A stretch of 47,876 nt of DNA. It comes from a virus. How positions within the stretch are numbered: the stretch's first letter is position 1; every line of letters starts with the position of its first letter. Under the pieces are notes generated by a model. That model saw only the letters and a program-made list of their open reading frames with translations, was not told the origin of the DNA and searched no databases. A program made the translations under genes and the position numbers. Below, in pieces: positions 1 to 47,876 of this stretch. The stretch spans positions 1-47,876 of IMG/VR virus record IMGVR_UViG_3300020182_000056; one strand, 5' to 3'.

Positions 1-898
1 TTATGTATACATCGCCAATATGGGATAGCCTTGTATCAGAATTTCCAGCAGCTACATCGGCAGCAACCCAAGAAGCGTAGGGTTCAGAAGAAACAACAAG
101 TTCTGCTGTACTAGGGTTCTGAGGGTTAAGAATTACATCATAAACATCTGATATGGTTTCGATAACGCCATCAGACTGCTTCTCTACAACAAGCAACCTT
201 CCAAGAATACCGCTTCCTGTGGGGTTTTCACTATTAGGGTCAAGACCAACATATGTCTGTAAACCGGAGACAGCATCAGCTGTTCCTGCCAAGTTACTTT
301 CTTGGTCAGCAAACGCAACAGTCAATGCAGTAATGCTTCCAGCAAGAGCGCTATCAGCACTGGCAAAAGCATTCTCAACAGTAGTAATACGAGAATTTAT
401 ATCAGATGTGAATGAAGCCTGTAAATCAGTAATACTTGTAGCTAGTGCTGATTCAGAATCAACCTTTACGGTGTCTAAGGCAACTTTAGTAGCATAAACA
501 CCTTCGATGGAAGCGTTTAAGGTAGTAAGGTGAGATCCGACTATACCGTCTACCCTGCTAGAAAAATTTATTTCTTCTACGTAGGTATTAGACGCTACGT
601 CAATAGAGTCAACAGCACTTCGAACATCTTGAACTAACAGGTCATAATCAGACAACCCGTTGTTAACAGAGGTATTTACAGTTGAGTCAATAAGACTACT
701 TAACCATGAAGGTACAACATCAGAATTTACACCCGCATAAAAAGCATCTCCAACTATAGAATACTCTTTTCTTATAGCTTTAATTTCTTTTAGTGGAGTT
801 GGCGAAATACACTGATCTTTTTTGGCTGCTTCAACTACGTGAGCAGAAGAAACCTTAAGTGTTGTTGTACCTACTGTTAGTTCTGTATTAGTCGACAT
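1..898 (-). CDS. Phage tail fibre or host-interaction protein, N-terminal 299 residues (runs off the left edge)
   Basis: The reading frame opens with ATG at 898 and continues without a stop to position 1, so only the first 299 residues are visible. From about residue 130 it is a long alternation of Ala, Ser, Asp and Thr with regularly spaced hydrophobic residues (for example ITTVENAFASADSALAGSI), the helical style of DUF1983-type tail proteins and trimeric fibres. The start overlaps the end of the upstream gene by 11 bases, so the two are probably translationally coupled. It is the last visible gene of the late minus-strand block. Family name is inferred from composition and context; an adhesion role is likely but not proven. 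Confidence 0.6.
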   Translation of the reverse strand, partial: MSTNTELTVGTTTLKVSSAHVVEAAKKDQCISPTPLKEIKAIRKEYSIVGDAFYAGVNSDVVPSWLSSLIDSTVNTSVNNGLSDYDLLVQDVRSAVDSIDVASNTYVEEINFSSRVDGIVGSHLTTLNASIEGVYATKVALDTVKVDSESALATSITDLQASFTSDINSRITTVENAFASADSALAGSITALTVAFADQESNLAGTADAVSGLQTYVGLDPNSENPTGSGILGRLLVVEKQSDGVIETISDVYDVILNPQNPSTAELVVSSEPYASWVAADVAAGNSDTRLSHIGDVYI

Positions 899-1262
899 AT
901 ACTTCTGGCACCTTAGCTATAAATTTTCCGTTGTTAGTTGTATCACATGTAATAACAAGCTTATATGTAGGTTTCTTGTAGTACCTATCAACCTTTGCAC
1001 CTACTTCAACAACTAAATCTACTGTATCTGCAGAAGGGATCACCAAAGTAACCTTACCGTTAGCAGAGTCTTCAACTGTTAAAGTTTTATCAGTAACTTG
1101 TGTATAGGGAGTATTTGCGCCTAGTAGAATTAGACTGGCAGTAAAGGTGTCACCAGCTTCTATAACTAGTGGTAACGTCGAGTTGTCTTGCTTTATGGTA
1201 AATACAAAGGTATTTTCAGAACCCTTTGATATTACAAACTTGGTGGAATCGTTGCAGCTCAT
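888..1262 (-). CDS. Small virion-associated protein, probable beta-sandwich
   Basis: A 124-residue protein starting at ATG 1262, eight bases after an AAGGA ribosome site. It has an alternating hydrophobic/polar pattern typical of a beta-sandwich, with an N-terminal segment (FVISKGSENTFVFTI) resembling small Ig-like or baseplate proteins that sit beside fibre genes in many phages. No catalytic motif is visible. It lies between the HeH-domain protein and the fibre gene and overlaps the latter by 11 bases, which suggests it is made with the fibre and is part of the tail. The specific role is unknown. Confidence 0.6.
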   Translation of the reverse strand: MSCNDSTKFVISKGSENTFVFTIKQDNSTLPLVIEAGDTFTASLILLGANTPYTQVTDKTLTVEDSANGKVTLVIPSADTVDLVVEVGAKVDRYYKKPTYKLVITCDTTNNGKFIAKVPEVYVD

Positions 1263-1324
1263 AAGGAGTCCTTAAATAGGGGGAACAAAGGGCCATAAAG
1301 ACCCTTGTTTTTACAGCAGGCTTA

Positions 1325-1828
1325 TTACAGGTCTTCTGTACTAAGCGAGTAACGGTTACGCTGCTTGGCAGCAGATAATCCGGTTTTTGTATCTTTTACG
1401 TGATGCGTAATCATAACACCTTTAAGTGTATCTATATGACCTTGAGCAACTTCGATAGGCTCGTTTAAAGGTAGAATTCGTGTACCTAAATCAAAATACT
1501 CATTCGAACAGTTAACTGTACAAGTAGTAGTGTGGTTATTTTGACGCTGATCGTTATCAACAATTCTTATAATCTTTGTTTTTTTAGCATCCAAAGTTCG
1601 TTGACGAATTTTATCAGTCTTCGAGTTTTTAGTACTTGTACCAACAGAACTCTTCAAAGCTTCAGACTTTTCGTTATAAGCTACCAGTTTGGATAATTCA
1701 GCACCTGAAGTTTCCTGAGATGCGTAATGCTCTTCAATTTTTTCTTTTAGTTTATCTGCGCCAATATTTGCGTTGTGTTTAATACCTAATTCTGCGGCTT
1801 CTGTTTTTAGTTCTTCGATATCTGACAT
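1325..1828 (-). CDS. Virion protein with N-terminal HeH/SAP-like helical domain
   Basis: I place the start at ATG 1828 (MSDIEELK), seven bases after a GGA; a TTG four codons upstream (1840) also opens the frame. Residues 1-36 form a two-helix unit (EELKTEAAELGI ... IGADKLKEKIEEHY) of the HeH/LEM/SAP type found at the ends of phage structural proteins. The middle is basic and polar; the C-terminal half (about 90-160) is beta-rich. It follows the major capsid gene, separated by a terminator-like hairpin and a promoter of its own. The position matches small head or neck genes downstream of the capsid gene in N4-like phages. Exact role unknown. Confidence 0.65.
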   Translation of the reverse strand: MSDIEELKTEAAELGIKHNANIGADKLKEKIEEHYASQETSGAELSKLVAYNEKSEALKSSVGTSTKNSKTDKIRQRTLDAKKTKIIRIVDNDQRQNNHTTTCTVNCSNEYFDLGTRILPLNEPIEVAQGHIDTLKGVMITHHVKDTKTGLSAAKQRNRYSLSTEDL

Positions 1829-1875
1829 GTCTAATTCCAAGTAGGTTGTTTAGAGTTAAAATTTATTGTTTGCTG

Positions 1876-1904
1876 ATTATAGTTTACTACCTGTTATCTG
1901 TAAA
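1876..1904 (-). promoter_or_regulatory. Sigma70-like promoter reading leftward
   Basis: On the minus strand TTTACA (1899-1904) and a perfect TATAAT (1876-1881) are separated by exactly 17 bases. It sits just after the capsid terminator hairpin and about 45 bases ahead of the HeH-domain gene. In N4, late genes are read by the host sigma70 polymerase, so a host-type promoter here is expected. Confidence 0.6.
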
Positions 1905-1917
1905 TAGGTAGAAGGAA

Positions 1918-1946
1918 ATACCCCCCACCAACTAGGCAAGGGGTAT
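1918..1946 (-). terminator. Terminator-like hairpin after the capsid gene
   Basis: ATACCCC (1918-1924) pairs with GGGGTAT (1940-1946) around a 15-base loop. On the minus strand it follows the capsid stop codon by about 14 bases, and the next bases are TTTCCTTC. The weak U-run suggests partial termination, or protection of the abundant capsid message. Confidence 0.5.
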
Positions 1947-1959
1947 AAAACTGCAAATA

Positions 1960-3135
1960 CTACGCAGAGGCAGAAACTAGCATCTTAAGTAACTTCTCTT
2001 CTTGCAAGATGATACCTGCGTAGAAGAAGTTGTAAGAGAAGAAGCCAGTAGTACCATAAGGGTTACTGTTTTCAACTTTAGCCGGAGACTTAGAGTTGAA
2101 CATGATCTTACCTTTACCTTTAAGACCTACTGTGGCGAAAGAGCCTTCGGTAGGGAAAAGGATAGGGAAAGCATCAAAGTTACCACGGTCTGCTTCAGTA
2201 GCTGAAGTCAAATCAGTAGCGCCAGTGATAGAGACAGTACCTGCGTAGTTCTGTGGAGGAACCGCACCGTTACCTGCGTAAACCACTGCAGCTTCAGATT
2301 CAATGAAACGTACTTCGTGCATTGCACCAACTTCACCTTCAGCTAGTGTAGCGGCTGAAGCATACTTGTGTGATGCAACATAAGCGTACTCTTCAGTAGA
2401 ACCACCACCACGAGTGATAGTTTCTAAATCACCTTTAACATTAGCACCGATAATAGCGTAATACGCTTTAGCGATAGGTAATGTACCGATCTTAACGTCA
2501 CCTGATACTACAGTAGTGTTCTTCTTAGCACGGTTACGTACTAGTTTACGAACACCCTTACGAATAAGGTCATAAGTAACTTGTGAGTCTTCATCAATAG
2601 TCGCTAATGATGTAGAACTACCACCGTACATTACTGTACCAGTAGCTAACATATCACGTTGAAGTAAGTCTTCCTGGCGAGAGTTTGCTAATTCACCAAG
2701 CTCTTCACGATAACGAACTTGAATAGCATCTTCAGAGAAGATTTCAACTTCATCAGTGTAGTCGATCATTTCACCATAACGAGCAACTGCAGTTTCCATT
2801 GTAACTTTTTTCAAGGTTACTTTGTTTACTGCGCCTGCACCTTCAGATAGACCAGCGTTAGTTTCCAAGTCAGTAGTGATTGCATCAATAGAGCGAGCAC
2901 TTAAAAAACCTTTAGATGCAAATTCTTGATGGTCGGTAGCACGATCGTATAAGTGCAAAAACTTAGAGATCTTAAAAGTTTTACCCATTTTCTGAGGCAT
3001 ACTCTTACGATCAGCGAACTGGCCGTATAAATTAGTACGGTTAGCAGCCTTAACACCTGCACGATCGTAAAAATGAACAATTGTGTTAGCACCTGAAGTC
3101 GAGTTAGTACCATTACCATATACATGTTGAGTCAT
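1960..3135 (-). CDS. Major capsid protein, N4 gp56-like
   Basis: A 391-residue protein of the size and style of N4-gp56-family major capsid proteins. Typical features are the N-terminal stretch with VHFYDRAGVKAANRTNLYGQ, the spine-helix-like region with ARYGEMIDYTDEV followed by REELGELANSRQEDLLQRD (about residues 118-165), and a C-terminal domain ending in a hydrophobic FFSYNFFYAGIILQEEKLLKM segment that is characteristic of the fold. It is the building block of the icosahedral head. The gene lies directly downstream of the acidic scaffold-like gene and is bracketed by two hairpins (3164-3188 and 1918-1946), consistent with strong separate expression. The start ATG at 3135 is clear. Confidence 0.9.
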   Translation of the reverse strand: MTQHVYGNGTNSTSGANTIVHFYDRAGVKAANRTNLYGQFADRKSMPQKMGKTFKISKFLHLYDRATDHQEFASKGFLSARSIDAITTDLETNAGLSEGAGAVNKVTLKKVTMETAVARYGEMIDYTDEVEIFSEDAIQVRYREELGELANSRQEDLLQRDMLATGTVMYGGSSTSLATIDEDSQVTYDLIRKGVRKLVRNRAKKNTTVVSGDVKIGTLPIAKAYYAIIGANVKGDLETITRGGGSTEEYAYVASHKYASAATLAEGEVGAMHEVRFIESEAAVVYAGNGAVPPQNYAGTVSITGATDLTSATEADRGNFDAFPILFPTEGSFATVGLKGKGKIMFNSKSPAKVENSNPYGTTGFFSYNFFYAGIILQEEKLLKMLVSASA

Positions 3136-3163
3136 GTGTTGTATTCCTAATTAGTTAAATTTA

Positions 3164-3188
3164 TTTATGCGACAATATGCCGCATAAA
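3164..3188 (-). terminator. Hairpin between scaffold and capsid genes
   Basis: TTTATGCG (3164-3171) pairs perfectly with CGCATAAA (3181-3188) around a nine-base loop. It begins just after the stop of the upstream scaffold-like gene and ends about 30 bases before the capsid start. It could be a partial terminator or an RNA-processing/stabilising structure that sets capsid level. There is no strong U-run. Confidence 0.45.
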
Positions 3189-3189
3189 T

Positions 3190-4446
3190 TTACATATCGT
3201 TTTTAAGTTTATTGTACCAATCATCAAAATTTTCATCAGACTCCTCTAAGTAGTCAACCACTCTATCAGCCTTTGTACTTTTGGCTGGAGCTGCTGCTTT
3301 TCGTTTTGCCGAGGCAGTTTTAGTCTTTGTACGTTTTTCAGACTTAGACCTAGCTTCTGCAATTCTATCTACTTTATCTTCAACAACTGGTTCCTGCTTT
3401 TCAATGACAGGCCTTTGTTGTTGTTGAGCTGGTTTTTGACTATTGGTTTTTTGGTAGTACTGTTGAGCTGCATCTTTATAGTAGTCTAAATCAGACTTAC
3501 TTGCTCCACCGAATACTTTTAGCTTCTCAGCAATAGGCTGTAAAGTATCGTACATACCGCTTTTAACGTCGGTATGGAGTAGTTTAATCATTTCAGGGTT
3601 TTCTGATATGGTTTCCCATGATCTTTCGTCCCATTCATTAGATAAAATATTGTGTGTAGTAGTATATTCAGTATCACCTTGAATATCTTTAATCACATCA
3701 GATACATCTAAAGCAGCATCATCTCTGCCATAATCCTTAGCTTCATAGGCACTAGCATCTTCAGCATTTAATTCGAGAGTGTCAACACCTGTTCGTTTCA
3801 ATACTTCGTTAATAGCTTCTTTGTCGCCCTTCAACACATCAATCATGAGACTTACATCATCATGCTTAAGTTCAGCTCCCTCTAGGGCATCGATAGTTTT
3901 ACGCCAAGGTTTGATGGTTTGCATCTTTTTGGTGTAATCCATAGCTTTGCCGAACATTTTTGGAAACTGTTCTACAATCTCTTCGCTGGTAAATTCATAA
4001 TCTTTACCGTTTGCTTTAAAAGAATGTGATTGTGCTGGTTGCTTCTCATCTTTAGTTTCATCAGTATCGTCTGGACTTTCTTTGTCATCCGATTCAGTGT
4101 CCCCGTCAGGATCAACTTTATCAGAATCTTCAGTGTTGTCATCTTCTACTTTTTCATCTTCAGATTTGTCGCTGGTATCATGGTCAGAATCCTCAAGATC
4201 TTCTTCAGGGTCTTCATCACCACTTTTATCATCTTTGTTTTCTGTATCATCAACGTCAATCTCTTCATCAGAGTCATCAACATCGTCTAATTCTTCGTCA
4301 GTAGTTTCATCTACTGGTAATTCGTCGGCATCAACACCTTCAATGCCTGCACCTTCTGGATCTGGGTCTTGTTTAACAGCTTCCTTAAAAGCGGCTTCTA
4401 AATCTTCATCAGACATATCCCATAAATCGTCGTCTTTAAGTTCCAT
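3190..4446 (-). CDS. Acidic head protein, probable scaffold (N4 gp57-region)
   Basis: A 418-residue protein with an extremely acidic N-terminal third: residues about 18-140 are mostly Asp, Glu, Ser and Thr. Then comes a helical middle domain (about 143-330, beginning KANGKDYEFTSEEIVEQFP) and a lysine-rich C-terminal tail (about 360-400, KRTKTKTASAKRKAAAP) that could bind the capsid shell or DNA. Acidic, low-complexity proteins encoded immediately before the capsid gene are usually scaffolds or inner head proteins. The gene order between portal and capsid matches N4-like phages. Role inferred from charge and position; sequence alone does not prove it. Confidence 0.65.
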   Translation of the reverse strand: MELKDDDLWDMSDEDLEAAFKEAVKQDPDPEGAGIEGVDADELPVDETTDEELDDVDDSDEEIDVDDTENKDDKSGDEDPEEDLEDSDHDTSDKSEDEKVEDDNTEDSDKVDPDGDTESDDKESPDDTDETKDEKQPAQSHSFKANGKDYEFTSEEIVEQFPKMFGKAMDYTKKMQTIKPWRKTIDALEGAELKHDDVSLMIDVLKGDKEAINEVLKRTGVDTLELNAEDASAYEAKDYGRDDAALDVSDVIKDIQGDTEYTTTHNILSNEWDERSWETISENPEMIKLLHTDVKSGMYDTLQPIAEKLKVFGGASKSDLDYYKDAAQQYYQKTNSQKPAQQQQRPVIEKQEPVVEDKVDRIAEARSKSEKRTKTKTASAKRKAAAPAKSTKADRVVDYLEESDENFDDWYNKLKNDM

Positions 4447-4448
4447 AG

Positions 4449-4775
4449 TTACTCACCTTGACCTTGAAGAAACTCAGTTTGGGCTTCTTCTTCATCTTCA
4501 GGAACAACAGTACCAAGGTTTTTAATAGTGTGGAAATGATCTTCCAGCTGAGAGATGGCAACTAGGCTTTCCATAATTGCTGGACGATGGCCTTCTTTTA
4601 CAATTTGATCATTAGCTAGCAAACTAACACCATTAATAGCTTTATCTTTAAAGTAGCCTGTTAAAATTACTGCCTGAAAGTCTGGATTTTTCTCTAATCT
4701 TTCTAGCGCTGTATTCTGGTCTACCCAGTATTGGTTTTCTACTTCGATAATCTGCTCTTCTTCAAGGTTATTCAT
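4449..4775 (-). CDS. Small head-assembly protein of unknown function
   Basis: A 108-residue acidic protein (start MNNLEEEQIIEVENQYW). It looks alpha-helical with no membrane segment and no motif I recognise. It ends FLQGQGE; a similar FLQGQ string also occurs in the 152-residue protein encoded at 5279-5737, hinting at a shared short interaction motif or cleavage site. It is separated by only two bases from the scaffold-like gene and is surely co-translated with it. In N4-like phages small unnamed genes sit at this place between portal and capsid. Confidence 0.65.
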   Translation of the reverse strand: MNNLEEEQIIEVENQYWVDQNTALERLEKNPDFQAVILTGYFKDKAINGVSLLANDQIVKEGHRPAIMESLVAISQLEDHFHTIKNLGTVVPEDEEEAQTEFLQGQGE

Positions 4776-4856
4776 TATTTGAATCCTATGGTTTTAGTTT
4801 TAATTGGTAGTGTGCATTATGCACCTGTTACCTTACAGACCGCATTATATACATGT

Positions 4857-5009
4857 TTAAATACGCTTAACAACTTTTTTCTTGCATTTAGCCTTACTGT
4901 AAGGCCCATTAGAGCGTTTTTTGTTACTTATGGTGCCTGCATAGTGGTGTTTGGTGTTTTGTCCACTACCGTCACCATAAGTCATTTGATGAGCTAATCC
5001 CTCTTCCAT
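4857..5009 (-). CDS. Very small basic protein (50 residues)
   Basis: A short gene in the space between 4775 and 5012. ATG at 5009 lies five bases after a full GGAGG ribosome site, which overlaps the end of the upstream gene, and only two bases separate the upstream stop from this start. The product begins MEEGLAHQMTYGDGSG and ends with a strongly basic tail (KKRSNGPYSKAKCKKKVVKRI), suggesting nucleic-acid or scaffold binding. No family recognised. The perfect ribosome site and tight spacing make it a convincing gene despite its size. Confidence 0.65.
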   Translation of the reverse strand: MEEGLAHQMTYGDGSGQNTKHHYAGTISNKKRSNGPYSKAKCKKKVVKRI

Positions 5010-5011
5010 AG

Positions 5012-5266
5012 CTAACCTCCAACAGCTTGTTGTGCAAGTCCACCACCCATTTGAGGTTGTTGAGGAGCTTGCTGTTCTTGCTGATCCATTTGCTGCTCAA
5101 TAATTTGTATAGCTTGCATAATAAGTTCAGGAGGTATGCCTGATGCTTCTAGTTCTTCTGGTGGTACTCCTTGCATAAGCATTTGTATTACTTCATCTAC
5201 TGAAGGTAACTGTCCTGCTCCTTGTTGAGGTGCTTGTTGTACCATACTCTCTGCTAAACCTGCCAT
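5012..5266 (-). CDS. Gln-rich small head protein
   Basis: An 84-residue Gln/Pro/Gly-rich protein. The centre holds a helical unit, VIQMLMQGVPPEELEASGIP followed by PELIMQAIQII, flanked by low-complexity QQ-rich ends (VQQAPQQGAG and EQQAPQQPQMGGG). Proteins of exactly this style are encoded just after the portal in many podoviruses. It is probably part of head assembly, but no biochemical role is known to me. It lies in a tight run of small genes with good ribosome sites. Confidence 0.65.
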   Translation of the reverse strand: MAGLAESMVQQAPQQGAGQLPSVDEVIQMLMQGVPPEELEASGIPPELIMQAIQIIEQQMDQQEQQAPQQPQMGGGLAQQAVGG

Positions 5267-5278
5267 AAGTGTTTCCTA

Positions 5279-5737
5279 TTATCGTTGTTGATTATTTAAA
5301 ATTTGTTCTAGTTCAGCTAGACCTGCTTGTTCTGACTCTTGTTGCATAGCATCAAATTTTTGACCTTGAAGAAAAGCACTTTGTGGGGCATCTTCAGGAG
5401 TCGGTGCTGTATCATTACCACTACCAAAGTAGCCAGATATTGAATCAAGCAAGCTAGGCTCCTCAGGTTCTTGGTAGTTAAGACCTCTATTAACATCCTC
5501 TTGTATTTGGATGTCTTGTGGAGATCCTTCAACTACTGGTGCCCATTGGTTGCTATTAGCTAGCCTTTGTTCGAAGTCTCTAAACCCTTCTATGAAACCT
5601 TCCTCTTTGGCACTTCTGATAAGGTCGCTGTCTCTCTGTTGGGCCTCTGCAACCCTACGAGAAGATAGCTCCTCTTTGTCTAATGCTTCTTGGATATCCC
5701 TTTCAGCACTTTCTTTAGCCTTTTTTATCCAACTCAT
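5279..5737 (-). CDS. Helical head-assembly protein
   Basis: A 152-residue protein with a highly charged helical N-terminus (MSWIKKAKESAERDIQEALDK, likely coiled coil to about residue 60) and a loose acidic C-terminal half. It carries FLQGQ near residue 123, like its neighbour at 4449-4775. Its ATG overlaps the stop of the GIY-YIG gene as ATGA, and its ribosome site GAGGAG lies inside the last codons of that gene, so expression now depends on reading through the endonuclease. Function unknown; its place between portal and capsid suggests head assembly. Confidence 0.65.
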   Translation of the reverse strand: MSWIKKAKESAERDIQEALDKEELSSRRVAEAQQRDSDLIRSAKEEGFIEGFRDFEQRLANSNQWAPVVEGSPQDIQIQEDVNRGLNYQEPEEPSLLDSISGYFGSGNDTAPTPEDAPQSAFLQGQKFDAMQQESEQAGLAELEQILNNQQR

Positions 5738-6603
5738 AATAACTCCTCTGAAGCTGTTGTAAGATTACGGGCACAGTACATAAATGTACTACCTTTATAC
5801 GTGTTTTTTGAACAACGACCACTGCACCTATCCCTAATGATAGATTCTTGTACATTGTTGTGGTGTGCAGCCACCTTTATACTAGAGTGGGTTAGTACAT
5901 TTCCGCATGGTTCCGTCTGAATAACAACTCTAGCGTTGTTGGCAATTTTCTTTACGGTTAATGTACTCAAGTTTCCTTGGAGTGTCCAACCCCTGCACTG
6001 GTTTCTTGTACCATTAACTACTGCGTGCAGGTTTCCTTTACTAAGATTGTACTTGCATGTCATATCTTTAAGTGACAGGCACTCTACGCCATAGTCTGCG
6101 TGCTCAAAAGTGTGCCTAGGTTGTTTTTCGTATGACTTACTATGACCTTCCCACAAAAACCAGCCACTTACGTAACTAGACTTTTTATTGGCTACATACC
6201 TTACGTACCCTTGATGTAGATTAAATTTATGGGCGAGATCTATACACGTTGAGGTTTCTTTAATTCCTAGTTCAGGATTATAAAAAGTATATCGTGCGGT
6301 GTCCTGAAAGGATCCCTCGCCTCCCCATGTCAGATTGTACCCATTCTCAAAAGTATCATGTTCTTTTATGTAGAATTTTTCGAGTGCTTGTGCCTCTTCT
6401 TGGGTATCGATACAGGAAGCTAATACACAATGTGACCAGTTGTCTACACCATAAAGTAATATAGCTCTGTGAAAGTGGAACTCCGACCCCTTGAGTGCCT
6501 TATTGCAGTGCTCTTTCCACCGAATTGCTACACCTCGGTAAGTAAGCCCTATATAGGACTTTCCTGACCGTATGCTAGTGCACATGTAGACACTCCACTG
6601 CAT
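5734..6603 (-). CDS. GIY-YIG homing endonuclease with NUMOD-like repeats
   Basis: The N-terminal 95 residues are a GIY-YIG nuclease: VYMCTS at 5-10 followed by SYIGLTY (about 16-22), the conserved Arg in AIRWKEH, and a downstream Glu in the helix EEAQALEKFYI. After it come two copies of a helix-turn-helix unit (IDLAHKFNLHQGYVRYVANKK and DMTCKYNLSKGNLHAVVNGT), each followed by a Gly-Trp (SGWFLW, RGWTLQ), as in NUMOD DNA-binding modules of homing enzymes. Such genes cut related phages lacking the element and copy themselves in. It starts with an overlap on the portal stop (TGATG) and ends with ATGA on the next gene, so it fits with no spare base. A GTG at 6606 could also start it. Confidence 0.85.
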   Translation of the reverse strand: MQWSVYMCTSIRSGKSYIGLTYRGVAIRWKEHCNKALKGSEFHFHRAILLYGVDNWSHCVLASCIDTQEEAQALEKFYIKEHDTFENGYNLTWGGEGSFQDTARYTFYNPELGIKETSTCIDLAHKFNLHQGYVRYVANKKSSYVSGWFLWEGHSKSYEKQPRHTFEHADYGVECLSLKDMTCKYNLSKGNLHAVVNGTRNQCRGWTLQGNLSTLTVKKIANNARVVIQTEPCGNVLTHSSIKVAAHHNNVQESIIRDRCSGRCSKNTYKGSTFMYCARNLTTASEELL

Positions 6604-8657
6604 CACTTAACAACTCCTAACTGTTCATTATCACTACCATACTTTCTCTGTAACATAAGGCTTTCGACGTTAGACCTTCTTCTAAAATCTTCTATCTCTA
6701 AATTATGTTTATGTCTAAGACCTTCCTCATACTCTTTTTTGTAAGCCTTCATCTCTTCTAGCTCTAACCTCTCTACATGGTCAGCACTATTATCAGACTT
6801 TATGAAGTCTAGGTCTTTTATATCACTCTCTGTATTGATCTTCCTGACTTTTGCTTTCTCTACCTCCGCCTTCCAGTACTTGTAATTTGCATCAACAACA
6901 TTCTCACCAGCTCTAGCGTTCTTGTCTTGAATTTGTGCTTTAAGATGTTCGTTTTCAAGAACTAAGTTCTCCATTTGAAGACGTTTCATTTCTTCTTCAG
7001 CAGGGTCCGCTTGTGGTTCATAATCCCTTAGACGTTTAGCTTGGTCAGGCATACGCATAAGTTCCATGATATCAGCCATAAGTTCTCGACGTATTGCAGG
7101 ATCTTCGTTAGGTCCAACTGTCTGCAGTAAGAACGAAAGCTCCTGAGACTTAGCAGCATTATCTTCAGCAGTAGATATGGTTATGTCTATATCAATACGT
7201 CCATCAAGGTCATCTTTTCTTACCGGTACAAACTCTTCATTAGTAACACGGATTATTTCCTCATCCTCTAAAAACTTAGAGTTATAGGACATCCATTTAC
7301 GCATTAAAGGTTTAACAAGGTTTTCAGCTATGTTACGGACAATATTCATTCTACGGGTCGAGGTAGCATCTAAAGCTCCCCTAGCACCAGTAGCTGTACC
7401 ACCTAAACTGCCTGCATTGATACCACCACTAAAAGATTTAGTTCCCGTAGTAGATTCAATTTCATTGTTCATTACACTTATCATATCGAAGGCAGAACCA
7501 GGTATCTGGTTATAGTTACCTTGCCAAAAATCTTGAGCACTGCCATTAAACTCAAAGTTTTTACCGGCTAAGAATCTCTTACGGTTAATAGGATCTAACG
7601 CATTTTTACGGGTAGCTACTTGGCCATTGTTAGACTTGGCCATGTTATCAATAATACCACGAACAATAGCTGTTTTTACTTTCTGGTTATCACTGATAAG
7701 TTCTGCATTAGACTCCCCATGAATTTTGAAAGGTATACTATTAAAAGGCACAACAAGGAATGGTGGTTTCTTATCAGGATAAGGATTAGCACCTAAACGA
7801 ATAATAACATCATTAACCCAAGCACAAACTACAGGTTCGGCAATACCATCACCATCAATATCGTAGTTACCCCAATATTCATAGACCACTAGTTTTTTAC
7901 GTGGTTCATCAGAAAACTTAAAGTGAGTATCATCAGGAGAATCATAATCGTAGTCTTCCCTGCCCGCCATAGCAAGTTTGTCTAAATTCTTATACCTGCC
8001 GTCTTTACGTAGTGATGACATGTTGGACTCATACCTATGAATAACAAACTCTGCTTCATCAAGATTGTCCTGACAAGTAGGGTCAATGTAGATATCTTCA
8101 TTTCGGCAAACTCTGGCCGTAGGTTGGTTACGCACAACTACTGTTTCAGTAACCTCTGCCTCAACTAGGTAAGGTTGACCTGTTTCATCCAATAGATCTT
8201 CGCCTTCCTCATCTACTGCGACTACTTCCGCCATAGATTTTACTTCTTTGTCTTCGGTATCCCAACCACACTGCACAACTAGTGTGCCTTCGCGGTCTAA
8301 TACTTTTACGGCTTTAGATATAAAGTTGTAACGATCAAACTTGCGACAGAATTGGGCATTAAGAAGTATTTGGTTTTGTCTAGCTGCAGACTCATCTTCG
8401 GCAGTTATAGGGATAGCTTTTATGATATCGGCAGTACTAACAAAAGGGTCTACAATAGTAGCATGCTGCCATTCAGACTGTTTCTTAATATCTCTTGATA
8501 CAATTGCAGATTTACCTTTGGTTTCGTTACCGTAAGGTTCACCGTTGTACTCGGCTTTCCACTTAGCTATAGAAGCATCTTGTGTTTGCTTAAGTATTTC
8601 TGCAGATTTTAAATCAGCTTTAAAGGCGCTAAGTATTGCAGATTTATTTATTTTCAT
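6603..8657 (-). CDS. Portal protein, N4 gp59-like
   Basis: A 684-residue protein with the hallmarks of podovirus portals: an N-terminal region with WKAEYNGEPYGNE and WQHATIVDPFVS, a central domain containing YGEST-like HGESNAELISDNQKVKTAIVRGIIDNM (here HGESN, about residues 316-345), the segment SGGINAGSLGGTATGARGALDATSTRR, and a long charged coiled-coil C-terminus (about 560-680). The portal forms the dodecameric ring through which DNA is packaged and to which the tail attaches. It has its own strong minus-strand promoter 40 bases upstream and leads the head-gene operon. Its length is close to that of N4-type portals. Confidence 0.9.
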   Translation of the reverse strand: MKINKSAILSAFKADLKSAEILKQTQDASIAKWKAEYNGEPYGNETKGKSAIVSRDIKKQSEWQHATIVDPFVSTADIIKAIPITAEDESAARQNQILLNAQFCRKFDRYNFISKAVKVLDREGTLVVQCGWDTEDKEVKSMAEVVAVDEEGEDLLDETGQPYLVEAEVTETVVVRNQPTARVCRNEDIYIDPTCQDNLDEAEFVIHRYESNMSSLRKDGRYKNLDKLAMAGREDYDYDSPDDTHFKFSDEPRKKLVVYEYWGNYDIDGDGIAEPVVCAWVNDVIIRLGANPYPDKKPPFLVVPFNSIPFKIHGESNAELISDNQKVKTAIVRGIIDNMAKSNNGQVATRKNALDPINRKRFLAGKNFEFNGSAQDFWQGNYNQIPGSAFDMISVMNNEIESTTGTKSFSGGINAGSLGGTATGARGALDATSTRRMNIVRNIAENLVKPLMRKWMSYNSKFLEDEEIIRVTNEEFVPVRKDDLDGRIDIDITISTAEDNAAKSQELSFLLQTVGPNEDPAIRRELMADIMELMRMPDQAKRLRDYEPQADPAEEEMKRLQMENLVLENEHLKAQIQDKNARAGENVVDANYKYWKAEVEKAKVRKINTESDIKDLDFIKSDNSADHVERLELEEMKAYKKEYEEGLRHKHNLEIEDFRRRSNVESLMLQRKYGSDNEQLGVVK

Positions 8658-8696
8658 ATGACCTTTGCCGTTTGAGGTGTTAGAGACTATCGGCCG

Positions 8697-8725
8697 ATTG
8701 TACCAATAGCCCTAACTAGTGTCAA
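8697..8725 (-). promoter_or_regulatory. Strong sigma70-like promoter for the portal operon
   Basis: On the minus strand a perfect TTGACA (8720-8725) and TACAAT (8697-8702) are separated by 17 bases. The predicted start of transcription is about 30 bases upstream of the portal ATG. This is the best host-type promoter in the late block and fits the known use of host sigma70 polymerase for N4 late genes. Confidence 0.75.
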
Positions 8726-8799
8726 TTTATACACAAAAGGTACAGAATGCATTTTACATTTGTTGGTATGTGCTGCCTATACTTTAATACCACTCCATA

Positions 8800-9357
8800 T
8801 TACCGTAGAGGTAAATCAAGTTCGCCTTCGTACCAAGTAAGTAAACTGGTTATATCTTGTAATTGTGAATCTAGGGAGGTAAGCCTGAAGAGGTAGACAG
8901 TATTTCTTTTTAATAGCTTCTCCCTACCAACAATAGTACCAGGAGTACCTTTGCCTTGATTAGATGTATTTCCTATTAAATAATCAGGAGCAAATGCTAA
9001 TGTACCTTCAGTAACCAGGTTGGCTCCTACTATAATTTGTGTTAGACCTGTCACAGGGTTTATATCTGAGGCATTCTGATAAGGTACAGAAACCCCATCG
9101 TTGTAGGCTGCACCTGTAAATATCTCAGCTTTTACGCCTGTGCCTGTGTAACCTATTACCCTACCTTTTAACGCTACAGGCAGGTCACCAGTAACAAAGA
9201 AGGTATTATTAACTGCACCACCACCTACGCCTTCAAGCAAGGTTGAGCCTTCATGCTCTATACCAAGCTTTGAATTAGCTTCGGTGTATGATTGGGTTGT
9301 TAACGCTCTTGTTCCTGAAAATACTCCTCTAGGGAATAGTACTCTTATTAAACTCAT
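8800..9357 (-). CDS. Small virion protein, possible head decoration
   Basis: A 185-residue beta-rich protein. The middle (about 60-130: GDLPVALKGRVIGYTGTGVKAEIF) looks like an extended sheet with Gly turns, as in capsid decoration or head-fibre proteins. No enzyme motif is seen. It is the last gene of a group of small virion genes upstream of the portal promoter; the 140-base gap to the portal holds that promoter. Role inferred only from fold impression and neighbourhood. Confidence 0.55.
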   Translation of the reverse strand: MSLIRVLFPRGVFSGTRALTTQSYTEANSKLGIEHEGSTLLEGVGGGAVNNTFFVTGDLPVALKGRVIGYTGTGVKAEIFTGAAYNDGVSVPYQNASDINPVTGLTQIIVGANLVTEGTLAFAPDYLIGNTSNQGKGTPGTIVGREKLLKRNTVYLFRLTSLDSQLQDITSLLTWYEGELDLPLR

Positions 9358-9405
9358 TAATTATACCTTTTAGTAATTTGATTTGGTGTGATGTTTCTGT
9401 ATTTT

Positions 9406-9684
9406 TTAGTCAACACCGGCACATTTAATCTCAATATGGGTGCTTGCATCTGAACCTGAAACGGTTACGTACAACTCAACACCTATACCGTGGTCTACCT
9501 GTAGCTGATCACCACTATAGATAGACCCGTCAATGAAACTCGTATAGCTTCCGTCAGAGTTGCGATATTCGAGATTAGCGGTAGCCGTACTGAAATCTCC
9601 AGAGGCGTACACAGCACTTCTAGCGTTCTTATGCTTATTGTTTATTAAGTAGTTTCCGTCCAGTTTTATTGTTTCTGTTTGCAT
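9406..9684 (-). CDS. Small protein of unknown function, probably virion-associated
   Basis: A 92-residue beta-rich protein (ETIKLDGNYLINNKHKNARS ... DGSYTSFIDGSIYSGD), with an AGGAC ribosome site before ATG 9684. It has no membrane segment and no recognised motif. It sits between two other small late genes on the same strand and is likely another minor structural protein. No function assigned. Confidence 0.55.
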   Translation of the reverse strand: MQTETIKLDGNYLINNKHKNARSAVYASGDFSTATANLEYRNSDGSYTSFIDGSIYSGDQLQVDHGIGVELYVTVSGSDASTHIEIKCAGVD

Positions 9685-9723
9685 GTTTGTCCTGCTACAA
9701 TTATTAGTACATGTATTGTAAAT

Positions 9724-9752
9724 ACTATGATACCACCACGCAGCATCATAGT
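9724..9752 (-). terminator. Hairpin between small late genes
   Basis: ACTATGAT (9724-9731) pairs perfectly with ATCATAGT (9745-9752) across 13 bases. On the minus strand it lies about 20 bases after the stop of the gene at 9770-10168. There is no clear U-run, so it is a weak terminator or a processing structure. Confidence 0.4.
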
Positions 9753-9769
9753 GTAGTATTTAACCTACT

Positions 9770-10168
9770 TTACTGTGGTTGTGGTGCTGCAGGTCTTCTG
9801 ATATATGGTTGTACATCCTCCTCAGCCACTACATGGTTTGAAGGTATAGGATTAGTATACCAGCCAGCAAACCTTGTACGGTTGTCAACTAAATACTTGT
9901 GGTAGTTTTGTTTTTTAGTTTCAGATATTTGGTTAGGAGTAATTAGCTCTTTTATTTCCATAATTACTGCTTGCTCTTCCTCTGTAAAAGAAGATACAGA
10001 TACAGGCCTCTCCTCTCCTCTAGTCATCTGAAAATGCTCGTCATAAAGGTGAAACTTGACACCAGAAGTGTTATCTACTATATGCATATCGTCAATTACA
10101 GTGACTGCTTTATTGTCGTCTTCAAGGTCTACTAAAACTGCTTTAAGTACTGCCAGTATATCTATCAT
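9770..10168 (-). CDS. Small late protein of unknown function
   Basis: A 132-residue protein. The first part (MIDILAVLKAVLVDLED) is helical and amphipathic; the C-terminal end is Pro-rich (IRRPAAPQPQ). GGAG lies eight bases before the ATG. It follows a strong terminator, so its transcription must come from readthrough or an unseen promoter. I do not recognise the family; the setting suggests a virion or assembly role. Confidence 0.55.
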   Translation of the reverse strand: MIDILAVLKAVLVDLEDDNKAVTVIDDMHIVDNTSGVKFHLYDEHFQMTRGEERPVSVSSFTEEEQAVIMEIKELITPNQISETKKQNYHKYLVDNRTRFAGWYTNPIPSNHVVAEEDVQPYIRRPAAPQPQ

Positions 10169-10179
10169 TTGTATTCTCC

Positions 10180-10205
10180 AAAATAAAAGAGGGGCAAGCC
10201 CCTCT
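10180..10205 (-). terminator. Rho-independent terminator (minus strand)
   Basis: AGAGGGGC (10188-10195) and GCCCCTCT (10198-10205) form a GC-rich stem with the tight loop CAAG. On the minus strand it is followed by TTTTATTTT. It ends the transcript of the two genes at 10220-10966. Confidence 0.8.
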
Positions 10206-10219
10206 GTTCAATTGTTAAA

Positions 10220-10411
10220 CTATTTAACGTCTTTTACAGATTTTCTTGTAGAGGACGTTACCTTTACATTGTCACTATTGCCATTATCCCTGCTATTGCC
10301 AGGTCCATCATCAATCGAAACGTCTTGCTTTTGTTTCTGATCCTGTTCTTGGTCCTGACCCTGACGGTCTTTATTATCAATGGTAATATTGATGGTTTGT
10401 TTCATGTTCAT
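10220..10411 (-). CDS. Gln/Asp-rich low-complexity small protein
   Basis: A 63-residue, highly hydrophilic protein. Residues 16-31 are almost only Gln, Asp, Glu and Lys (QGQDQEQDQKQKQ), and the rest is rich in Asp, Asn, Ser and Lys. It is predicted to be disordered. It is co-transcribed with the Gly-rich protein upstream and followed at once by a strong terminator. No family recognised. Confidence 0.5.
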   Translation of the reverse strand: MNMKQTINITIDNKDRQGQDQEQDQKQKQDVSIDDGPGNSRDNGNSDNVKVTSSTRKSVKDVK

Positions 10412-10441
10412 AACGTCTTCCTTAGAGCATCCGTTAGAAGG

Positions 10442-10966
10442 TCAAGCAGCTAGTAATGCATCCAGTTTAGAGTTCTGAATGGCATTAGCTACAGCATCTG
10501 CAACGCGAACGTCACTTGCTTGGTTGGCTAAAATTTGAGCCTGTCCAGCAAGCAGCGCTGCCTGATTTTGCACGGCCAGCACCTTAGCTTCACAGCAGCA
10601 CTCAGCCGCTTCTTTTTGACCTTGAACAACTAAACGTTCAATGTCACGATTGCGGTCAATAGTGCGAAATTCTGAATCTGTAATATCCTTATTCAGGGAT
10701 GTGATTGCAGCAGTTGATCTAAACTCTTGATCTGAGATGTTTTCGTTCAAACGGTCAAACTTAGAGTTAATATTTACGTTGTGGAAGCTTCCTGCTAAAG
10801 AATCGAGTTTAGCGTCTGATGCAGTACCATTCGCATGTGCCTCGGCAGCTAGCACCTGGTTACCGACAGCGTAACCACCTCTACCACCATAACCATAACC
10901 ACCATAACCACCGCCTAAAAGACTAAGAGTTGCAACTTCACTTGGGTTGATTGATCCGTTTTCCAT
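10442..10966 (-). CDS. Gly/Tyr-rich protein with coiled-coil body and CCC motif
   Basis: I choose ATG 10966 (MENGSINPSEV), seven bases after GAGAA; a GTG at 10978 also opens the frame. Residues about 17-36 are Gly/Tyr repeats (GGGYGGYGYGGRGG). The rest is a long heptad-like helix with many Asn, Ala and Leu residues, interrupted by AAECCCEAKVLAVQNQ (about 118-133), a three-cysteine cluster. Similar Gly-rich/coiled proteins with a CCC string occur among small phage virion proteins, but the function is unknown. First gene of a two-gene late transcript. Confidence 0.6.
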   Translation of the reverse strand: MENGSINPSEVATLSLLGGGYGGYGYGGRGGYAVGNQVLAAEAHANGTASDAKLDSLAGSFHNVNINSKFDRLNENISDQEFRSTAAITSLNKDITDSEFRTIDRNRDIERLVVQGQKEAAECCCEAKVLAVQNQAALLAGQAQILANQASDVRVADAVANAIQNSKLDALLAA

Positions 10967-10991
10967 AATAGTTCTCACTTATGTAATTGTA

Positions 10992-11019
10992 TTGTCAGTA
11001 TTGACAATATAGTTATAAT
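10992..11019 (+). promoter_or_regulatory. Sigma70-like promoter with internal palindrome
   Basis: TTGTCA (10992-10997) and a perfect TATAAT (11014-11019) are 16 bases apart on the plus strand, placing the transcript start near 11026, just ahead of the gene at 11054. The -35 box is part of a perfect palindrome, ATTGTCA / TGACAAT (10991-10997 and 11002-11008), which could be an operator. The start of the minus-strand gene at 10966 lies just to the left. Confidence 0.65.
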
Positions 11020-11053
11020 ATACATGTACAACATTTTAAAGGGGTACAAAGAA

Positions 11054-11221
11054 ATGTCACAGATACGTGTTACAGCTAAAGGACTATGTATTTACTGTAA
11101 GAGTAAGCTAAAGGAGTGTTTAGAGTGTGGTGAGATGTTCTCTCCTAAAAGAGAAGACCATGTAAGATGTAGTTCTAAGTGCAGAACAAGAAAATCAAGA
11201 AGGGATAAGGAGGACAGTTAG
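11054..11221 (+). CDS. Small zinc-finger protein
   Basis: A 55-residue protein with three cysteine pairs: CIYC (about 12-15), CLEC (22-25) and CSSKC (39-43), followed by a basic tail (RTRKSRRDK). This is the pattern of small zinc-ribbon proteins that bind nucleic acid. I prefer ATG 11054 to the in-frame ATG at 11024, because 11024 lies at or before the transcript start of the promoter at 10992-11019. It is a lone plus-strand gene in the minus-strand late block and ends at a bidirectional terminator, so it is regulated separately. Confidence 0.6.
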   Translation: MSQIRVTAKGLCIYCKSKLKECLECGEMFSPKREDHVRCSSKCRTRKSRRDKEDS

Positions 11222-11228
11222 TACTGTG

Positions 11229-11251
11229 ACAGGTAGTTTTTAGCTACCTGT
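11229..11251. terminator. Bidirectional terminator
   Basis: ACAGGTAG (11229-11236) pairs perfectly with CTACCTGT (11244-11251) around TTTTTAG. It separates the converging zinc-finger gene (plus) and lysis cassette (minus). Confidence 0.6.
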
Positions 11252-11280
11252 ACTAATTTGCTATAGGATAAATACCAAAA

Positions 11281-11568
11281 CTACTGGGTGGTCTTAAGGA
11301 AGCTTATAACAGAACGCATCTTACTGGCACACAGAAAATATATATTAGAATTTTTGATAGTAACAGTTACTACTTCTCTTTCATCTGGTGAATCATATGT
11401 TAGAAGCTTCTTACACTCAGTAAGCATGCTTGCAGAAGGTTTTGGTTGGATAGCCTCAACATCAATTTTTGGTGGAGCTATTAGCTTGATTGATGCCTTC
11501 GTTGAGCAAGACGATACTGTCAGTATTAAGCTTGCCACAATTATCGACATATACAATTTTTTCCACAT
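11281..11568 (-). CDS. Outer-membrane spanin lipoprotein (Rz1-like)
   Basis: A 95-residue lipoprotein: a basic start (MWKKLYM), a hydrophobic segment (about 8-18), and a lipobox ending at Cys21 (VSSC). The mature part is Pro-rich near KLIAPPKIDVEAIQPKPS, as in Rz1 proteins. It begins inside the Rz gene in another frame and overlaps it by about 107 bases, the classical overlapping Rz/Rz1 arrangement. Together with Rz it would fuse inner and outer membranes in the last lysis step. ATG 11568 is preceded by GAGG; a TTG at 11583 is also possible. Confidence 0.8.
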   Translation of the reverse strand: MWKKLYMSIIVASLILTVSSCSTKASIKLIAPPKIDVEAIQPKPSASMLTECKKLLTYDSPDEREVVTVTIKNSNIYFLCASKMRSVISFLKTTQ

Positions 11569-11863
11569 CTTTAAGTACCTCAATTATTTTAGTTTCTACT
11601 ATGGTTTCTTGCTTTGTGTTTAGTAGTTCAGCATCAAAAATATCTCTTTGCTTTCTAAGTGCTTTAGCTATTTCAACCCCTGCATTTTTTACCGCCAGAT
11701 CGGTAGCTTCAGATATCTTATCTGCTGAATCTCTGGATATCTCCGTAACAGCTTTACTGTACCCTACAGATTCGTGGTATTTGGCAAGAGCATAATATGC
11801 AGTGGCCAATGAAACTATTATGGCTATTGTGGAACCTATCTTTTTAATAAGCAAAATATTCAT
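11462..11863 (-). CDS. Inner-membrane spanin (Rz-like)
   Basis: A 133-residue protein with an N-terminal membrane anchor (IGSTIAIIVSLATAYYALA, about residues 9-27) and a long periplasmic coiled coil (about 30-115), the architecture of i-spanins. It overlaps the holin stop as ATGA and contains the start of the Rz1-like gene in another frame. It would span the periplasm with Rz1. The identification rests on topology and gene arrangement, which are very typical for Gram-negative phages. Confidence 0.8.
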   Translation of the reverse strand: MNILLIKKIGSTIAIIVSLATAYYALAKYHESVGYSKAVTEISRDSADKISEATDLAVKNAGVEIAKALRKQRDIFDAELLNTKQETIVETKIIEVLKDVEKIVYVDNCGKLNTDSIVLLNEGINQANSSTKN

Positions 11864-12099
11864 TCTTCATGCCTCGACTGTATATTAGTAACACACTTAA
11901 CAAATGCTGCAAGCAGTGCACCAACGTAAGTAAAAAATCCAGCTGCACTAGCCGCATTCATGGATGAGTGACTAGTCTCAAAAAACGTCCAAGCTATGTA
12001 CATCATGTAGCCAATAAATATTATACTTATAATGGATATTATTCGATACCTTACCAACGTTTTATGTAATGGGTTTGTGAGCAGGTGATTACCTAACAT
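11860..12099 (-). CDS. Holin, two membrane segments
   Basis: A 79-residue protein with two hydrophobic helices, IISIISIIFIGYMMYIAW (about 20-37) and AAGFFTYVGALLAAFVK (about 52-68), and a charged C-terminus (QSRHEE), typical of class II holins that open the inner membrane for the endolysin. I choose ATG 12099, just after the endolysin stop; the frame is open to 12141 inside the endolysin gene. It lies between endolysin and spanins. Confidence 0.75.
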   Translation of the reverse strand: MLGNHLLTNPLHKTLVRYRIISIISIIFIGYMMYIAWTFFETSHSSMNAASAAGFFTYVGALLAAFVKCVTNIQSRHEE

Positions 12100-12103
12100 A
12101 AAT

Positions 12104-12469
12104 CTAGTAGCTCCAAACGTGAGGTCTAGGTCTGCCAGCAACCTCTTCTAAATCGTCTAGGTGAATAAACCTGCCAGATACTGGTCCTTTCTGTTTAAAC
12201 CCAATACCGGTAAAGCCAAACTTAGGTGCCAGCTCTACGACCTTAAAACTTTTCTTATGGCTAACTCTGATGTCAACAGCCTGACCTGTGGCATGGGTCT
12301 GTGTAAATCCTTTAAGACTATTATATGCCTCACAACGGTAGGCAGAGTTAAGGCTCATAGGAAAACCACAGGCTTCACGCAGTTTATTTAACCTACCTAA
12401 AGTTTCCTGTTTGAAGCCGTTAACCCCACAACAAGGGCAAGCCAACTCTTTTTCACTAAAGTAGTTCAT
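12104..12469 (-). CDS. Endolysin, M15-family peptidase
   Basis: A 121-residue zinc peptidase of the M15 (peptidase_M15_3) type, which cleaves peptide bonds in peptidoglycan. Seen in the sequence: FSEKELACPCCG at the start, NSAYRCEAYN (about 41-50), the metal site THATGQAVDI with His59 and Asp66, and the second zinc His in RFIHLDD (His103). The end RPHVWSY also fits the family. It has no signal peptide, so it needs the holin encoded next. Length is that of single-domain phage endolysins. First gene of the lysis cassette. Confidence 0.9.
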   Translation of the reverse strand: MNYFSEKELACPCCGVNGFKQETLGRLNKLREACGFPMSLNSAYRCEAYNSLKGFTQTHATGQAVDIRVSHKKSFKVVELAPKFGFTGIGFKQKGPVSGRFIHLDDLEEVAGRPRPHVWSY

Positions 12470-12502
12470 TTACTATTCCTATAATTAATAAGTTGAATGT
12501 AT

Positions 12503-12530
12503 TTTATACTAACCGAACAGTAGAGTACAA
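12503..12530 (-). promoter_or_regulatory. Possible promoter for the lysis cassette
   Basis: On the minus strand TTGTAC (12525-12530) and TATAAA (12503-12508) are 16 bases apart, about 30 bases before the endolysin ATG. Moderate match to sigma70. The region also separates the divergent plus-strand gene at 12563. Confidence 0.4.
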
Positions 12531-12562
12531 TCAAGAAATCATCAACAACGACAGGATAGAAT

Positions 12563-12967
12563 ATGTATAGAAAAAGCAATGTACTAATTGTAGATGATCC
12601 TAGCAAACTAAAAGCTAGTGATTACTTTATTGAGTATTTAGATAGGAAGGGTAACAAGAGGTATGTAACTACATGTGAAATAAGGTACAAATCAAAACGT
12701 TATGGTAAGTGGATTATACTAGAGCACAACTTCGATTCTGACGGAGCTACTGGTGCTTATGACATAAACTCTTTTGGTTGGTTGCTTCATGACAAGTTGT
12801 GTAAAACAGGATTATTCAGCGACAACACTAGGTGCAACAATTGGCAAGCTTCGAAAGTACTTAGTGACGTTTTGGACGAAGAAGATCGTTGGTTTAGAAA
12901 GCATACTTGGTTTTGGGCTACTTGGGTATTCGGAGGAGGAAAAGCTAGGAAAAACGGTATGTTTTAG
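12563..12967 (+). CDS. DUF1353-family protein
   Basis: A 134-residue protein matching the DUF1353 pattern: an extended N-terminal sheet, then FDSDGATGAYDINSFGWLLH followed by DKLC (about 51-74), and a C-terminal part with FGGGKARKNG. The family is common in phages near lysis and tail genes; its biochemical role is not known, though the conserved Asp and His look like a catalytic or metal site. It is the first gene of a plus-strand island within the minus-strand late block. Confidence 0.7.
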   Translation: MYRKSNVLIVDDPSKLKASDYFIEYLDRKGNKRYVTTCEIRYKSKRYGKWIILEHNFDSDGATGAYDINSFGWLLHDKLCKTGLFSDNTRCNNWQASKVLSDVLDEEDRWFRKHTWFWATWVFGGGKARKNGMF

Positions 12968-13030
12968 TGTATGATGTTTTTGCGGTGTAAGACCGTGTAA
13001 TGTATTTTAATTAATAAACGGAGTAATATT

Positions 13031-13087
13031 ATGTTAAATAAGTTTTGTAATATGCCTGGTGGTAATCCACCACCTGATGAAAAATAA
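13031..13087 (+). CDS. Possible 18-residue peptide gene with internal hairpin
   Basis: ATG 13031 follows GGAG by seven bases and encodes MLNKFCNMPGGNPPPDEK. The coding sequence contains a perfect hairpin, TGGTGG-TAAT-CCACCA, and the stop lies 10 bases before the next gene. It could be a leader peptide that tunes the membrane protein downstream. Too short to be sure. Confidence 0.35.
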   Translation: MLNKFCNMPGGNPPPDEK

Positions 13088-13097
13088 ATACGTATAA

Positions 13098-13565
13098 ATG
13101 TTTTTATATCAGTATATTTTATTGGCAGGTTTTTCCTGCCTTTTACTTAATAGACGTACACGTTTTGCAGCATTCACATTTTTAGTGGGTTGGTCTGTAT
13201 ACACTGTCACAACTCTGGGAGCGGATTACACACAGTATTACGTATCAGCAGCTATTATAGAAACTACTATTGCTGTGGTACTAAACGAAAGACATAAGTA
13301 CATTGCATACCTTGGCTACTCATTAATACCTTTAAACATATATGGTCTACTAGTTCACTCAGACCCTGATGGTAGAAGTATTTATATTTTAATTTACGCA
13401 GCAGTTTCGATCATCCAGTTCATTATATTATTTTGTAGGCTAATACCTGATGGAATTCGTAGATATATTAAACAACGCTTCACTATTTGCCATCATAATT
13501 ATGATTGCGTTAAAACGTGTGCTAAAGTGTATGGAAATACGCCATCACATAAAGAAGAAAAATGA
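13098..13565 (+). CDS. Membrane protein, four predicted helices
   Basis: A 155-residue protein with hydrophobic stretches at about 3-17, 24-40, 48-80 and 95-118, and a basic Cys-containing tail (RFTICHHNYDCVKTCAK). It overlaps the next gene as ATGA. Placed beside DUF1353, a holin-like gene and the lysis cassette, it could affect lysis timing or the host envelope, but no family is recognised. Confidence 0.6.
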   Translation: MFLYQYILLAGFSCLLLNRRTRFAAFTFLVGWSVYTVTTLGADYTQYYVSAAIIETTIAVVLNERHKYIAYLGYSLIPLNIYGLLVHSDPDGRSIYILIYAAVSIIQFIILFCRLIPDGIRRYIKQRFTICHHNYDCVKTCAKVYGNTPSHKEEK

Positions 13566-13786
13566 AAGAAGATGTAAAACAAACAGTAGAAGCAATAAGT
13601 AACCATCCAAAAGTTTCATTGGGTTTAACTGCAGCATTTACTTCAAATGCATGGTTAGATTATGGGCTTCCTATAGTACAAGGTTTGACATCATTATTAG
13701 GTCTTGGTGTTCTCTTCTTAATATTCTTTAAACATGCAGTAGACGTAGTAAGAATAATCCGTAAATGGTGGGAAGACGAAGACTAG
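13562..13786 (+). CDS. Small holin-like membrane protein
   Basis: A 74-residue protein with a soluble start (MKEDVKQTVEAISNHPKVS), a hydrophobic region about 34-58 (IVQGLTSLLGLGVLFLIFF) and a charged end (VRIIRKWWEDED). This layout resembles small phage holins or antiholins. A second holin-like protein near a complete lysis cassette on the opposite strand may act as an antiholin or in a different membrane event. Start overlaps the upstream stop. Confidence 0.55.
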   Translation: MKEDVKQTVEAISNHPKVSLGLTAAFTSNAWLDYGLPIVQGLTSLLGLGVLFLIFFKHAVDVVRIIRKWWEDED

Positions 13787-13816
13787 TAAACCATACCACT
13801 ATTTAATATACTACAA

Positions 13817-13834
13817 AGGAACATCCGTGTTCCT
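13817..13834. terminator. Bidirectional terminator hairpin
   Basis: AGGAACA (13817-13823) pairs with TGTTCCT (13828-13834) around TCCG, between converging genes ending at 13786 (plus) and 13859 (minus). Confidence 0.55.
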
Positions 13835-13858
13835 AGTACCAATAAAATATAACCTTTC

Positions 13859-14569
13859 CTAAGCCATAAACCACAGACTATCAAAAAGACCACCTGCCAC
13901 AACCAATACCCTTTTAAGCTGACTTTTTTGTACTAATGCCACAGAGTTATCCGACAAAGCCCACCTAGTTGTTGAGTCATCAGACTCCAAAGACGCTATA
14001 CGTATAGCTATCCTGCCTTGAGATACTTCATCAGCATCAAACACCATACCATCTATTGTAACCTTAAGAGCTTTTACCTTGAACTCTCTGTCGGCCTTGA
14101 ATAGTGTTCTGGAGTAGGTATTGTATACACTAGGTTTTCTAGTAGGCTTTACCTGTTCATCTGGCTTGGTAAAAACTATAGGTTCCCCATCTTCGCCAAA
14201 TTCTTCTGGTGCTTCCAAAATATCCCAACCAGCCTTATCTTCAAGATACTTGGTGTATTCATCAAACCAGTCCCAAGAAATACCTACATTAACCATGGCA
14301 GTAAACTTATCTACTACGCTTTGAGGTTTGCCTAAACTTATAACCCTGTCTAAATCCTTTTGGGTCTTAGTCTCAGGTCTGTCCATAAGTCTTACATATG
14401 TAACATCAACATACTCAGGAACCTTAACAGTACTTTTCTGATCTTTACCGTTTTCGTCTACAGTAGTTACTTCCTTGTCTACAAAATTACCTGACAGTTC
14501 ACTTTCTACAACTTCCTTATAGAACTCTACTATCTCTTCTGGAACGTCTGAAATTAAATCATATTGCAT
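13859..14569 (-). CDS. Tail-fibre assembly-like protein with C-terminal DUF4376 domain
   Basis: A 236-residue protein. The C-terminal domain (about 165-230) has the DUF4376 pattern: VFDADEVSQGRIAIRIASLE, then TTRWALSDNSVALV and QLKRVLVVAGG. DUF4376 proteins are often encoded just after fibre genes and are thought to be fibre chaperones or fibre parts. The N-terminal part is acidic and unrecognised. It follows the large fibre gene after a short hairpin, which supports a role in fibre folding or attachment. Confidence 0.7.
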   Translation of the reverse strand: MQYDLISDVPEEIVEFYKEVVESELSGNFVDKEVTTVDENGKDQKSTVKVPEYVDVTYVRLMDRPETKTQKDLDRVISLGKPQSVVDKFTAMVNVGISWDWFDEYTKYLEDKAGWDILEAPEEFGEDGEPIVFTKPDEQVKPTRKPSVYNTYSRTLFKADREFKVKALKVTIDGMVFDADEVSQGRIAIRIASLESDDSTTRWALSDNSVALVQKSQLKRVLVVAGGLFDSLWFMA

Positions 14570-14580
14570 ATTAAATTAGA

Positions 14581-14596
14581 GGGGGCTTTCACCCCC
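14581..14596 (-). terminator. Hairpin after the tail fibre gene
   Basis: GGGGG (14581-14585) and CCCCC (14592-14596) around CTTTCA. On the minus strand it follows the fibre stop within ten bases and is followed by TCTAATTTAA. Likely partial terminator, letting some transcription reach the DUF4376 gene. Confidence 0.5.
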
Positions 14597-14604
14597 AATC
14601 CTTA

Positions 14605-17600
14605 TTAGTTACTTTCGTCAATGAAGTATTGTGTATTAAAGCTGGCAGTTCCTACCTTGGCAGTATTGCCATTATCGTCGGTCATGGTTGATTGGTTATT
14701 AACGACTTCAAACTGATTATTATCACCCCAACCGTTACCGTCCCATACCTTGAATCCTGTAGCACTACCCTCACCAGTGGTTAGCGTACCATCTTCCAGT
14801 AGAATCCATGCACTAAGAGCTGTAGCAGACCAAGTATTGCTTACAGGAAGAAAGGCTTGGACAACTAACCCTGCTGCAACACTATCTCGGAAATCACTAT
14901 CTATTAAAATAAGATCGCCTACACTGTGACTAAACGCTATAGTGGGTTGAATTCGAAGAGATCCGCCTGATGCCCAACCATTTGTAGCACTATCAAACAC
15001 CATCTCTTTATAAGCAAAACAAAGATTAGCGACACCATCTTGTTCTGATAGGTAGTCAAGGGTTTTGACTGTTGATGATATTCCAGCTATATCAATAGTG
15101 TCATGTGTAGGAAACCACCCATCAGACGCGACTAACCTTGTATCACCATCAGGAGATCTACTGTAAGTTCTTAATGGTAGTTCGGTATACCTAGGCTGTC
15201 CTGTGTTATTTACACCAACCTTACCTATTAGGCTCGACTGAAGTAGGCAACCACGATTTACAGCAGAATCATTACCTGCCCACACATTACCGAGTGCGAG
15301 CATGTTACCCCCCCCACTCACATCATCTTGTGTGAAATTGGCTTGAGTTTCGTACTGTACAAGCATCACCAACAAAGACCCTGCTGAATAGGTTACTGTG
15401 TTATTGGTATTATCTATCGTAGGTGTTTGTAAGTTCCAAGATGCACCGTTATCATTACTTTGCAATGTTTCATGGTGTGAAATTAACTTACGGTTTAGTA
15501 CGTTCGGATTAGTGTCTGGTGTTGGTTTAGGTATCCACTGTCCCTCAACACCGTTAGGGAACGTAGCAGCTATCCTAGCAGGGTCACCTATAATATCTGT
15601 CCATGTAGGGTTTGCTTGTTTGTGGGTTTGTTTGAACGCACATACAACATGCTGACCTTGCACCATATCTATACCATTTTGGTCTAAAAATTGAGCCTGA
15701 TTACCATCAATGATTGAAGTTATTTTTCTTGTTTCCCATATAGAAGTAGTTTGGTCAAGCATAGTAATGTAATCACCTACTGCTAGAACCCGCCCCTTAT
15801 AGGATGCTGCATCAATGTTAATATAATTATTATTATTCGAAGAGCTATAATTGTGCGTACCTATAACAGTAAAAGGCACACTCTCAGCCCCACGAATTTC
15901 ACCAGCAATAGCTTTACGCTTGTGCTGCTCTCTAAGTTCGCTTAAAGGAACTCTACGAGAACTCATACGTAAATCTTGTACATCACTAGCGTAGATAGCA
16001 TCGTAGAACTTACCGTCTGGTCTACCCTGTTGACCATTTGAGATACTACCTCCCTCGCGCCTATCAGAACCTCCTGCACCAAATGTAAAGGCGGTAGCAG
16101 TGCTGTTAATAGGGAAGTTTCCTAACACCTGAGAATGATTCCAGTCTAGATACCCTGCTACACCATCAATGATTGTAGAGGCAGACCCATTAGGGTTAAA
16201 ACTAGGATGATAAGCACCTTGATTACGTCTTTGCACAAGGGCGATTGGGATAGCGAAACATAAGCCGTTGTGGGCATCACTTGCGCCATTTGTAGGTTGC
16301 CATGTGCCAAGGTCACCTGAATCGTATTCAGATCTAGCTGTACCTCCAAACAATCGATTATTCGGGTTTCCTGCATCAGAATACCAATCTGTTTTGGAGA
16401 TATTACTCGCTCTTTGGACTACCGCTTTAACCGCATTACTAGAATAACCCAACCAAGAAGGTATACCACTACCTACATGTAAATTTCTTGGCTCTACAGC
16501 ATGCCAATCATCACCCAACCCCTCAATAACACGAATACGGTACTTAACTTGTATTAAATCACCATCATCACTGTAGATATTATTTTCGTGGTCTTTAACT
16601 GCTAACTCACGTTCAAGGGTATTCATTGCATCCCACGATGCAGAGTAACCATGAGTCACAGTGTCCCACTCACCAAACGCTGAATAACATTGAGCATAGT
16701 CTTGATTTAGTGCTATACCTTTCCAAGCAGAAGGGCCATATTGTGCATTGCCCAACGGGTGAAAACGTCTACTACCTGAACCATCTTTACCAACGATTTT
16801 TTCATGGAATGATTCTAAGAATACAAAGTCTTGTCGTGAAGTGATTACTTGTTCTGTTACGGGCATTACCGATACAGACGATACCACAGTATCACCAGAC
16901 GGTTGACCACGTAAGATAAGTCTACCAAATCCATCATCGTTTGGGTCACCTATAGGTACATTGACTGTAAACACGTACTTTTGAAATTCTGAAGTTCCTG
17001 CACCAAATACTGGCGATTTGTACCACTGTTGAGAAGTACTACCTGTCCACGACAATTCAAAACCACAACTGCCATGAGAGACAACTTCAACTCTATACAC
17101 ATTACCAGCTATAAATGGCGTTTCAGGTAATCCAGTATGTGACGTAGCATAAGCGTTATTCGCCATAGATATTGTGGCATCTGGATTAAGGGTTACTAAG
17201 GCAGTATTCCAAAAATCCAAACCATTACGGAAGTCACCATTAAGGATTTGTCCTTCAAAAGCCTCCGCAGCACTAGCATGTTGAGTAACTACACCTGTAG
17301 CAGAATCATAGGTTTTAGTGCCATCTGGCGCAGGAGGGAACGAGATAATAACGTTGTTATAAGTACTCTCTGAGGTGTTGCCCACTCGATCCACTACATG
17401 TTGAACACCATTAGCAATCACTCGTGGGGAATCAGTCCTAGAACTCCCTGCTTTACCTGTATGACCTCTACCCATTCGTAAAGTGTTGGCTTGTGAATAT
17501 GCAGCCCACATACCGTCATTTACGGAAGCGATAGCATTGTATTGTTGAGACTTACCCCATTCAACAAAACCACTACCAGCACTATCACGAATACGTTTTT

Positions 17601-18813
17601 CACGTAGCGCATCAATTACAGCTTTAGGTATAACACTACCAATAGGTTCAAGAGCATCTGCTATAGCCTGTGCCCTATCAGCTTCAGTTAGAGAGGAAGC
17701 AGCAGACGTCGAGGCATTATTCTCAGATACAAGAGCAGCAGCTGCACTGGCGGTAGACTCAGTTGCTTTAGTTGTTGCAGTACTCGCAGCATTTGTTGCA
17801 ATACCTGCTTGGGTGGTAGAAGTTGCAGCACTCGCACTCGCACTAGTTGAGCTGTTGCCGGCATTAGTTTCAGACGTACTAGCATTTGAAGCACTTGTTG
17901 AAGCCTCTGATGCTTTAGTAGTAGCTGTTGATGCTGCTTCAGTTGCTGTAAACTCCGGGTCTTCCCAAACAGCACCATTGAAGAACCTGGTATGGTTCTC
18001 TGTACTGTTAAAGTACATAGCACCAACAATAAGTGCATTGCCATCATTATCCAGTGTAGGGTCTGATGTTTTGGTTCCTAGATACCTATCATCAAATGTG
18101 TCATACAAAGATTCTATGGTAGCCCTGTCACTAGCAGTAGCAGCTGCATCACTATTTGTGGATACCAGATCGCTTGCAGTAGAAGAAGCATCAGCAGCCG
18201 TAGAGATAACGTCAGCAGCTGTTTGTGCCTTATCTAAACCAGTTTGCACTAGATCAGCAGCAGTACCTGAAGCATCGTTAGACGTACTCATAGCATCAGC
18301 AGCAGTTGATATTACATCTGCATTTGTAGAAACCTTATCTGCAGCAGTAGCGATACTGTCTGATGATGTCTGAGCTGCATTAGTTGCAGAAGTAGAAGCA
18401 GAAGCTGCAGATGCCGAGGCAGAAGTAGAAGCATCATTTTTAGATGTCAAAGCTTCTGCAGCAGATATTAAGGCAGCAGCAGCAGCAGCGGAAGCAGTAT
18501 CTGCATCAGCAGTTATTGCAGCGGTATCAATAGGGAACCATAAATCTTGAGCTGCAGCATAGTATGTAATACCTTCAGAACCATCAGTACTATCGAAGTA
18601 GTAGTCTCCATTTTCAATATCGCTACCGTCTATTCTTGTCAAAGGTATTTCTGTAAATGCTCCAAGATACTTAAGACTAGCCTCAAGACCTTCAGACACA
18701 GAGACTACAGCTAATATATTATCAGCCACTGTTTTTACATTATCATACTTACTACCAATATCTCTATGGATGCCTATTGAAGCATCCTGAAGTGTTGATA
18801 TACGTCTAGTCAT
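14605..18813 (-). CDS. Large tail fibre / appendage protein
   Basis: A 1402-residue protein. Residues about 95-230 and 290-390 are Ala/Ser/Thr/Asp repeats with a seven-like spacing (TAADVISTAADASSTASDLV), typical of trimeric phage fibres. Between them is a linker with the common motif DNDGNALIVGAMYFNSTENH and TRFFNGAVW. The remaining 1000 residues are beta-rich, with a carbohydrate-binding-like segment (about 520-650) and a receptor-binding end. It should bind the host surface, like N4 appendage or sheath proteins. The ATG overlaps the upstream connector gene (TAATG). The distal part has no enzyme motif I can recognise. Confidence 0.85.
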   Translation of the reverse strand: MTRRISTLQDASIGIHRDIGSKYDNVKTVADNILAVVSVSEGLEASLKYLGAFTEIPLTRIDGSDIENGDYYFDSTDGSEGITYYAAAQDLWFPIDTAAITADADTASAAAAAALISAAEALTSKNDASTSASASAASASTSATNAAQTSSDSIATAADKVSTNADVISTAADAMSTSNDASGTAADLVQTGLDKAQTAADVISTAADASSTASDLVSTNSDAAATASDRATIESLYDTFDDRYLGTKTSDPTLDNDGNALIVGAMYFNSTENHTRFFNGAVWEDPEFTATEAASTATTKASEASTSASNASTSETNAGNSSTSASASAATSTTQAGIATNAASTATTKATESTASAAAALVSENNASTSAASSLTEADRAQAIADALEPIGSVIPKAVIDALREKRIRDSAGSGFVEWGKSQQYNAIASVNDGMWAAYSQANTLRMGRGHTGKAGSSRTDSPRVIANGVQHVVDRVGNTSESTYNNVIISFPPAPDGTKTYDSATGVVTQHASAAEAFEGQILNGDFRNGLDFWNTALVTLNPDATISMANNAYATSHTGLPETPFIAGNVYRVEVVSHGSCGFELSWTGSTSQQWYKSPVFGAGTSEFQKYVFTVNVPIGDPNDDGFGRLILRGQPSGDTVVSSVSVMPVTEQVITSRQDFVFLESFHEKIVGKDGSGSRRFHPLGNAQYGPSAWKGIALNQDYAQCYSAFGEWDTVTHGYSASWDAMNTLERELAVKDHENNIYSDDGDLIQVKYRIRVIEGLGDDWHAVEPRNLHVGSGIPSWLGYSSNAVKAVVQRASNISKTDWYSDAGNPNNRLFGGTARSEYDSGDLGTWQPTNGASDAHNGLCFAIPIALVQRRNQGAYHPSFNPNGSASTIIDGVAGYLDWNHSQVLGNFPINSTATAFTFGAGGSDRREGGSISNGQQGRPDGKFYDAIYASDVQDLRMSSRRVPLSELREQHKRKAIAGEIRGAESVPFTVIGTHNYSSSNNNNYINIDAASYKGRVLAVGDYITMLDQTTSIWETRKITSIIDGNQAQFLDQNGIDMVQGQHVVCAFKQTHKQANPTWTDIIGDPARIAATFPNGVEGQWIPKPTPDTNPNVLNRKLISHHETLQSNDNGASWNLQTPTIDNTNNTVTYSAGSLLVMLVQYETQANFTQDDVSGGGNMLALGNVWAGNDSAVNRGCLLQSSLIGKVGVNNTGQPRYTELPLRTYSRSPDGDTRLVASDGWFPTHDTIDIAGISSTVKTLDYLSEQDGVANLCFAYKEMVFDSATNGWASGGSLRIQPTIAFSHSVGDLILIDSDFRDSVAAGLVVQAFLPVSNTWSATALSAWILLEDGTLTTGEGSATGFKVWDGNGWGDNNQFEVVNNQSTMTDDNGNTAKVGTASFNTQYFIDESN

Positions 18814-19439
18814 TAGGCAAATCCTCTATCTGTTATACGACCGGGCATGTTCATAGTGTCGGCAGGAGTTGCCACACCAAGTTCTATTGCTTTATCACAA
18901 TTACGTTCAAACCGTTTCCAATGTGCGTTATTTTCTGACTGGGAGTCACTCTTAACTCCAAGGTGTCCACGAAACCCGATAAAGCTTAGTAAGGCATCTA
19001 CTAGTGTATCAGGAATGGCCAGTTCAGTTATGCCATCAGCTGCCTGTACTGAGGTTATTCTTTCAGGTTTGGCAATATAAATTAGAGACAAATAAGAACC
19101 TGTTTCAGGAGCAGGAACCTGTAGTTGGTTCCAGCTGGTAAAGAATACGCTTAGTGGATCACTGTCATCGTTTATAGGAACTACCACACTTTGATCAGAA
19201 GAACCCTCTTCTGCCTCTCCATATACAGTAACTGCATACATAAAGTCACTAGGCATAGTGTAAAATAGCTCATTAGTATATAAAGCTATAAGGTGCTCTT
19301 CAACTTTTATAGGAAATCTTTTATAAAGCTCAATCATTCCTAAGTTCATAAACGATACAATAGCATCTATATCATTTTTTGAAGAAACTCCAGATAACTC
19401 GCTATACTTAGCTAAAGTTATTACGTCTTGTATTATCAT
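18813..19439 (-). CDS. Head-to-tail connector protein, N4 gp67-region
   Basis: A 208-residue protein with a helical start (IQDVITLAKYSELSGV), a middle sheet domain (EEHLIALYTNELFYTMPSDF) and a C-terminal helical part (DTLVDALLSFIGFRGH). This is the style of podovirus tail-adaptor proteins that sit under the portal. ATG 19439 is preceded by AGGA; the TTG one codon upstream is less likely. Its position between terminase and fibre genes matches the gp66-gp67-gp68 order of N4. Moderately sure. Confidence 0.7.
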   Translation of the reverse strand: MIIQDVITLAKYSELSGVSSKNDIDAIVSFMNLGMIELYKRFPIKVEEHLIALYTNELFYTMPSDFMYAVTVYGEAEEGSSDQSVVVPINDDSDPLSVFFTSWNQLQVPAPETGSYLSLIYIAKPERITSVQAADGITELAIPDTLVDALLSFIGFRGHLGVKSDSQSENNAHWKRFERNCDKAIELGVATPADTMNMPGRITDRGFA

Positions 19440-19508
19440 CAATAAGTCCTGCTGCTACAGTAAAATGTTACCGTAACAGCTGTTAGTTAATAGTTTTATA
19501 ATCATACA

Positions 19509-21140
19509 CTAAAAAACATTACTATTCGACTCATCATCGAACTCAGACTCATCATCAATTATAGACTGCCACACAAGACCGTCATTATCTACAACAGTAG
19601 TTTTTAACTCCTCTGTGTAAGCAGGGGCAAATGTTTCCATTTCAGACAATTGGTTGAACAGATCAAGAGCATCATCATGCTTCAAGGCTTTAACACCACC
19701 GGCCAGTGTAAGCCTGCTCAACTCATGTAAGAGTTCATCTACTAGTATTTTAAACCTAGGGTAGCGTTCCAGTAGTTCTGGTTTAGGTAACCATATCTTA
19801 CCCTGCTTAAACTTAGGTTGAACACCTGTAGTAAATCTGTGAACCTTATCTGTTAATGGTCTTATACCAGGGTCTTTACTTCCAGGTTTCTTGGCAAACG
19901 TAAAATACTTGTTACGTGACACCATCCTTTCTTCCATGATGGAGAAATACCCACCTTGTTGGCCAGAACTCTCAATACCAACACTTATAGGGTCCCATTT
20001 TTTAGCATACCTAAACAAGTCCTCAATATTTTCATCCATGGTTTGACGAACACACTGGCCGTCAACAAGGAACCAATCGTTACTGCTGGAAATAGCAATA
20101 ACCCCAATAGTTGAGAAATCGGCAGACTTCTTAGTACTGGTGGCAAAATCGGTAGCTATATAGTAATTATACTGATGTTTCTGCTTAATAAACGTGGAGG
20201 GGTCAAACCACCTTATATCACTTTCCTCATCAACAAGTAATGTCGCCAAATCGGTAACCTGTAACAAGTACTCTTGATAAAATAGTTGCGTTGTACCCGC
20301 TTCCTTAAACATATTATACATTTTAGAAGCATACTCATAACTAAACCTATCAGGCCATATACTTCTAAACTCTGATTTGGGTACAGGGAACCTATCACAT
20401 AAAGGGAACCTGACAACCTCAAAGCTTCCACTATTTTTAAGTTTGTGTAGTAAGTCATCCTCACTTATCGGAGTACCGATATAAATAATCTTATGTTTAG
20501 GTGCCAAAGCGGGCATAGCAGAAGCAAACCAGTTAGTTTCAATAGTTTTACGTATAGTTTCTGAGGTAGCCGAGTCATTGTGTAAAATATCATCTGCTAG
20601 TAGTACGTCTGGACGGTGACCAGATGGTGAACGAGCACCACGCCAGTTTACATTCATACCTTTACCGGCTATAAACAATTCTCTACCGTCAGCGTTAACC
20701 AATTCCATCTCTTTATCAGTTACACGCTTAACAGTTAATATTTGGCCAAGGAACTTAGAGTTGGATACTTTACTTGCAACGTTTTTAAAGAACTGTTTAA
20801 CGTTACCTTCAGCACTAGCACCAAGGAATATAATAAAGTTACATTCACCGAAACCTGGCCATTCGCCCATAGCAGCTGCATAAATTACAGCATACTCAGC
20901 AACCGTAGATTTACCAATACCACGACAACACTCTATAAGAGCATTCCACGCGTTTTCATCACCGCTGAATAATAAGTCGGCCATCTTATAGTGAAGCTCA
21001 GGAGAGCTAAATTCTTCTATACCTGCAGCTCTTATAAAAGCAATAAACTTAAGAGCTTCTTCACTTGGTATGTACTTTTCTGGAATATCGGCACCACTTA
21101 GAGCAGCATCTACACCTTCACTAATTTTAGATTGTTGCAT
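19509..21140 (-). CDS. Terminase large subunit, N4 gp68-like
   Basis: A DNA-packaging ATPase and nuclease of 543 residues. The Walker A variant CRGIGKST lies at about 72-79, Walker B at VLLADDILHND (about 182-192), and the RNase H-like nuclease at the C-terminal half with YIATDFATS followed by KKSADFSTIGVIAI (first acidic residue about 316), a middle ESSGQQGG segment and the final KHDDALDLF. I choose ATG 21140, which follows GGAG and lies in the end of the upstream gene; a TTG at 21167 extends it by nine codons. It cuts concatemers and drives DNA into the prohead through the portal. Confidence 0.92.
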   Translation of the reverse strand: MQQSKISEGVDAALSGADIPEKYIPSEEALKFIAFIRAAGIEEFSSPELHYKMADLLFSGDENAWNALIECCRGIGKSTVAEYAVIYAAAMGEWPGFGECNFIIFLGASAEGNVKQFFKNVASKVSNSKFLGQILTVKRVTDKEMELVNADGRELFIAGKGMNVNWRGARSPSGHRPDVLLADDILHNDSATSETIRKTIETNWFASAMPALAPKHKIIYIGTPISEDDLLHKLKNSGSFEVVRFPLCDRFPVPKSEFRSIWPDRFSYEYASKMYNMFKEAGTTQLFYQEYLLQVTDLATLLVDEESDIRWFDPSTFIKQKHQYNYYIATDFATSTKKSADFSTIGVIAISSSNDWFLVDGQCVRQTMDENIEDLFRYAKKWDPISVGIESSGQQGGYFSIMEERMVSRNKYFTFAKKPGSKDPGIRPLTDKVHRFTTGVQPKFKQGKIWLPKPELLERYPRFKILVDELLHELSRLTLAGGVKALKHDDALDLFNQLSEMETFAPAYTEELKTTVVDNDGLVWQSIIDDESEFDDESNSNVF

Positions 21141-21855
21141 CAGTAAACTCTCCTTCAACAACTTCACCGGTATTGGCTTTCATGTTACCGATAGTTTCTA
21201 AACTAACTGCTCCACTAGATAGTAACTCTTTCTGTCTTGAAGCCATCATAGCAAGTTGGTCATTAAGGTCTTTAACAGCACTATCTTCTTTAAGGCCGAT
21301 ATCAAGTTCAATCTTAACGTTCTCAGGACCGGCAGTAGCCGCTAACAATTCTTTAGAGGCGTTAACAACATCTTTATCTAGTTGGCCATTCTCTATTACA
21401 TCTACAAGGGCAGCTAAAGCTTTATAGCGTGCACCAGCAAAAATCATATCCAATGGAACTTGGCTAACGGTAAGAATGTCTACTACTAGTTTGGTTCTTC
21501 GATATCGGGACGCAGCACTTGTAAGTTCGGCGTATTTCTTACTGTTTGTAGGCAAGCTCATCCTATCTTGTACAAAAGGTCGATGAACAAAAACTTTTTT
21601 GTATGCTTCAGTATAGTTAGACTCATTGGTCATCATATAGGCACAGAACCTAACAGCATTAAGGTATTCAGGGACTGACGATCGTGAACCTTTTAAGACA
21701 CTTTCATAAATTGATGCGGATTGTAATAAGGATTCACCCTGAAATTCTGGGTCGGTAAGTGATTCGTTTATGATATCTACTGCTTCTTGTGTAATAAAAT
21801 TACTCTTAAGAGGCATAACTTTCTTAACTTCTTCTATGGTAACCAAGGAACTCAT
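21127..21855 (-). CDS. N4 gp69-like terminase partner (possible small subunit)
   Basis: A 242-residue, mostly helical protein encoded directly before the terminase and overlapping it, as gp69 is next to gp68 in N4. An N-terminal region with EEVKKVMPLKSNFITQEAVD is followed by a helical DNA-binding-like core (SKKYAELTSAASRYRRTKLVVDI, about 105-128) and an acidic C-terminus (GEVVEGEFTDATI). The function as terminase small subunit is inferred from position and size. ATG 21855 is seven bases after GGAG; ATG 21861 is also in frame. Confidence 0.7.
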   Translation of the reverse strand: MSSLVTIEEVKKVMPLKSNFITQEAVDIINESLTDPEFQGESLLQSASIYESVLKGSRSSVPEYLNAVRFCAYMMTNESNYTEAYKKVFVHRPFVQDRMSLPTNSKKYAELTSAASRYRRTKLVVDILTVSQVPLDMIFAGARYKALAALVDVIENGQLDKDVVNASKELLAATAGPENVKIELDIGLKEDSAVKDLNDQLAMMASRQKELLSSGAVSLETIGNMKANTGEVVEGEFTDATI

Positions 21856-21942
21856 GGACATTCTCCGTTGACTGTAGGTTGGTGTACTTATTTCTGGAGT
21901 CTATCAAAAATAGGTACTTGTTACAACCAGCTGCCAACGGAT

Positions 21943-21955
21943 GCATAACTACGGG
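21943..21955. repeat. 13-bp repeat, copy 1 of 2
   Basis: GCATAACTACGGG occurs here and at 23211-23223, with a shared T before it. Both copies lie one or two bases after a stop codon of a minus-strand frame (21958-21960 and 23225-23227). Function unknown; possibly a processing, promoter or recombination site. Confidence 0.5.
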
Positions 21956-22065
21956 TATTAGAGCAGATTAGCGCTCGCGGCAAAGAATACCCCTGCACTT
22001 TTAGTCTCTTCTTCTTCTTTTTTAGCTTTTTCTTTTGCAGGTCTTCTCGGTTTTCTTTTAGCTCT

Positions 22066-22452
22066 TTACCAGCTTTTTTTCCTTGTCTTTCTCTCTTTCT
22101 TAACTGGCACTACATTTTCATCATAAACCTTTACTACGTCTTCAAACGGCACATCAAAGAACTCAGTACTGCCTCCAAACTTCTTCTCAGGTGTGTAACT
22201 GTATTCAGAATAGTAATTGTGGAAATCTTTTTCTACTTGGTAGGGATCTTCAGTAGTTTTAAACCTTAGAGGCTTACAACGAGGGAATATTCGGTATTGC
22301 ATAAATATACCGGTAAGAATTTCAGCTACTCGGTCTTGAATGCGCCTATGCGTAACCCCTATCTTGACCAGTTGTTTGTCTTCAAGCTCTACCAGGATAG
22401 CATAAACTATTCCTGGACCGCTTCTGTCACCATCTCCTCTTTTACGCCTCAT
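22066..22452 (-). CDS. GIY-YIG-like nuclease-fold protein (T5orf172/MUG113 type)
   Basis: A 128-residue protein with the outline of T5orf172/MUG113 domains, a branch of the GIY-YIG fold: GIVYAILVELEDKQLVKIG (about 13-31), then RRIQDRVAEIL and YRIFPRCKPLRF, a later Glu in YQVEKDFHNYYSEY. Such genes often lie next to phage terminases; their role is unclear. The C-terminus is Lys/Arg-rich. After the TAA at 22066-22068 the same frame stays open for 35 more codons to 21958, ending KSAGVFFAASANLL, so the gene may have been shortened by a recent stop. Confidence 0.6.
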   Translation of the reverse strand: MRRKRGDGDRSGPGIVYAILVELEDKQLVKIGVTHRRIQDRVAEILTGIFMQYRIFPRCKPLRFKTTEDPYQVEKDFHNYYSEYSYTPEKKFGGSTEFFDVPFEDVVKVYDENVVPVKKERKTRKKSW

Positions 22453-22585
22453 GGAAGTCTAGCTCCTTTTCACGGATATGCTCACGAGTATAATCATAAT
22501 CAGGTTCATACAGCTCTTCTAACATATCAACTATATCTGATTCTTGGGCTGTAGGAGGTTTAGCGATTGTATTTTTAGTAGTCAT
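22442..22585 (-). CDS. Small acidic protein
   Basis: A 47-residue protein starting at ATG 22585 (MTTKNTIAKPPTAQES), rich in Glu, Asp and Tyr (MLEELYEPDYDYTREHIRE). The frame is open further upstream but that part contains no good start. It overlaps the nuclease-like gene by 11 bases, so the two are likely coupled. Function unknown. Confidence 0.5.
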   Translation of the reverse strand: MTTKNTIAKPPTAQESDIVDMLEELYEPDYDYTREHIREKELDFHEA

Positions 22586-22641
22586 ATTGTGGTGTAAGTA
22601 AGTTATTAATGAGATCACAGTACACCACAATTGACATGGCA

Positions 22642-22791
22642 TCAACTTTTAGACAGTTTTCCGTCATACAGCTCTTTGTAGTTGGTGTAATCTTCCATGT
22701 GCAAACCAGCTAACACTTCTTTACCGCTATCAACAGCTTCTTGCCATAATTTGTGTGCATTATCCATCTTACTTTTATAGTACTCTAACAT
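22642..22791 (-). CDS. Small helical protein (49 residues)
   Basis: The ATG at 22791 directly follows the stop of the YopX-like gene (TAAATG). The product begins MLEYYKSKMDNAHKLWQEA and is helical and charged. Tight coupling to the gene upstream supports it as real. No family recognised. Confidence 0.55.
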   Translation of the reverse strand: MLEYYKSKMDNAHKLWQEAVDSGKEVLAGLHMEDYTNYKELYDGKLSKS

Positions 22792-23175
22792 TTAATCTTC
22801 ACTTATCATTAATTCTGGGTGGGTGTGCATATTACCAATAACTTTCCTATCAATAAACATTAATGGACTGTTTATAGTAAATTCTTGTGTATTCTTGATA
22901 GGTGTAAGACCAATATTTTTTACAGTAAAAGAATACCCATTAAAGCAAACAAGCCAGTTAAGAAGTACCTTGTCTACTTGATTCTGTAAAATATCGCCAA
23001 CATAAATATCTTTATTGTCACTATCAACAATACCTATATACTGGTAAAACGAGAGGTCTTCATCAAACATATTACTACTGATACGGGAGTTATCTTCCAG
23101 CACTAAGTCCTTTAAAGTAACAAAACTAAAATCTCCGGTAACTGTACTGTAAACTTTAAATTTTGGTTGTAGCAT
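22792..23175 (-). CDS. YopX-like protein
   Basis: A 127-residue protein with the YopX pattern: an N-terminal PKFKVYSTVTG, the central FYQYIGIVDSDNKDIYVGDI (about 64-83) equivalent to the family's QYTGLKDKNGKEIYEGDI, and the end VIGNMHTHPELM. YopX proteins are common in phages and prophages; the function is unknown. ATG 23175 has AAGGA upstream; the frame is open for 25 more codons but without a better start. Confidence 0.75.
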   Translation of the reverse strand: MLQPKFKVYSTVTGDFSFVTLKDLVLEDNSRISSNMFDEDLSFYQYIGIVDSDNKDIYVGDILQNQVDKVLLNWLVCFNGYSFTVKNIGLTPIKNTQEFTINSPLMFIDRKVIGNMHTHPELMISED

Positions 23176-23210
23176 TACGTATTCCTTATTAACTATTTTG
23201 ATTAACCGCT

Positions 23211-23223
23211 GCATAACTACGGG
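23211..23223. repeat. 13-bp repeat, copy 2 of 2
   Basis: Second copy of GCATAACTACGGG, immediately after the stop codon of the gene at 23225-23503 on the minus strand. See the copy at 21943-21955. Confidence 0.5.
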
Positions 23224-23224
23224 C

Positions 23225-23503
23225 CTACTGAAACTTAGCCTTGTTAACATTGGCTTTGCCTATATGGGTCACTGTAAGAATGTTCCTACTCTTCTCAGTA
23301 TAAATATACCCAAGCTTTTCCAGAAGTAGTCTCACCCTTTTAACTTTTGATGGTAGCCAGCCTAAAGCCCTACCAGATTTTACATCCGTATACTCATACT
23401 CTGGAGTATTGCCTTTAGATACATAGAAGTCATAAAGTATAAACCCGGTATCACCGGCCTCTTTCAAAACCTCAAGTTTCTGACTAGACGTTAAGTAAGC
23501 CAT
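23225..23503 (-). CDS. Small winged-helix-like protein
   Basis: A 92-residue protein, ATG 23503 preceded by AGGAG. SSQKLEVLKEAGDTGFILYD, then WLPSKVKRVRLLLEKLGYIY and RNILTVTHIGK give a helix-helix-wing pattern like MarR or other winged-helix DNA-binding folds, but no named family is certain. As the first gene at the edge of the divergent region it could regulate either neighbouring promoter. Confidence 0.55.
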   Translation of the reverse strand: MAYLTSSQKLEVLKEAGDTGFILYDFYVSKGNTPEYEYTDVKSGRALGWLPSKVKRVRLLLEKLGYIYTEKSRNILTVTHIGKANVNKAKFQ

Positions 23504-23981
23504 AATAGTCTTTCTCCTGCTTGCTTTTATGTTTGTTGTAATGAAGTGCATGTTCAGTGTCCTTAAATTTTACAGCACATATATGCACTGCAACTGAGAC
23601 AATATACCACATATATGTGCCACAGGCTATATGTAGCAGCACACATCTGTACCGTACAAAACTGAGCTGTAGCCCTTACTGTATGCGGATTGTAGTAATT
23701 TTGCTGACTACACACATACCTATGAGTCTCTTAAGGTTCTATTACAGTAGGAGTAGTCTGAGCCTCGTATGTAGGAAATTTTTCAAATTTTTCAGGAAGT
23801 CCCAACTAAAATAACCGTAGATGTGGTGGAGTTATTGAGAATGGTTATCATCGGACTCATGTGGGAGGTAGATATATTTATTATTGGGCGAAACTCACGC
23901 AGAGAATAATAATATTTATTATGGGAGTAGTTACCCACTCTCAGTTCTAAAACGAAGTGACTACCCCCCGATACTAAAGAC

Positions 23982-24023
23982 TAGTGATTAAAAATTAGTG
24001 ACCAGTAACTAGTGACCACTATT
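23982..24023 (+). repeat. Three 14-bp iterons (TAGTGA)
   Basis: TAGTGA begins at 23982, 23996 and 24010, exactly 14 bases apart; the last two share TAGTGACCA and differ more after it. Spacing of about 1.3 helical turns and position 15 bases ahead of the early promoter-like element suggest a protein-binding array (operator or replication iterons). Confidence 0.6.
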
Positions 24024-24038
24024 GTCGGTCTAACTTAG

Positions 24039-24055
24039 GGGAGCGCTTGTATAAT
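24039..24055 (+). promoter_or_regulatory. Early promoter element: GGGAGCGCTT box plus TATAAT
   Basis: GGGAGCGCTT (24039-24048) is followed at once by TATAAT (24050-24055), about 50 bases before the first early gene. No good -35 at normal distance, so the box or the iterons may recruit an activator or another polymerase. The same 10-base box recurs at 25410-25419. Confidence 0.5.
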
Positions 24056-24105
24056 GGTAGGAGGTGGTGAGTGATATTAACCAAACAACAATCAAGGAGC
24101 CTATC

Positions 24106-24429
24106 ATGGCCGAAGTAATCTTAGTAGTAGCAGTAAACAAAGCAGGTGTTAAATCAGAGCCTATGAAAATGTATAAGACTGCAGACCTTAAACTGCCTAA
24201 ACAGTTTGTGTTAAAGGTGTTGCCTGCTGGTACAAAAGAAGATGGTTTTGAGCAGACTAAGCTTAGCAACTTTAAGCTTAAATTAGTTGGTACTCACGGT
24301 GCTGATTATCTTGATGAAAAGCTTACTGGTTTCCGTCGTAAGCAAGATGATGATGTGTTTGTAGTGTGTGAGCAGTACAGTGAACATGTAGCATCACTTA
24401 AAGATTTAAAGGATTCTGAAGAATTCTAG
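24106..24429 (+). CDS. First early protein, unknown function
   Basis: A 107-residue protein starting at ATG 24106, seven bases after AGGAG. It has an extended N-terminal sheet (MAEVILVVAVNKAGVKSEP) and a charged, mixed C-terminal half. No motif recognised. Being first behind the early promoter, it is probably among the first phage proteins made and may act on the host. Confidence 0.65.
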   Translation: MAEVILVVAVNKAGVKSEPMKMYKTADLKLPKQFVLKVLPAGTKEDGFEQTKLSNFKLKLVGTHGADYLDEKLTGFRRKQDDDVFVVCEQYSEHVASLKDLKDSEEF

Positions 24430-24446
24430 TAAATGATGGTCAGCTT

Positions 24447-24469
24447 AATAGGTAGTGCAAGTACCTATT
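24447..24469 (+). promoter_or_regulatory. Hairpin with GTGCAAG loop, copy 1
   Basis: AATAGGTA (24447-24454) pairs perfectly with TACCTATT (24462-24469) around the seven-base loop GTGCAAG. The same loop sits on different stems at 26057-26075 and 42469-42489. Lies between two early genes; no U-run follows, so it is probably not a terminator but a conserved RNA or DNA recognition hairpin. Confidence 0.6.
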
Positions 24470-24527
24470 GTGATGATCATCAATGTAAACAACTTAATTA
24501 ATTAACTCAATAAGAGAGGGTAAACCC

Positions 24528-24848
24528 ATGGCTAAAGCAGCAGAAGCAAAAGAAATTTCTCCATCAGAACAAGCAATGTTAGATATGATGAGAGGTGGTG
24601 ATAAAAAGAAATCAGGCTTAGGTGGTATGTGGAGTAATGTAACAGAATCAGTTGGTGAAACTTTTGGTGGTGTTACAGTTTTAGCAAGAGCAGGTAGAAT
24701 ATTGGCAGAACAAGCCGAGTCACATGCACTAATTGGCAAAGCAGAATCAAATAAAGAGTTGTTAGAGACTTATGGTTTTGGTGAGCTAACTGGTTTGGAA
24801 GCAGTGGCAATGGCTGCACAGCTTAAGAAAATGTTACGTAACGCTTAA
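24528..24848 (+). CDS. Early helical protein of unknown function
   Basis: A 106-residue protein. ATG 24528 follows GAGAGGG. It is rich in Ala, Glu, Lys and Gly; a helical start (AKAAEAKEISPSEQAMLDMMRGG), a Gly-rich middle (GLGGMWSNVTESVGETFGG) and a helical C-terminus (ELTGLEAVAMAAQLKKMLR). No family recognised. Part of the first early transcript that ends at 25271-25299. Confidence 0.6.
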   Translation: MAKAAEAKEISPSEQAMLDMMRGGDKKKSGLGGMWSNVTESVGETFGGVTVLARAGRILAEQAESHALIGKAESNKELLETYGFGELTGLEAVAMAAQLKKMLRNA

Positions 24849-24890
24849 TAAATACTGTCCGAAATGACGTTAAACTATTTGGAGAATACA

Positions 24891-25061
24891 ATGCTTAAAT
24901 TAAAATTATCACTACTATCAGCCATATCTACCTTACTAAAGGCTATCAGTATACGTATTGAAGGACATTCTGTAAAAGTAGAGAAAGCAGCTGCTGACTT
25001 AATGATTAAAAAATCTGCTGAACTATTAGAAAAGCTACATAAAGCTGAAGTTAAGCTGTAA
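24891..25061 (+). CDS. Small early protein, amphipathic helices
   Basis: A 56-residue protein starting at ATG 24891 after TTGGAG. Two helices are likely: an amphipathic one at 2-20 (LKLKLSLLSAISTLLKA) and a charged one at 30-55. It could associate with the membrane. No family recognised. Confidence 0.55.
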   Translation: MLKLKLSLLSAISTLLKAISIRIEGHSVKVEKAAADLMIKKSAELLEKLHKAEVKL

Positions 25062-25072
25062 AGGAGAATACT

Positions 25073-25246
25073 ATGAATATTGAAGATTATATCGAAAAAC
25101 CTCAAACAATGGTTAAGTATGATGATAAAAATGCTAACCACAGAGAGTACATGCACCAAGCACTTGAAGCATATAACTATGATGCTGCTGAGTGTGTTGA
25201 ATGGTTTGCAAGTATGGGAATTATCGTAAACCCTTCACAGTGCTAA
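25073..25246 (+). CDS. Small early acidic protein (57 residues)
   Basis: ATG 25073 is preceded by AAGGAG. The product begins MNIEDYIEKPQTMVKYDDKN and is Tyr/Glu/Asp-rich, mostly helical. Last gene of the first early transcript; a UUCG-loop terminator follows 25 bases later. Function unknown. Confidence 0.6.
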   Translation: MNIEDYIEKPQTMVKYDDKNANHREYMHQALEAYNYDAAECVEWFASMGIIVNPSQC

Positions 25247-25270
25247 TTTAACAGTAATACAATTAATCAA

Positions 25271-25299
25271 GAGTGGCTTCGGCTGCTCTTTTTTTTTCT
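25271..25299 (+). terminator. Rho-independent terminator of the first early transcript
   Basis: GAGTGGC and GCTGCTC form a seven-pair stem (two G-U pairs) with a TTCG tetraloop, followed by nine Ts. Classical intrinsic terminator. Confidence 0.85.
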
Positions 25300-25332
25300 T
25301 CCCTCTAGCAAGTTCAAAAAATAATGACAATC

Positions 25333-25379
25333 ACACTTAAGACATAACACCTGACATGACACCTAAGACATTACACACC
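25333..25379 (+). repeat. ACACYTAAGACAT-like iterons
   Basis: Three consecutive units, ACACTTAAGACATA (25333-25346), ACACCTGACATG (25347-25358) and ACACCTAAGACATT (25359-25372), then a partial ACAC. They lie about 35 bases before the second GGGAGCGCTT box, the same order of parts as at 23982-24055 although the unit sequence differs. Probable protein-binding array. Confidence 0.55.
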
Positions 25380-25409
25380 GCTTGGGATAGTCTTTATTCT
25401 ACTTTCTAA

Positions 25410-25419
25410 GGGAGCGCTT
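25410..25419 (+). promoter_or_regulatory. Second GGGAGCGCTT box
   Basis: Identical 10 bases to 24039-24048, ahead of the second early gene group and just after a terminator and iterons. No TATAAT follows here. Likely an early promoter or activator site. Confidence 0.4.
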
Positions 25420-25471
25420 TTTGTTCTTTCGGAGGTTGCTGATGATATTTTAATAAGCAAGAGGATAGAGT

Positions 25472-25702
25472 ATGGAATTGTTATGGGTAATTATCGGTAT
25501 TGGACTAGTGTGGAAATTTTCAAGTGTTATGACTGCAGTAGCAATGGCAGGCAGAGTAAAAGCTGAGGTAATGTGTGAAGAAGTCATTATCGAAGCATCA
25601 GTGGAACGTACTGAAATGGTGACTGAGTTTATAGAGTCTACTAAAGATAAAGAAATCTATAGTCATGACCAAGTACTGAAAATGATGAAGATGAAAAAGT
25701 AA
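25472..25702 (+). CDS. Small early membrane-anchored protein
   Basis: A 76-residue protein with an N-terminal hydrophobic anchor (ELLWVIIGIGLVWKF, residues 2-16) and a charged helical cytoplasmic part. Upstream AGAGG. No family recognised; early membrane proteins in phages often protect against superinfection or change host envelope functions, but nothing here proves that. Confidence 0.6.
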   Translation: MELLWVIIGIGLVWKFSSVMTAVAMAGRVKAEVMCEEVIIEASVERTEMVTEFIESTKDKEIYSHDQVLKMMKMKK

Positions 25703-25868
25703 ATTTATGTGTGGGTGGTACTAAAATAGATGTGTGAGATACACTAAATAGTGGTCAGGATGCATCACTTTTAGTTTATTACTTAATTAATACTACTATT
25801 TTCTTAGCATCACCCTCAAATTAGGCATTTCGTAAATACATACACAAACGTACACTTAAGGATTAACC

Positions 25869-25979
25869 ATGATAAACGTCAAATGGGTAAAAGTAGAAAG
25901 CACTCCAAAAGTAAAAGTAGTAACCAAAAAGTTTGGTCGTAACAAAGTCGAAAACTTAAATAAGGCAAAAATCTTATGA
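25869..25979 (+). CDS. Tiny basic early protein (36 residues)
   Basis: ATG 25869 follows AAGGA. Product MINVKWVKVESTPKVKVVTK... is strongly basic (about ten Lys), a possible nucleic-acid binder. Its stop overlaps the start of the next tiny frame (ATGA), a sign of coupling. Size limits confidence. Confidence 0.45.
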   Translation: MINVKWVKVESTPKVKVVTKKFGRNKVENLNKAKIL

Positions 25980-26038
25980 ACACTCGTAAAATGACACCAC
26001 TCGAATACTTAGAAATAATGGCATTCGAACTAGACTAA
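25976..26038 (+). CDS. Tiny early protein (20 residues)
   Basis: Begins in the ATGA overlap with the previous gene and encodes MNTRKMTPLEYLEIMAFELD. The coupled start is the only support. It may be a real micro-peptide or chance. Confidence 0.3.
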   Translation: MNTRKMTPLEYLEIMAFELD

Positions 26039-26056
26039 AAAGTAGTTGTTATTAAT

Positions 26057-26075
26057 TAACCTGTGCAAGAGGTTA
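26057..26075 (+). promoter_or_regulatory. Hairpin with GTGCAAG loop, copy 2
   Basis: TAACCT (26057-26062) pairs with AGGTTA (26070-26075) around GTGCAAG. A TATAAT (26077-26082) follows directly. Loop identical to those at 24447-24469 and 42469-42489, stem different but complementary. Confidence 0.6.
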
Positions 26076-26179
26076 CTATAATAGCCTAACTAGCTTATGT
26101 GAGTACTTAGCAGGACGCTATCGATGCTCACAACCCTATCATATCAAATTATAATTAAAACTCATTAGAGAGGCTTACA

Positions 26180-26365
26180 ATGGATCAATTAACACTAATA
26201 CAAAGAATAGCTAAACTAGATCAAATGCAAAATGCTGTACTAGACGAGTTCTACACAGATAATCCTGAAAATGATGTCCTATCAGAAGAACGTAAAGAAA
26301 AACTTAATAAGCTGGAAGCTGAAATATCTAAGTTTTCAAATACTCCACTAACATTCTGTAATTAA
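26180..26365 (+). CDS. Small early helical protein
   Basis: A 61-residue protein, ATG 26180 after GAGAGG. LTLIQRIAKLDQMQNAVLDEF and ERKEKLNKLEAEISKF form a likely helical hairpin. It resembles the following protein (26377-26619) in style. Function unknown. Confidence 0.55.
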   Translation: MDQLTLIQRIAKLDQMQNAVLDEFYTDNPENDVLSEERKEKLNKLEAEISKFSNTPLTFCN

Positions 26366-26376
26366 GGTAAACAAAC

Positions 26377-26619
26377 ATGTCTATATCAGTATTAACAGTT
26401 AACGGTAAAGTAGTATCAATATCAGAAATGGTAGCAATACTACAAAAAGAAGAACAAATGAAAGCTGAGCCTAAACAGTCTGCAAAGGTTACAGAAATCT
26501 TTAAGCAGTTAGGTTTAACAATGGAAGCTCTAAATAAAGAGTTAACCAAATGCAATCCAAGTGATGAAAGACTTGAGTATTACTACAATAAAATAAACAT
26601 ACTTGAAAGTCACCTATAA
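26377..26619 (+). CDS. Small early helical protein
   Basis: An 80-residue protein, ATG 26377 after AAGG. N-terminal short sheet (SISVLTVNGKVVSI) and helices with TEIFKQLGLTMEALNKEL. Both this and the gene before it end with a similar run of helix ending in a coiled-coil-like segment. Function unknown. Confidence 0.55.
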   Translation: MSISVLTVNGKVVSISEMVAILQKEEQMKAEPKQSAKVTEIFKQLGLTMEALNKELTKCNPSDERLEYYYNKINILESHL

Positions 26620-26631
26620 CAGTAACAGCTT

Positions 26632-26648
26632 AGTCTAGCGGCTAGGCT
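26632..26648 (+). promoter_or_regulatory. Hairpin with three-base CGG loop
   Basis: AGTCTAG and CTAGGCT form a seven-pair stem (one G-U) with the loop CGG. Short stems with three-base loops are how N4 virion RNA polymerase promoters look in DNA form, so this is a candidate; the core TAGCGGCT also occurs in the elements at 30823-30841 and 36532-36550. Speculative. Confidence 0.35.
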
Positions 26649-26691
26649 GCTTACAAACGTTTTAAGAAAGAATCCTAAAGGGTAGAAACCT

Positions 26692-26937
26692 ATGTCGAAA
26701 ATATTGAAGGTAAAAGCAGACTTCGTTACTAGTGTTGAAGTAAATAAAGTAAAAGTTTTAGCAGTATTTAACGTTGAAAGTCATAACGCCAATGAACTAG
26801 AAAAAGGCGAGGTACTTCACAAAGTAGAGATAGAGGATGAAACAGATAACTGGGTATATAATAATGCATGTGTGTTTATAGGTGTTGAACAAAGTGATAG
26901 ATCTCCTAAGCATATGAAGATAGAGCTTATAACTTAA
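26692..26937 (+). CDS. Small early protein, beta-rich
   Basis: An 81-residue protein, ATG 26692 after AAAGGG. A meander of short strands (ILKVKADFVTSVEVNKVKVL, then WVYNNACVFIGVEQ). No motif recognised. Middle of the second early group. Confidence 0.55.
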   Translation: MSKILKVKADFVTSVEVNKVKVLAVFNVESHNANELEKGEVLHKVEIEDETDNWVYNNACVFIGVEQSDRSPKHMKIELIT

Positions 26938-26954
26938 ATAGGTAGGATAGAACT

Positions 26955-27059
26955 ATGCAAGATACGTGGATAGCAGTAATAATTGGTTGGATTGCAACAG
27001 GAATCTATATTTATAACGTATTTAAATCTTACGACAAAGAAGATAAAGACAAGAAATAA
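26955..27059 (+). CDS. Micro membrane protein (34 residues)
   Basis: ATG 26955 follows AGGATAG. The product has one membrane helix (WIAVIIGWIATGIYIYNVF, about 5-23) and a Lys/Asp tail (SYDKEDKDKK). Tight spacing to its neighbours supports it. Function unknown. Confidence 0.55.
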   Translation: MQDTWIAVIIGWIATGIYIYNVFKSYDKEDKDKK

Positions 27060-27062
27060 GCT

Positions 27063-27257
27063 ATGTTTAAAATATCAAGTGATACAGTAATAGCTACTGG
27101 AGTACTCGCAGTAATAGGTGTATCAGTAGCCATATTTGGTAAAGCCGGTTTAATGGTATTATTGGTACCTTTTATGGTGATGTCTTATGCCAATGCTGAA
27201 CCAAATAGAATTCAACAAAAAATTAATAACAGACACTCCTCAAAGGATAGAAAATGA
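27063..27257 (+). CDS. Small early membrane protein
   Basis: A 64-residue protein with two hydrophobic stretches (VIATGVLAVIGVSVAIFG, about 9-26; LMVLLVPFMVMSY, about 30-42) and a basic end. It begins three bases after the previous stop and overlaps the next gene as ATGA. Two small membrane genes in a row suggests a joint envelope role. Confidence 0.55.
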   Translation: MFKISSDTVIATGVLAVIGVSVAIFGKAGLMVLLVPFMVMSYANAEPNRIQQKINNRHSSKDRK

Positions 27258-27409
27258 GCAACATTTTAGATAAGTTCTTAGAAGAAAATGACCGTGAAGA
27301 AGGTCGTAGTCCTAAAAGTAAACAGAACAATGAACATAAACGTAAGATCAACAAAAACAGTAGGACTAGACCTAAAAGATCTGGCAAACCAGCTGTTTGG
27401 GATACTTAA
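27254..27409 (+). CDS. Small basic early protein (51 residues)
   Basis: Begins in the ATGA overlap with the previous gene. Acidic start (MSNILDKFLEENDREEG), then a very basic stretch (HKRKINKNSRTRPKRSGKP). Likely disordered and nucleic-acid-binding. No family recognised. Confidence 0.5.
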   Translation: MSNILDKFLEENDREEGRSPKSKQNNEHKRKINKNSRTRPKRSGKPAVWDT

Positions 27410-27469
27410 GTAAATTGCTAATGACTATTCATATGAGTAGGCATTGTCGATGTAACTTGGAGATAGTTT

Positions 27470-27709
27470 ATGGCTAAGAAAAGAGTACGAATTGAGTATA
27501 TAGATGGGGATTTCTGTTGTGGTTCTTACGCAGTTGTTCATTACTATTGGGGATGGTTTCCGATAAAAGTTAGAGAGGGTAATGATAGAGCTGATTGTTA
27601 CAGAATAATGACTGCCTACAACAGATTACTTAGAATAAGAGCTATACGCAAACTGAAAATAACCAGAAGGTCTGGAGATAAGTACCATGGGTATGAGAGA
27701 AAAATTTAA
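27470..27709 (+). CDS. Small basic early protein
   Basis: A 79-residue protein, ATG 27470 after TTGGAGA. Beta-rich start with FCCGSYAVVHYYWGWFPIKV, then a basic helical end (RLLRIRAIRKLKITRR). Its last 23 bases overlap the next gene. No family recognised. Confidence 0.55.
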   Translation: MAKKRVRIEYIDGDFCCGSYAVVHYYWGWFPIKVREGNDRADCYRIMTAYNRLLRIRAIRKLKITRRSGDKYHGYERKI

Positions 27710-27935
27710 CCTGCCAAAATCAAAAAAGGAAGCTGAAAAGCGTAATACTATGTGGTACTACACAGGTAAGGTCTGTAAGAATGGTCACACATCAGTGCGC
27801 TATGTGGTAGGCGGTAAATGTAAAGCTTGTACCAAAGAACAGAAGGTAAGAGCTGAGTTTGGTAATGTTGTTAAGGATACTCGCCAACGTATTGAAAGCC
27901 TTAAAGAAAAACCTGACTTTGAAGAAAGCTGGTAG
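27687..27935 (+). CDS. Zinc-ribbon protein
   Basis: An 82-residue protein with the pattern CKNGHTSVRYVVGGKCKAC (about 30-48), a short zinc knuckle frequent in small phage and HNH-associated proteins. The basic N-terminus and helical C-terminus (VRAEFGNVVKDTRQRIESLKE) suggest DNA or RNA binding. The HNH active residues are not seen, so a nuclease activity is not claimed. Confidence 0.6.
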   Translation: MGMREKFNLPKSKKEAEKRNTMWYYTGKVCKNGHTSVRYVVGGKCKACTKEQKVRAEFGNVVKDTRQRIESLKEKPDFEESW

Positions 27936-28060
27936 TGATTAATCTACTGGGATATTCAGTTGGCCTTGAGGTTGTAGTACTTATTGGGGTAGCAACACTT
28001 AGAGTTGTGTACCTGATAGGTCTTTTAATTTATGTAAAATGTAAAACCAGTATAGCTTAG
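27935..28060 (+). CDS. Micro membrane protein (41 residues)
   Basis: GTG 27935 overlaps the previous stop (TAGTG). The product is almost all hydrophobic, with GLEVVVLIGVATLRVVYLIG followed by LLIYV, then a short basic tail. One long or two short membrane helices. Supported by coupling only. Confidence 0.45.
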   Translation: MINLLGYSVGLEVVVLIGVATLRVVYLIGLLIYVKCKTSIA

Positions 28061-28103
28061 GTGTTCTAAGTTATTAATTCAACTTTAAATAAGAGAAAAA
28101 ATT

Positions 28104-28178
28104 ATGAAATTATGTTTAGTAGCAGCAGTAGCGTTAGTTGGTTGTTCTTCAGAAGATGATAACGAAGATGATAAGTAA
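28104..28178 (+). CDS. Micro lipoprotein (24 residues)
   Basis: ATG 28104 follows AAGAG. The whole product is a lipoprotein signal (MKLCLVAAVALVGC, lipobox LVGC, Cys14) and an acidic tail of ten residues (SSEDDNEDDK). After processing, an 11-residue acylated peptide would remain. Ser at +2 predicts outer-membrane sorting by the usual rule. A role in blocking superinfection is possible, as for other phage early lipoproteins, but unproven. Confidence 0.55.
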   Translation: MKLCLVAAVALVGCSSEDDNEDDK

Positions 28179-28196
28179 ATAAATCATTGTAATACC

Positions 28197-28227
28197 GGCT
28201 GTTAAGTACTAACTGAAGCAGCCTTTT
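28197..28227 (+). terminator. Probable terminator
   Basis: GGCTG (28197-28201) pairs with CAGCC (28219-28223), followed by TTTT. Short stem; moderate. Confidence 0.45.
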
Positions 28228-28249
28228 AAACTACTGAAGAGGAAAAATC

Positions 28250-28399
28250 GTGGATAAAGCACAACTTGTAAAGAACTACAAAAAAGCATATTCAAGTGTA
28301 CATGGTACTAAATGTAAAGATTTAGAGCTTCAAGACTGGTCAAACGAAGAGCTAGAAAAAGGTATTAAAACACTAGGCTTTATAGCTGGTAAGAAGTAG
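28250..28399 (+). CDS. Small early helical protein (49 residues)
   Basis: GTG 28250 after AGAGG. Begins MDKAQLVKNYKKAYSSVHGT, with a helical C-terminus (SNEELEKGIKTLGFIAGKK). No family recognised. It lies three bases before the next start. Confidence 0.55.
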   Translation: MDKAQLVKNYKKAYSSVHGTKCKDLELQDWSNEELEKGIKTLGFIAGKK

Positions 28400-28401
28400 T
28401 T

Positions 28402-28596
28402 ATGAAAAAACATAAAATAATAGTAAAAATAGGTAAGCCTGCTAAAAATAAAGCAGCAACACATACATTTAAGAAGTTGTATGGCCAAAAAGAGCCTATA
28501 AAGCCTAAGTGTAGGGTATGTAACAATGGTGTACTTGAACGCCGTCAATGGAACATGCTTAATTGTACAAAATGTCATCACTCAGAGCTTCAATAA
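28402..28596 (+). CDS. Zinc-ribbon protein
   Basis: A 64-residue basic protein with two cysteine pairs, CRVC (about 37-40) and CTKC (about 55-58), separated by a strand-turn-strand (NNGVLERRQWNMLN): a compact zinc ribbon. The N-terminus is Lys-rich. Likely binds nucleic acid or a host polymerase. Possible inhibitor of host transcription, only inferred. Confidence 0.6.
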   Translation: MKKHKIIVKIGKPAKNKAATHTFKKLYGQKEPIKPKCRVCNNGVLERRQWNMLNCTKCHHSELQ

Positions 28597-28605
28597 GGGG
28601 AAGTA

Positions 28606-28806
28606 ATGTTAGATATTCACGGAAACGAAGTAACTAAAGGTGCAGTTATTTACATAATGGATGCCGCAATAGCCGGTTCCAAAAGTAAACGTTTACTGTA
28701 TGGAGAGGTTACTGAAGTAAGTAATGGTAAGTGTAAAGTACTTGTTTATGAAAACCAAAGAACATACAGTAAAACATCTGCAACTGTACTACTACCTAAA
28801 GAGTAG
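28606..28806 (+). CDS. Small SH3-like beta-barrel protein
   Basis: A 66-residue protein: GNEVTKGAVIYIMDAAIAGS, then RLLYGEVTEVSNGKCKVLVY. This strand pattern is that of small SH3-like or KOW-type barrels. It carries no other motif. AGGGG precedes ATG 28606. Confidence 0.55.
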   Translation: MLDIHGNEVTKGAVIYIMDAAIAGSKSKRLLYGEVTEVSNGKCKVLVYENQRTYSKTSATVLLPKE

Positions 28807-28914
28807 CTTTAAGTACATCTCAACACCCCAAAACAGTAAAATCTCACGTACACCAGAGTACACCTAAAACACAATCTCGAACACACAACTTAATTTAAAC
28901 TAAAAGGTAAAATT

Positions 28915-29628
28915 ATGACTACTACTACAAAGAAAACAGCAAAGAAATCAACAACTAAAGCAAACACAGTTAAAATGTCAGCAGCAACTAAAGCACTAAT
29001 GGCTAAAGTTGAAAAAGCTCAGAAAGATAACGCAGCAAAGTTAGCTGAAAAGGTTATGGTGGCCAGTCTTAATGCAACATTGGCACTTGAAAGCAGTGAA
29101 GTGTTATTTGAATCAAAAGTTAAGTTGGCAGTAAGCAGTCAGAACACTGACAAGCTTCAAAGCTTAATAGACATATGTTCAGGTATTATCGATGAAACTC
29201 CTGTACAGAACTCAAAAACTCGTACTCTTCGTGAGTGGGCAGGCAGTAAACGTTTCGCATTCGGTAACCAAATCAACCTTATGTACCAACTAGCTACAGG
29301 TATTATGTACAGCGCTAATGAGCACAAGCAATTGTTGTTAGCGCACACACAGTTGGACATGGAGCTGATAGAACAGCTTGTAGAAGCGTTTGGTTCACCT
29401 GCATACTACTCACGTAACCATAATGCTTTAGTTGATGCTAAGCCCTACAACATTGAAGCAGTTGATTCAGCAGTAGCTGTGATGCAGTCTTCATTAGGTG
29501 TAGTGGTTGACGTTACTAAACTGACAACAGCTAACTTCTCATTAGAGTTCGGTAAAGGTGAAATAAAAGCTCTTGAAGATCAGGCTAAAGCCAGTAAAGC
29601 TATTGCCGAAATGGATACAGAGCTGTAA
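28915..29628 (+). CDS. Conserved early/middle protein (possible N4 gp14 counterpart)
   Basis: A 237-residue protein with a Lys/Thr-rich N-terminus (TTTTKKTAKKSTTKANTV) and a long helical body (about 25-160). TLREWAGSKRFAFGNQINLM and AYYSRNHNALVDAKPYNIEA are the most distinctive strings. It is the largest early gene and is followed by a strong terminator. In N4-like genomes a conserved gene of unknown function (gp14) precedes the RNA polymerase pair; the position suits, but I could not confirm homology. Confidence 0.65.
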   Translation: MTTTTKKTAKKSTTKANTVKMSAATKALMAKVEKAQKDNAAKLAEKVMVASLNATLALESSEVLFESKVKLAVSSQNTDKLQSLIDICSGIIDETPVQNSKTRTLREWAGSKRFAFGNQINLMYQLATGIMYSANEHKQLLLAHTQLDMELIEQLVEAFGSPAYYSRNHNALVDAKPYNIEAVDSAVAVMQSSLGVVVDVTKLTTANFSLEFGKGEIKALEDQAKASKAIAEMDTEL

Positions 29629-29650
29629 TAACAAGCGGTAATTGGATGGT

Positions 29651-29676
29651 GGTCAGTACTCAATGTACTGGCCTTT
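29651..29676 (+). terminator. Terminator after the early block's largest gene
   Basis: GGTCAGTAC (29651-29659) pairs with GTACTGGCC (29665-29673), nine pairs around TCAAT, followed by TTT and a T-rich run. Confidence 0.7.
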
Positions 29677-29700
29677 CACTTTTAAAGGTTGGAGAAAATT

Positions 29701-29892
29701 GTGGATTTTTACACAAAAATGTTCTTAATAAATATTATCTGTTTTCTAACGTTACTGGTAACAGTAAGTATTATTTGGACAGAAGAAGAGATACGTAAGA
29801 TTGAGTGGTTGGCAGTATTAATTGGGTTATGGTTTTTGGTGATGGTGGCTTCAATACCTTCATATTTAATATACATAGTAGTTAATTGGTAG
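29701..29892 (+). CDS. Small two-helix membrane protein
   Basis: A 63-residue protein with hydrophobic helices at about 7-25 (MFLINIICFLTLLVTVSII) and 38-62. I choose GTG 29701, seven bases after GGAG; a TTG at 29689 opens the frame earlier. No family recognised. Confidence 0.55.
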   Translation: MDFYTKMFLINIICFLTLLVTVSIIWTEEEIRKIEWLAVLIGLWFLVMVASIPSYLIYIVVNW

Positions 29893-29904
29893 CAAGGAAA
29901 ACTT

Positions 29905-30066
29905 ATGAAGTTGATGACCAAAAAAGAACGCGATGAAAAGTGTACTTGTGATTATGAAGATGAAAACTTCACTGATTGTGACATTTGCTTGATGTATATA
30001 GACCAATACGCAGAGGAGCATGAAGAAAGAAAGAATAAGAGGATGTTCGAGGCTCAAGAATGGTAG
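29905..30066 (+). CDS. Small acidic Cys-containing protein (53 residues)
   Basis: ATG 29905 follows AAGGA. The product begins MKLMTKKERDEKCTCDYEDE and contains CTC and CDIC, a possible metal site, then a charged helix. It ends at a bidirectional terminator. No family recognised. Confidence 0.55.
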   Translation: MKLMTKKERDEKCTCDYEDENFTDCDICLMYIDQYAEEHEERKNKRMFEAQEW

Positions 30067-30089
30067 TCACCTAAACACTAAGTGACTAC
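30063..30089. terminator. Bidirectional terminator
   Basis: GTAGTCAC (30063-30070) and GTGACTAC (30082-30089) pair perfectly around 11 bases, between the early block (plus) and the homing gene (minus). Confidence 0.6.
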
Positions 30090-30098
30090 ATAAAGAAG

Positions 30099-30764
30099 TT
30101 AAGCCTTAGTCCAACCTTTATGTTGTTTAGCTTTACCTCGTGATACGGCAGACATACAGCCTTGAGTTAGGCCGTTGAGCTTACAAAACTTAGACAAGTT
30201 ACTAAAAGAATGTGAACAGCCTAAAGGGTCTTTAAAAGTATATTGCTTTATATGAGGATCTGCGCGGTTAACTGCCTCTGCAACAAACACACAAAACTCA
30301 GGAGAATAAACTTTGTTACCTTTAACCTTAATGTCTTTATCCAAGTCGAAACTCTCTTCGTAGTTAGCTTCAAACCAATCAGCAAATGTTTGGAAGTTGA
30401 GCCACTCAGGAGAGACAGTACAACATTTATAAGTAGGGTACTTGATGTGGTAGGTATCACAATAACATCTTGTAAGCATATTAAACCATGCAGTATAAGC
30501 TTTAGTACATTTACCAAGTACTTTAGTTTTATGTAACCCTATACCAACATAACCTACACCAACGATGGTAGGAGACATCCTGTCTTTTACGTCACCTTTA
30601 CGAAGGTCGGATGACTGTACTGAAGATGTGGAACCTGTTTCAGTAAACATAATATTTACTGAAAGTGAGTCTATGTATTCAACTACTTTAAAACTGCCAT
30701 AATTTTTAGATTTATATAACTGTAAGGGGTTTTCTAAGAATATAGATTTATTAAATAAGTTCAT
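30099..30764 (-). CDS. HNH/AP2-type homing endonuclease-like protein, paralogue A
   Basis: A 221-residue protein of the homing family found three times in this window. Shared core: AYTAWFNMLTRCYCDTYH (about 88-105), YPTYKCCTVSPEWLNFQTFA, then FDLDKDIKVKGNKVYSPEFC (about 139-158). Its C-terminus has a NUMOD-like helix-turn-helix (FSNLSKFCKLNGLTQGCM) ending in KGWT, like the GIY-YIG gene. It is on the minus strand, against all its neighbours, and has its own upstream element. These features identify a mobile gene; cleavage activity is inferred. Confidence 0.75.
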   Translation of the reverse strand: MNLFNKSIFLENPLQLYKSKNYGSFKVVEYIDSLSVNIMFTETGSTSSVQSSDLRKGDVKDRMSPTIVGVGYVGIGLHKTKVLGKCTKAYTAWFNMLTRCYCDTYHIKYPTYKCCTVSPEWLNFQTFADWFEANYEESFDLDKDIKVKGNKVYSPEFCVFVAEAVNRADPHIKQYTFKDPLGCSHSFSNLSKFCKLNGLTQGCMSAVSRGKAKQHKGWTKA

Positions 30765-30792
30765 AATTACTCTCTAAGTAATGCTCTAAAGG

Positions 30793-30807
30793 AAGTTGTG
30801 ACAACTT
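30793..30807. promoter_or_regulatory. Palindrome AAGTTGT-G-ACAACTT
   Basis: Perfect seven-base arms around one base in the leader shared by the minus-strand homing gene and the plus-strand RNA polymerase gene. Could be an operator. A second palindrome, CCTAGT-C-ACTAGG, lies at 30837-30849. Confidence 0.4.
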
Positions 30808-30822
30808 AGTAGAGTTCTAAGA

Positions 30823-30841
30823 TTTCAGCCGCTAAACCTAG
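30823..30841 (-). promoter_or_regulatory. Element shared with another homing gene (copy 1)
   Basis: Minus strand reads CTAGGTTTAGCGGCTGAAA, identical in 18 of 19 bases to 36532-36550. Both lie 60-80 bases before a gene of the same homing family. TTTAG and CTGAA can form a small stem around CGG. Possibly a promoter recognised by a phage polymerase. Confidence 0.5.
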
Positions 30842-30904
30842 TCACTAGGAAATAGTAGCAGAATATGCAAAAAATGTACACCAACGCTTAATATAAATAA
30901 AGGT

Positions 30905-31672
30905 ATGGATATGACTATGTGCAATGATAAGTATAGAGAAAACTTACTAAGTGGGGAACTCGGTTTTCCCGGAACTAAAATATTTGAGAAATATCCGGAT
31001 AAAGAGAAGGCAATACGTAGATTTTTTAAGGTTTTATTCCTTAATTATTTAAACGAAAACGCTACCAATGCTTTGAAGTGGTATGAAGAGCTTGGTGCCA
31101 AAGTGTATAACGATGTTATTAGAAGACTTAGCCATAATGGTTGGGTAATAAGTAACAGCCTAACAGGGCGTAAATGGGCTGATGCAGAATTGTGTACTGC
31201 CAAACTGTTAGAGTTTGTTACAGAAGAAGAGCTTGAAGAAATTAAAGCTGAATACAAGTACGACAAGTATATATTGAACTGTGAAGCATCTACCAAATCT
31301 ACGGTGGTACGCCAGAACGGTGAGAGTAAGTATACTGGACTAGAACGTAAAGGGTTCATGGCTGCAGGTAATACTCAATTCGGATTTGATACTGAGATGT
31401 TAGCTAAGTATGAAGAAACTGTTGTAAAGAACCTTACAAAGTCCATGGAAAAAGTGCGACATATGCACCCTGAAATGAAAACTACGGACAGTAGCTATGA
31501 CGAAGTGTCTAAAGGTATTTATGAATGGCATATGCGTAATCCTACTGAAGTGTTCACTACTGGAGATAATATAAATGACAGTCGTGGCAGAGCTATATCA
31601 TCTTGCTTAAGTAAGGTGTTCAACCCTATAAGTAACAAAGATGCGCGTGCATGTTTGGTTATATCTTATTAA
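30905..31672 (+). CDS. RNA polymerase II subunit 1 (N4 gp15-like, N-terminal part of a split T7-type polymerase)
   Basis: A 255-residue protein equivalent to the N-terminal part of single-subunit T7-like RNA polymerases. The C-terminal 36 residues show it: GDNINDSRGRAISSCLSKVF followed by NPISNKDARA, corresponding to the DWRGRVY...NPQGND...K segment before the palm in T7 RNA polymerase (Arg-Gly-Arg and Asn-Pro conserved). In N4, RNA polymerase II is made of two polypeptides and reads middle genes; this is the smaller. The catalytic palm lies on the subunit encoded at 31994-33103. ATG 30911 is an alternative start with better spacing to AAAGG. Confidence 0.88.
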   Translation: MDMTMCNDKYRENLLSGELGFPGTKIFEKYPDKEKAIRRFFKVLFLNYLNENATNALKWYEELGAKVYNDVIRRLSHNGWVISNSLTGRKWADAELCTAKLLEFVTEEELEEIKAEYKYDKYILNCEASTKSTVVRQNGESKYTGLERKGFMAAGNTQFGFDTEMLAKYEETVVKNLTKSMEKVRHMHPEMKTTDSSYDEVSKGIYEWHMRNPTEVFTTGDNINDSRGRAISSCLSKVFNPISNKDARACLVISY

Positions 31673-31682
31673 GGAAAAAACT

Positions 31683-31976
31683 ATGAAAGGTATACTATTT
31701 CGAACAACACATACTGCACACTTATGTCTAACCCACGCTGACCACATAGATTTGCGTGATACAGATGATGTGGATAAAGAGTTGTCAGACCATGTTGATA
31801 AGGTGCTGGCACTATTCAAAAGTGATCAAGTAAGTATCGATGAGGGCTTCTGCTGTAATGCGCTTACGGAGATAGGTATAATAGGAAACAAAGCAAGGTG
31901 CGTTCAGGAAGCTGCGGAACTTATAATGAAGTTCGTAGAAGAACATGAAGCATTCCAATCAATTGAAATTAATTAA
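31683..31976 (+). CDS. Small protein between the polymerase subunits
   Basis: A 97-residue protein starting at ATG 31683 after AAGGA. It begins MKGILFRTTHTAHLCLTHAD, is acidic in the middle (DTDDVDKELSDHVDKVL), then helical. No family recognised. It lies in the same operon as both polymerase subunits and could be an accessory factor; equally it could be an unrelated insertion. Confidence 0.6.
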   Translation: MKGILFRTTHTAHLCLTHADHIDLRDTDDVDKELSDHVDKVLALFKSDQVSIDEGFCCNALTEIGIIGNKARCVQEAAELIMKFVEEHEAFQSIEIN

Positions 31977-31993
31977 TTATATAGGACACTATT

Positions 31994-33103
31994 ATGCGTT
32001 CAGAAGTAAATGCAATTATGCTATTCATAGCTGAGTTAACCGGTAGTTTTGAAGCTGGTACAGGTAATCAAGAAGATAAAATTAAGTGTGGTCAACAAGA
32101 CTACATTACTAACAACTTATTAGAGTTGGACTTAACTACTGAAGACGACCGTAAAGACTTACATGAAAACATATGGCTTGAGCGTTTGTATAAAGAGCTT
32201 GATGAATACTTTGCAATTCCTACTGATAAGTTTGCTAGAAATTTAGCGCTAGACTTGGAAGGATATCGTGAAGAAACATACAAATGGTCTGTTCCGTTAG
32301 AGTTGGATGCAAGTTGCAGTTTGATGCAATTTATAGGTGTTCTACTAAATGACAAACGTATGATGGAGATGACTAACGTTATAGGCGATACTTTAGAAGA
32401 TCCTTGGCATTTGGAGGGATTGTCAAGAAAAATGCTTAAGGAGGCTGCTACACCAGCGCTTTACGGAAGCTCCAAGCTGTGTAGCGATCTGTGGAAAAAG
32501 GCAGGTATGAAGTTTACAGACAAAGATGTTGCTACATACAGAAAGGAAATGTCAGAAGGTGCATTTGGCCTAGCAAACATGTTCAAGGACTTTCTAATAA
32601 ACAACTGCAACCCTTCACCTGAAATGCAGATTAAAATTGGTAATGATAATTTCAGTGTTAATTGTAACCGTTTTAGGAACGTAGGAGAGAAGCTAAAAGC
32701 TTATAGCATTTGGGATTCAGTAGATAGACAATACAATATTATACTACATACCGATACCAAGAAAGTTCCTGATTTAGAGCAATTTAGAAGATTTTTTCCT
32801 ACCCTGCTTATTCACAACTTAGATTCGCAGGTAGCTGATATTATTGTGGGTAAAGTAATGGGTAAATATGGTTGGGGTATTAGTCTGCATGATGCTATAA
32901 TATGTGGGCCTCAAGCAGCAGCAGACGCAAGAAAGTGGTATGGCGAGCAACTGAAACTTATACATGAAAACAGAAAAGAAATACTTTCTGAGTTCTTTAA
33001 ATCGATAGGTATCAGCGCACTAGCGGCTAACGAGTGGGAGAATATTAAAAGTAAAGTACACCAATTAGAAAGCGAGCTTATCATAAGTATGCCGTTAAAA
33101 TAG
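31994..33103 (+). CDS. RNA polymerase II subunit 2 (N4 gp16-like, catalytic palm/fingers)
   Basis: A 369-residue catalytic subunit with all T7-type motifs at the right spacing. Motif A: LELDASCSLMQF, Asp105 (T7 Asp537). Motif B: SRKMLKEAATPALYGSS with Arg145, Lys149, Tyr157 and Gly158, spaced as T7 Arg627, Lys631, Tyr639 and Gly640. Motif C: SLHDAII with Asp300 (T7 Asp812). With subunit 1 it forms the phage middle-gene polymerase. From Asp300 on, the C-terminus (70 residues) is probably not native: a diverged second copy of it lies at 33862-34080, after a homing gene. Confidence 0.93.
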   Translation: MRSEVNAIMLFIAELTGSFEAGTGNQEDKIKCGQQDYITNNLLELDLTTEDDRKDLHENIWLERLYKELDEYFAIPTDKFARNLALDLEGYREETYKWSVPLELDASCSLMQFIGVLLNDKRMMEMTNVIGDTLEDPWHLEGLSRKMLKEAATPALYGSSKLCSDLWKKAGMKFTDKDVATYRKEMSEGAFGLANMFKDFLINNCNPSPEMQIKIGNDNFSVNCNRFRNVGEKLKAYSIWDSVDRQYNIILHTDTKKVPDLEQFRRFFPTLLIHNLDSQVADIIVGKVMGKYGWGISLHDAIICGPQAAADARKWYGEQLKLIHENRKEILSEFFKSIGISALAANEWENIKSKVHQLESELIISMPLK

Positions 33104-33113
33104 GATAATAACT

Positions 33114-33863
33114 ATGGGAAGACCATCAGTAACACCTGAAGATATGCAGGTAGGAACAGTACACAAAACTAACGGGTTCGGGGATATGTTCATATCTAGT
33201 TACGTAACCGGTAAAGAGGTGGTTGTAAGGTTTCCTGGGTACACTCACGAAGTAGTAGCCCAAGCAGGATCTATACGCAGAGGGCAAGTAAAAAACTTTA
33301 TGTATCCTGCTTTATGGGGGAAAGGGTTCTTAGGGTTAGGAGATTATAGTAATCTTAAACATAAAAAAGCATACTCTGTATGGAGTGGGGTTGTTGAAAG
33401 GTGCTACTCAGAAAAGTTTCATACCAAACAACCCACATACAAAAAATGTACAATAGCGGCTGAGTGGTTAAACTTTCAGGTGTTTGCAAAATGGTTTTAT
33501 GAGGAAAGTAATTACGAAGATGGATTATACTTAGATAAAGACCTTATAGCCCAAGGGAACAAAGTATACTCTAACAGTACTTGTGTATTCGTATCAAGAG
33601 AGGTCAATAGTACACTAACAGACCACGGAGCAGCTAGAGGGCCTTGGAAACTTGGTGTTACTTACCATAAATCCAAGAAAAGGTTTGGTGCTAACTACAG
33701 CGTGCTAGGTAAGAGAATTCACATAGGTTACTACAAAAATGAGGAGGATGCCCATGAGGACTACAAAAGAGCTAAGTATACATACTTAAAAGAGTTAGCA
33801 GAAAAGCAAACAAATGAAAGTATAAAGCAGGGTTTATTGAATTGGGTAATTCCCGAATACTGA
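33114..33863 (+). CDS. HNH/AP2-type homing endonuclease-like protein, paralogue B
   Basis: A 249-residue member of the same mobile family as 30099-30764 and 36613-37179. Shared core: AYSVWSGVVERCYSEKFH (about 86-103), QPTYKKCTIAAEWLNFQVFA, LYLDKDLIAQGNKVYSNSTC. The C-terminal part carries an AP2-like DNA-binding unit (LGVTYHKSKKRFGANY ... IHIGYYKNEEDAHEDY, about 177-222). It starts 10 bases after the polymerase stop, and its own TGA overlaps the first codon of the displaced polymerase end, so it is inserted exactly at the codon pair His-Asp of motif C. Confidence 0.8.
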   Translation: MGRPSVTPEDMQVGTVHKTNGFGDMFISSYVTGKEVVVRFPGYTHEVVAQAGSIRRGQVKNFMYPALWGKGFLGLGDYSNLKHKKAYSVWSGVVERCYSEKFHTKQPTYKKCTIAAEWLNFQVFAKWFYEESNYEDGLYLDKDLIAQGNKVYSNSTCVFVSREVNSTLTDHGAARGPWKLGVTYHKSKKRFGANYSVLGKRIHIGYYKNEEDAHEDYKRAKYTYLKELAEKQTNESIKQGLLNWVIPEY

Positions 33864-34080
33864 CGCAATTGTATGTTCTCCTGCAGCAGCTGCTGATGTA
33901 AGAGTATGGTATGGTGAAGAATTAGTTAAAGTACATAATAATCGCGAGTCAGTACTTATAGAGTACTTCAAAAGTATTGGCATAAACGGTTTAGCTACTG
34001 AATCTTGGGAAAAGGTAAAAGCTATGGTAGTACCCTTCGAAGGCAATCTTGAAGAAGAATTGAGTATGCCTTTAAAATAA
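33862..34080 (+). pseudogene. Displaced original C-terminus of RNA polymerase subunit 2
   Basis: This 72-codon frame has no start. It reads DAIVCSPAAAADVRVWYGEE then LVKVHNNRES and ends LEEELSMPLK, against DAIICGPQAAADARKWYGEQ and ELIISMPLK in the intact gene: roughly 40 of 70 positions identical, with both ending SMPLK. It begins at the Asp of motif C. It would restore a complete polymerase if joined to codon 299 of the upstream gene. Seen directly; the interpretation as a fragment cut off by the homing gene is inference. Confidence 0.85.
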
Positions 34081-34106
34081 CTAGGCTTTAAAATAACAAA
34101 CAAACG

Positions 34107-34140
34107 GAGACTTTATGTGATAGTTAGCATTTAAAGTCTC
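34107..34140 (+). terminator. Hairpin downstream of the polymerase remnant
   Basis: GAGACTTT (34107-34114) pairs perfectly with AAAGTCTC (34133-34140) around 18 bases, followed by TATTAATTA. Probably the old end of the polymerase transcript or an attenuator. Confidence 0.45.
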
Positions 34141-34183
34141 TATTAATTAGCAAGCAAACTTAAATAGAAAAAGGAAAGATAAA

Positions 34184-34432
34184 ATGGCTGTTGCAAAAAT
34201 GGTTAAAAAGCTAAAGGATAAAGGGATAGTTCCAATTAGCGCAAAGTATGAGAGAGGCTGCCCTGTACCAGAGGGTTACGCTAACGGTTATATATTTACA
34301 TTCAGTGAGGCTCTAGAAGATAGAGTATGGGAAGCAGATAAAAACGTAAGTTTTGAAACAACTATGGAGTTAGATAATTCTAAGGACGTTTTTGAATGGA
34401 TAGAAAGCCTGCCAGATATTACACCAAAATAG
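34184..34432 (+). CDS. Small protein of unknown function
   Basis: An 82-residue protein, ATG 34184 after AAGGAAAG. Begins MAVAKMVKKLKDKGIVPISA, with an acidic C-terminal half. No motif recognised. First of a run of three small middle genes before the DHH enzyme. Confidence 0.6.
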   Translation: MAVAKMVKKLKDKGIVPISAKYERGCPVPEGYANGYIFTFSEALEDRVWEADKNVSFETTMELDNSKDVFEWIESLPDITPK

Positions 34433-34443
34433 GAGCAAGAACA

Positions 34444-34695
34444 GTGAATTCAAATGAAGCGTTTATTTTAATAGGTATATTCGGTCTTGGTTTTTTCTTA
34501 GGTAATGGAGTTTTAGATAAAAAACCAACGCCTTTAGTTATTGACCATATAGTCATACAAAAACCAATTAATACAGATGATTTTTTAACGGTTGACGATT
34601 TAAAAAATATTTATGCTTGCGTAGATACGAAAATAATCAATCAAAATAACAAAGTTAAGTTCCCATGCGTTTCAGTACGTGGTGATTCTTTTTAA
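34444..34695 (+). CDS. Small membrane-anchored protein
   Basis: An 83-residue protein starting at GTG 34444, nine bases after AGGAG. An N-terminal membrane helix (AFILIGIFGLGFFLGNGVL, residues 5-23) is followed by a soluble domain with two cysteines (ACVD, FPCVS). The frame is open earlier, inside the previous gene, but without a ribosome site. Function unknown. Confidence 0.6.
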   Translation: MNSNEAFILIGIFGLGFFLGNGVLDKKPTPLVIDHIVIQKPINTDDFLTVDDLKNIYACVDTKIINQNNKVKFPCVSVRGDSF

Positions 34696-34707
34696 GTAGA
34701 GGTGAGT

Positions 34708-35409
34708 ATGGGTAATCAAGTACCTGATTGGGCTGTCGATGTTAGATACAGACATAAAAGTTTTGTATTTACGGACGGTAAAAGAAAAACTCAGTTTTTA
34801 GACGGCGGTAGATGTGACTCTACAAAAGTTAAAAACTGGGTTGTAGTTCATAAAATCATTAAAAGTAGGCATAGCCGTCTACTCCACACAATTAAACCTA
34901 ACCCTATGGGCAACAACCAAATTAAAAAACGTGCAGCTGAAGAGCACAACAAAAAGCGTAGAGAAGAGCACGTAGAACGAGTTCGAATTGCTCAAGATAA
35001 AATTGATAATCCTGAAAAATACAACCGTAATGGGAGAGGAAGTCGTAAAGGTGTATCAAAAGCTCAAGCAGTCATAACTGCTGCGCTAGCTCTTAGTGCT
35101 GATGGTTTTGACTCAAGACACAGAAAGTCTGCCGCAAGTCCTACTTTTGCTGTGCCTTATGGCAAACAAAAACAAACAGAGCCTAAACTAATCAAAAATT
35201 GGGAAGAGCTGTCTAAAGTAGTAACCTGTTCGAAGGGCTACTACTTGGATATTGTGCCTGAAGACGGTAATGGTTGGATTCGTGATTCAAAAGGTAATCA
35301 TGTGGAGTATATGACTACTCATACGTTTTATAGCAAAAATTATAAGTTCAGCACCAAACTACTTCAGGAACATGGGTTTAATGTTGTACTGGAAAACTGG
35401 GACAAGTAG
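34708..35409 (+). CDS. Basic protein of unknown function
   Basis: A 233-residue protein, ATG 34708 after AGAGG (a GTG at 34702 is possible). N-terminal sheet region with FVFTDGKRKTQFLDGGRCDS, then a strongly charged helix (KKRAAEEHNKKRREEHVERV, about 74-93) and a Gly/Arg linker. It may bind nucleic acid. No family recognised. Confidence 0.6.
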   Translation: MGNQVPDWAVDVRYRHKSFVFTDGKRKTQFLDGGRCDSTKVKNWVVVHKIIKSRHSRLLHTIKPNPMGNNQIKKRAAEEHNKKRREEHVERVRIAQDKIDNPEKYNRNGRGSRKGVSKAQAVITAALALSADGFDSRHRKSAASPTFAVPYGKQKQTEPKLIKNWEELSKVVTCSKGYYLDIVPEDGNGWIRDSKGNHVEYMTTHTFYSKNYKFSTKLLQEHGFNVVLENWDK

Positions 35410-35460
35410 TTATGATTCCGTTCAGTAACATCTAAATTTAAAATAAATTAAGGAAAAATT

Positions 35461-36273
35461 ATGAAAAACTTATGTATCTACCATCGGTCTTGTGCTGATG
35501 GTTTCGGTGCAGCATTAGCTGTAAAACTTCACTTTGAACAACTTGGTGAAGAGTGTGAATATTTGCCTGCACATTATGGAGAAGAGGCCCCAGATGTAAC
35601 AGGCAAGTGTGTAGTTATAGTTGACTTCTCTTACCCAAGAAAAACACTTATTACTATGCAAAAACAAGCAAAAGACATTATTGTACTAGACCACCATAAG
35701 ACTGCAGAAGCTGAACTTAAAGGCTTAGAATTCTGCATATTTGACATGGAACGTTCAGGTGCAATGATGGCTTGGGAACATTTCCATGCTCCTAAGAACA
35801 TACCTATTCTCATTGATTATGTTCAAGACCGTGATTTATGGCAATGGAAACTACCTCATAGCAAGGAAATTTCGTCAGGTTTACAACTACTACCTATGGA
35901 GTTTGCTGCTTGGGAAGAGTACTTTGACACTGCAAAACTACCGGAGCTTATAGCTAAAGGTGAAACTATACTGGCTTACCAGAACCAGCATGTTGAAGCA
36001 GTTGTTAAAAGAGAAGCTAGAATAATCACACTAGCTGGGTTTGCTGTTCCTATAGTAAACACAACTACACTGGTTAGTGAGGTATGTGGCAGGTTGGCGG
36101 AAGACTACCCGTTTGCTGTAACCTACTTCGATACCGATAAAGATCGTGTGTATTCACTAAGAAGCCGTGGTCGTGGTGGTGAAGATGTATCTAAAATTGC
36201 TAAACTATTTGGTGGTGGTGGTCACCCTAAAGCGTCAGGGTTCTCAATACCTCTTAATGATAAACAACTCTAA
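35461..36273 (+). CDS. DHH-family phosphoesterase
   Basis: A 270-residue enzyme of the DHH/DHHA1 superfamily, which includes NrnA/NrnB oligoribonucleases and RecJ. Visible: YHRSCADGFGAAL with Asp13, VIVDFSYP with Asp55, the signature DHH at 77-79, a later Asp in DYVQDRDLW, and the C-terminal DHHA1 motif GGGGHPKASGF. These bind two metal ions and hydrolyse phosphodiester bonds in short nucleic acids. In a phage it may recycle nanoRNA or nucleotides, or degrade nucleotide signals. Complete and well conserved. Confidence 0.85.
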   Translation: MKNLCIYHRSCADGFGAALAVKLHFEQLGEECEYLPAHYGEEAPDVTGKCVVIVDFSYPRKTLITMQKQAKDIIVLDHHKTAEAELKGLEFCIFDMERSGAMMAWEHFHAPKNIPILIDYVQDRDLWQWKLPHSKEISSGLQLLPMEFAAWEEYFDTAKLPELIAKGETILAYQNQHVEAVVKREARIITLAGFAVPIVNTTTLVSEVCGRLAEDYPFAVTYFDTDKDRVYSLRSRGRGGEDVSKIAKLFGGGGHPKASGFSIPLNDKQL

Positions 36274-36289
36274 ACAATAAGGATTAATT

Positions 36290-36478
36290 ATGCATACAGA
36301 TGGCAATAGAAAACCTGTTGTGCCTATGACACATGCACAAATTCGTAAAGCGTTTAAAAAGCTCGATAATGCGAATATTATTAAACAAATAGATGGTAGA
36401 GGTTCAAGTATCAGAGCCAAGAAAGGCAACGTATCTTGTGGCTCATCTTTTAACGAACTAATGAAGGAGTTTAAATAA
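36290..36478 (+). CDS. Small basic protein of unknown function
   Basis: A 62-residue protein, ATG 36290 after AAGGA. It begins MHTDGNRKPVVPMTHAQIRK, then a helix-turn-helix-like stretch (KAFKKLDNANIIKQIDG). No family certain. It is followed by a micro-frame (ATG 36478, six codons) and then the homing gene leader. Confidence 0.5.
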   Translation: MHTDGNRKPVVPMTHAQIRKAFKKLDNANIIKQIDGRGSSIRAKKGNVSCGSSFNELMKEFK

Positions 36479-36531
36479 TGGCTAATCGTAATAGCTAAGA
36501 ATCCAGTATTTGTAGTATAATAGTGTTGTAC

Positions 36532-36550
36532 CTAGGCTTAGCGGCTGAAA
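36532..36550 (+). promoter_or_regulatory. Element shared with another homing gene (copy 2)
   Basis: CTAGGCTTAGCGGCTGAAA, matching 30823-30841 (minus strand) at 18 of 19 bases. It precedes the homing gene at 36613 by 63 bases. A CCCTC/GAGGG hairpin (near 36553-36570) follows. Confidence 0.5.
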
Positions 36551-36612
36551 ACCCTCACCTCAGAGAGGGCTTTGCACAAACTTTTTCTGAGTCACTACAT
36601 GAGGGTAGTAAT

Positions 36613-37179
36613 ATGAATAACTCCGCAAAACCTACGGTATTTGGTGTTGGTATTAATGACGTTAAAGGTGCTTGTAGTACTAAATCTTATAGAACTTGGG
36701 TAGGTATAATTAGACGATGTTACTGTCCAAAATTTCAAATTAAAAACCCAGCCTACGCTAACTGCAAGGTAGATAAAAATTGGCATACATTCTCTAATTT
36801 TAAGAAATGGTATGACGTAAACTATCGTGAAGGTTTTCAGATTGATAAAGATGTTTTTGGTAATAGAGTATACTCAGAATCAGCCTGTGTATTTGTACCT
36901 CAATCTGTTAATTTGTTGTTCACTGACGGAGCAGCAGCACGAGGAAAATGGCCTAAAGGAGTAAGTTTTCTTAAGGTGCCATGCAAATACGGTGCTCACA
37001 TATCCAAAAAAGGCAAAAACACACACATTGGATATTTCGACACACCAGAAGAAGCACGACAAGCTTATTTACCAATCAGAAATGAATACTTAAAAACTAC
37101 ATTACTAGAGCATGTAGGTATGGGGAACATAACTAAAGACTACGCTGATAAGGCTTTTATAAAGTATAAAGAAAAATAA
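36613..37179 (+). CDS. HNH/AP2-type homing endonuclease-like protein, paralogue C
   Basis: A 188-residue member of the mobile family. Shared core: SYRTWVGIIRRCYCPKFQ (about 25-42), NPAYANCKVDKNWHTFSNFK, QIDKDVFGNRVYSESACVFV. The C-terminal AP2-like unit is KGVSFLKVPCKYGAHI ... THIGYFDTPEEARQAY. It lacks the N-terminal barrel-like part of the other two. ATG 36613 is preceded by GAGGG; the frame is open 30 codons further up but within the leader. A strong terminator follows. Confidence 0.75.
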   Translation: MNNSAKPTVFGVGINDVKGACSTKSYRTWVGIIRRCYCPKFQIKNPAYANCKVDKNWHTFSNFKKWYDVNYREGFQIDKDVFGNRVYSESACVFVPQSVNLLFTDGAAARGKWPKGVSFLKVPCKYGAHISKKGKNTHIGYFDTPEEARQAYLPIRNEYLKTTLLEHVGMGNITKDYADKAFIKYKEK

Positions 37180-37187
37180 ATAGAAAT

Positions 37188-37229
37188 AAAGGTCAACTTA
37201 GCTAACGCTAGGTTGGCCTTTATTTTTTT
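37188..37229 (+). terminator. Strong rho-independent terminator
   Basis: A stem of about 15 pairs: AAAGGTCAAC...GTTGGCCTTT extended by TAGC/GCTA around TAAC (37188-37221), then TTATTTTTTT. Ends the homing gene transcript. Confidence 0.9.
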
Positions 37230-37395
37230 GTAGCAAACGCTAGACAAGTCAAACGGCTTAAGAGCAAATAAAAAACATATATTATTATGGGATGTTAGAA
37301 ATATTTAAAAATTCTTTTTTAAGGGATTTTTAGATATTTATTTTTTCTTCTTATTTTTAGTTAAGGAAAGATAGAATATATTTTTTGGAGTTTAT
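37230..37395 (+). other. AT-rich leader of the middle operon
   Basis: No gene. Over 80 percent A and T in the last 120 bases, with long T-runs before GGAG and ATG 37396. N4 RNA polymerase II reads from AT-rich promoters, so this is a candidate site for the phage polymerase. No exact motif can be claimed. Confidence 0.3.
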
Positions 37396-38169
37396 ATGAA
37401 AACGATAATCTACGGTGGTGGGACGATATCCCATGTAAGAAGTCATTTAGCTTTATGTGCTCCTGCTTTTGGAACAACAGCCCGTTACTTAAAACAACAA
37501 CTACCTTTTTCTGATTTACGTCTTACAAGAATGGCTAGTGAGTCAAGCAAACTAATAACTAATGCAGACATTCATAATGATATTGAAAGCATTATTAAAG
37601 ATTCTTTTGTGAAATTTGTAGTAATGAATGCCGCTTTATGTGATTTTGCAGGAAATGTTGAAGGAGCTAATTCAGGACCGCATGCTAAAAGACTTGAAAC
37701 TTCTGATGGTAGTGCGTTAATGGAGTTGTACCCAACATCTAAGCTAATACAGCACCTAAAAGCTAAACGACCTGACATCTTCATTGTTGGGTTTAAAACA
37801 ACTACTGAAGCTTCCTTAGAAACTATGGTTGAAAAGTCCCGTAAAATGGACGTAGATTTGGTAATGGCTAATGATACAGTCACCAGAAAAAACATCCTTT
37901 ACCACAACCTATTTCAGTCAACCATCGAAGGGGAAAGAAAGAATTTACTGGATGCAATAGCCGGGATAGTAAGGGCTAGACAGGGTGATATTTTATACGA
38001 AGACGATAAAAAAGTAATAATTCAGCTTCCCTGTTTTAAAAAATTGTCTTTAATAGAAGCAGAAAAGTTAGCAGTAACACAATATGAAAAAGAAACAGGG
38101 AGAATACTTGTCCCTTCCTCTAAACAGTGGTCATCTAAACAAGACGGGGCAATAATATTAACAAGATAG
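37396..38169 (+). CDS. DNA/pantothenate metabolism flavoprotein-like (CoaB-like) protein
   Basis: A 257-residue protein with a Rossmann-like start (IIYGGGTISHVRSH), then FVVMNAALCDFAG (about 75-87), LMELYPTSKLIQHLKAKRPD (about 112-131), FIVGFKTTTEASLETM and DLVMANDTVTRK (about 155-166). These strings match the CoaB half of CoaBC (phosphopantothenoylcysteine synthetase): the NAAV-D patch, VGFK/AET motif and ANDT-R loop. It could act in CoA synthesis or modify a related substrate. No CoaC half is seen. ATG 37396 has GGAG seven bases upstream. Confidence 0.65.
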   Translation: MKTIIYGGGTISHVRSHLALCAPAFGTTARYLKQQLPFSDLRLTRMASESSKLITNADIHNDIESIIKDSFVKFVVMNAALCDFAGNVEGANSGPHAKRLETSDGSALMELYPTSKLIQHLKAKRPDIFIVGFKTTTEASLETMVEKSRKMDVDLVMANDTVTRKNILYHNLFQSTIEGERKNLLDAIAGIVRARQGDILYEDDKKVIIQLPCFKKLSLIEAEKLAVTQYEKETGRILVPSSKQWSSKQDGAIILTR

Positions 38170-38209
38170 GTTAGAAAGTCCCCCATTTACGAATCACTAG
38201 GGCGGGAGT

Positions 38210-38575
38210 ATGCAGCGTAATATTAAAATACCGGAAATAATTATGACAGTATCTGATAACGAACATGAAATAATTCGTAACCCAAAAGTATATGTAGTCG
38301 GTTATACAGAAGAACAGTTGGTAGAAATTAAAAAAGTACTAAAAGAAAAACGTATCGATTTAGTCACTTGCCAACAAGATGCAGATGCTTCAGTCACTCC
38401 TGACTGGATTATTGGACCTAAACCAGAAATGGTAGCTCCTGATATGGATTTTGCTTCTATTGAAAAAAGAGTTGTATTAGTGAATGAAGCACACCTTTTC
38501 TGTGGTCATCCACTAGCTAATATTGGTTCTGCAATTCCAGAGGTCCAAGACTGTAAAGACACTAGTTTTGATTAG
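38210..38575 (+). CDS. Unknown protein, possible interrupted C-terminus
   Basis: A 121-residue protein. ATG 38210 has a very close GGGAG; ATG 38243 (MTVSDNEHEI) after GGAAATAA is an alternative. It has a Rossmann-like pattern (NPKVYVVGYTEEQLVEIKKV, then DLVTCQQDAD) and ends DTSFD before TAG. Directly after the TAG the same frame reads 21 more codons, strongly basic, up to 38641. No family recognised. Confidence 0.6.
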   Translation: MQRNIKIPEIIMTVSDNEHEIIRNPKVYVVGYTEEQLVEIKKVLKEKRIDLVTCQQDADASVTPDWIIGPKPEMVAPDMDFASIEKRVVLVNEAHLFCGHPLANIGSAIPEVQDCKDTSFD

Positions 38576-38641
38576 GGTAAACAGCACTGGCGCGGCGGTA
38601 AGCGTGGGCGTAAAGGTAAAATTAAATACGAAAGAAGGTAG
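38576..38641 (+). other. In-frame basic extension after the TAG of the previous gene
   Basis: Codons 38576-38638 read GKQHWRGGKRGRKGKIKYER then R before a second TAG (38639-38641). The extension is unusually basic and GC-richer than surrounding non-coding DNA. It may be a readthrough product, a sequence cut off by a recent nonsense change, or chance. Confidence 0.35.
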
Positions 38642-38643
38642 TT

Positions 38644-38817
38644 ATGAATAAGGCATTCAGAACAAGGCAACCAAAGAACTTTAGTTTACCTGGAAGAGTT
38701 TACGGTGTACTAAAAAGAAGAAAAGGTGGTGTAATACTTAGTGTTGTTCGAGTGGATTTATTTGAATGCAATGACTGCGAAGACAACCCTACACACTGCT
38801 ACTGTTTAGCAGCATAA
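38644..38817 (+). CDS. Small Cys-containing protein (57 residues)
   Basis: ATG 38644 follows AGAAGG. Begins MNKAFRTRQPKNFSLPGRVY, and ends with FECNDCEDNPTHCYCLAA, four cysteines in a short stretch (CNDC and CYC) that could bind a metal. Lies between two middle genes. No family recognised. Confidence 0.55.
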   Translation: MNKAFRTRQPKNFSLPGRVYGVLKRRKGGVILSVVRVDLFECNDCEDNPTHCYCLAA

Positions 38818-38836
38818 AATAATTAGGAAAAAAGAA

Positions 38837-39238
38837 ATGAACAAAACAATTAAAACAAAAGTATCTACTGTTACCTGTATTCAGGCAAGTCGTTGTATTG
38901 ATACCGGTAAAAAAATTTTTACACTTGAATGTGAGTATCCTCGTGCTGTTCATGCACAACTACTAACTCATGGTGTCTTTAGTAAAAATTCAAGCTCTAC
39001 TCGTGCAGTTCCACTTGAATCCGCTATTAAACAAATTTTGGAAAACCCTGCCAAAGTTATTTGGACAACTAACCAATCTGGTATGCAAGGTGAAGTTGTT
39101 ACTGATCTTCAACAGTTGGAAGGTGCAAACCGTTTAATGGCTATTGCCAAAAACAACATGATTCAAATAGCTCGTAGCCTTTCAAAACATACACAAACAG
39201 AACGCTGGTCGACTACTAGAACCATTCCAAAATATTAA
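38837..39238 (+). CDS. thyX: Flavin-dependent thymidylate synthase, N-terminal part (frameshifted thyX)
   Basis: 133 residues equal to the first half of phage-type ThyX: YPRAVHAQLLTHGVFSKNSS, STRAVP, and QSGMQGEV. ThyX makes dTMP from dUMP with FAD and NADPH. Two oddities. First, the motif usually reading THRVFSRN is THGVFSKN, losing the Arg next to the active-site His. Second, the frame leaves the family after ARSLS near 39184; one base fewer in the AAAA run at 39184-39187 would give SNIHKQNAGRLLEPFQNIKI and run straight into the next frame. So the gene is broken, or the sequence has an indel. Confidence 0.8.
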   Translation: MNKTIKTKVSTVTCIQASRCIDTGKKIFTLECEYPRAVHAQLLTHGVFSKNSSSTRAVPLESAIKQILENPAKVIWTTNQSGMQGEVVTDLQQLEGANRLMAIAKNNMIQIARSLSKHTQTERWSTTRTIPKY

Positions 39239-39242
39239 AATT

Positions 39243-39779
39243 GTGCTTACAGCTACTGAATGGGAAAACTGGGACTGGTTGCGTATACACGAAGATGCAC
39301 AAGGTGAAATTGCCGATTTAGCCACTGCTATGAAAGAAGCTCGTGATACTGCTGAAATTATGGACCTACAGCCAGGTGAGTGGCACGTTCCTTATGTTGA
39401 ACGTATTTACAATGAATCAGCAGACACTCTTGAATACGGATTAAACGATCCTGAAGAAGGTTTTATATCACTTACTGTTGAAGAAGCTAAAGCTGTCTCT
39501 ATGTCTGTTTGTGCTCAAGTATCTTACCGTAAAGCTGATACTTCTCTTGAAAAAGCAAACAAAATGAAAGGCATGTTAGTTAATGGCCATAAAGTCCATG
39601 CTTCTCCGTTTGAACACCAAGCTACTCCTATTCCTGCCTTTGAATGGAATGCTACAAGTGAATGGCCTGAAGGTGTAACGCACATGCGTAAAGACTACTC
39701 CTTTGGCTCAGGTAACTTTGTAAATTGGATTCAACATCGTCAACTCATTAAAAACCATGATGGTGCCAACTTAACTTAA
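39243..39779 (+). CDS. thyX: Flavin-dependent thymidylate synthase, C-terminal part (frameshifted thyX)
   Basis: 178 residues from a GTG at 39243 without a ribosome site; the frame is actually open from about 39166 and overlaps the N-terminal part. It carries the second half of ThyX: LTATEWENWDWLRIHEDAQ, PGEWHVPYV, VCAQVSYRKAD, HASPFEHQATP and FVNWIQHRQL. All later family landmarks are present and in order, so the break is recent. Alone it would not be functional. Probably one original gene 38837-39779. Confidence 0.8.
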   Translation: MLTATEWENWDWLRIHEDAQGEIADLATAMKEARDTAEIMDLQPGEWHVPYVERIYNESADTLEYGLNDPEEGFISLTVEEAKAVSMSVCAQVSYRKADTSLEKANKMKGMLVNGHKVHASPFEHQATPIPAFEWNATSEWPEGVTHMRKDYSFGSGNFVNWIQHRQLIKNHDGANLT

Positions 39780-39789
39780 TCTTATAAAT

Positions 39790-39818
39790 AGGTGGTTCAT
39801 TCATATGTAGGACCACCT
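39790..39818 (+). terminator. Terminator-like hairpin after thyX
   Basis: AGGTGGT (39790-39796) pairs with ACCACCT (39812-39818) around 15 bases, followed by TTAACT. Weak U-run; may be an attenuator before the large gene. Confidence 0.45.
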
Positions 39819-39838
39819 TTAACTAGTGTGGAGGACAT

Positions 39839-42409
39839 ATGGATGAAAATACAATAGGTGTAGGGGATACTGTAAGAGTAATTAACAACGGTAATATGTA
39901 TACAACCTCTGAAAAATGGGCTGTAAGTATTAATTTGGAAAACTATACTTCATATAAAAATGTTGATAACGGTACAGTAGCAGTAGTTACCTGGACAGGT
40001 AAAGTACCCGGTCAAAAAGTAAATGCGGTTTCATTAAGTTATGAAGGAAAAGACTACCTAATAGGTGTGAAGGGTATTGAACTAGTAAAAAAAGTTGTTG
40101 AAGAGCTTCCTGTTATTGATGAAGGCGATGACTTAATCGGTAAGCATATACTATCTTCTAAAAAACTCACTTTTAAAATTGGGGGTTATAACTCTATTAG
40201 AGATACTTTGTTTATGCAGTGTGTAGACAAAAGTGGTATATCTGCAAAAAATGTCACACCAAAAAAAGTTAGAGAAAACCTAAGAGATAAAGTCTGGAAA
40301 TTTGTTGACAACGCTGACGATATGATAGGAAAGGTTTTTGTAACCGCCAGCAGTAATAGAATTAAACGTACTATTGAATCAGTAGATGGTGGTGTTTATA
40401 AGATGGTTCCTTTGGAAGAGGTGAACAACACCATATACCGTAAAAAAGATCAGATAATGAACACTGAAAGGTTTATAGAAGTGGTAGAAACTCCAAGTAC
40501 TCAGGAATTCAAAATTGGAGACAAAGTTGAAATTACTGATAAGGGTAAGCAATTTCCTGGTTTGTCTAATTGGGCAAAAGACCAAGGAATAGAAAATTTT
40601 GTTTTTAACCGTGTTGCAGAAAATGGTACGACAGGTGTAATAACTCATATGGCACAGCAGTACGGTAGCAGTAGCTCAATGGTATGTGGTGTTTTGATAA
40701 AAGACAACACCATTGTAATAAAACCTGAAGGTTTAAGTATCGACAAAAGTACGGCAAAAGTAGAAGTAGGTGTAGATAGTCTACTTCAACAATGGGCAAA
40801 AGCTTTTGACTCCGTTAGCCAACTTAAAAGAGAATTTTTTGAATTATGGGAAGGTAGAAGTGTAATACTTTCTTCAGGGATTTATGAGGTAGTAAAAAAA
40901 TCTGAAAACATAACTAGGTGTGCAAGGTTGTACAGGAAAATAAAACGAACTAGTGATACACCTCTAGCCAGTATGAATGCCCAATTAATACTTCACTATG
41001 AAAAAACACTTCTAGAAAATGGTCTAAATATGACTATAGGTCATGGTAAGACTGAACCTTTAGTGAGTGTTGTCTCAAATTACAGAAAAAAACTGGAGAA
41101 AGTTATGTCTAGTCCTGAACCAGAAAACTACAAAGGTAGAAGTGTATCTACTGGAAAATACTTTGCAACTGTAATTAAACAGGAGTCTGAAACTATTCAC
41201 GTAGAGTGGGATAATGGCGTAGGCTGTAAAGTGTGGAAGATTAAAGAGTTTGAAGGTAGATTTTCTTCCGGTGAGTGGAGTTGGGTGGATATACCTGTGA
41301 AAGAAAACAAATTTGTTAGACAACCTTGGGTAAACAGTAAAGAAGTTAGGGACCACATTACATCTCTAGGGTATAGCCCCTCTTACTGCAGTAAAATGGA
41401 AAACTATATTTGGACTTATGAAAATGGTAAGTTTATTACAACCAATACTGTACCTAATGAAAAACACACCGTTAAAGTTTTGGTTAACGGAGTAGAAAGT
41501 GCCAGAGAAACACTTGATGCCAATATTCCTAATACGTCACCACCTCATACTGAACAAACAACTACATCAAAACTTACCAGAGAACAGTTACTGGGTATTA
41601 TTGTAAAAGATGTTAAAGGTTATGTTCGCAAGTTCCAGCCAGGGTACAACGAAAAAGTACTTAGAGCTGTTGAGTTATCGAACCCTACAAATGTACTTGT
41701 ACTTAGTATGGGTATCATAAACCATCTCATTGCTGAAGGAGATTGGGTAATACTAGAAGGCTCCAAACCTGTAGAAAGTGATCAAGAATTACCCACTAAG
41801 GTACATGACGGTTTAATGTTTGAAACTCAAGTGCGTACTACTTACATAATCAGAATCTTAGACGATACTTTTTGCACCGTAAATGATATTGCAGGCGGTA
41901 AAACAGGTACCTGGAAAATTGAAAATGCTCAAGAAATGTTTGATAAAGGAAGTTGGAAGGAAGTAAAAGCAACTATAACGGGAGATGTACTCCTTAACGG
42001 TGTTACGACAGTTGAGTTCAAAACAAACCATTTTAAACAGATAACCAGAATAAGTGAAAACGAACAGTGGCAACATTATGAAGCCACAAGAAATGACTAC
42101 ACAACAAAACCAGAAGAGGAAAGTAAAATGCAAAACGAAATTAATTTATCAGTTCTAGTAAGTAAAACAGCAGCATTCACAACAGTACCGGCTTTTAATG
42201 TAATTTATGGCCAAAAAGTTAGTAATATGAGCGAAGCTGATTTATTTGGCGCTTTAAAATCTATTGAAGACGAATCAACAGTTCTTAAAGAACTTGGCAC
42301 AGGTAAGTCAAGTAAACGCGTTACGAATCAAATTGCCAAGCTTAAAGAAGCTAAGGAGCAGGTTATCTTAGCTATTGATGCTTTACCTGTTGACGGTGAA
42401 GATGAGTAA
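39839..42409 (+). CDS. Large repeat protein with KOW/SH3-like units, unknown function
   Basis: An 856-residue protein, ATG 39839 after GGAGG. Two related units: residues about 5-80 (VGDTVRVINNGNMYTTSEKW ... NGTVAVVTW) and about 226-305 (IGDKVEITDKGKQFPGLSNW ... NGTTGVITH). Each is an SH3/KOW-like barrel of the kind that binds nucleic acid or protein. The last 100 residues (from MQNEINLSVLVSKTAAF) form a separate helical domain, ATG-initiated at 42128, and could also be made alone. It lies between thyX and the DUF2135-like gene. No known family assigned. Confidence 0.7.
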   Translation: MDENTIGVGDTVRVINNGNMYTTSEKWAVSINLENYTSYKNVDNGTVAVVTWTGKVPGQKVNAVSLSYEGKDYLIGVKGIELVKKVVEELPVIDEGDDLIGKHILSSKKLTFKIGGYNSIRDTLFMQCVDKSGISAKNVTPKKVRENLRDKVWKFVDNADDMIGKVFVTASSNRIKRTIESVDGGVYKMVPLEEVNNTIYRKKDQIMNTERFIEVVETPSTQEFKIGDKVEITDKGKQFPGLSNWAKDQGIENFVFNRVAENGTTGVITHMAQQYGSSSSMVCGVLIKDNTIVIKPEGLSIDKSTAKVEVGVDSLLQQWAKAFDSVSQLKREFFELWEGRSVILSSGIYEVVKKSENITRCARLYRKIKRTSDTPLASMNAQLILHYEKTLLENGLNMTIGHGKTEPLVSVVSNYRKKLEKVMSSPEPENYKGRSVSTGKYFATVIKQESETIHVEWDNGVGCKVWKIKEFEGRFSSGEWSWVDIPVKENKFVRQPWVNSKEVRDHITSLGYSPSYCSKMENYIWTYENGKFITTNTVPNEKHTVKVLVNGVESARETLDANIPNTSPPHTEQTTTSKLTREQLLGIIVKDVKGYVRKFQPGYNEKVLRAVELSNPTNVLVLSMGIINHLIAEGDWVILEGSKPVESDQELPTKVHDGLMFETQVRTTYIIRILDDTFCTVNDIAGGKTGTWKIENAQEMFDKGSWKEVKATITGDVLLNGVTTVEFKTNHFKQITRISENEQWQHYEATRNDYTTKPEEESKMQNEINLSVLVSKTAAFTTVPAFNVIYGQKVSNMSEADLFGALKSIEDESTVLKELGTGKSSKRVTNQIAKLKEAKEQVILAIDALPVDGEDE

Positions 42410-42468
42410 AAGATATTGGTATTATCTTCAAAAAGATAAAAACAAAACTTCAAGTAAGTAAATAATAT

Positions 42469-42489
42469 TAAGCATGTGCAAGATGCTTA
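42469..42489 (+). promoter_or_regulatory. Hairpin with GTGCAAG loop, copy 3
   Basis: TAAGCAT (42469-42475) pairs perfectly with ATGCTTA (42483-42489) around GTGCAAG. About 40 bases before the next gene; a TATAAT lies at 42515-42520. Same loop as at 24447-24469 and 26057-26075. Confidence 0.6.
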
Positions 42490-42531
42490 CACGTATTTAT
42501 TTTGACAATACAACTATAATAGGAATGTGTA

Positions 42532-44550
42532 ATGGGATTTTTAACAATTAAAGAAGCCGTAAATAACCAGTTTCAGAAAATACTTGCAACCGGTAAAGTG
42601 TTTACTGTAGATGTAAGTAAAGATGTGATGAAAGCACACTACCAGAAAAGCTTTCCTGCTGGTACTAATCCAATTTTCCGTGAACGTGCTGAAAATGATT
42701 GTAACTGTTGTAACACCTACATTGGCATTGCCGGTAACGCTGTTGCATTCATTGATGGGCGTTTAGAGTCAATTTGGGATATAGATATTAGTGATAATAC
42801 TTTCCAAACAGTTGCCGATGCAATGAGAGATTTAGTACTTTTAGCTCCTGTAAACGGTATCTTCATGCATTTTGAAAAAAATGTGGGTATTGATAAAAAT
42901 CTTGATAACTACTCTGATGTAGTTTGGAACCATTACCATTCAACACTGCCTCTAGCTTTTGTTAAACCTATTGCTGATCATGCTTCTTTAAAAGGTGCTG
43001 CTCGTACTAACTACGAAGTATTTAATCGTAGTGTTACTGAGATTAGTGATTACGCTATTGAAACAGTACTTGAGCTTATTGACTCAAAATCTTTATATAA
43101 AGGTAATGAGTATGAAGCACGAGTTGGTTTATTGAGAAACATAAAAGCTCTTCGTGAAGAATCTGTAAATAAAGAAATGTTTGACTGGGAAAAATCAGTA
43201 GATCTTGGTGTTGCTTCAGGATTCCGAAGTGGGCCTATCGGTTCCCTTCTGGTAGATTTAAGTGGTGGTATGGACCTTGAACATGCAGTTAACAAGTACC
43301 ATGAAATGACTGCCCCTGAAAATTACAAGCACTCTAAAAAACCAACAACCAAAAAAATGACTGAACGTGCAGTAAAACGTGTTGTTGAGCTAGGTCGTGA
43401 AGATAGCTTAGAACGTCGTCATGCAGTAACAGATGACATTACTATCAATGATGTGTTATTTGCTGACCGTAGTGTTACAGCTACTTTAGGCGGTGTATTG
43501 GGTAAGCTTAAACCAACTGCTGCACATAAAGAAGTTAAAACTGATGATGCATCAGATATTACTATCGAAGAATTCTTATCTACGGTGGTACCTAAAGCGA
43601 CTTCTATGGAAGTTCTTGTGGAAGGTAAGCATCAGGCTAACTTTATGTCTTTAGTTACTCCATTGAACACTGGTTGCTTGCCAATCACACAATGGAACAA
43701 TAACTTTAGTTGGTCTTACAACGGTGAACTTGCTGATAGTTCTATGCGTAAAGAAGTTAAAGCAAAAGGTGGTAACACTGATGGTGTATTTGGTTTCTCT
43801 ATTATGTGGAACACACCTGATCGTCCTTACAACCACGATTTAGACGCACATATTTATAGCCGAGGTGAACACATCTACTACCCAAGTAGAGGTACTGCAC
43901 ATGCCTCATCTGGAATGCTGGACGTAGATATTCAAACTCCAGGCAACAAGGTTGCTGTTGAGAACATTGTGTATACCGATTTAAATAAAATGCCTGATGG
44001 TCCTTATAAACTGTCAGTACACAACTTTTCAAGAAGTACAAACACTAATGGTTTTACTTCTGAAGTTTACTTTGCAGGCCGTAGATTCTTCTTTGATCAC
44101 ACAGGTCGTATGGGTGGTGATCAAGAAGTTCATGTTGCTACTTTCGAAAAGAAAGGTGATACCTTTACTATGTCTTATGGTGCACCTACTTCTGAAGCAT
44201 CTTCTGAAGTTTACGGTATTAAGTCTAAAGAGTTCCACAAAGTTAATATGCTTATGGCATCTCCCAACTTCTGGGATTGTGTTGAAAAACCTACAGGTAA
44301 CAAACATTGGTTCTTTATCCTTGATAAATGTTCTAATCCAGAACCAGTACGTGGTATCTTCAATGAGCATTTGCTTAAAGAACTACAACCGGACCGTAAA
44401 GTAATGGAAGTTTTAGGTAACGACTTAAAGGCACCTTTCTCTGAAGATCAACTAAGTGGTTTAGGTTTTAGTATCAGCCAAACAAATTCTGTAGTCATTA
44501 AAGTTCGTGGTGAAATTAACAGACTATTCAACGTTAAATTTAACAGTTAG
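42532..44550 (+). CDS. DUF2135/YfaP-like protein
   Basis: A 672-residue protein, ATG 42532. The N-terminal domain (about 1-110) has NDCNCCNTYIGIAGNAVAFI and ends LESIWDIDI, a string seen in large phage proteins of unknown function. The C-terminal part (about 410-510) is DUF2135/YfaP-like: MWNTPDRPYNHDLDAHIYS, HIYYPSRGTAHASSGMLDVD, VENIVYTDLNKMPDGPYKLS. In bacteria such domains are encoded with VWA and TelA-type proteins, and a TelA-like gene follows at 46356. Likely works in the same, poorly understood complex. Confidence 0.65.
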   Translation: MGFLTIKEAVNNQFQKILATGKVFTVDVSKDVMKAHYQKSFPAGTNPIFRERAENDCNCCNTYIGIAGNAVAFIDGRLESIWDIDISDNTFQTVADAMRDLVLLAPVNGIFMHFEKNVGIDKNLDNYSDVVWNHYHSTLPLAFVKPIADHASLKGAARTNYEVFNRSVTEISDYAIETVLELIDSKSLYKGNEYEARVGLLRNIKALREESVNKEMFDWEKSVDLGVASGFRSGPIGSLLVDLSGGMDLEHAVNKYHEMTAPENYKHSKKPTTKKMTERAVKRVVELGREDSLERRHAVTDDITINDVLFADRSVTATLGGVLGKLKPTAAHKEVKTDDASDITIEEFLSTVVPKATSMEVLVEGKHQANFMSLVTPLNTGCLPITQWNNNFSWSYNGELADSSMRKEVKAKGGNTDGVFGFSIMWNTPDRPYNHDLDAHIYSRGEHIYYPSRGTAHASSGMLDVDIQTPGNKVAVENIVYTDLNKMPDGPYKLSVHNFSRSTNTNGFTSEVYFAGRRFFFDHTGRMGGDQEVHVATFEKKGDTFTMSYGAPTSEASSEVYGIKSKEFHKVNMLMASPNFWDCVEKPTGNKHWFFILDKCSNPEPVRGIFNEHLLKELQPDRKVMEVLGNDLKAPFSEDQLSGLGFSISQTNSVVIKVRGEINRLFNVKFNS

Positions 44551-44558
44551 GAAAAATT

Positions 44559-44939
44559 ATGAATATCCATGCAAAAGGTAATAAATTAAAACTTTTATTT
44601 AAAAGCAATAAAGGTACTGCTTCAATGCAGGACTTATACGACATGTCAGTAAGTAGTTTACGTGATATGGCCAACGAGTTAAATCGTGGCTTAAAAAAAT
44701 CTGATGATCTATTCGCGGTAAAAACCCAAAAAGATAGTGACAACAGACTTCGCCTAGACATTATTTTAGATGTGCTGGAAAACCGTGAAGTAGAAAACAC
44801 AGCTAAAATTAGTGCCGAAGAAAACAAACAAAAACTTGAAAAAGTTCGTAAACGTATTCAAGCTAAAAAAGAAGAGGCGGAAGATGAGCTTAGTCTTGAA
44901 GAGCTAGAAGCTATTGAAAAAGAACTTACTTCTAAGTAG
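44559..44939 (+). CDS. Charged coiled-coil protein
   Basis: A 126-residue protein, ATG 44559 after AGGAAAA. Mostly Lys, Glu and Asp with heptad-like leucines (ENKQKLEKVRKRIQAKKEEA, about 88-107). Starts eight bases after the DUF2135-like gene. No family recognised; a partner protein or scaffold in the same complex is possible. Confidence 0.65.
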   Translation: MNIHAKGNKLKLLFKSNKGTASMQDLYDMSVSSLRDMANELNRGLKKSDDLFAVKTQKDSDNRLRLDIILDVLENREVENTAKISAEENKQKLEKVRKRIQAKKEEAEDELSLEELEAIEKELTSK

Positions 44940-45027
44940 TAACTGTTTCATGGTAAATCCTTAATTGGACGAGTTGGTGAAAGGCCAACAACTAATTCAA
45001 ATTAAGAGAACCTTTAGGAAGAAACTT

Positions 45028-45588
45028 ATGAACACTCTGACAAAAGCTAATTTAGCTGAAGACGTTGAAGATGCTTTAGGAATAGATAAATACGATGCTG
45101 TATATGCTACAGATATTTTAGTTAAAACAGTTAAAAATGCAATATTCACCAAAAAATTGGTGTATATACCAAAACATATGAAGATTGGATCTTCAGTTAA
45201 ATCAGAACGTCCAGGCAGAAATCCTAAAACAGGTGAAGCTCATACAATTAAAGCAAGACACTCTGTAAGAGGTGGTACAGGTGCTTTTTCTAGTATGGAA
45301 GATAAGCTGACAAAGCTTAGCTTTATAGAAGAGCTGACAGATTTAGGCTACTCAGCCAAGTATGCCACAGAACTCGTAAAAACTTTCTACAAGTTCGTAG
45401 GTAAAATTAAAGACGGTGAAAATCGTATTGAAATTCGCGGTCTTGGAGTGTTTAGTTCCACATACTATGAAGAAACTCCTAGACGTAACCCAAAAACAGG
45501 TGAAACCCTGATAAAGGAAGCGCACTACAAACCTACGTTTAAATGTTCTGACCCTCTGCGTAAAGCAATGGATAAAGAATACCTTTAA
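45028..45588 (+). CDS. Tandem HU/IHF-fold DNA-binding protein
   Basis: A 186-residue protein made of two HU/IHF-like domains: residues about 3-80 and 93-182. Each has the helical start (LTKANLAEDVEDALGI; LTKLSFIEELTDLGY) and the beta-arm motif, GRNPKTGE (63-70) and RRNPKTGE (152-159). In HU and IHF the arms wrap around and bend DNA; a fused pair would be a one-chain dimer. ATG 45028 follows AGGAAG; a TTG 21 codons upstream (44965) is less likely. Possible roles are DNA packaging, replication or transcription. Confidence 0.85.
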   Translation: MNTLTKANLAEDVEDALGIDKYDAVYATDILVKTVKNAIFTKKLVYIPKHMKIGSSVKSERPGRNPKTGEAHTIKARHSVRGGTGAFSSMEDKLTKLSFIEELTDLGYSAKYATELVKTFYKFVGKIKDGENRIEIRGLGVFSSTYYEETPRRNPKTGETLIKEAHYKPTFKCSDPLRKAMDKEYL

Positions 45589-45612
45589 AACCAATCATGT
45601 AAGGTGATGACT

Positions 45613-45741
45613 ATGTATGCTGTTCTATATAGTCTTGGTTCAAGTTTATCAGCTGCAATAGCTCGCTGCACTAAAGCCGTCTTTGAAATAGAAGATGATG
45701 CAGAAGAGGAAGAATTGTGTGACCACGTTCCTAAAACATAG
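45613..45741 (+). CDS. Small acidic protein (42 residues)
   Basis: ATG 45613 follows AAGGTGATG. Product MYAVLYSLGSSLSAAIARCT, then an acidic tail with EIEDDAEEEELCDHVPKT. It starts 24 bases after the HU gene and ends where the structured region begins. No family recognised. Confidence 0.45.
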   Translation: MYAVLYSLGSSLSAAIARCTKAVFEIEDDAEEEELCDHVPKT

Positions 45742-46320
45742 GATATATTGGTCAATGCCGTTAGGTTTTTAACCCCGCAAGTCTTAGGGACATGTATGGG
45801 GTTGCCCAAATAAAATTTTGAATCCAGGACTAAATTCGTTGGAAAACCTACGCGGGAAGCAAAACGGAGTTGTAAGGTTGCAATCCCTTGCAAAGAGTAA
45901 AAATAAAAAACACACCTAAAGTCAACTACGAGTAGGCTGTATGTTTTTTATCAATCTTGTGAAATGCCGATTTAATCGATGAGAAGCAAGCGTCAAAATA
46001 AGATTGTAGACGTTAAATTCTTCCTGTCCCCCATACAGGTACGCCTTATAAATAATAAGGTTCGTGGAAATGGGGAGCTGTTTGTAAGCCCACTCTATTC
46101 AGAAAGGGTCTAAGCAACCTGAGTATCGCGGTCTAGTCTAGCTTAGGCTTATGCAAAGCTTTGAATATTACGGTCAGCTAGCCTACACGTTCAATGGCGT
46201 AGAGTGGATTTACAAATAGTCAAAGTACCTAGAACCAACCACATCCGTATTTAACCATTTTTTTAAGCGATTATTGTTATTGGTACGCAACCTTGCGTAT
46301 TGGGTGTGGTTGGTTCTAGT
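45742..46320 (+). ncRNA. Candidate large structured RNA (ROOL/GOLLD-sized), no gene on either strand
   Basis: Nearly 600 bases without a convincing gene but with many inverted repeats: TAGGTTTT/AAAACCTA (45762-45769, 45843-45850) enclosing AACCCC/GGGGTT (45771-45776, 45798-45803); TTGCAA-TCCC-TTGCAA (45878-45893); an A-run/T-run hairpin (45905-45949); CCCCAT/ATGGGG (46029-46034, 46070-46075) enclosing CCTTAT/ATAAGG; a 17-base near-perfect pair (46081-46097, 46200-46216) enclosing CTAAGC/GCTTAG; and a perfect 15-base pair (46229-46243, 46305-46319) enclosing TACGCAA/TTGCGTA. Strand and ends are not proven; plus strand is favoured by the flanking genes. Confidence 0.55.
45905..45949. terminator. 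Possible bidirectional terminator inside the structured region
   Basis: AAAAAACA, with CCTA further in, pairs with TAGG and TGTTTTTT-like T-run on the right side. A-run before and T-run after the hairpin allow termination in either direction, so the region may be two transcripts. Confidence 0.4.
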
Positions 46321-46355
46321 TATTCTAATAAGCAACCAAACAACGGAGAAAACAA

Positions 46356-47876
46356 ATGAGCAATACTGACGATTTTCAAGCACAATTGGCCAAATCTACC
46401 GGTAAAACTGTAGAGACAAGTAAGTCTGCTTTTGTATCTAAACGCAAAGCTAAAAAGAAAGAAGCTGCACCTTCAATTGAAAGTAACCCTTTTGTCAAAA
46501 TTGTAATGGCTACTTCTGATCCACAAGCGCAAAAAGAAGCTATGGTCAAATTAATGACCTACGTAGATGCAGAAACTACTGAAGCTAACAGTAAAGCCTT
46601 ATCCGAATACAGTGCCCACATGCAGGCTAAACGCCAAGAGTTCTCAGTAGGTTTGATGAGCGCTACTGATACTAAAACTTTTAGTAATCTTCAAAGTGTC
46701 CTTATAGACATCAATAACGGTGTTCTTGATTTTGAAGAGCAAATGGCTCCATTTATGGAAATCATTAAAGCTGTTCGCCTTATTCAAGAAGAAGATGCAA
46801 CTACTGATATCCTGGCTGAAATGCGTGAAGACGGTAAAACTGATGATATCCTGGAAGAAGCTTTAAAAGACTTAGACGGTCAAATCAACGTTATCCGTGC
46901 CAATATAACCAGTAAGCGTTCTGACATTAATGAACAAAAAGAGTTAAAAACTTTCTTTTTACGTAACATTAAGCCTGAAGCTCAAACCAAAATTAACACT
47001 TTGCGTTCTGAAATTACAGGTTTCGAAGAAGATTTAAAAGCTCTTAAAGCTGAAAAAGTAGCTCTTAGTGAAGCTAACAAAAAATCCGATTCTAAATTTG
47101 CACATCTTGCCGAAGCTAAGAAAGTTATGGCCACTATGCTAAATCTTTCTGGTGATGATCATAAAGAACGTCATGAAGAATTGGTAAGTACAGCAATTAA
47201 CTTTGTTAAGACTACCAAAGAACGTGTTACAGAAACATTAGGCCACTCTGTTAAAATGGGTGGTCAGATTAAAGATCTGTCTGATTTAGCGTTTACAATG
47301 CGTGGTAGCTACTCTGTGCTAGCAGAATCTGCTAAAGAAGCTGAAGTCATTAACTCTAAGGCTCACGAGAAGTTGAAAGTTGAGTTAGAAGCTACTGAAA
47401 ACCCTCTAGAGAAGATGTCTAAAGAAGCTTCTAGTCGTGATATGGCAAAGCATATTACAGAACTTAATGATGCTGCTAGTGAAACTACTGCTGTCATTAC
47501 AGACCTTACTGTTTCTTCTCAACGTATTGAAAACATGTCTGCTGCTAACATTGCACAAATTAAGAAAACTGAGCAAATCCAAACTTCTGGTATTGCAGGC
47601 GTTGCTGATAACTTATCTTCAGTACTTACTTCTATTAGCCAAACAGCTATTGGCCAAGCCTCTAACGCAGCTCGACAATCATTGCGTCGTATGAATGACA
47701 ACACTATGTCATTGACTAAAGAAGGCATGCTTAAAGCTGCACAAGCTCAAAAAGATGATAACTCTGAGTTAGCTAAAAGCCTTATCCAAATGGTAGATTT
47801 AGGTAAAGTAATCGATATTACTAATGATGCTGCAAGAGTAGCATTAGAAGAAAGTCGTGAGCTAGTTGACGAACTT
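46356..47876 (+). CDS. Coiled-coil protein, TelA-like (runs off the right edge)
   Basis: ATG 46356, eight bases after CGGAG; 507 residues are visible with no stop. After a basic start (KTVETSKSAFVSKRKAKKKE) it is nearly all helix with long coiled coils (about 170-260 and 290-420). The C-terminal part with LEESRELVDEL and repeated helical blocks resembles TelA/KlaA toxic-anion resistance proteins, whose real function is membrane-stress related and unclear. Together with the DUF2135-like protein upstream it suggests a Ter/Tel-like module in the phage. Family call is tentative. Confidence 0.6.
   Translation, partial: MSNTDDFQAQLAKSTGKTVETSKSAFVSKRKAKKKEAAPSIESNPFVKIVMATSDPQAQKEAMVKLMTYVDAETTEANSKALSEYSAHMQAKRQEFSVGLMSATDTKTFSNLQSVLIDINNGVLDFEEQMAPFMEIIKAVRLIQEEDATTDILAEMREDGKTDDILEEALKDLDGQINVIRANITSKRSDINEQKELKTFFLRNIKPEAQTKINTLRSEITGFEEDLKALKAEKVALSEANKKSDSKFAHLAEAKKVMATMLNLSGDDHKERHEELVSTAINFVKTTKERVTETLGHSVKMGGQIKDLSDLAFTMRGSYSVLAESAKEAEVINSKAHEKLKVELEATENPLEKMSKEASSRDMAKHITELNDAASETTAVITDLTVSSQRIENMSAANIAQIKKTEQIQTSGIAGVADNLSSVLTSISQTAIGQASNAARQSLRRMNDNTMSLTKEGMLKAAQAQKDDNSELAKSLIQMVDLGKVIDITNDAARVALEESRELVDEL

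What the first reader, a model, noticed from the sequence alone, without database searches (positions are those of the whole stretch)
32888..34080. Homing cassette that replaces the C-terminus of the phage RNA polymerase exactly at catalytic motif C
RNA polymerase subunit 2 ends with a complete C-terminus (Asp300 to residue 369). Ten bases later comes a homing-type gene, and overlapping that gene's stop is a start-less 72-codon frame that is a second, diverged copy of the same C-terminus (about 55 percent identical by eye, both beginning at motif C Asp and ending SMPLK). The simplest reading is that a cassette, new C-terminus plus homing gene (32891-33861), inserted between the His and Asp codons of motif C; the new end keeps the polymerase alive and carries a recoded, uncuttable site, while the old end was cut off. 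Removing 32891-33861 would restore a perfect polymerase frame. A similar strategy has been described for fungal mitochondrial atp6; I know of no phage RNA polymerase example.
Basis: partly seen in the sequence, partly recalled or inferred. Interest (0 to 1): 0.88.

Follow-up and report, generated by a model that had tools for sequence, protein, structure and literature searches.

The report
Homing gene that swapped polymerase tail
In this bacterial virus a selfish DNA-cutting gene has landed at the catalytic end of the viral RNA polymerase gene, bringing a foreign working tail for the polymerase and leaving the original tail stranded behind it; this arrangement was known from fungal mitochondria, and we found no earlier report of it in a phage.

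Summary
RNAP2 (31994-33103) is complete. A homing-endonuclease gene follows 10 bases later (33114-33863), and overlapping its stop is a start-less second RNAP2 C-terminus (33862-34080), 54% identical to the first. The closest relative found (L015) has an uninterrupted RNAP2 and no homing gene. Trees are discordant: for residues 1-280 the window pairs with L015 (99/99), but for the C-terminus the stranded downstream copy pairs with L015 (98/97). Grouping the upstream copy with L015 is rejected (AU p=0.024).

Corrections: the native remnant begins about 6 codons before Asp300 (Trp294, TTGGG microhomology, 1-nt shift), and the left edge cannot be fixed (identity to L015 falls from codon 281). This looks like one-sided double-strand-break repair, not clean insertion between His and Asp. 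The window shows no intron; relatives carry group I introns in the same gene, one at the same motif C. The anatomy equals fungal mitochondrial atp6-type hybrids; the endonuclease is IPA-HNH/AP2 type. A mirror-image candidate (thyX 5' end) was found in another virus. Cutting and expression are untested.

The parts
30905..31672 (+). RNAP1 (partner subunit of the N4-type heterodimeric RNA polymerase); context and vertical-descent yardstick
   Evidence: 84% aa identical to L015 RNAP1, dN 0.125; phrog_27203; 60% to Alteromonas phage AD45
31994..33103 (+). RNAP2, complete chimeric subunit; motif A Asp105 at 32306-32308, motif C Asp300 at 32891-32893
   Evidence: profile matches N4 RNAP2 (6dt7_B) at motifs A and C; model resembles T7 RNAP; phrog_2051 RNA polymerase
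32834..33103 (+). foreign C-terminal tract of RNAP2 (best supported for 32891-33103; start placed near codon 281, where identity to L015 falls)
33102..33105 (+). Shine-Dalgarno-like AGGA of the homing gene, inside the RNAP2 stop region
   Evidence: sequence
33114..33863 (+). homing endonuclease gene of the IPA-HNH type (N-terminal beta-rich domain, atypical HNH nuclease with LDKD...GN..YS..C..N, C-terminal AP2 at about 33654-33785)
   Evidence: phrog_953 E=4.5e-64; AP2 (below Pfam cut-off; Foldseek prob 1.0); homologous to ICP1 gp209; all 15 family-invariant residues present; model pLDDT 93
33842..33861 (+). right junction: TTGGG microhomology (HEG ...LLNW / RNAP2 Trp294), then native RNAP2 sequence with one inserted base that puts the HEG stop inside native polymerase DNA
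33862..34080 (+). stranded native C-terminus of RNAP2, no start codon, intact 72-codon frame
   Evidence: 75% aa / 76% nt identical to L015; groups with L015 98/97; dN/dS 0.12 against L015

Best explanation
A free-standing homing gene that sits just downstream of RNAP2 in a donor phage cut the RNAP2 gene of this phage's ancestor at or near catalytic motif C during co-infection. Repair was one-sided. On the left, homologous recombination in the polymerase gene copied in the donor's C-terminus, which closes the gene and removes the target. The result is a complete chimeric polymerase gene, the homing gene, and the recipient's own C-terminus left as an untranslated remnant. Shown: duplication, empty site in a relative, native/foreign assignment by discordant trees, intact homing-gene family residues, short homology at the junction, no detectable intron RNA. 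Inferred: cleavage at motif C, resistance of the donor sequence, activity of the chimeric polymerase, and the repair route.
For: Duplicated C-terminus. Uninterrupted RNAP2 without the HEG in L015, and uninterrupted RNAP2 in L009, L016, L017-L020. Discordant trees and AU test; sign test of sites 16 vs 6, p=0.026. Identity of the upstream copy to L015 falls from 88% (residues 241-280) to 52% (281-320), sharply at codon 281. HEG family and intactness. The HEG family's own C-terminus ends about ...(A/G)L(M/L)NW, so the residues VIPEY and the stop of this HEG most likely come from native RNAP2 DNA. The same gene is attacked repeatedly in relatives: group I intron with GIY-YIG ORF at residue 273 in AD45 phages; two group I introns in L013/L022, at motif A and motif C, the latter with an HNH-AP2 ORF and inserted 7 nt after the start of the motif C Asp codon. 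Same anatomy and tree pattern in fungal mtDNA hybrids (PMC3630166). One-sided, microhomology-joined repair is documented for T4 intron homing (PMC2988022).
Against: The tree signal rests on 71 columns (AU p=0.024, not overwhelming). The donor phage was not found. L015 itself has an unusual stretch at 281-297 and elsewhere, so the left edge is uncertain. RNAP2 shows other mosaic-like dips against L015 (codons 71-110, 141-200). Cleavage, specificity and expression are untested. No read coverage was available, so a chimeric assembly is not formally excluded.
Confidence: 0.84

Rival explanations
1. The homing gene hitch-hiked: recombination between two related phages replaced the RNAP2 3' end by ordinary illegitimate exchange, and the homing gene, which now sits at the breakpoint, did not cut here.
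For: HEGs mark boundaries of phage exchange in general (PMC10448857); RNAP2 is mosaic elsewhere.
Against: The breakpoint falls at a catalytic motif that carries an intron in a relative and coincides with the HEG's 3' end, which is what target-site cutting predicts.
Confidence: 0.09
2. A degenerate mobile group I intron: an intron with this ORF once lay at motif C, as in L013, and RNA parts were lost while a new C-terminus was acquired.
For: A group I intron with an HNH-AP2 ORF sits at almost the same site in L013/L022; in AD45 and L013 the ORF also abuts the 3' exon.
Against: No intron RNA at E up to 5 in 28000-40000. The ORFs are of different HNH subfamilies: L013's matches Pfam HNH_3, the window's does not. 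The 3' exon edge does not match the L013 splice site.
Confidence: 0.05
3. The downstream copy is still used: splicing or +1 frameshifting at the HEG stop (TAC TGA C, native frame +1) makes a product with the native C-terminus, giving a switchable polymerase end.
For: Frame intact, dN/dS 0.12 against L015; TGA-C followed by the +1 frame resembles the prfB geometry (general knowledge); N4-type RNAP is already assembled from two chains (general knowledge).
Against: No intron, no start codon, no SD-like element next to the stop; the fusion would carry the C-terminus on an endonuclease. A recent displacement explains the intact frame equally well.
Confidence: 0.04
4. Assembly chimera of two co-occurring phages.
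For: No read data to check the contig; another record in this set (L017/L018) carries two RNAP2 copies at its two ends.
Against: Joins at a 5-base microhomology are far shorter than assembly overlaps (general knowledge); the junction is biologically placed; flanking genes on both sides match the same relative L015 in order.
Confidence: 0.04

Closest known systems
Fungal mitochondrial gene hybrids (atp6 of Allomyces macrogynus; atp6, atp9, cox2, nad3 of Glomus sp.; PMC3630166)
   Same: Foreign in-frame C-terminus + endonuclease ORF + displaced native C-terminus; native copy clusters with close relatives, inserted copy does not
   Different: LAGLIDADG or GIY-YIG enzymes in mitochondria; there transcripts were tested and the hybrid shown expressed; here an HNH/AP2 enzyme in a phage, at a polymerase catalytic motif, nothing tested
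IPA-HNH homing endonucleases of phages (ICP1 gp59, gp209; PMC10448857)
   Same: Homologous nuclease with C-terminal AP2 domain; free-standing next to an essential gene
   Different: No end replacement was found by searching that paper for duplicated or truncated gene ends; this copy also has an N-terminal beta-rich domain
Phi-PA3 gp210 intron endonuclease in an RNA polymerase gene (PMC11620839)
   Same: HNH enzyme aimed at a conserved Asp-bearing site of a phage RNA polymerase gene
   Different: Group I intron in a multisubunit-type polymerase; here no intron, T7/N4-type polymerase, end replacement instead of splicing
Group I introns in RNAP2 of AD45 phages and of L013/L022 (found here)
   Same: Same gene; L013 intron sits at the same motif C; its ORF is also HNH plus AP2
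   Different: They match the group I intron model; the window element does not, and repairs the gene with its own exon
Free-standing seg/mob endonucleases of T4 and one-sided intron homing (PMC2988022)
   Same: Cut a neighbouring gene, co-convert flanks; microhomology junctions when homology is one-sided
   Different: No stranded gene end with complete replacement end was seen in the passages read

Membership tests
End-replacing homing element (fungal mt atp6 type) | complete host gene with in-frame foreign C-terminus | tested here: met
End-replacing homing element (fungal mt atp6 type) | endonuclease ORF directly downstream | tested here: met
End-replacing homing element (fungal mt atp6 type) | displaced native C-terminus without a start, clustering with close relatives | tested here: met
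   98/97 support
End-replacing homing element (fungal mt atp6 type) | element-free allele in a close relative | tested here: met
   L015
End-replacing homing element (fungal mt atp6 type) | hybrid transcript expressed; enzyme cuts the empty site | not testable with these tools
   needs RT-PCR and cleavage assay
IPA-HNH homing endonuclease | homology to ICP1 gp209 | tested here: met
   hhalign prob 99.9, E 1.8e-31
IPA-HNH homing endonuclease | C-terminal AP2 domain | tested here: met
   Pfam AP2 E 1.8e-4 but under the curated cut-off; Foldseek AP2 prob 1.0, E 0.16
IPA-HNH homing endonuclease | sequence-specific cleavage of an empty target | not testable with these tools
   biochemistry needed
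Group I intron | catalytic RNA core in the inserted DNA | tested here: not met
   no RF00028 match at E up to 5; relatives match at 1e-11 to 1e-18
Intein | Hint/intein splicing domain in the inserted frame | tested here: not met
   no intein family among Pfam matches of RNAP2 or the HEG; the HEG is a separate frame
N4-type RNAP2 | motif A and motif C Asp of a T7-like polymerase | tested here: met

The most novel reading that the evidence does not exclude
Intron-less homing genes of phages form a class that carries a replacement gene end for its target, at either end: a 3' version here (RNAP2) and a mirror-image 5' version in L079, where a 35-codon thyX start fragment lies before the homing gene and a complete thyX with a different start lies after it. 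This would be a route by which essential phage genes become chimeric without introns or inteins.
Probability: 0.4. Interest if true: 0.72.

Novelty: new variant of a known kind. Interest (0 to 1): 0.64.

Why it matters
It would be the first phage case known to us of a homing gene that swaps in a gene end instead of hiding in an intron or intein. It freezes what looks like a single repair event in sequence (left by homology, right by microhomology) and gives a natural test of how a free-standing endonuclease comes to sit at nearly the same site that an intron occupies in a relative. It also suggests that the catalytic motif of an essential polymerase can be exchanged between phages in one step. 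All claims of cutting are directly testable.

Tried and rejected
Splicing: Rfam at relaxed threshold found no intron in the window. Intein: no such domain. Donor hunt: a DNA pattern for both HDAI(I/V)C-type C-termini found only the L015 contig in viral contigs. Single-protein scans with RNAP2 and with the HEG found nothing; motif C and alignment-based scans did. Genome contigs gave no relative. Clustering of unusual residues of the upstream copy near motif C (P297S, S305G; 2 of 5 violations of 130 invariant columns) was considered as proof of a recoded site and rejected as not significant alone. Search of 91 HEG contexts for duplicated gene ends: one strong (L079), one weak (L031, 13 aa); the other top-ranked pairs look like repeats or chance. 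The structure search did not place the nuclease domain.

Full report
OBSERVATION. The window is an unnamed 47,876-base virus record whose nearest named relatives are Alteromonas phages vB_AmaP_AD45-P1 to P4. RNAP2 runs from 31994 to 33103. It carries the T7-like motif A Asp105 and motif C Asp300 of N4 RNAP2 (profile match to 6dt7_B at both motifs; predicted model matches T7 RNA polymerase, although its mean pLDDT is only 74.5). A 249-aa homing-type ORF follows at 33114-33863. A second RNAP2 C-terminus, 72 codons, lies at 33862-34080 and is 54% identical to the first (E=1.5e-20; 6e-23). It has no usable start codon.

WHICH COPY IS NATIVE. DNA-pattern and alignment scans of IMG/VR found relatives. 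The closest is L015: RNAP1 84% and the short ORF between the two subunits 68% identical, with an uninterrupted RNAP2 and no homing gene after it. Over residues 1-280 the window's RNAP2 pairs with L015 (99/99). Over residues 300-369 it is the stranded downstream copy that pairs with L015 (98/97; 75% identity), while the upstream copy, 60% identical to L015, stays outside; forcing it with L015 costs 11 log units (AU p=0.024). Site counts agree: 16 positions favour L015=down, 6 favour L015=up (p=0.026). The downstream copy has diverged from L015 at about the rate of RNAP1 (dN 0.155 vs 0.125; dN/dS 0.12 vs 0.13), as expected of a vertically inherited end that was displaced recently. The upstream copy is therefore taken to be the foreign one.

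BOUNDARIES. On the right, DNA homology of the native remnant extends upstream to TTGGG at 33842, the Trp294 codon, with one inserted base before Asp300; such a match is expected in 0.5-0.8% of random window 20-mers or shuffles. Homologous endonucleases end in about (A/G)L(M/L)NW, so the last residues and the stop of this ORF most likely come from polymerase DNA. The join is thus at a short microhomology shared by the two genes. On the left, identity to L015 drops sharply at codon 281, but L015 is itself unusual from 281 to 297, so the crossover can only be placed somewhere upstream of Asp300.

THE HOMING GENE. It matches phrog_953 (E=4.5e-64) and is homologous to ICP1 gp209 (hhalign 99.9%, E=1.8e-31), one of the proteins on which the IPA-HNH class was defined (PMC10448857). 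It keeps all 15 invariant residues of a 38-member alignment. The model is confident (pLDDT 93) with a C-terminal AP2 fold; the nuclease domain found no solved match.

A HOT SPOT. AD45 phages, annotated only as hypothetical proteins, carry a group I intron with a GIY-YIG ORF at RNAP2 residue 273. The L013/L022 virus carries two group I introns, one in motif A and one in motif C; the latter holds an HNH_3-AP2 ORF and is inserted after GAT GCG T of the motif C codons. The window itself has no intron signal. Conserved polymerase motifs thus draw several different homing enzymes, and the intron-less window element sits at nearly the same spot as an intron in a relative.

MECHANISM. Best reading: cut at or near motif C; left end repaired by homology with co-conversion of the donor's C-terminus; right end closed by microhomology to the recipient's broken end. 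One-sided, microhomology-joined homing is documented for T4 (PMC2988022). Shown here: anatomy, empty site, native/foreign assignment, junction. Inferred: cutting, resistance of the donor end, recency.

COMPARISON. The anatomy and tree pattern are those of fungal mitochondrial hybrids (PMC3630166). A phage RNA polymerase cut by an intron-borne HNH enzyme is known (PMC11620839). Paper searches returned no phage case of end replacement. Among 91 contexts of related homing genes, L079 shows a mirror image in thyX: a 35-codon start fragment, the homing gene, then complete thyX with another start (56% identical over 34 aa). Which of the two thyX starts is native was not settled. L031 shows a weak third candidate.

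LIMITS. Small number of C-terminal columns, no donor found, no read coverage, no biochemistry.

Noticed in passing
L079:2837-4585: Mirror-image candidate: 35-codon thyX start fragment, then an IPA-HNH-type homing gene (2953-3648), then complete thyX with a different start; breakpoint just before the conserved TH(R/G)xFSxN motif.
   Followed up: partly
L022:8242-8540 and 9172-9433 (L013:247-508): Two group I introns in one RNAP2 gene, one in catalytic motif A and one in motif C.
   Followed up: partly
L003:4799-5053, L004:6799-7053, L006:6799-7053: Unannotated group I intron with GIY-YIG ORF splitting RNAP2 of Alteromonas AD45 phages at residue 273; the exons are annotated as separate hypothetical proteins.
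   Followed up: partly
window 33856-33866: HEG stop context TAC TGA C with the native polymerase frame at +1, the geometry of prfB frameshifting, but without a Shine-Dalgarno-like element.
   Followed up: no
window 30099-30764 (-) and 36523-37179 (+): Two further homing genes of the same family flank the region; neither is accompanied by a duplicated gene end.
   Followed up: partly
L017 and L018 (same contig, 94313-95425 and 584-1693): One 95.8-kb record carries RNAP2 at both ends, different at the N-terminus and identical in the C-terminal part; strain mixture or terminal-repeat assembly artefact.
   Followed up: no
L031:2760-2796 and 3840-3881: Short C-terminal tail (SQNPVGFLISIKRIS / SNPIGFLVSIERITN) repeated on both sides of a small gene plus homing gene; weak further candidate for a replaced end.
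   Followed up: partly
L026:800-4709 and L027:1324-4749: Close annotated HEG relatives lie between a 'putative exodeoxyribonuclease' and a short 'DNA polymerase II' gene, possibly the two parts of a split polymerase gene.
   Followed up: no
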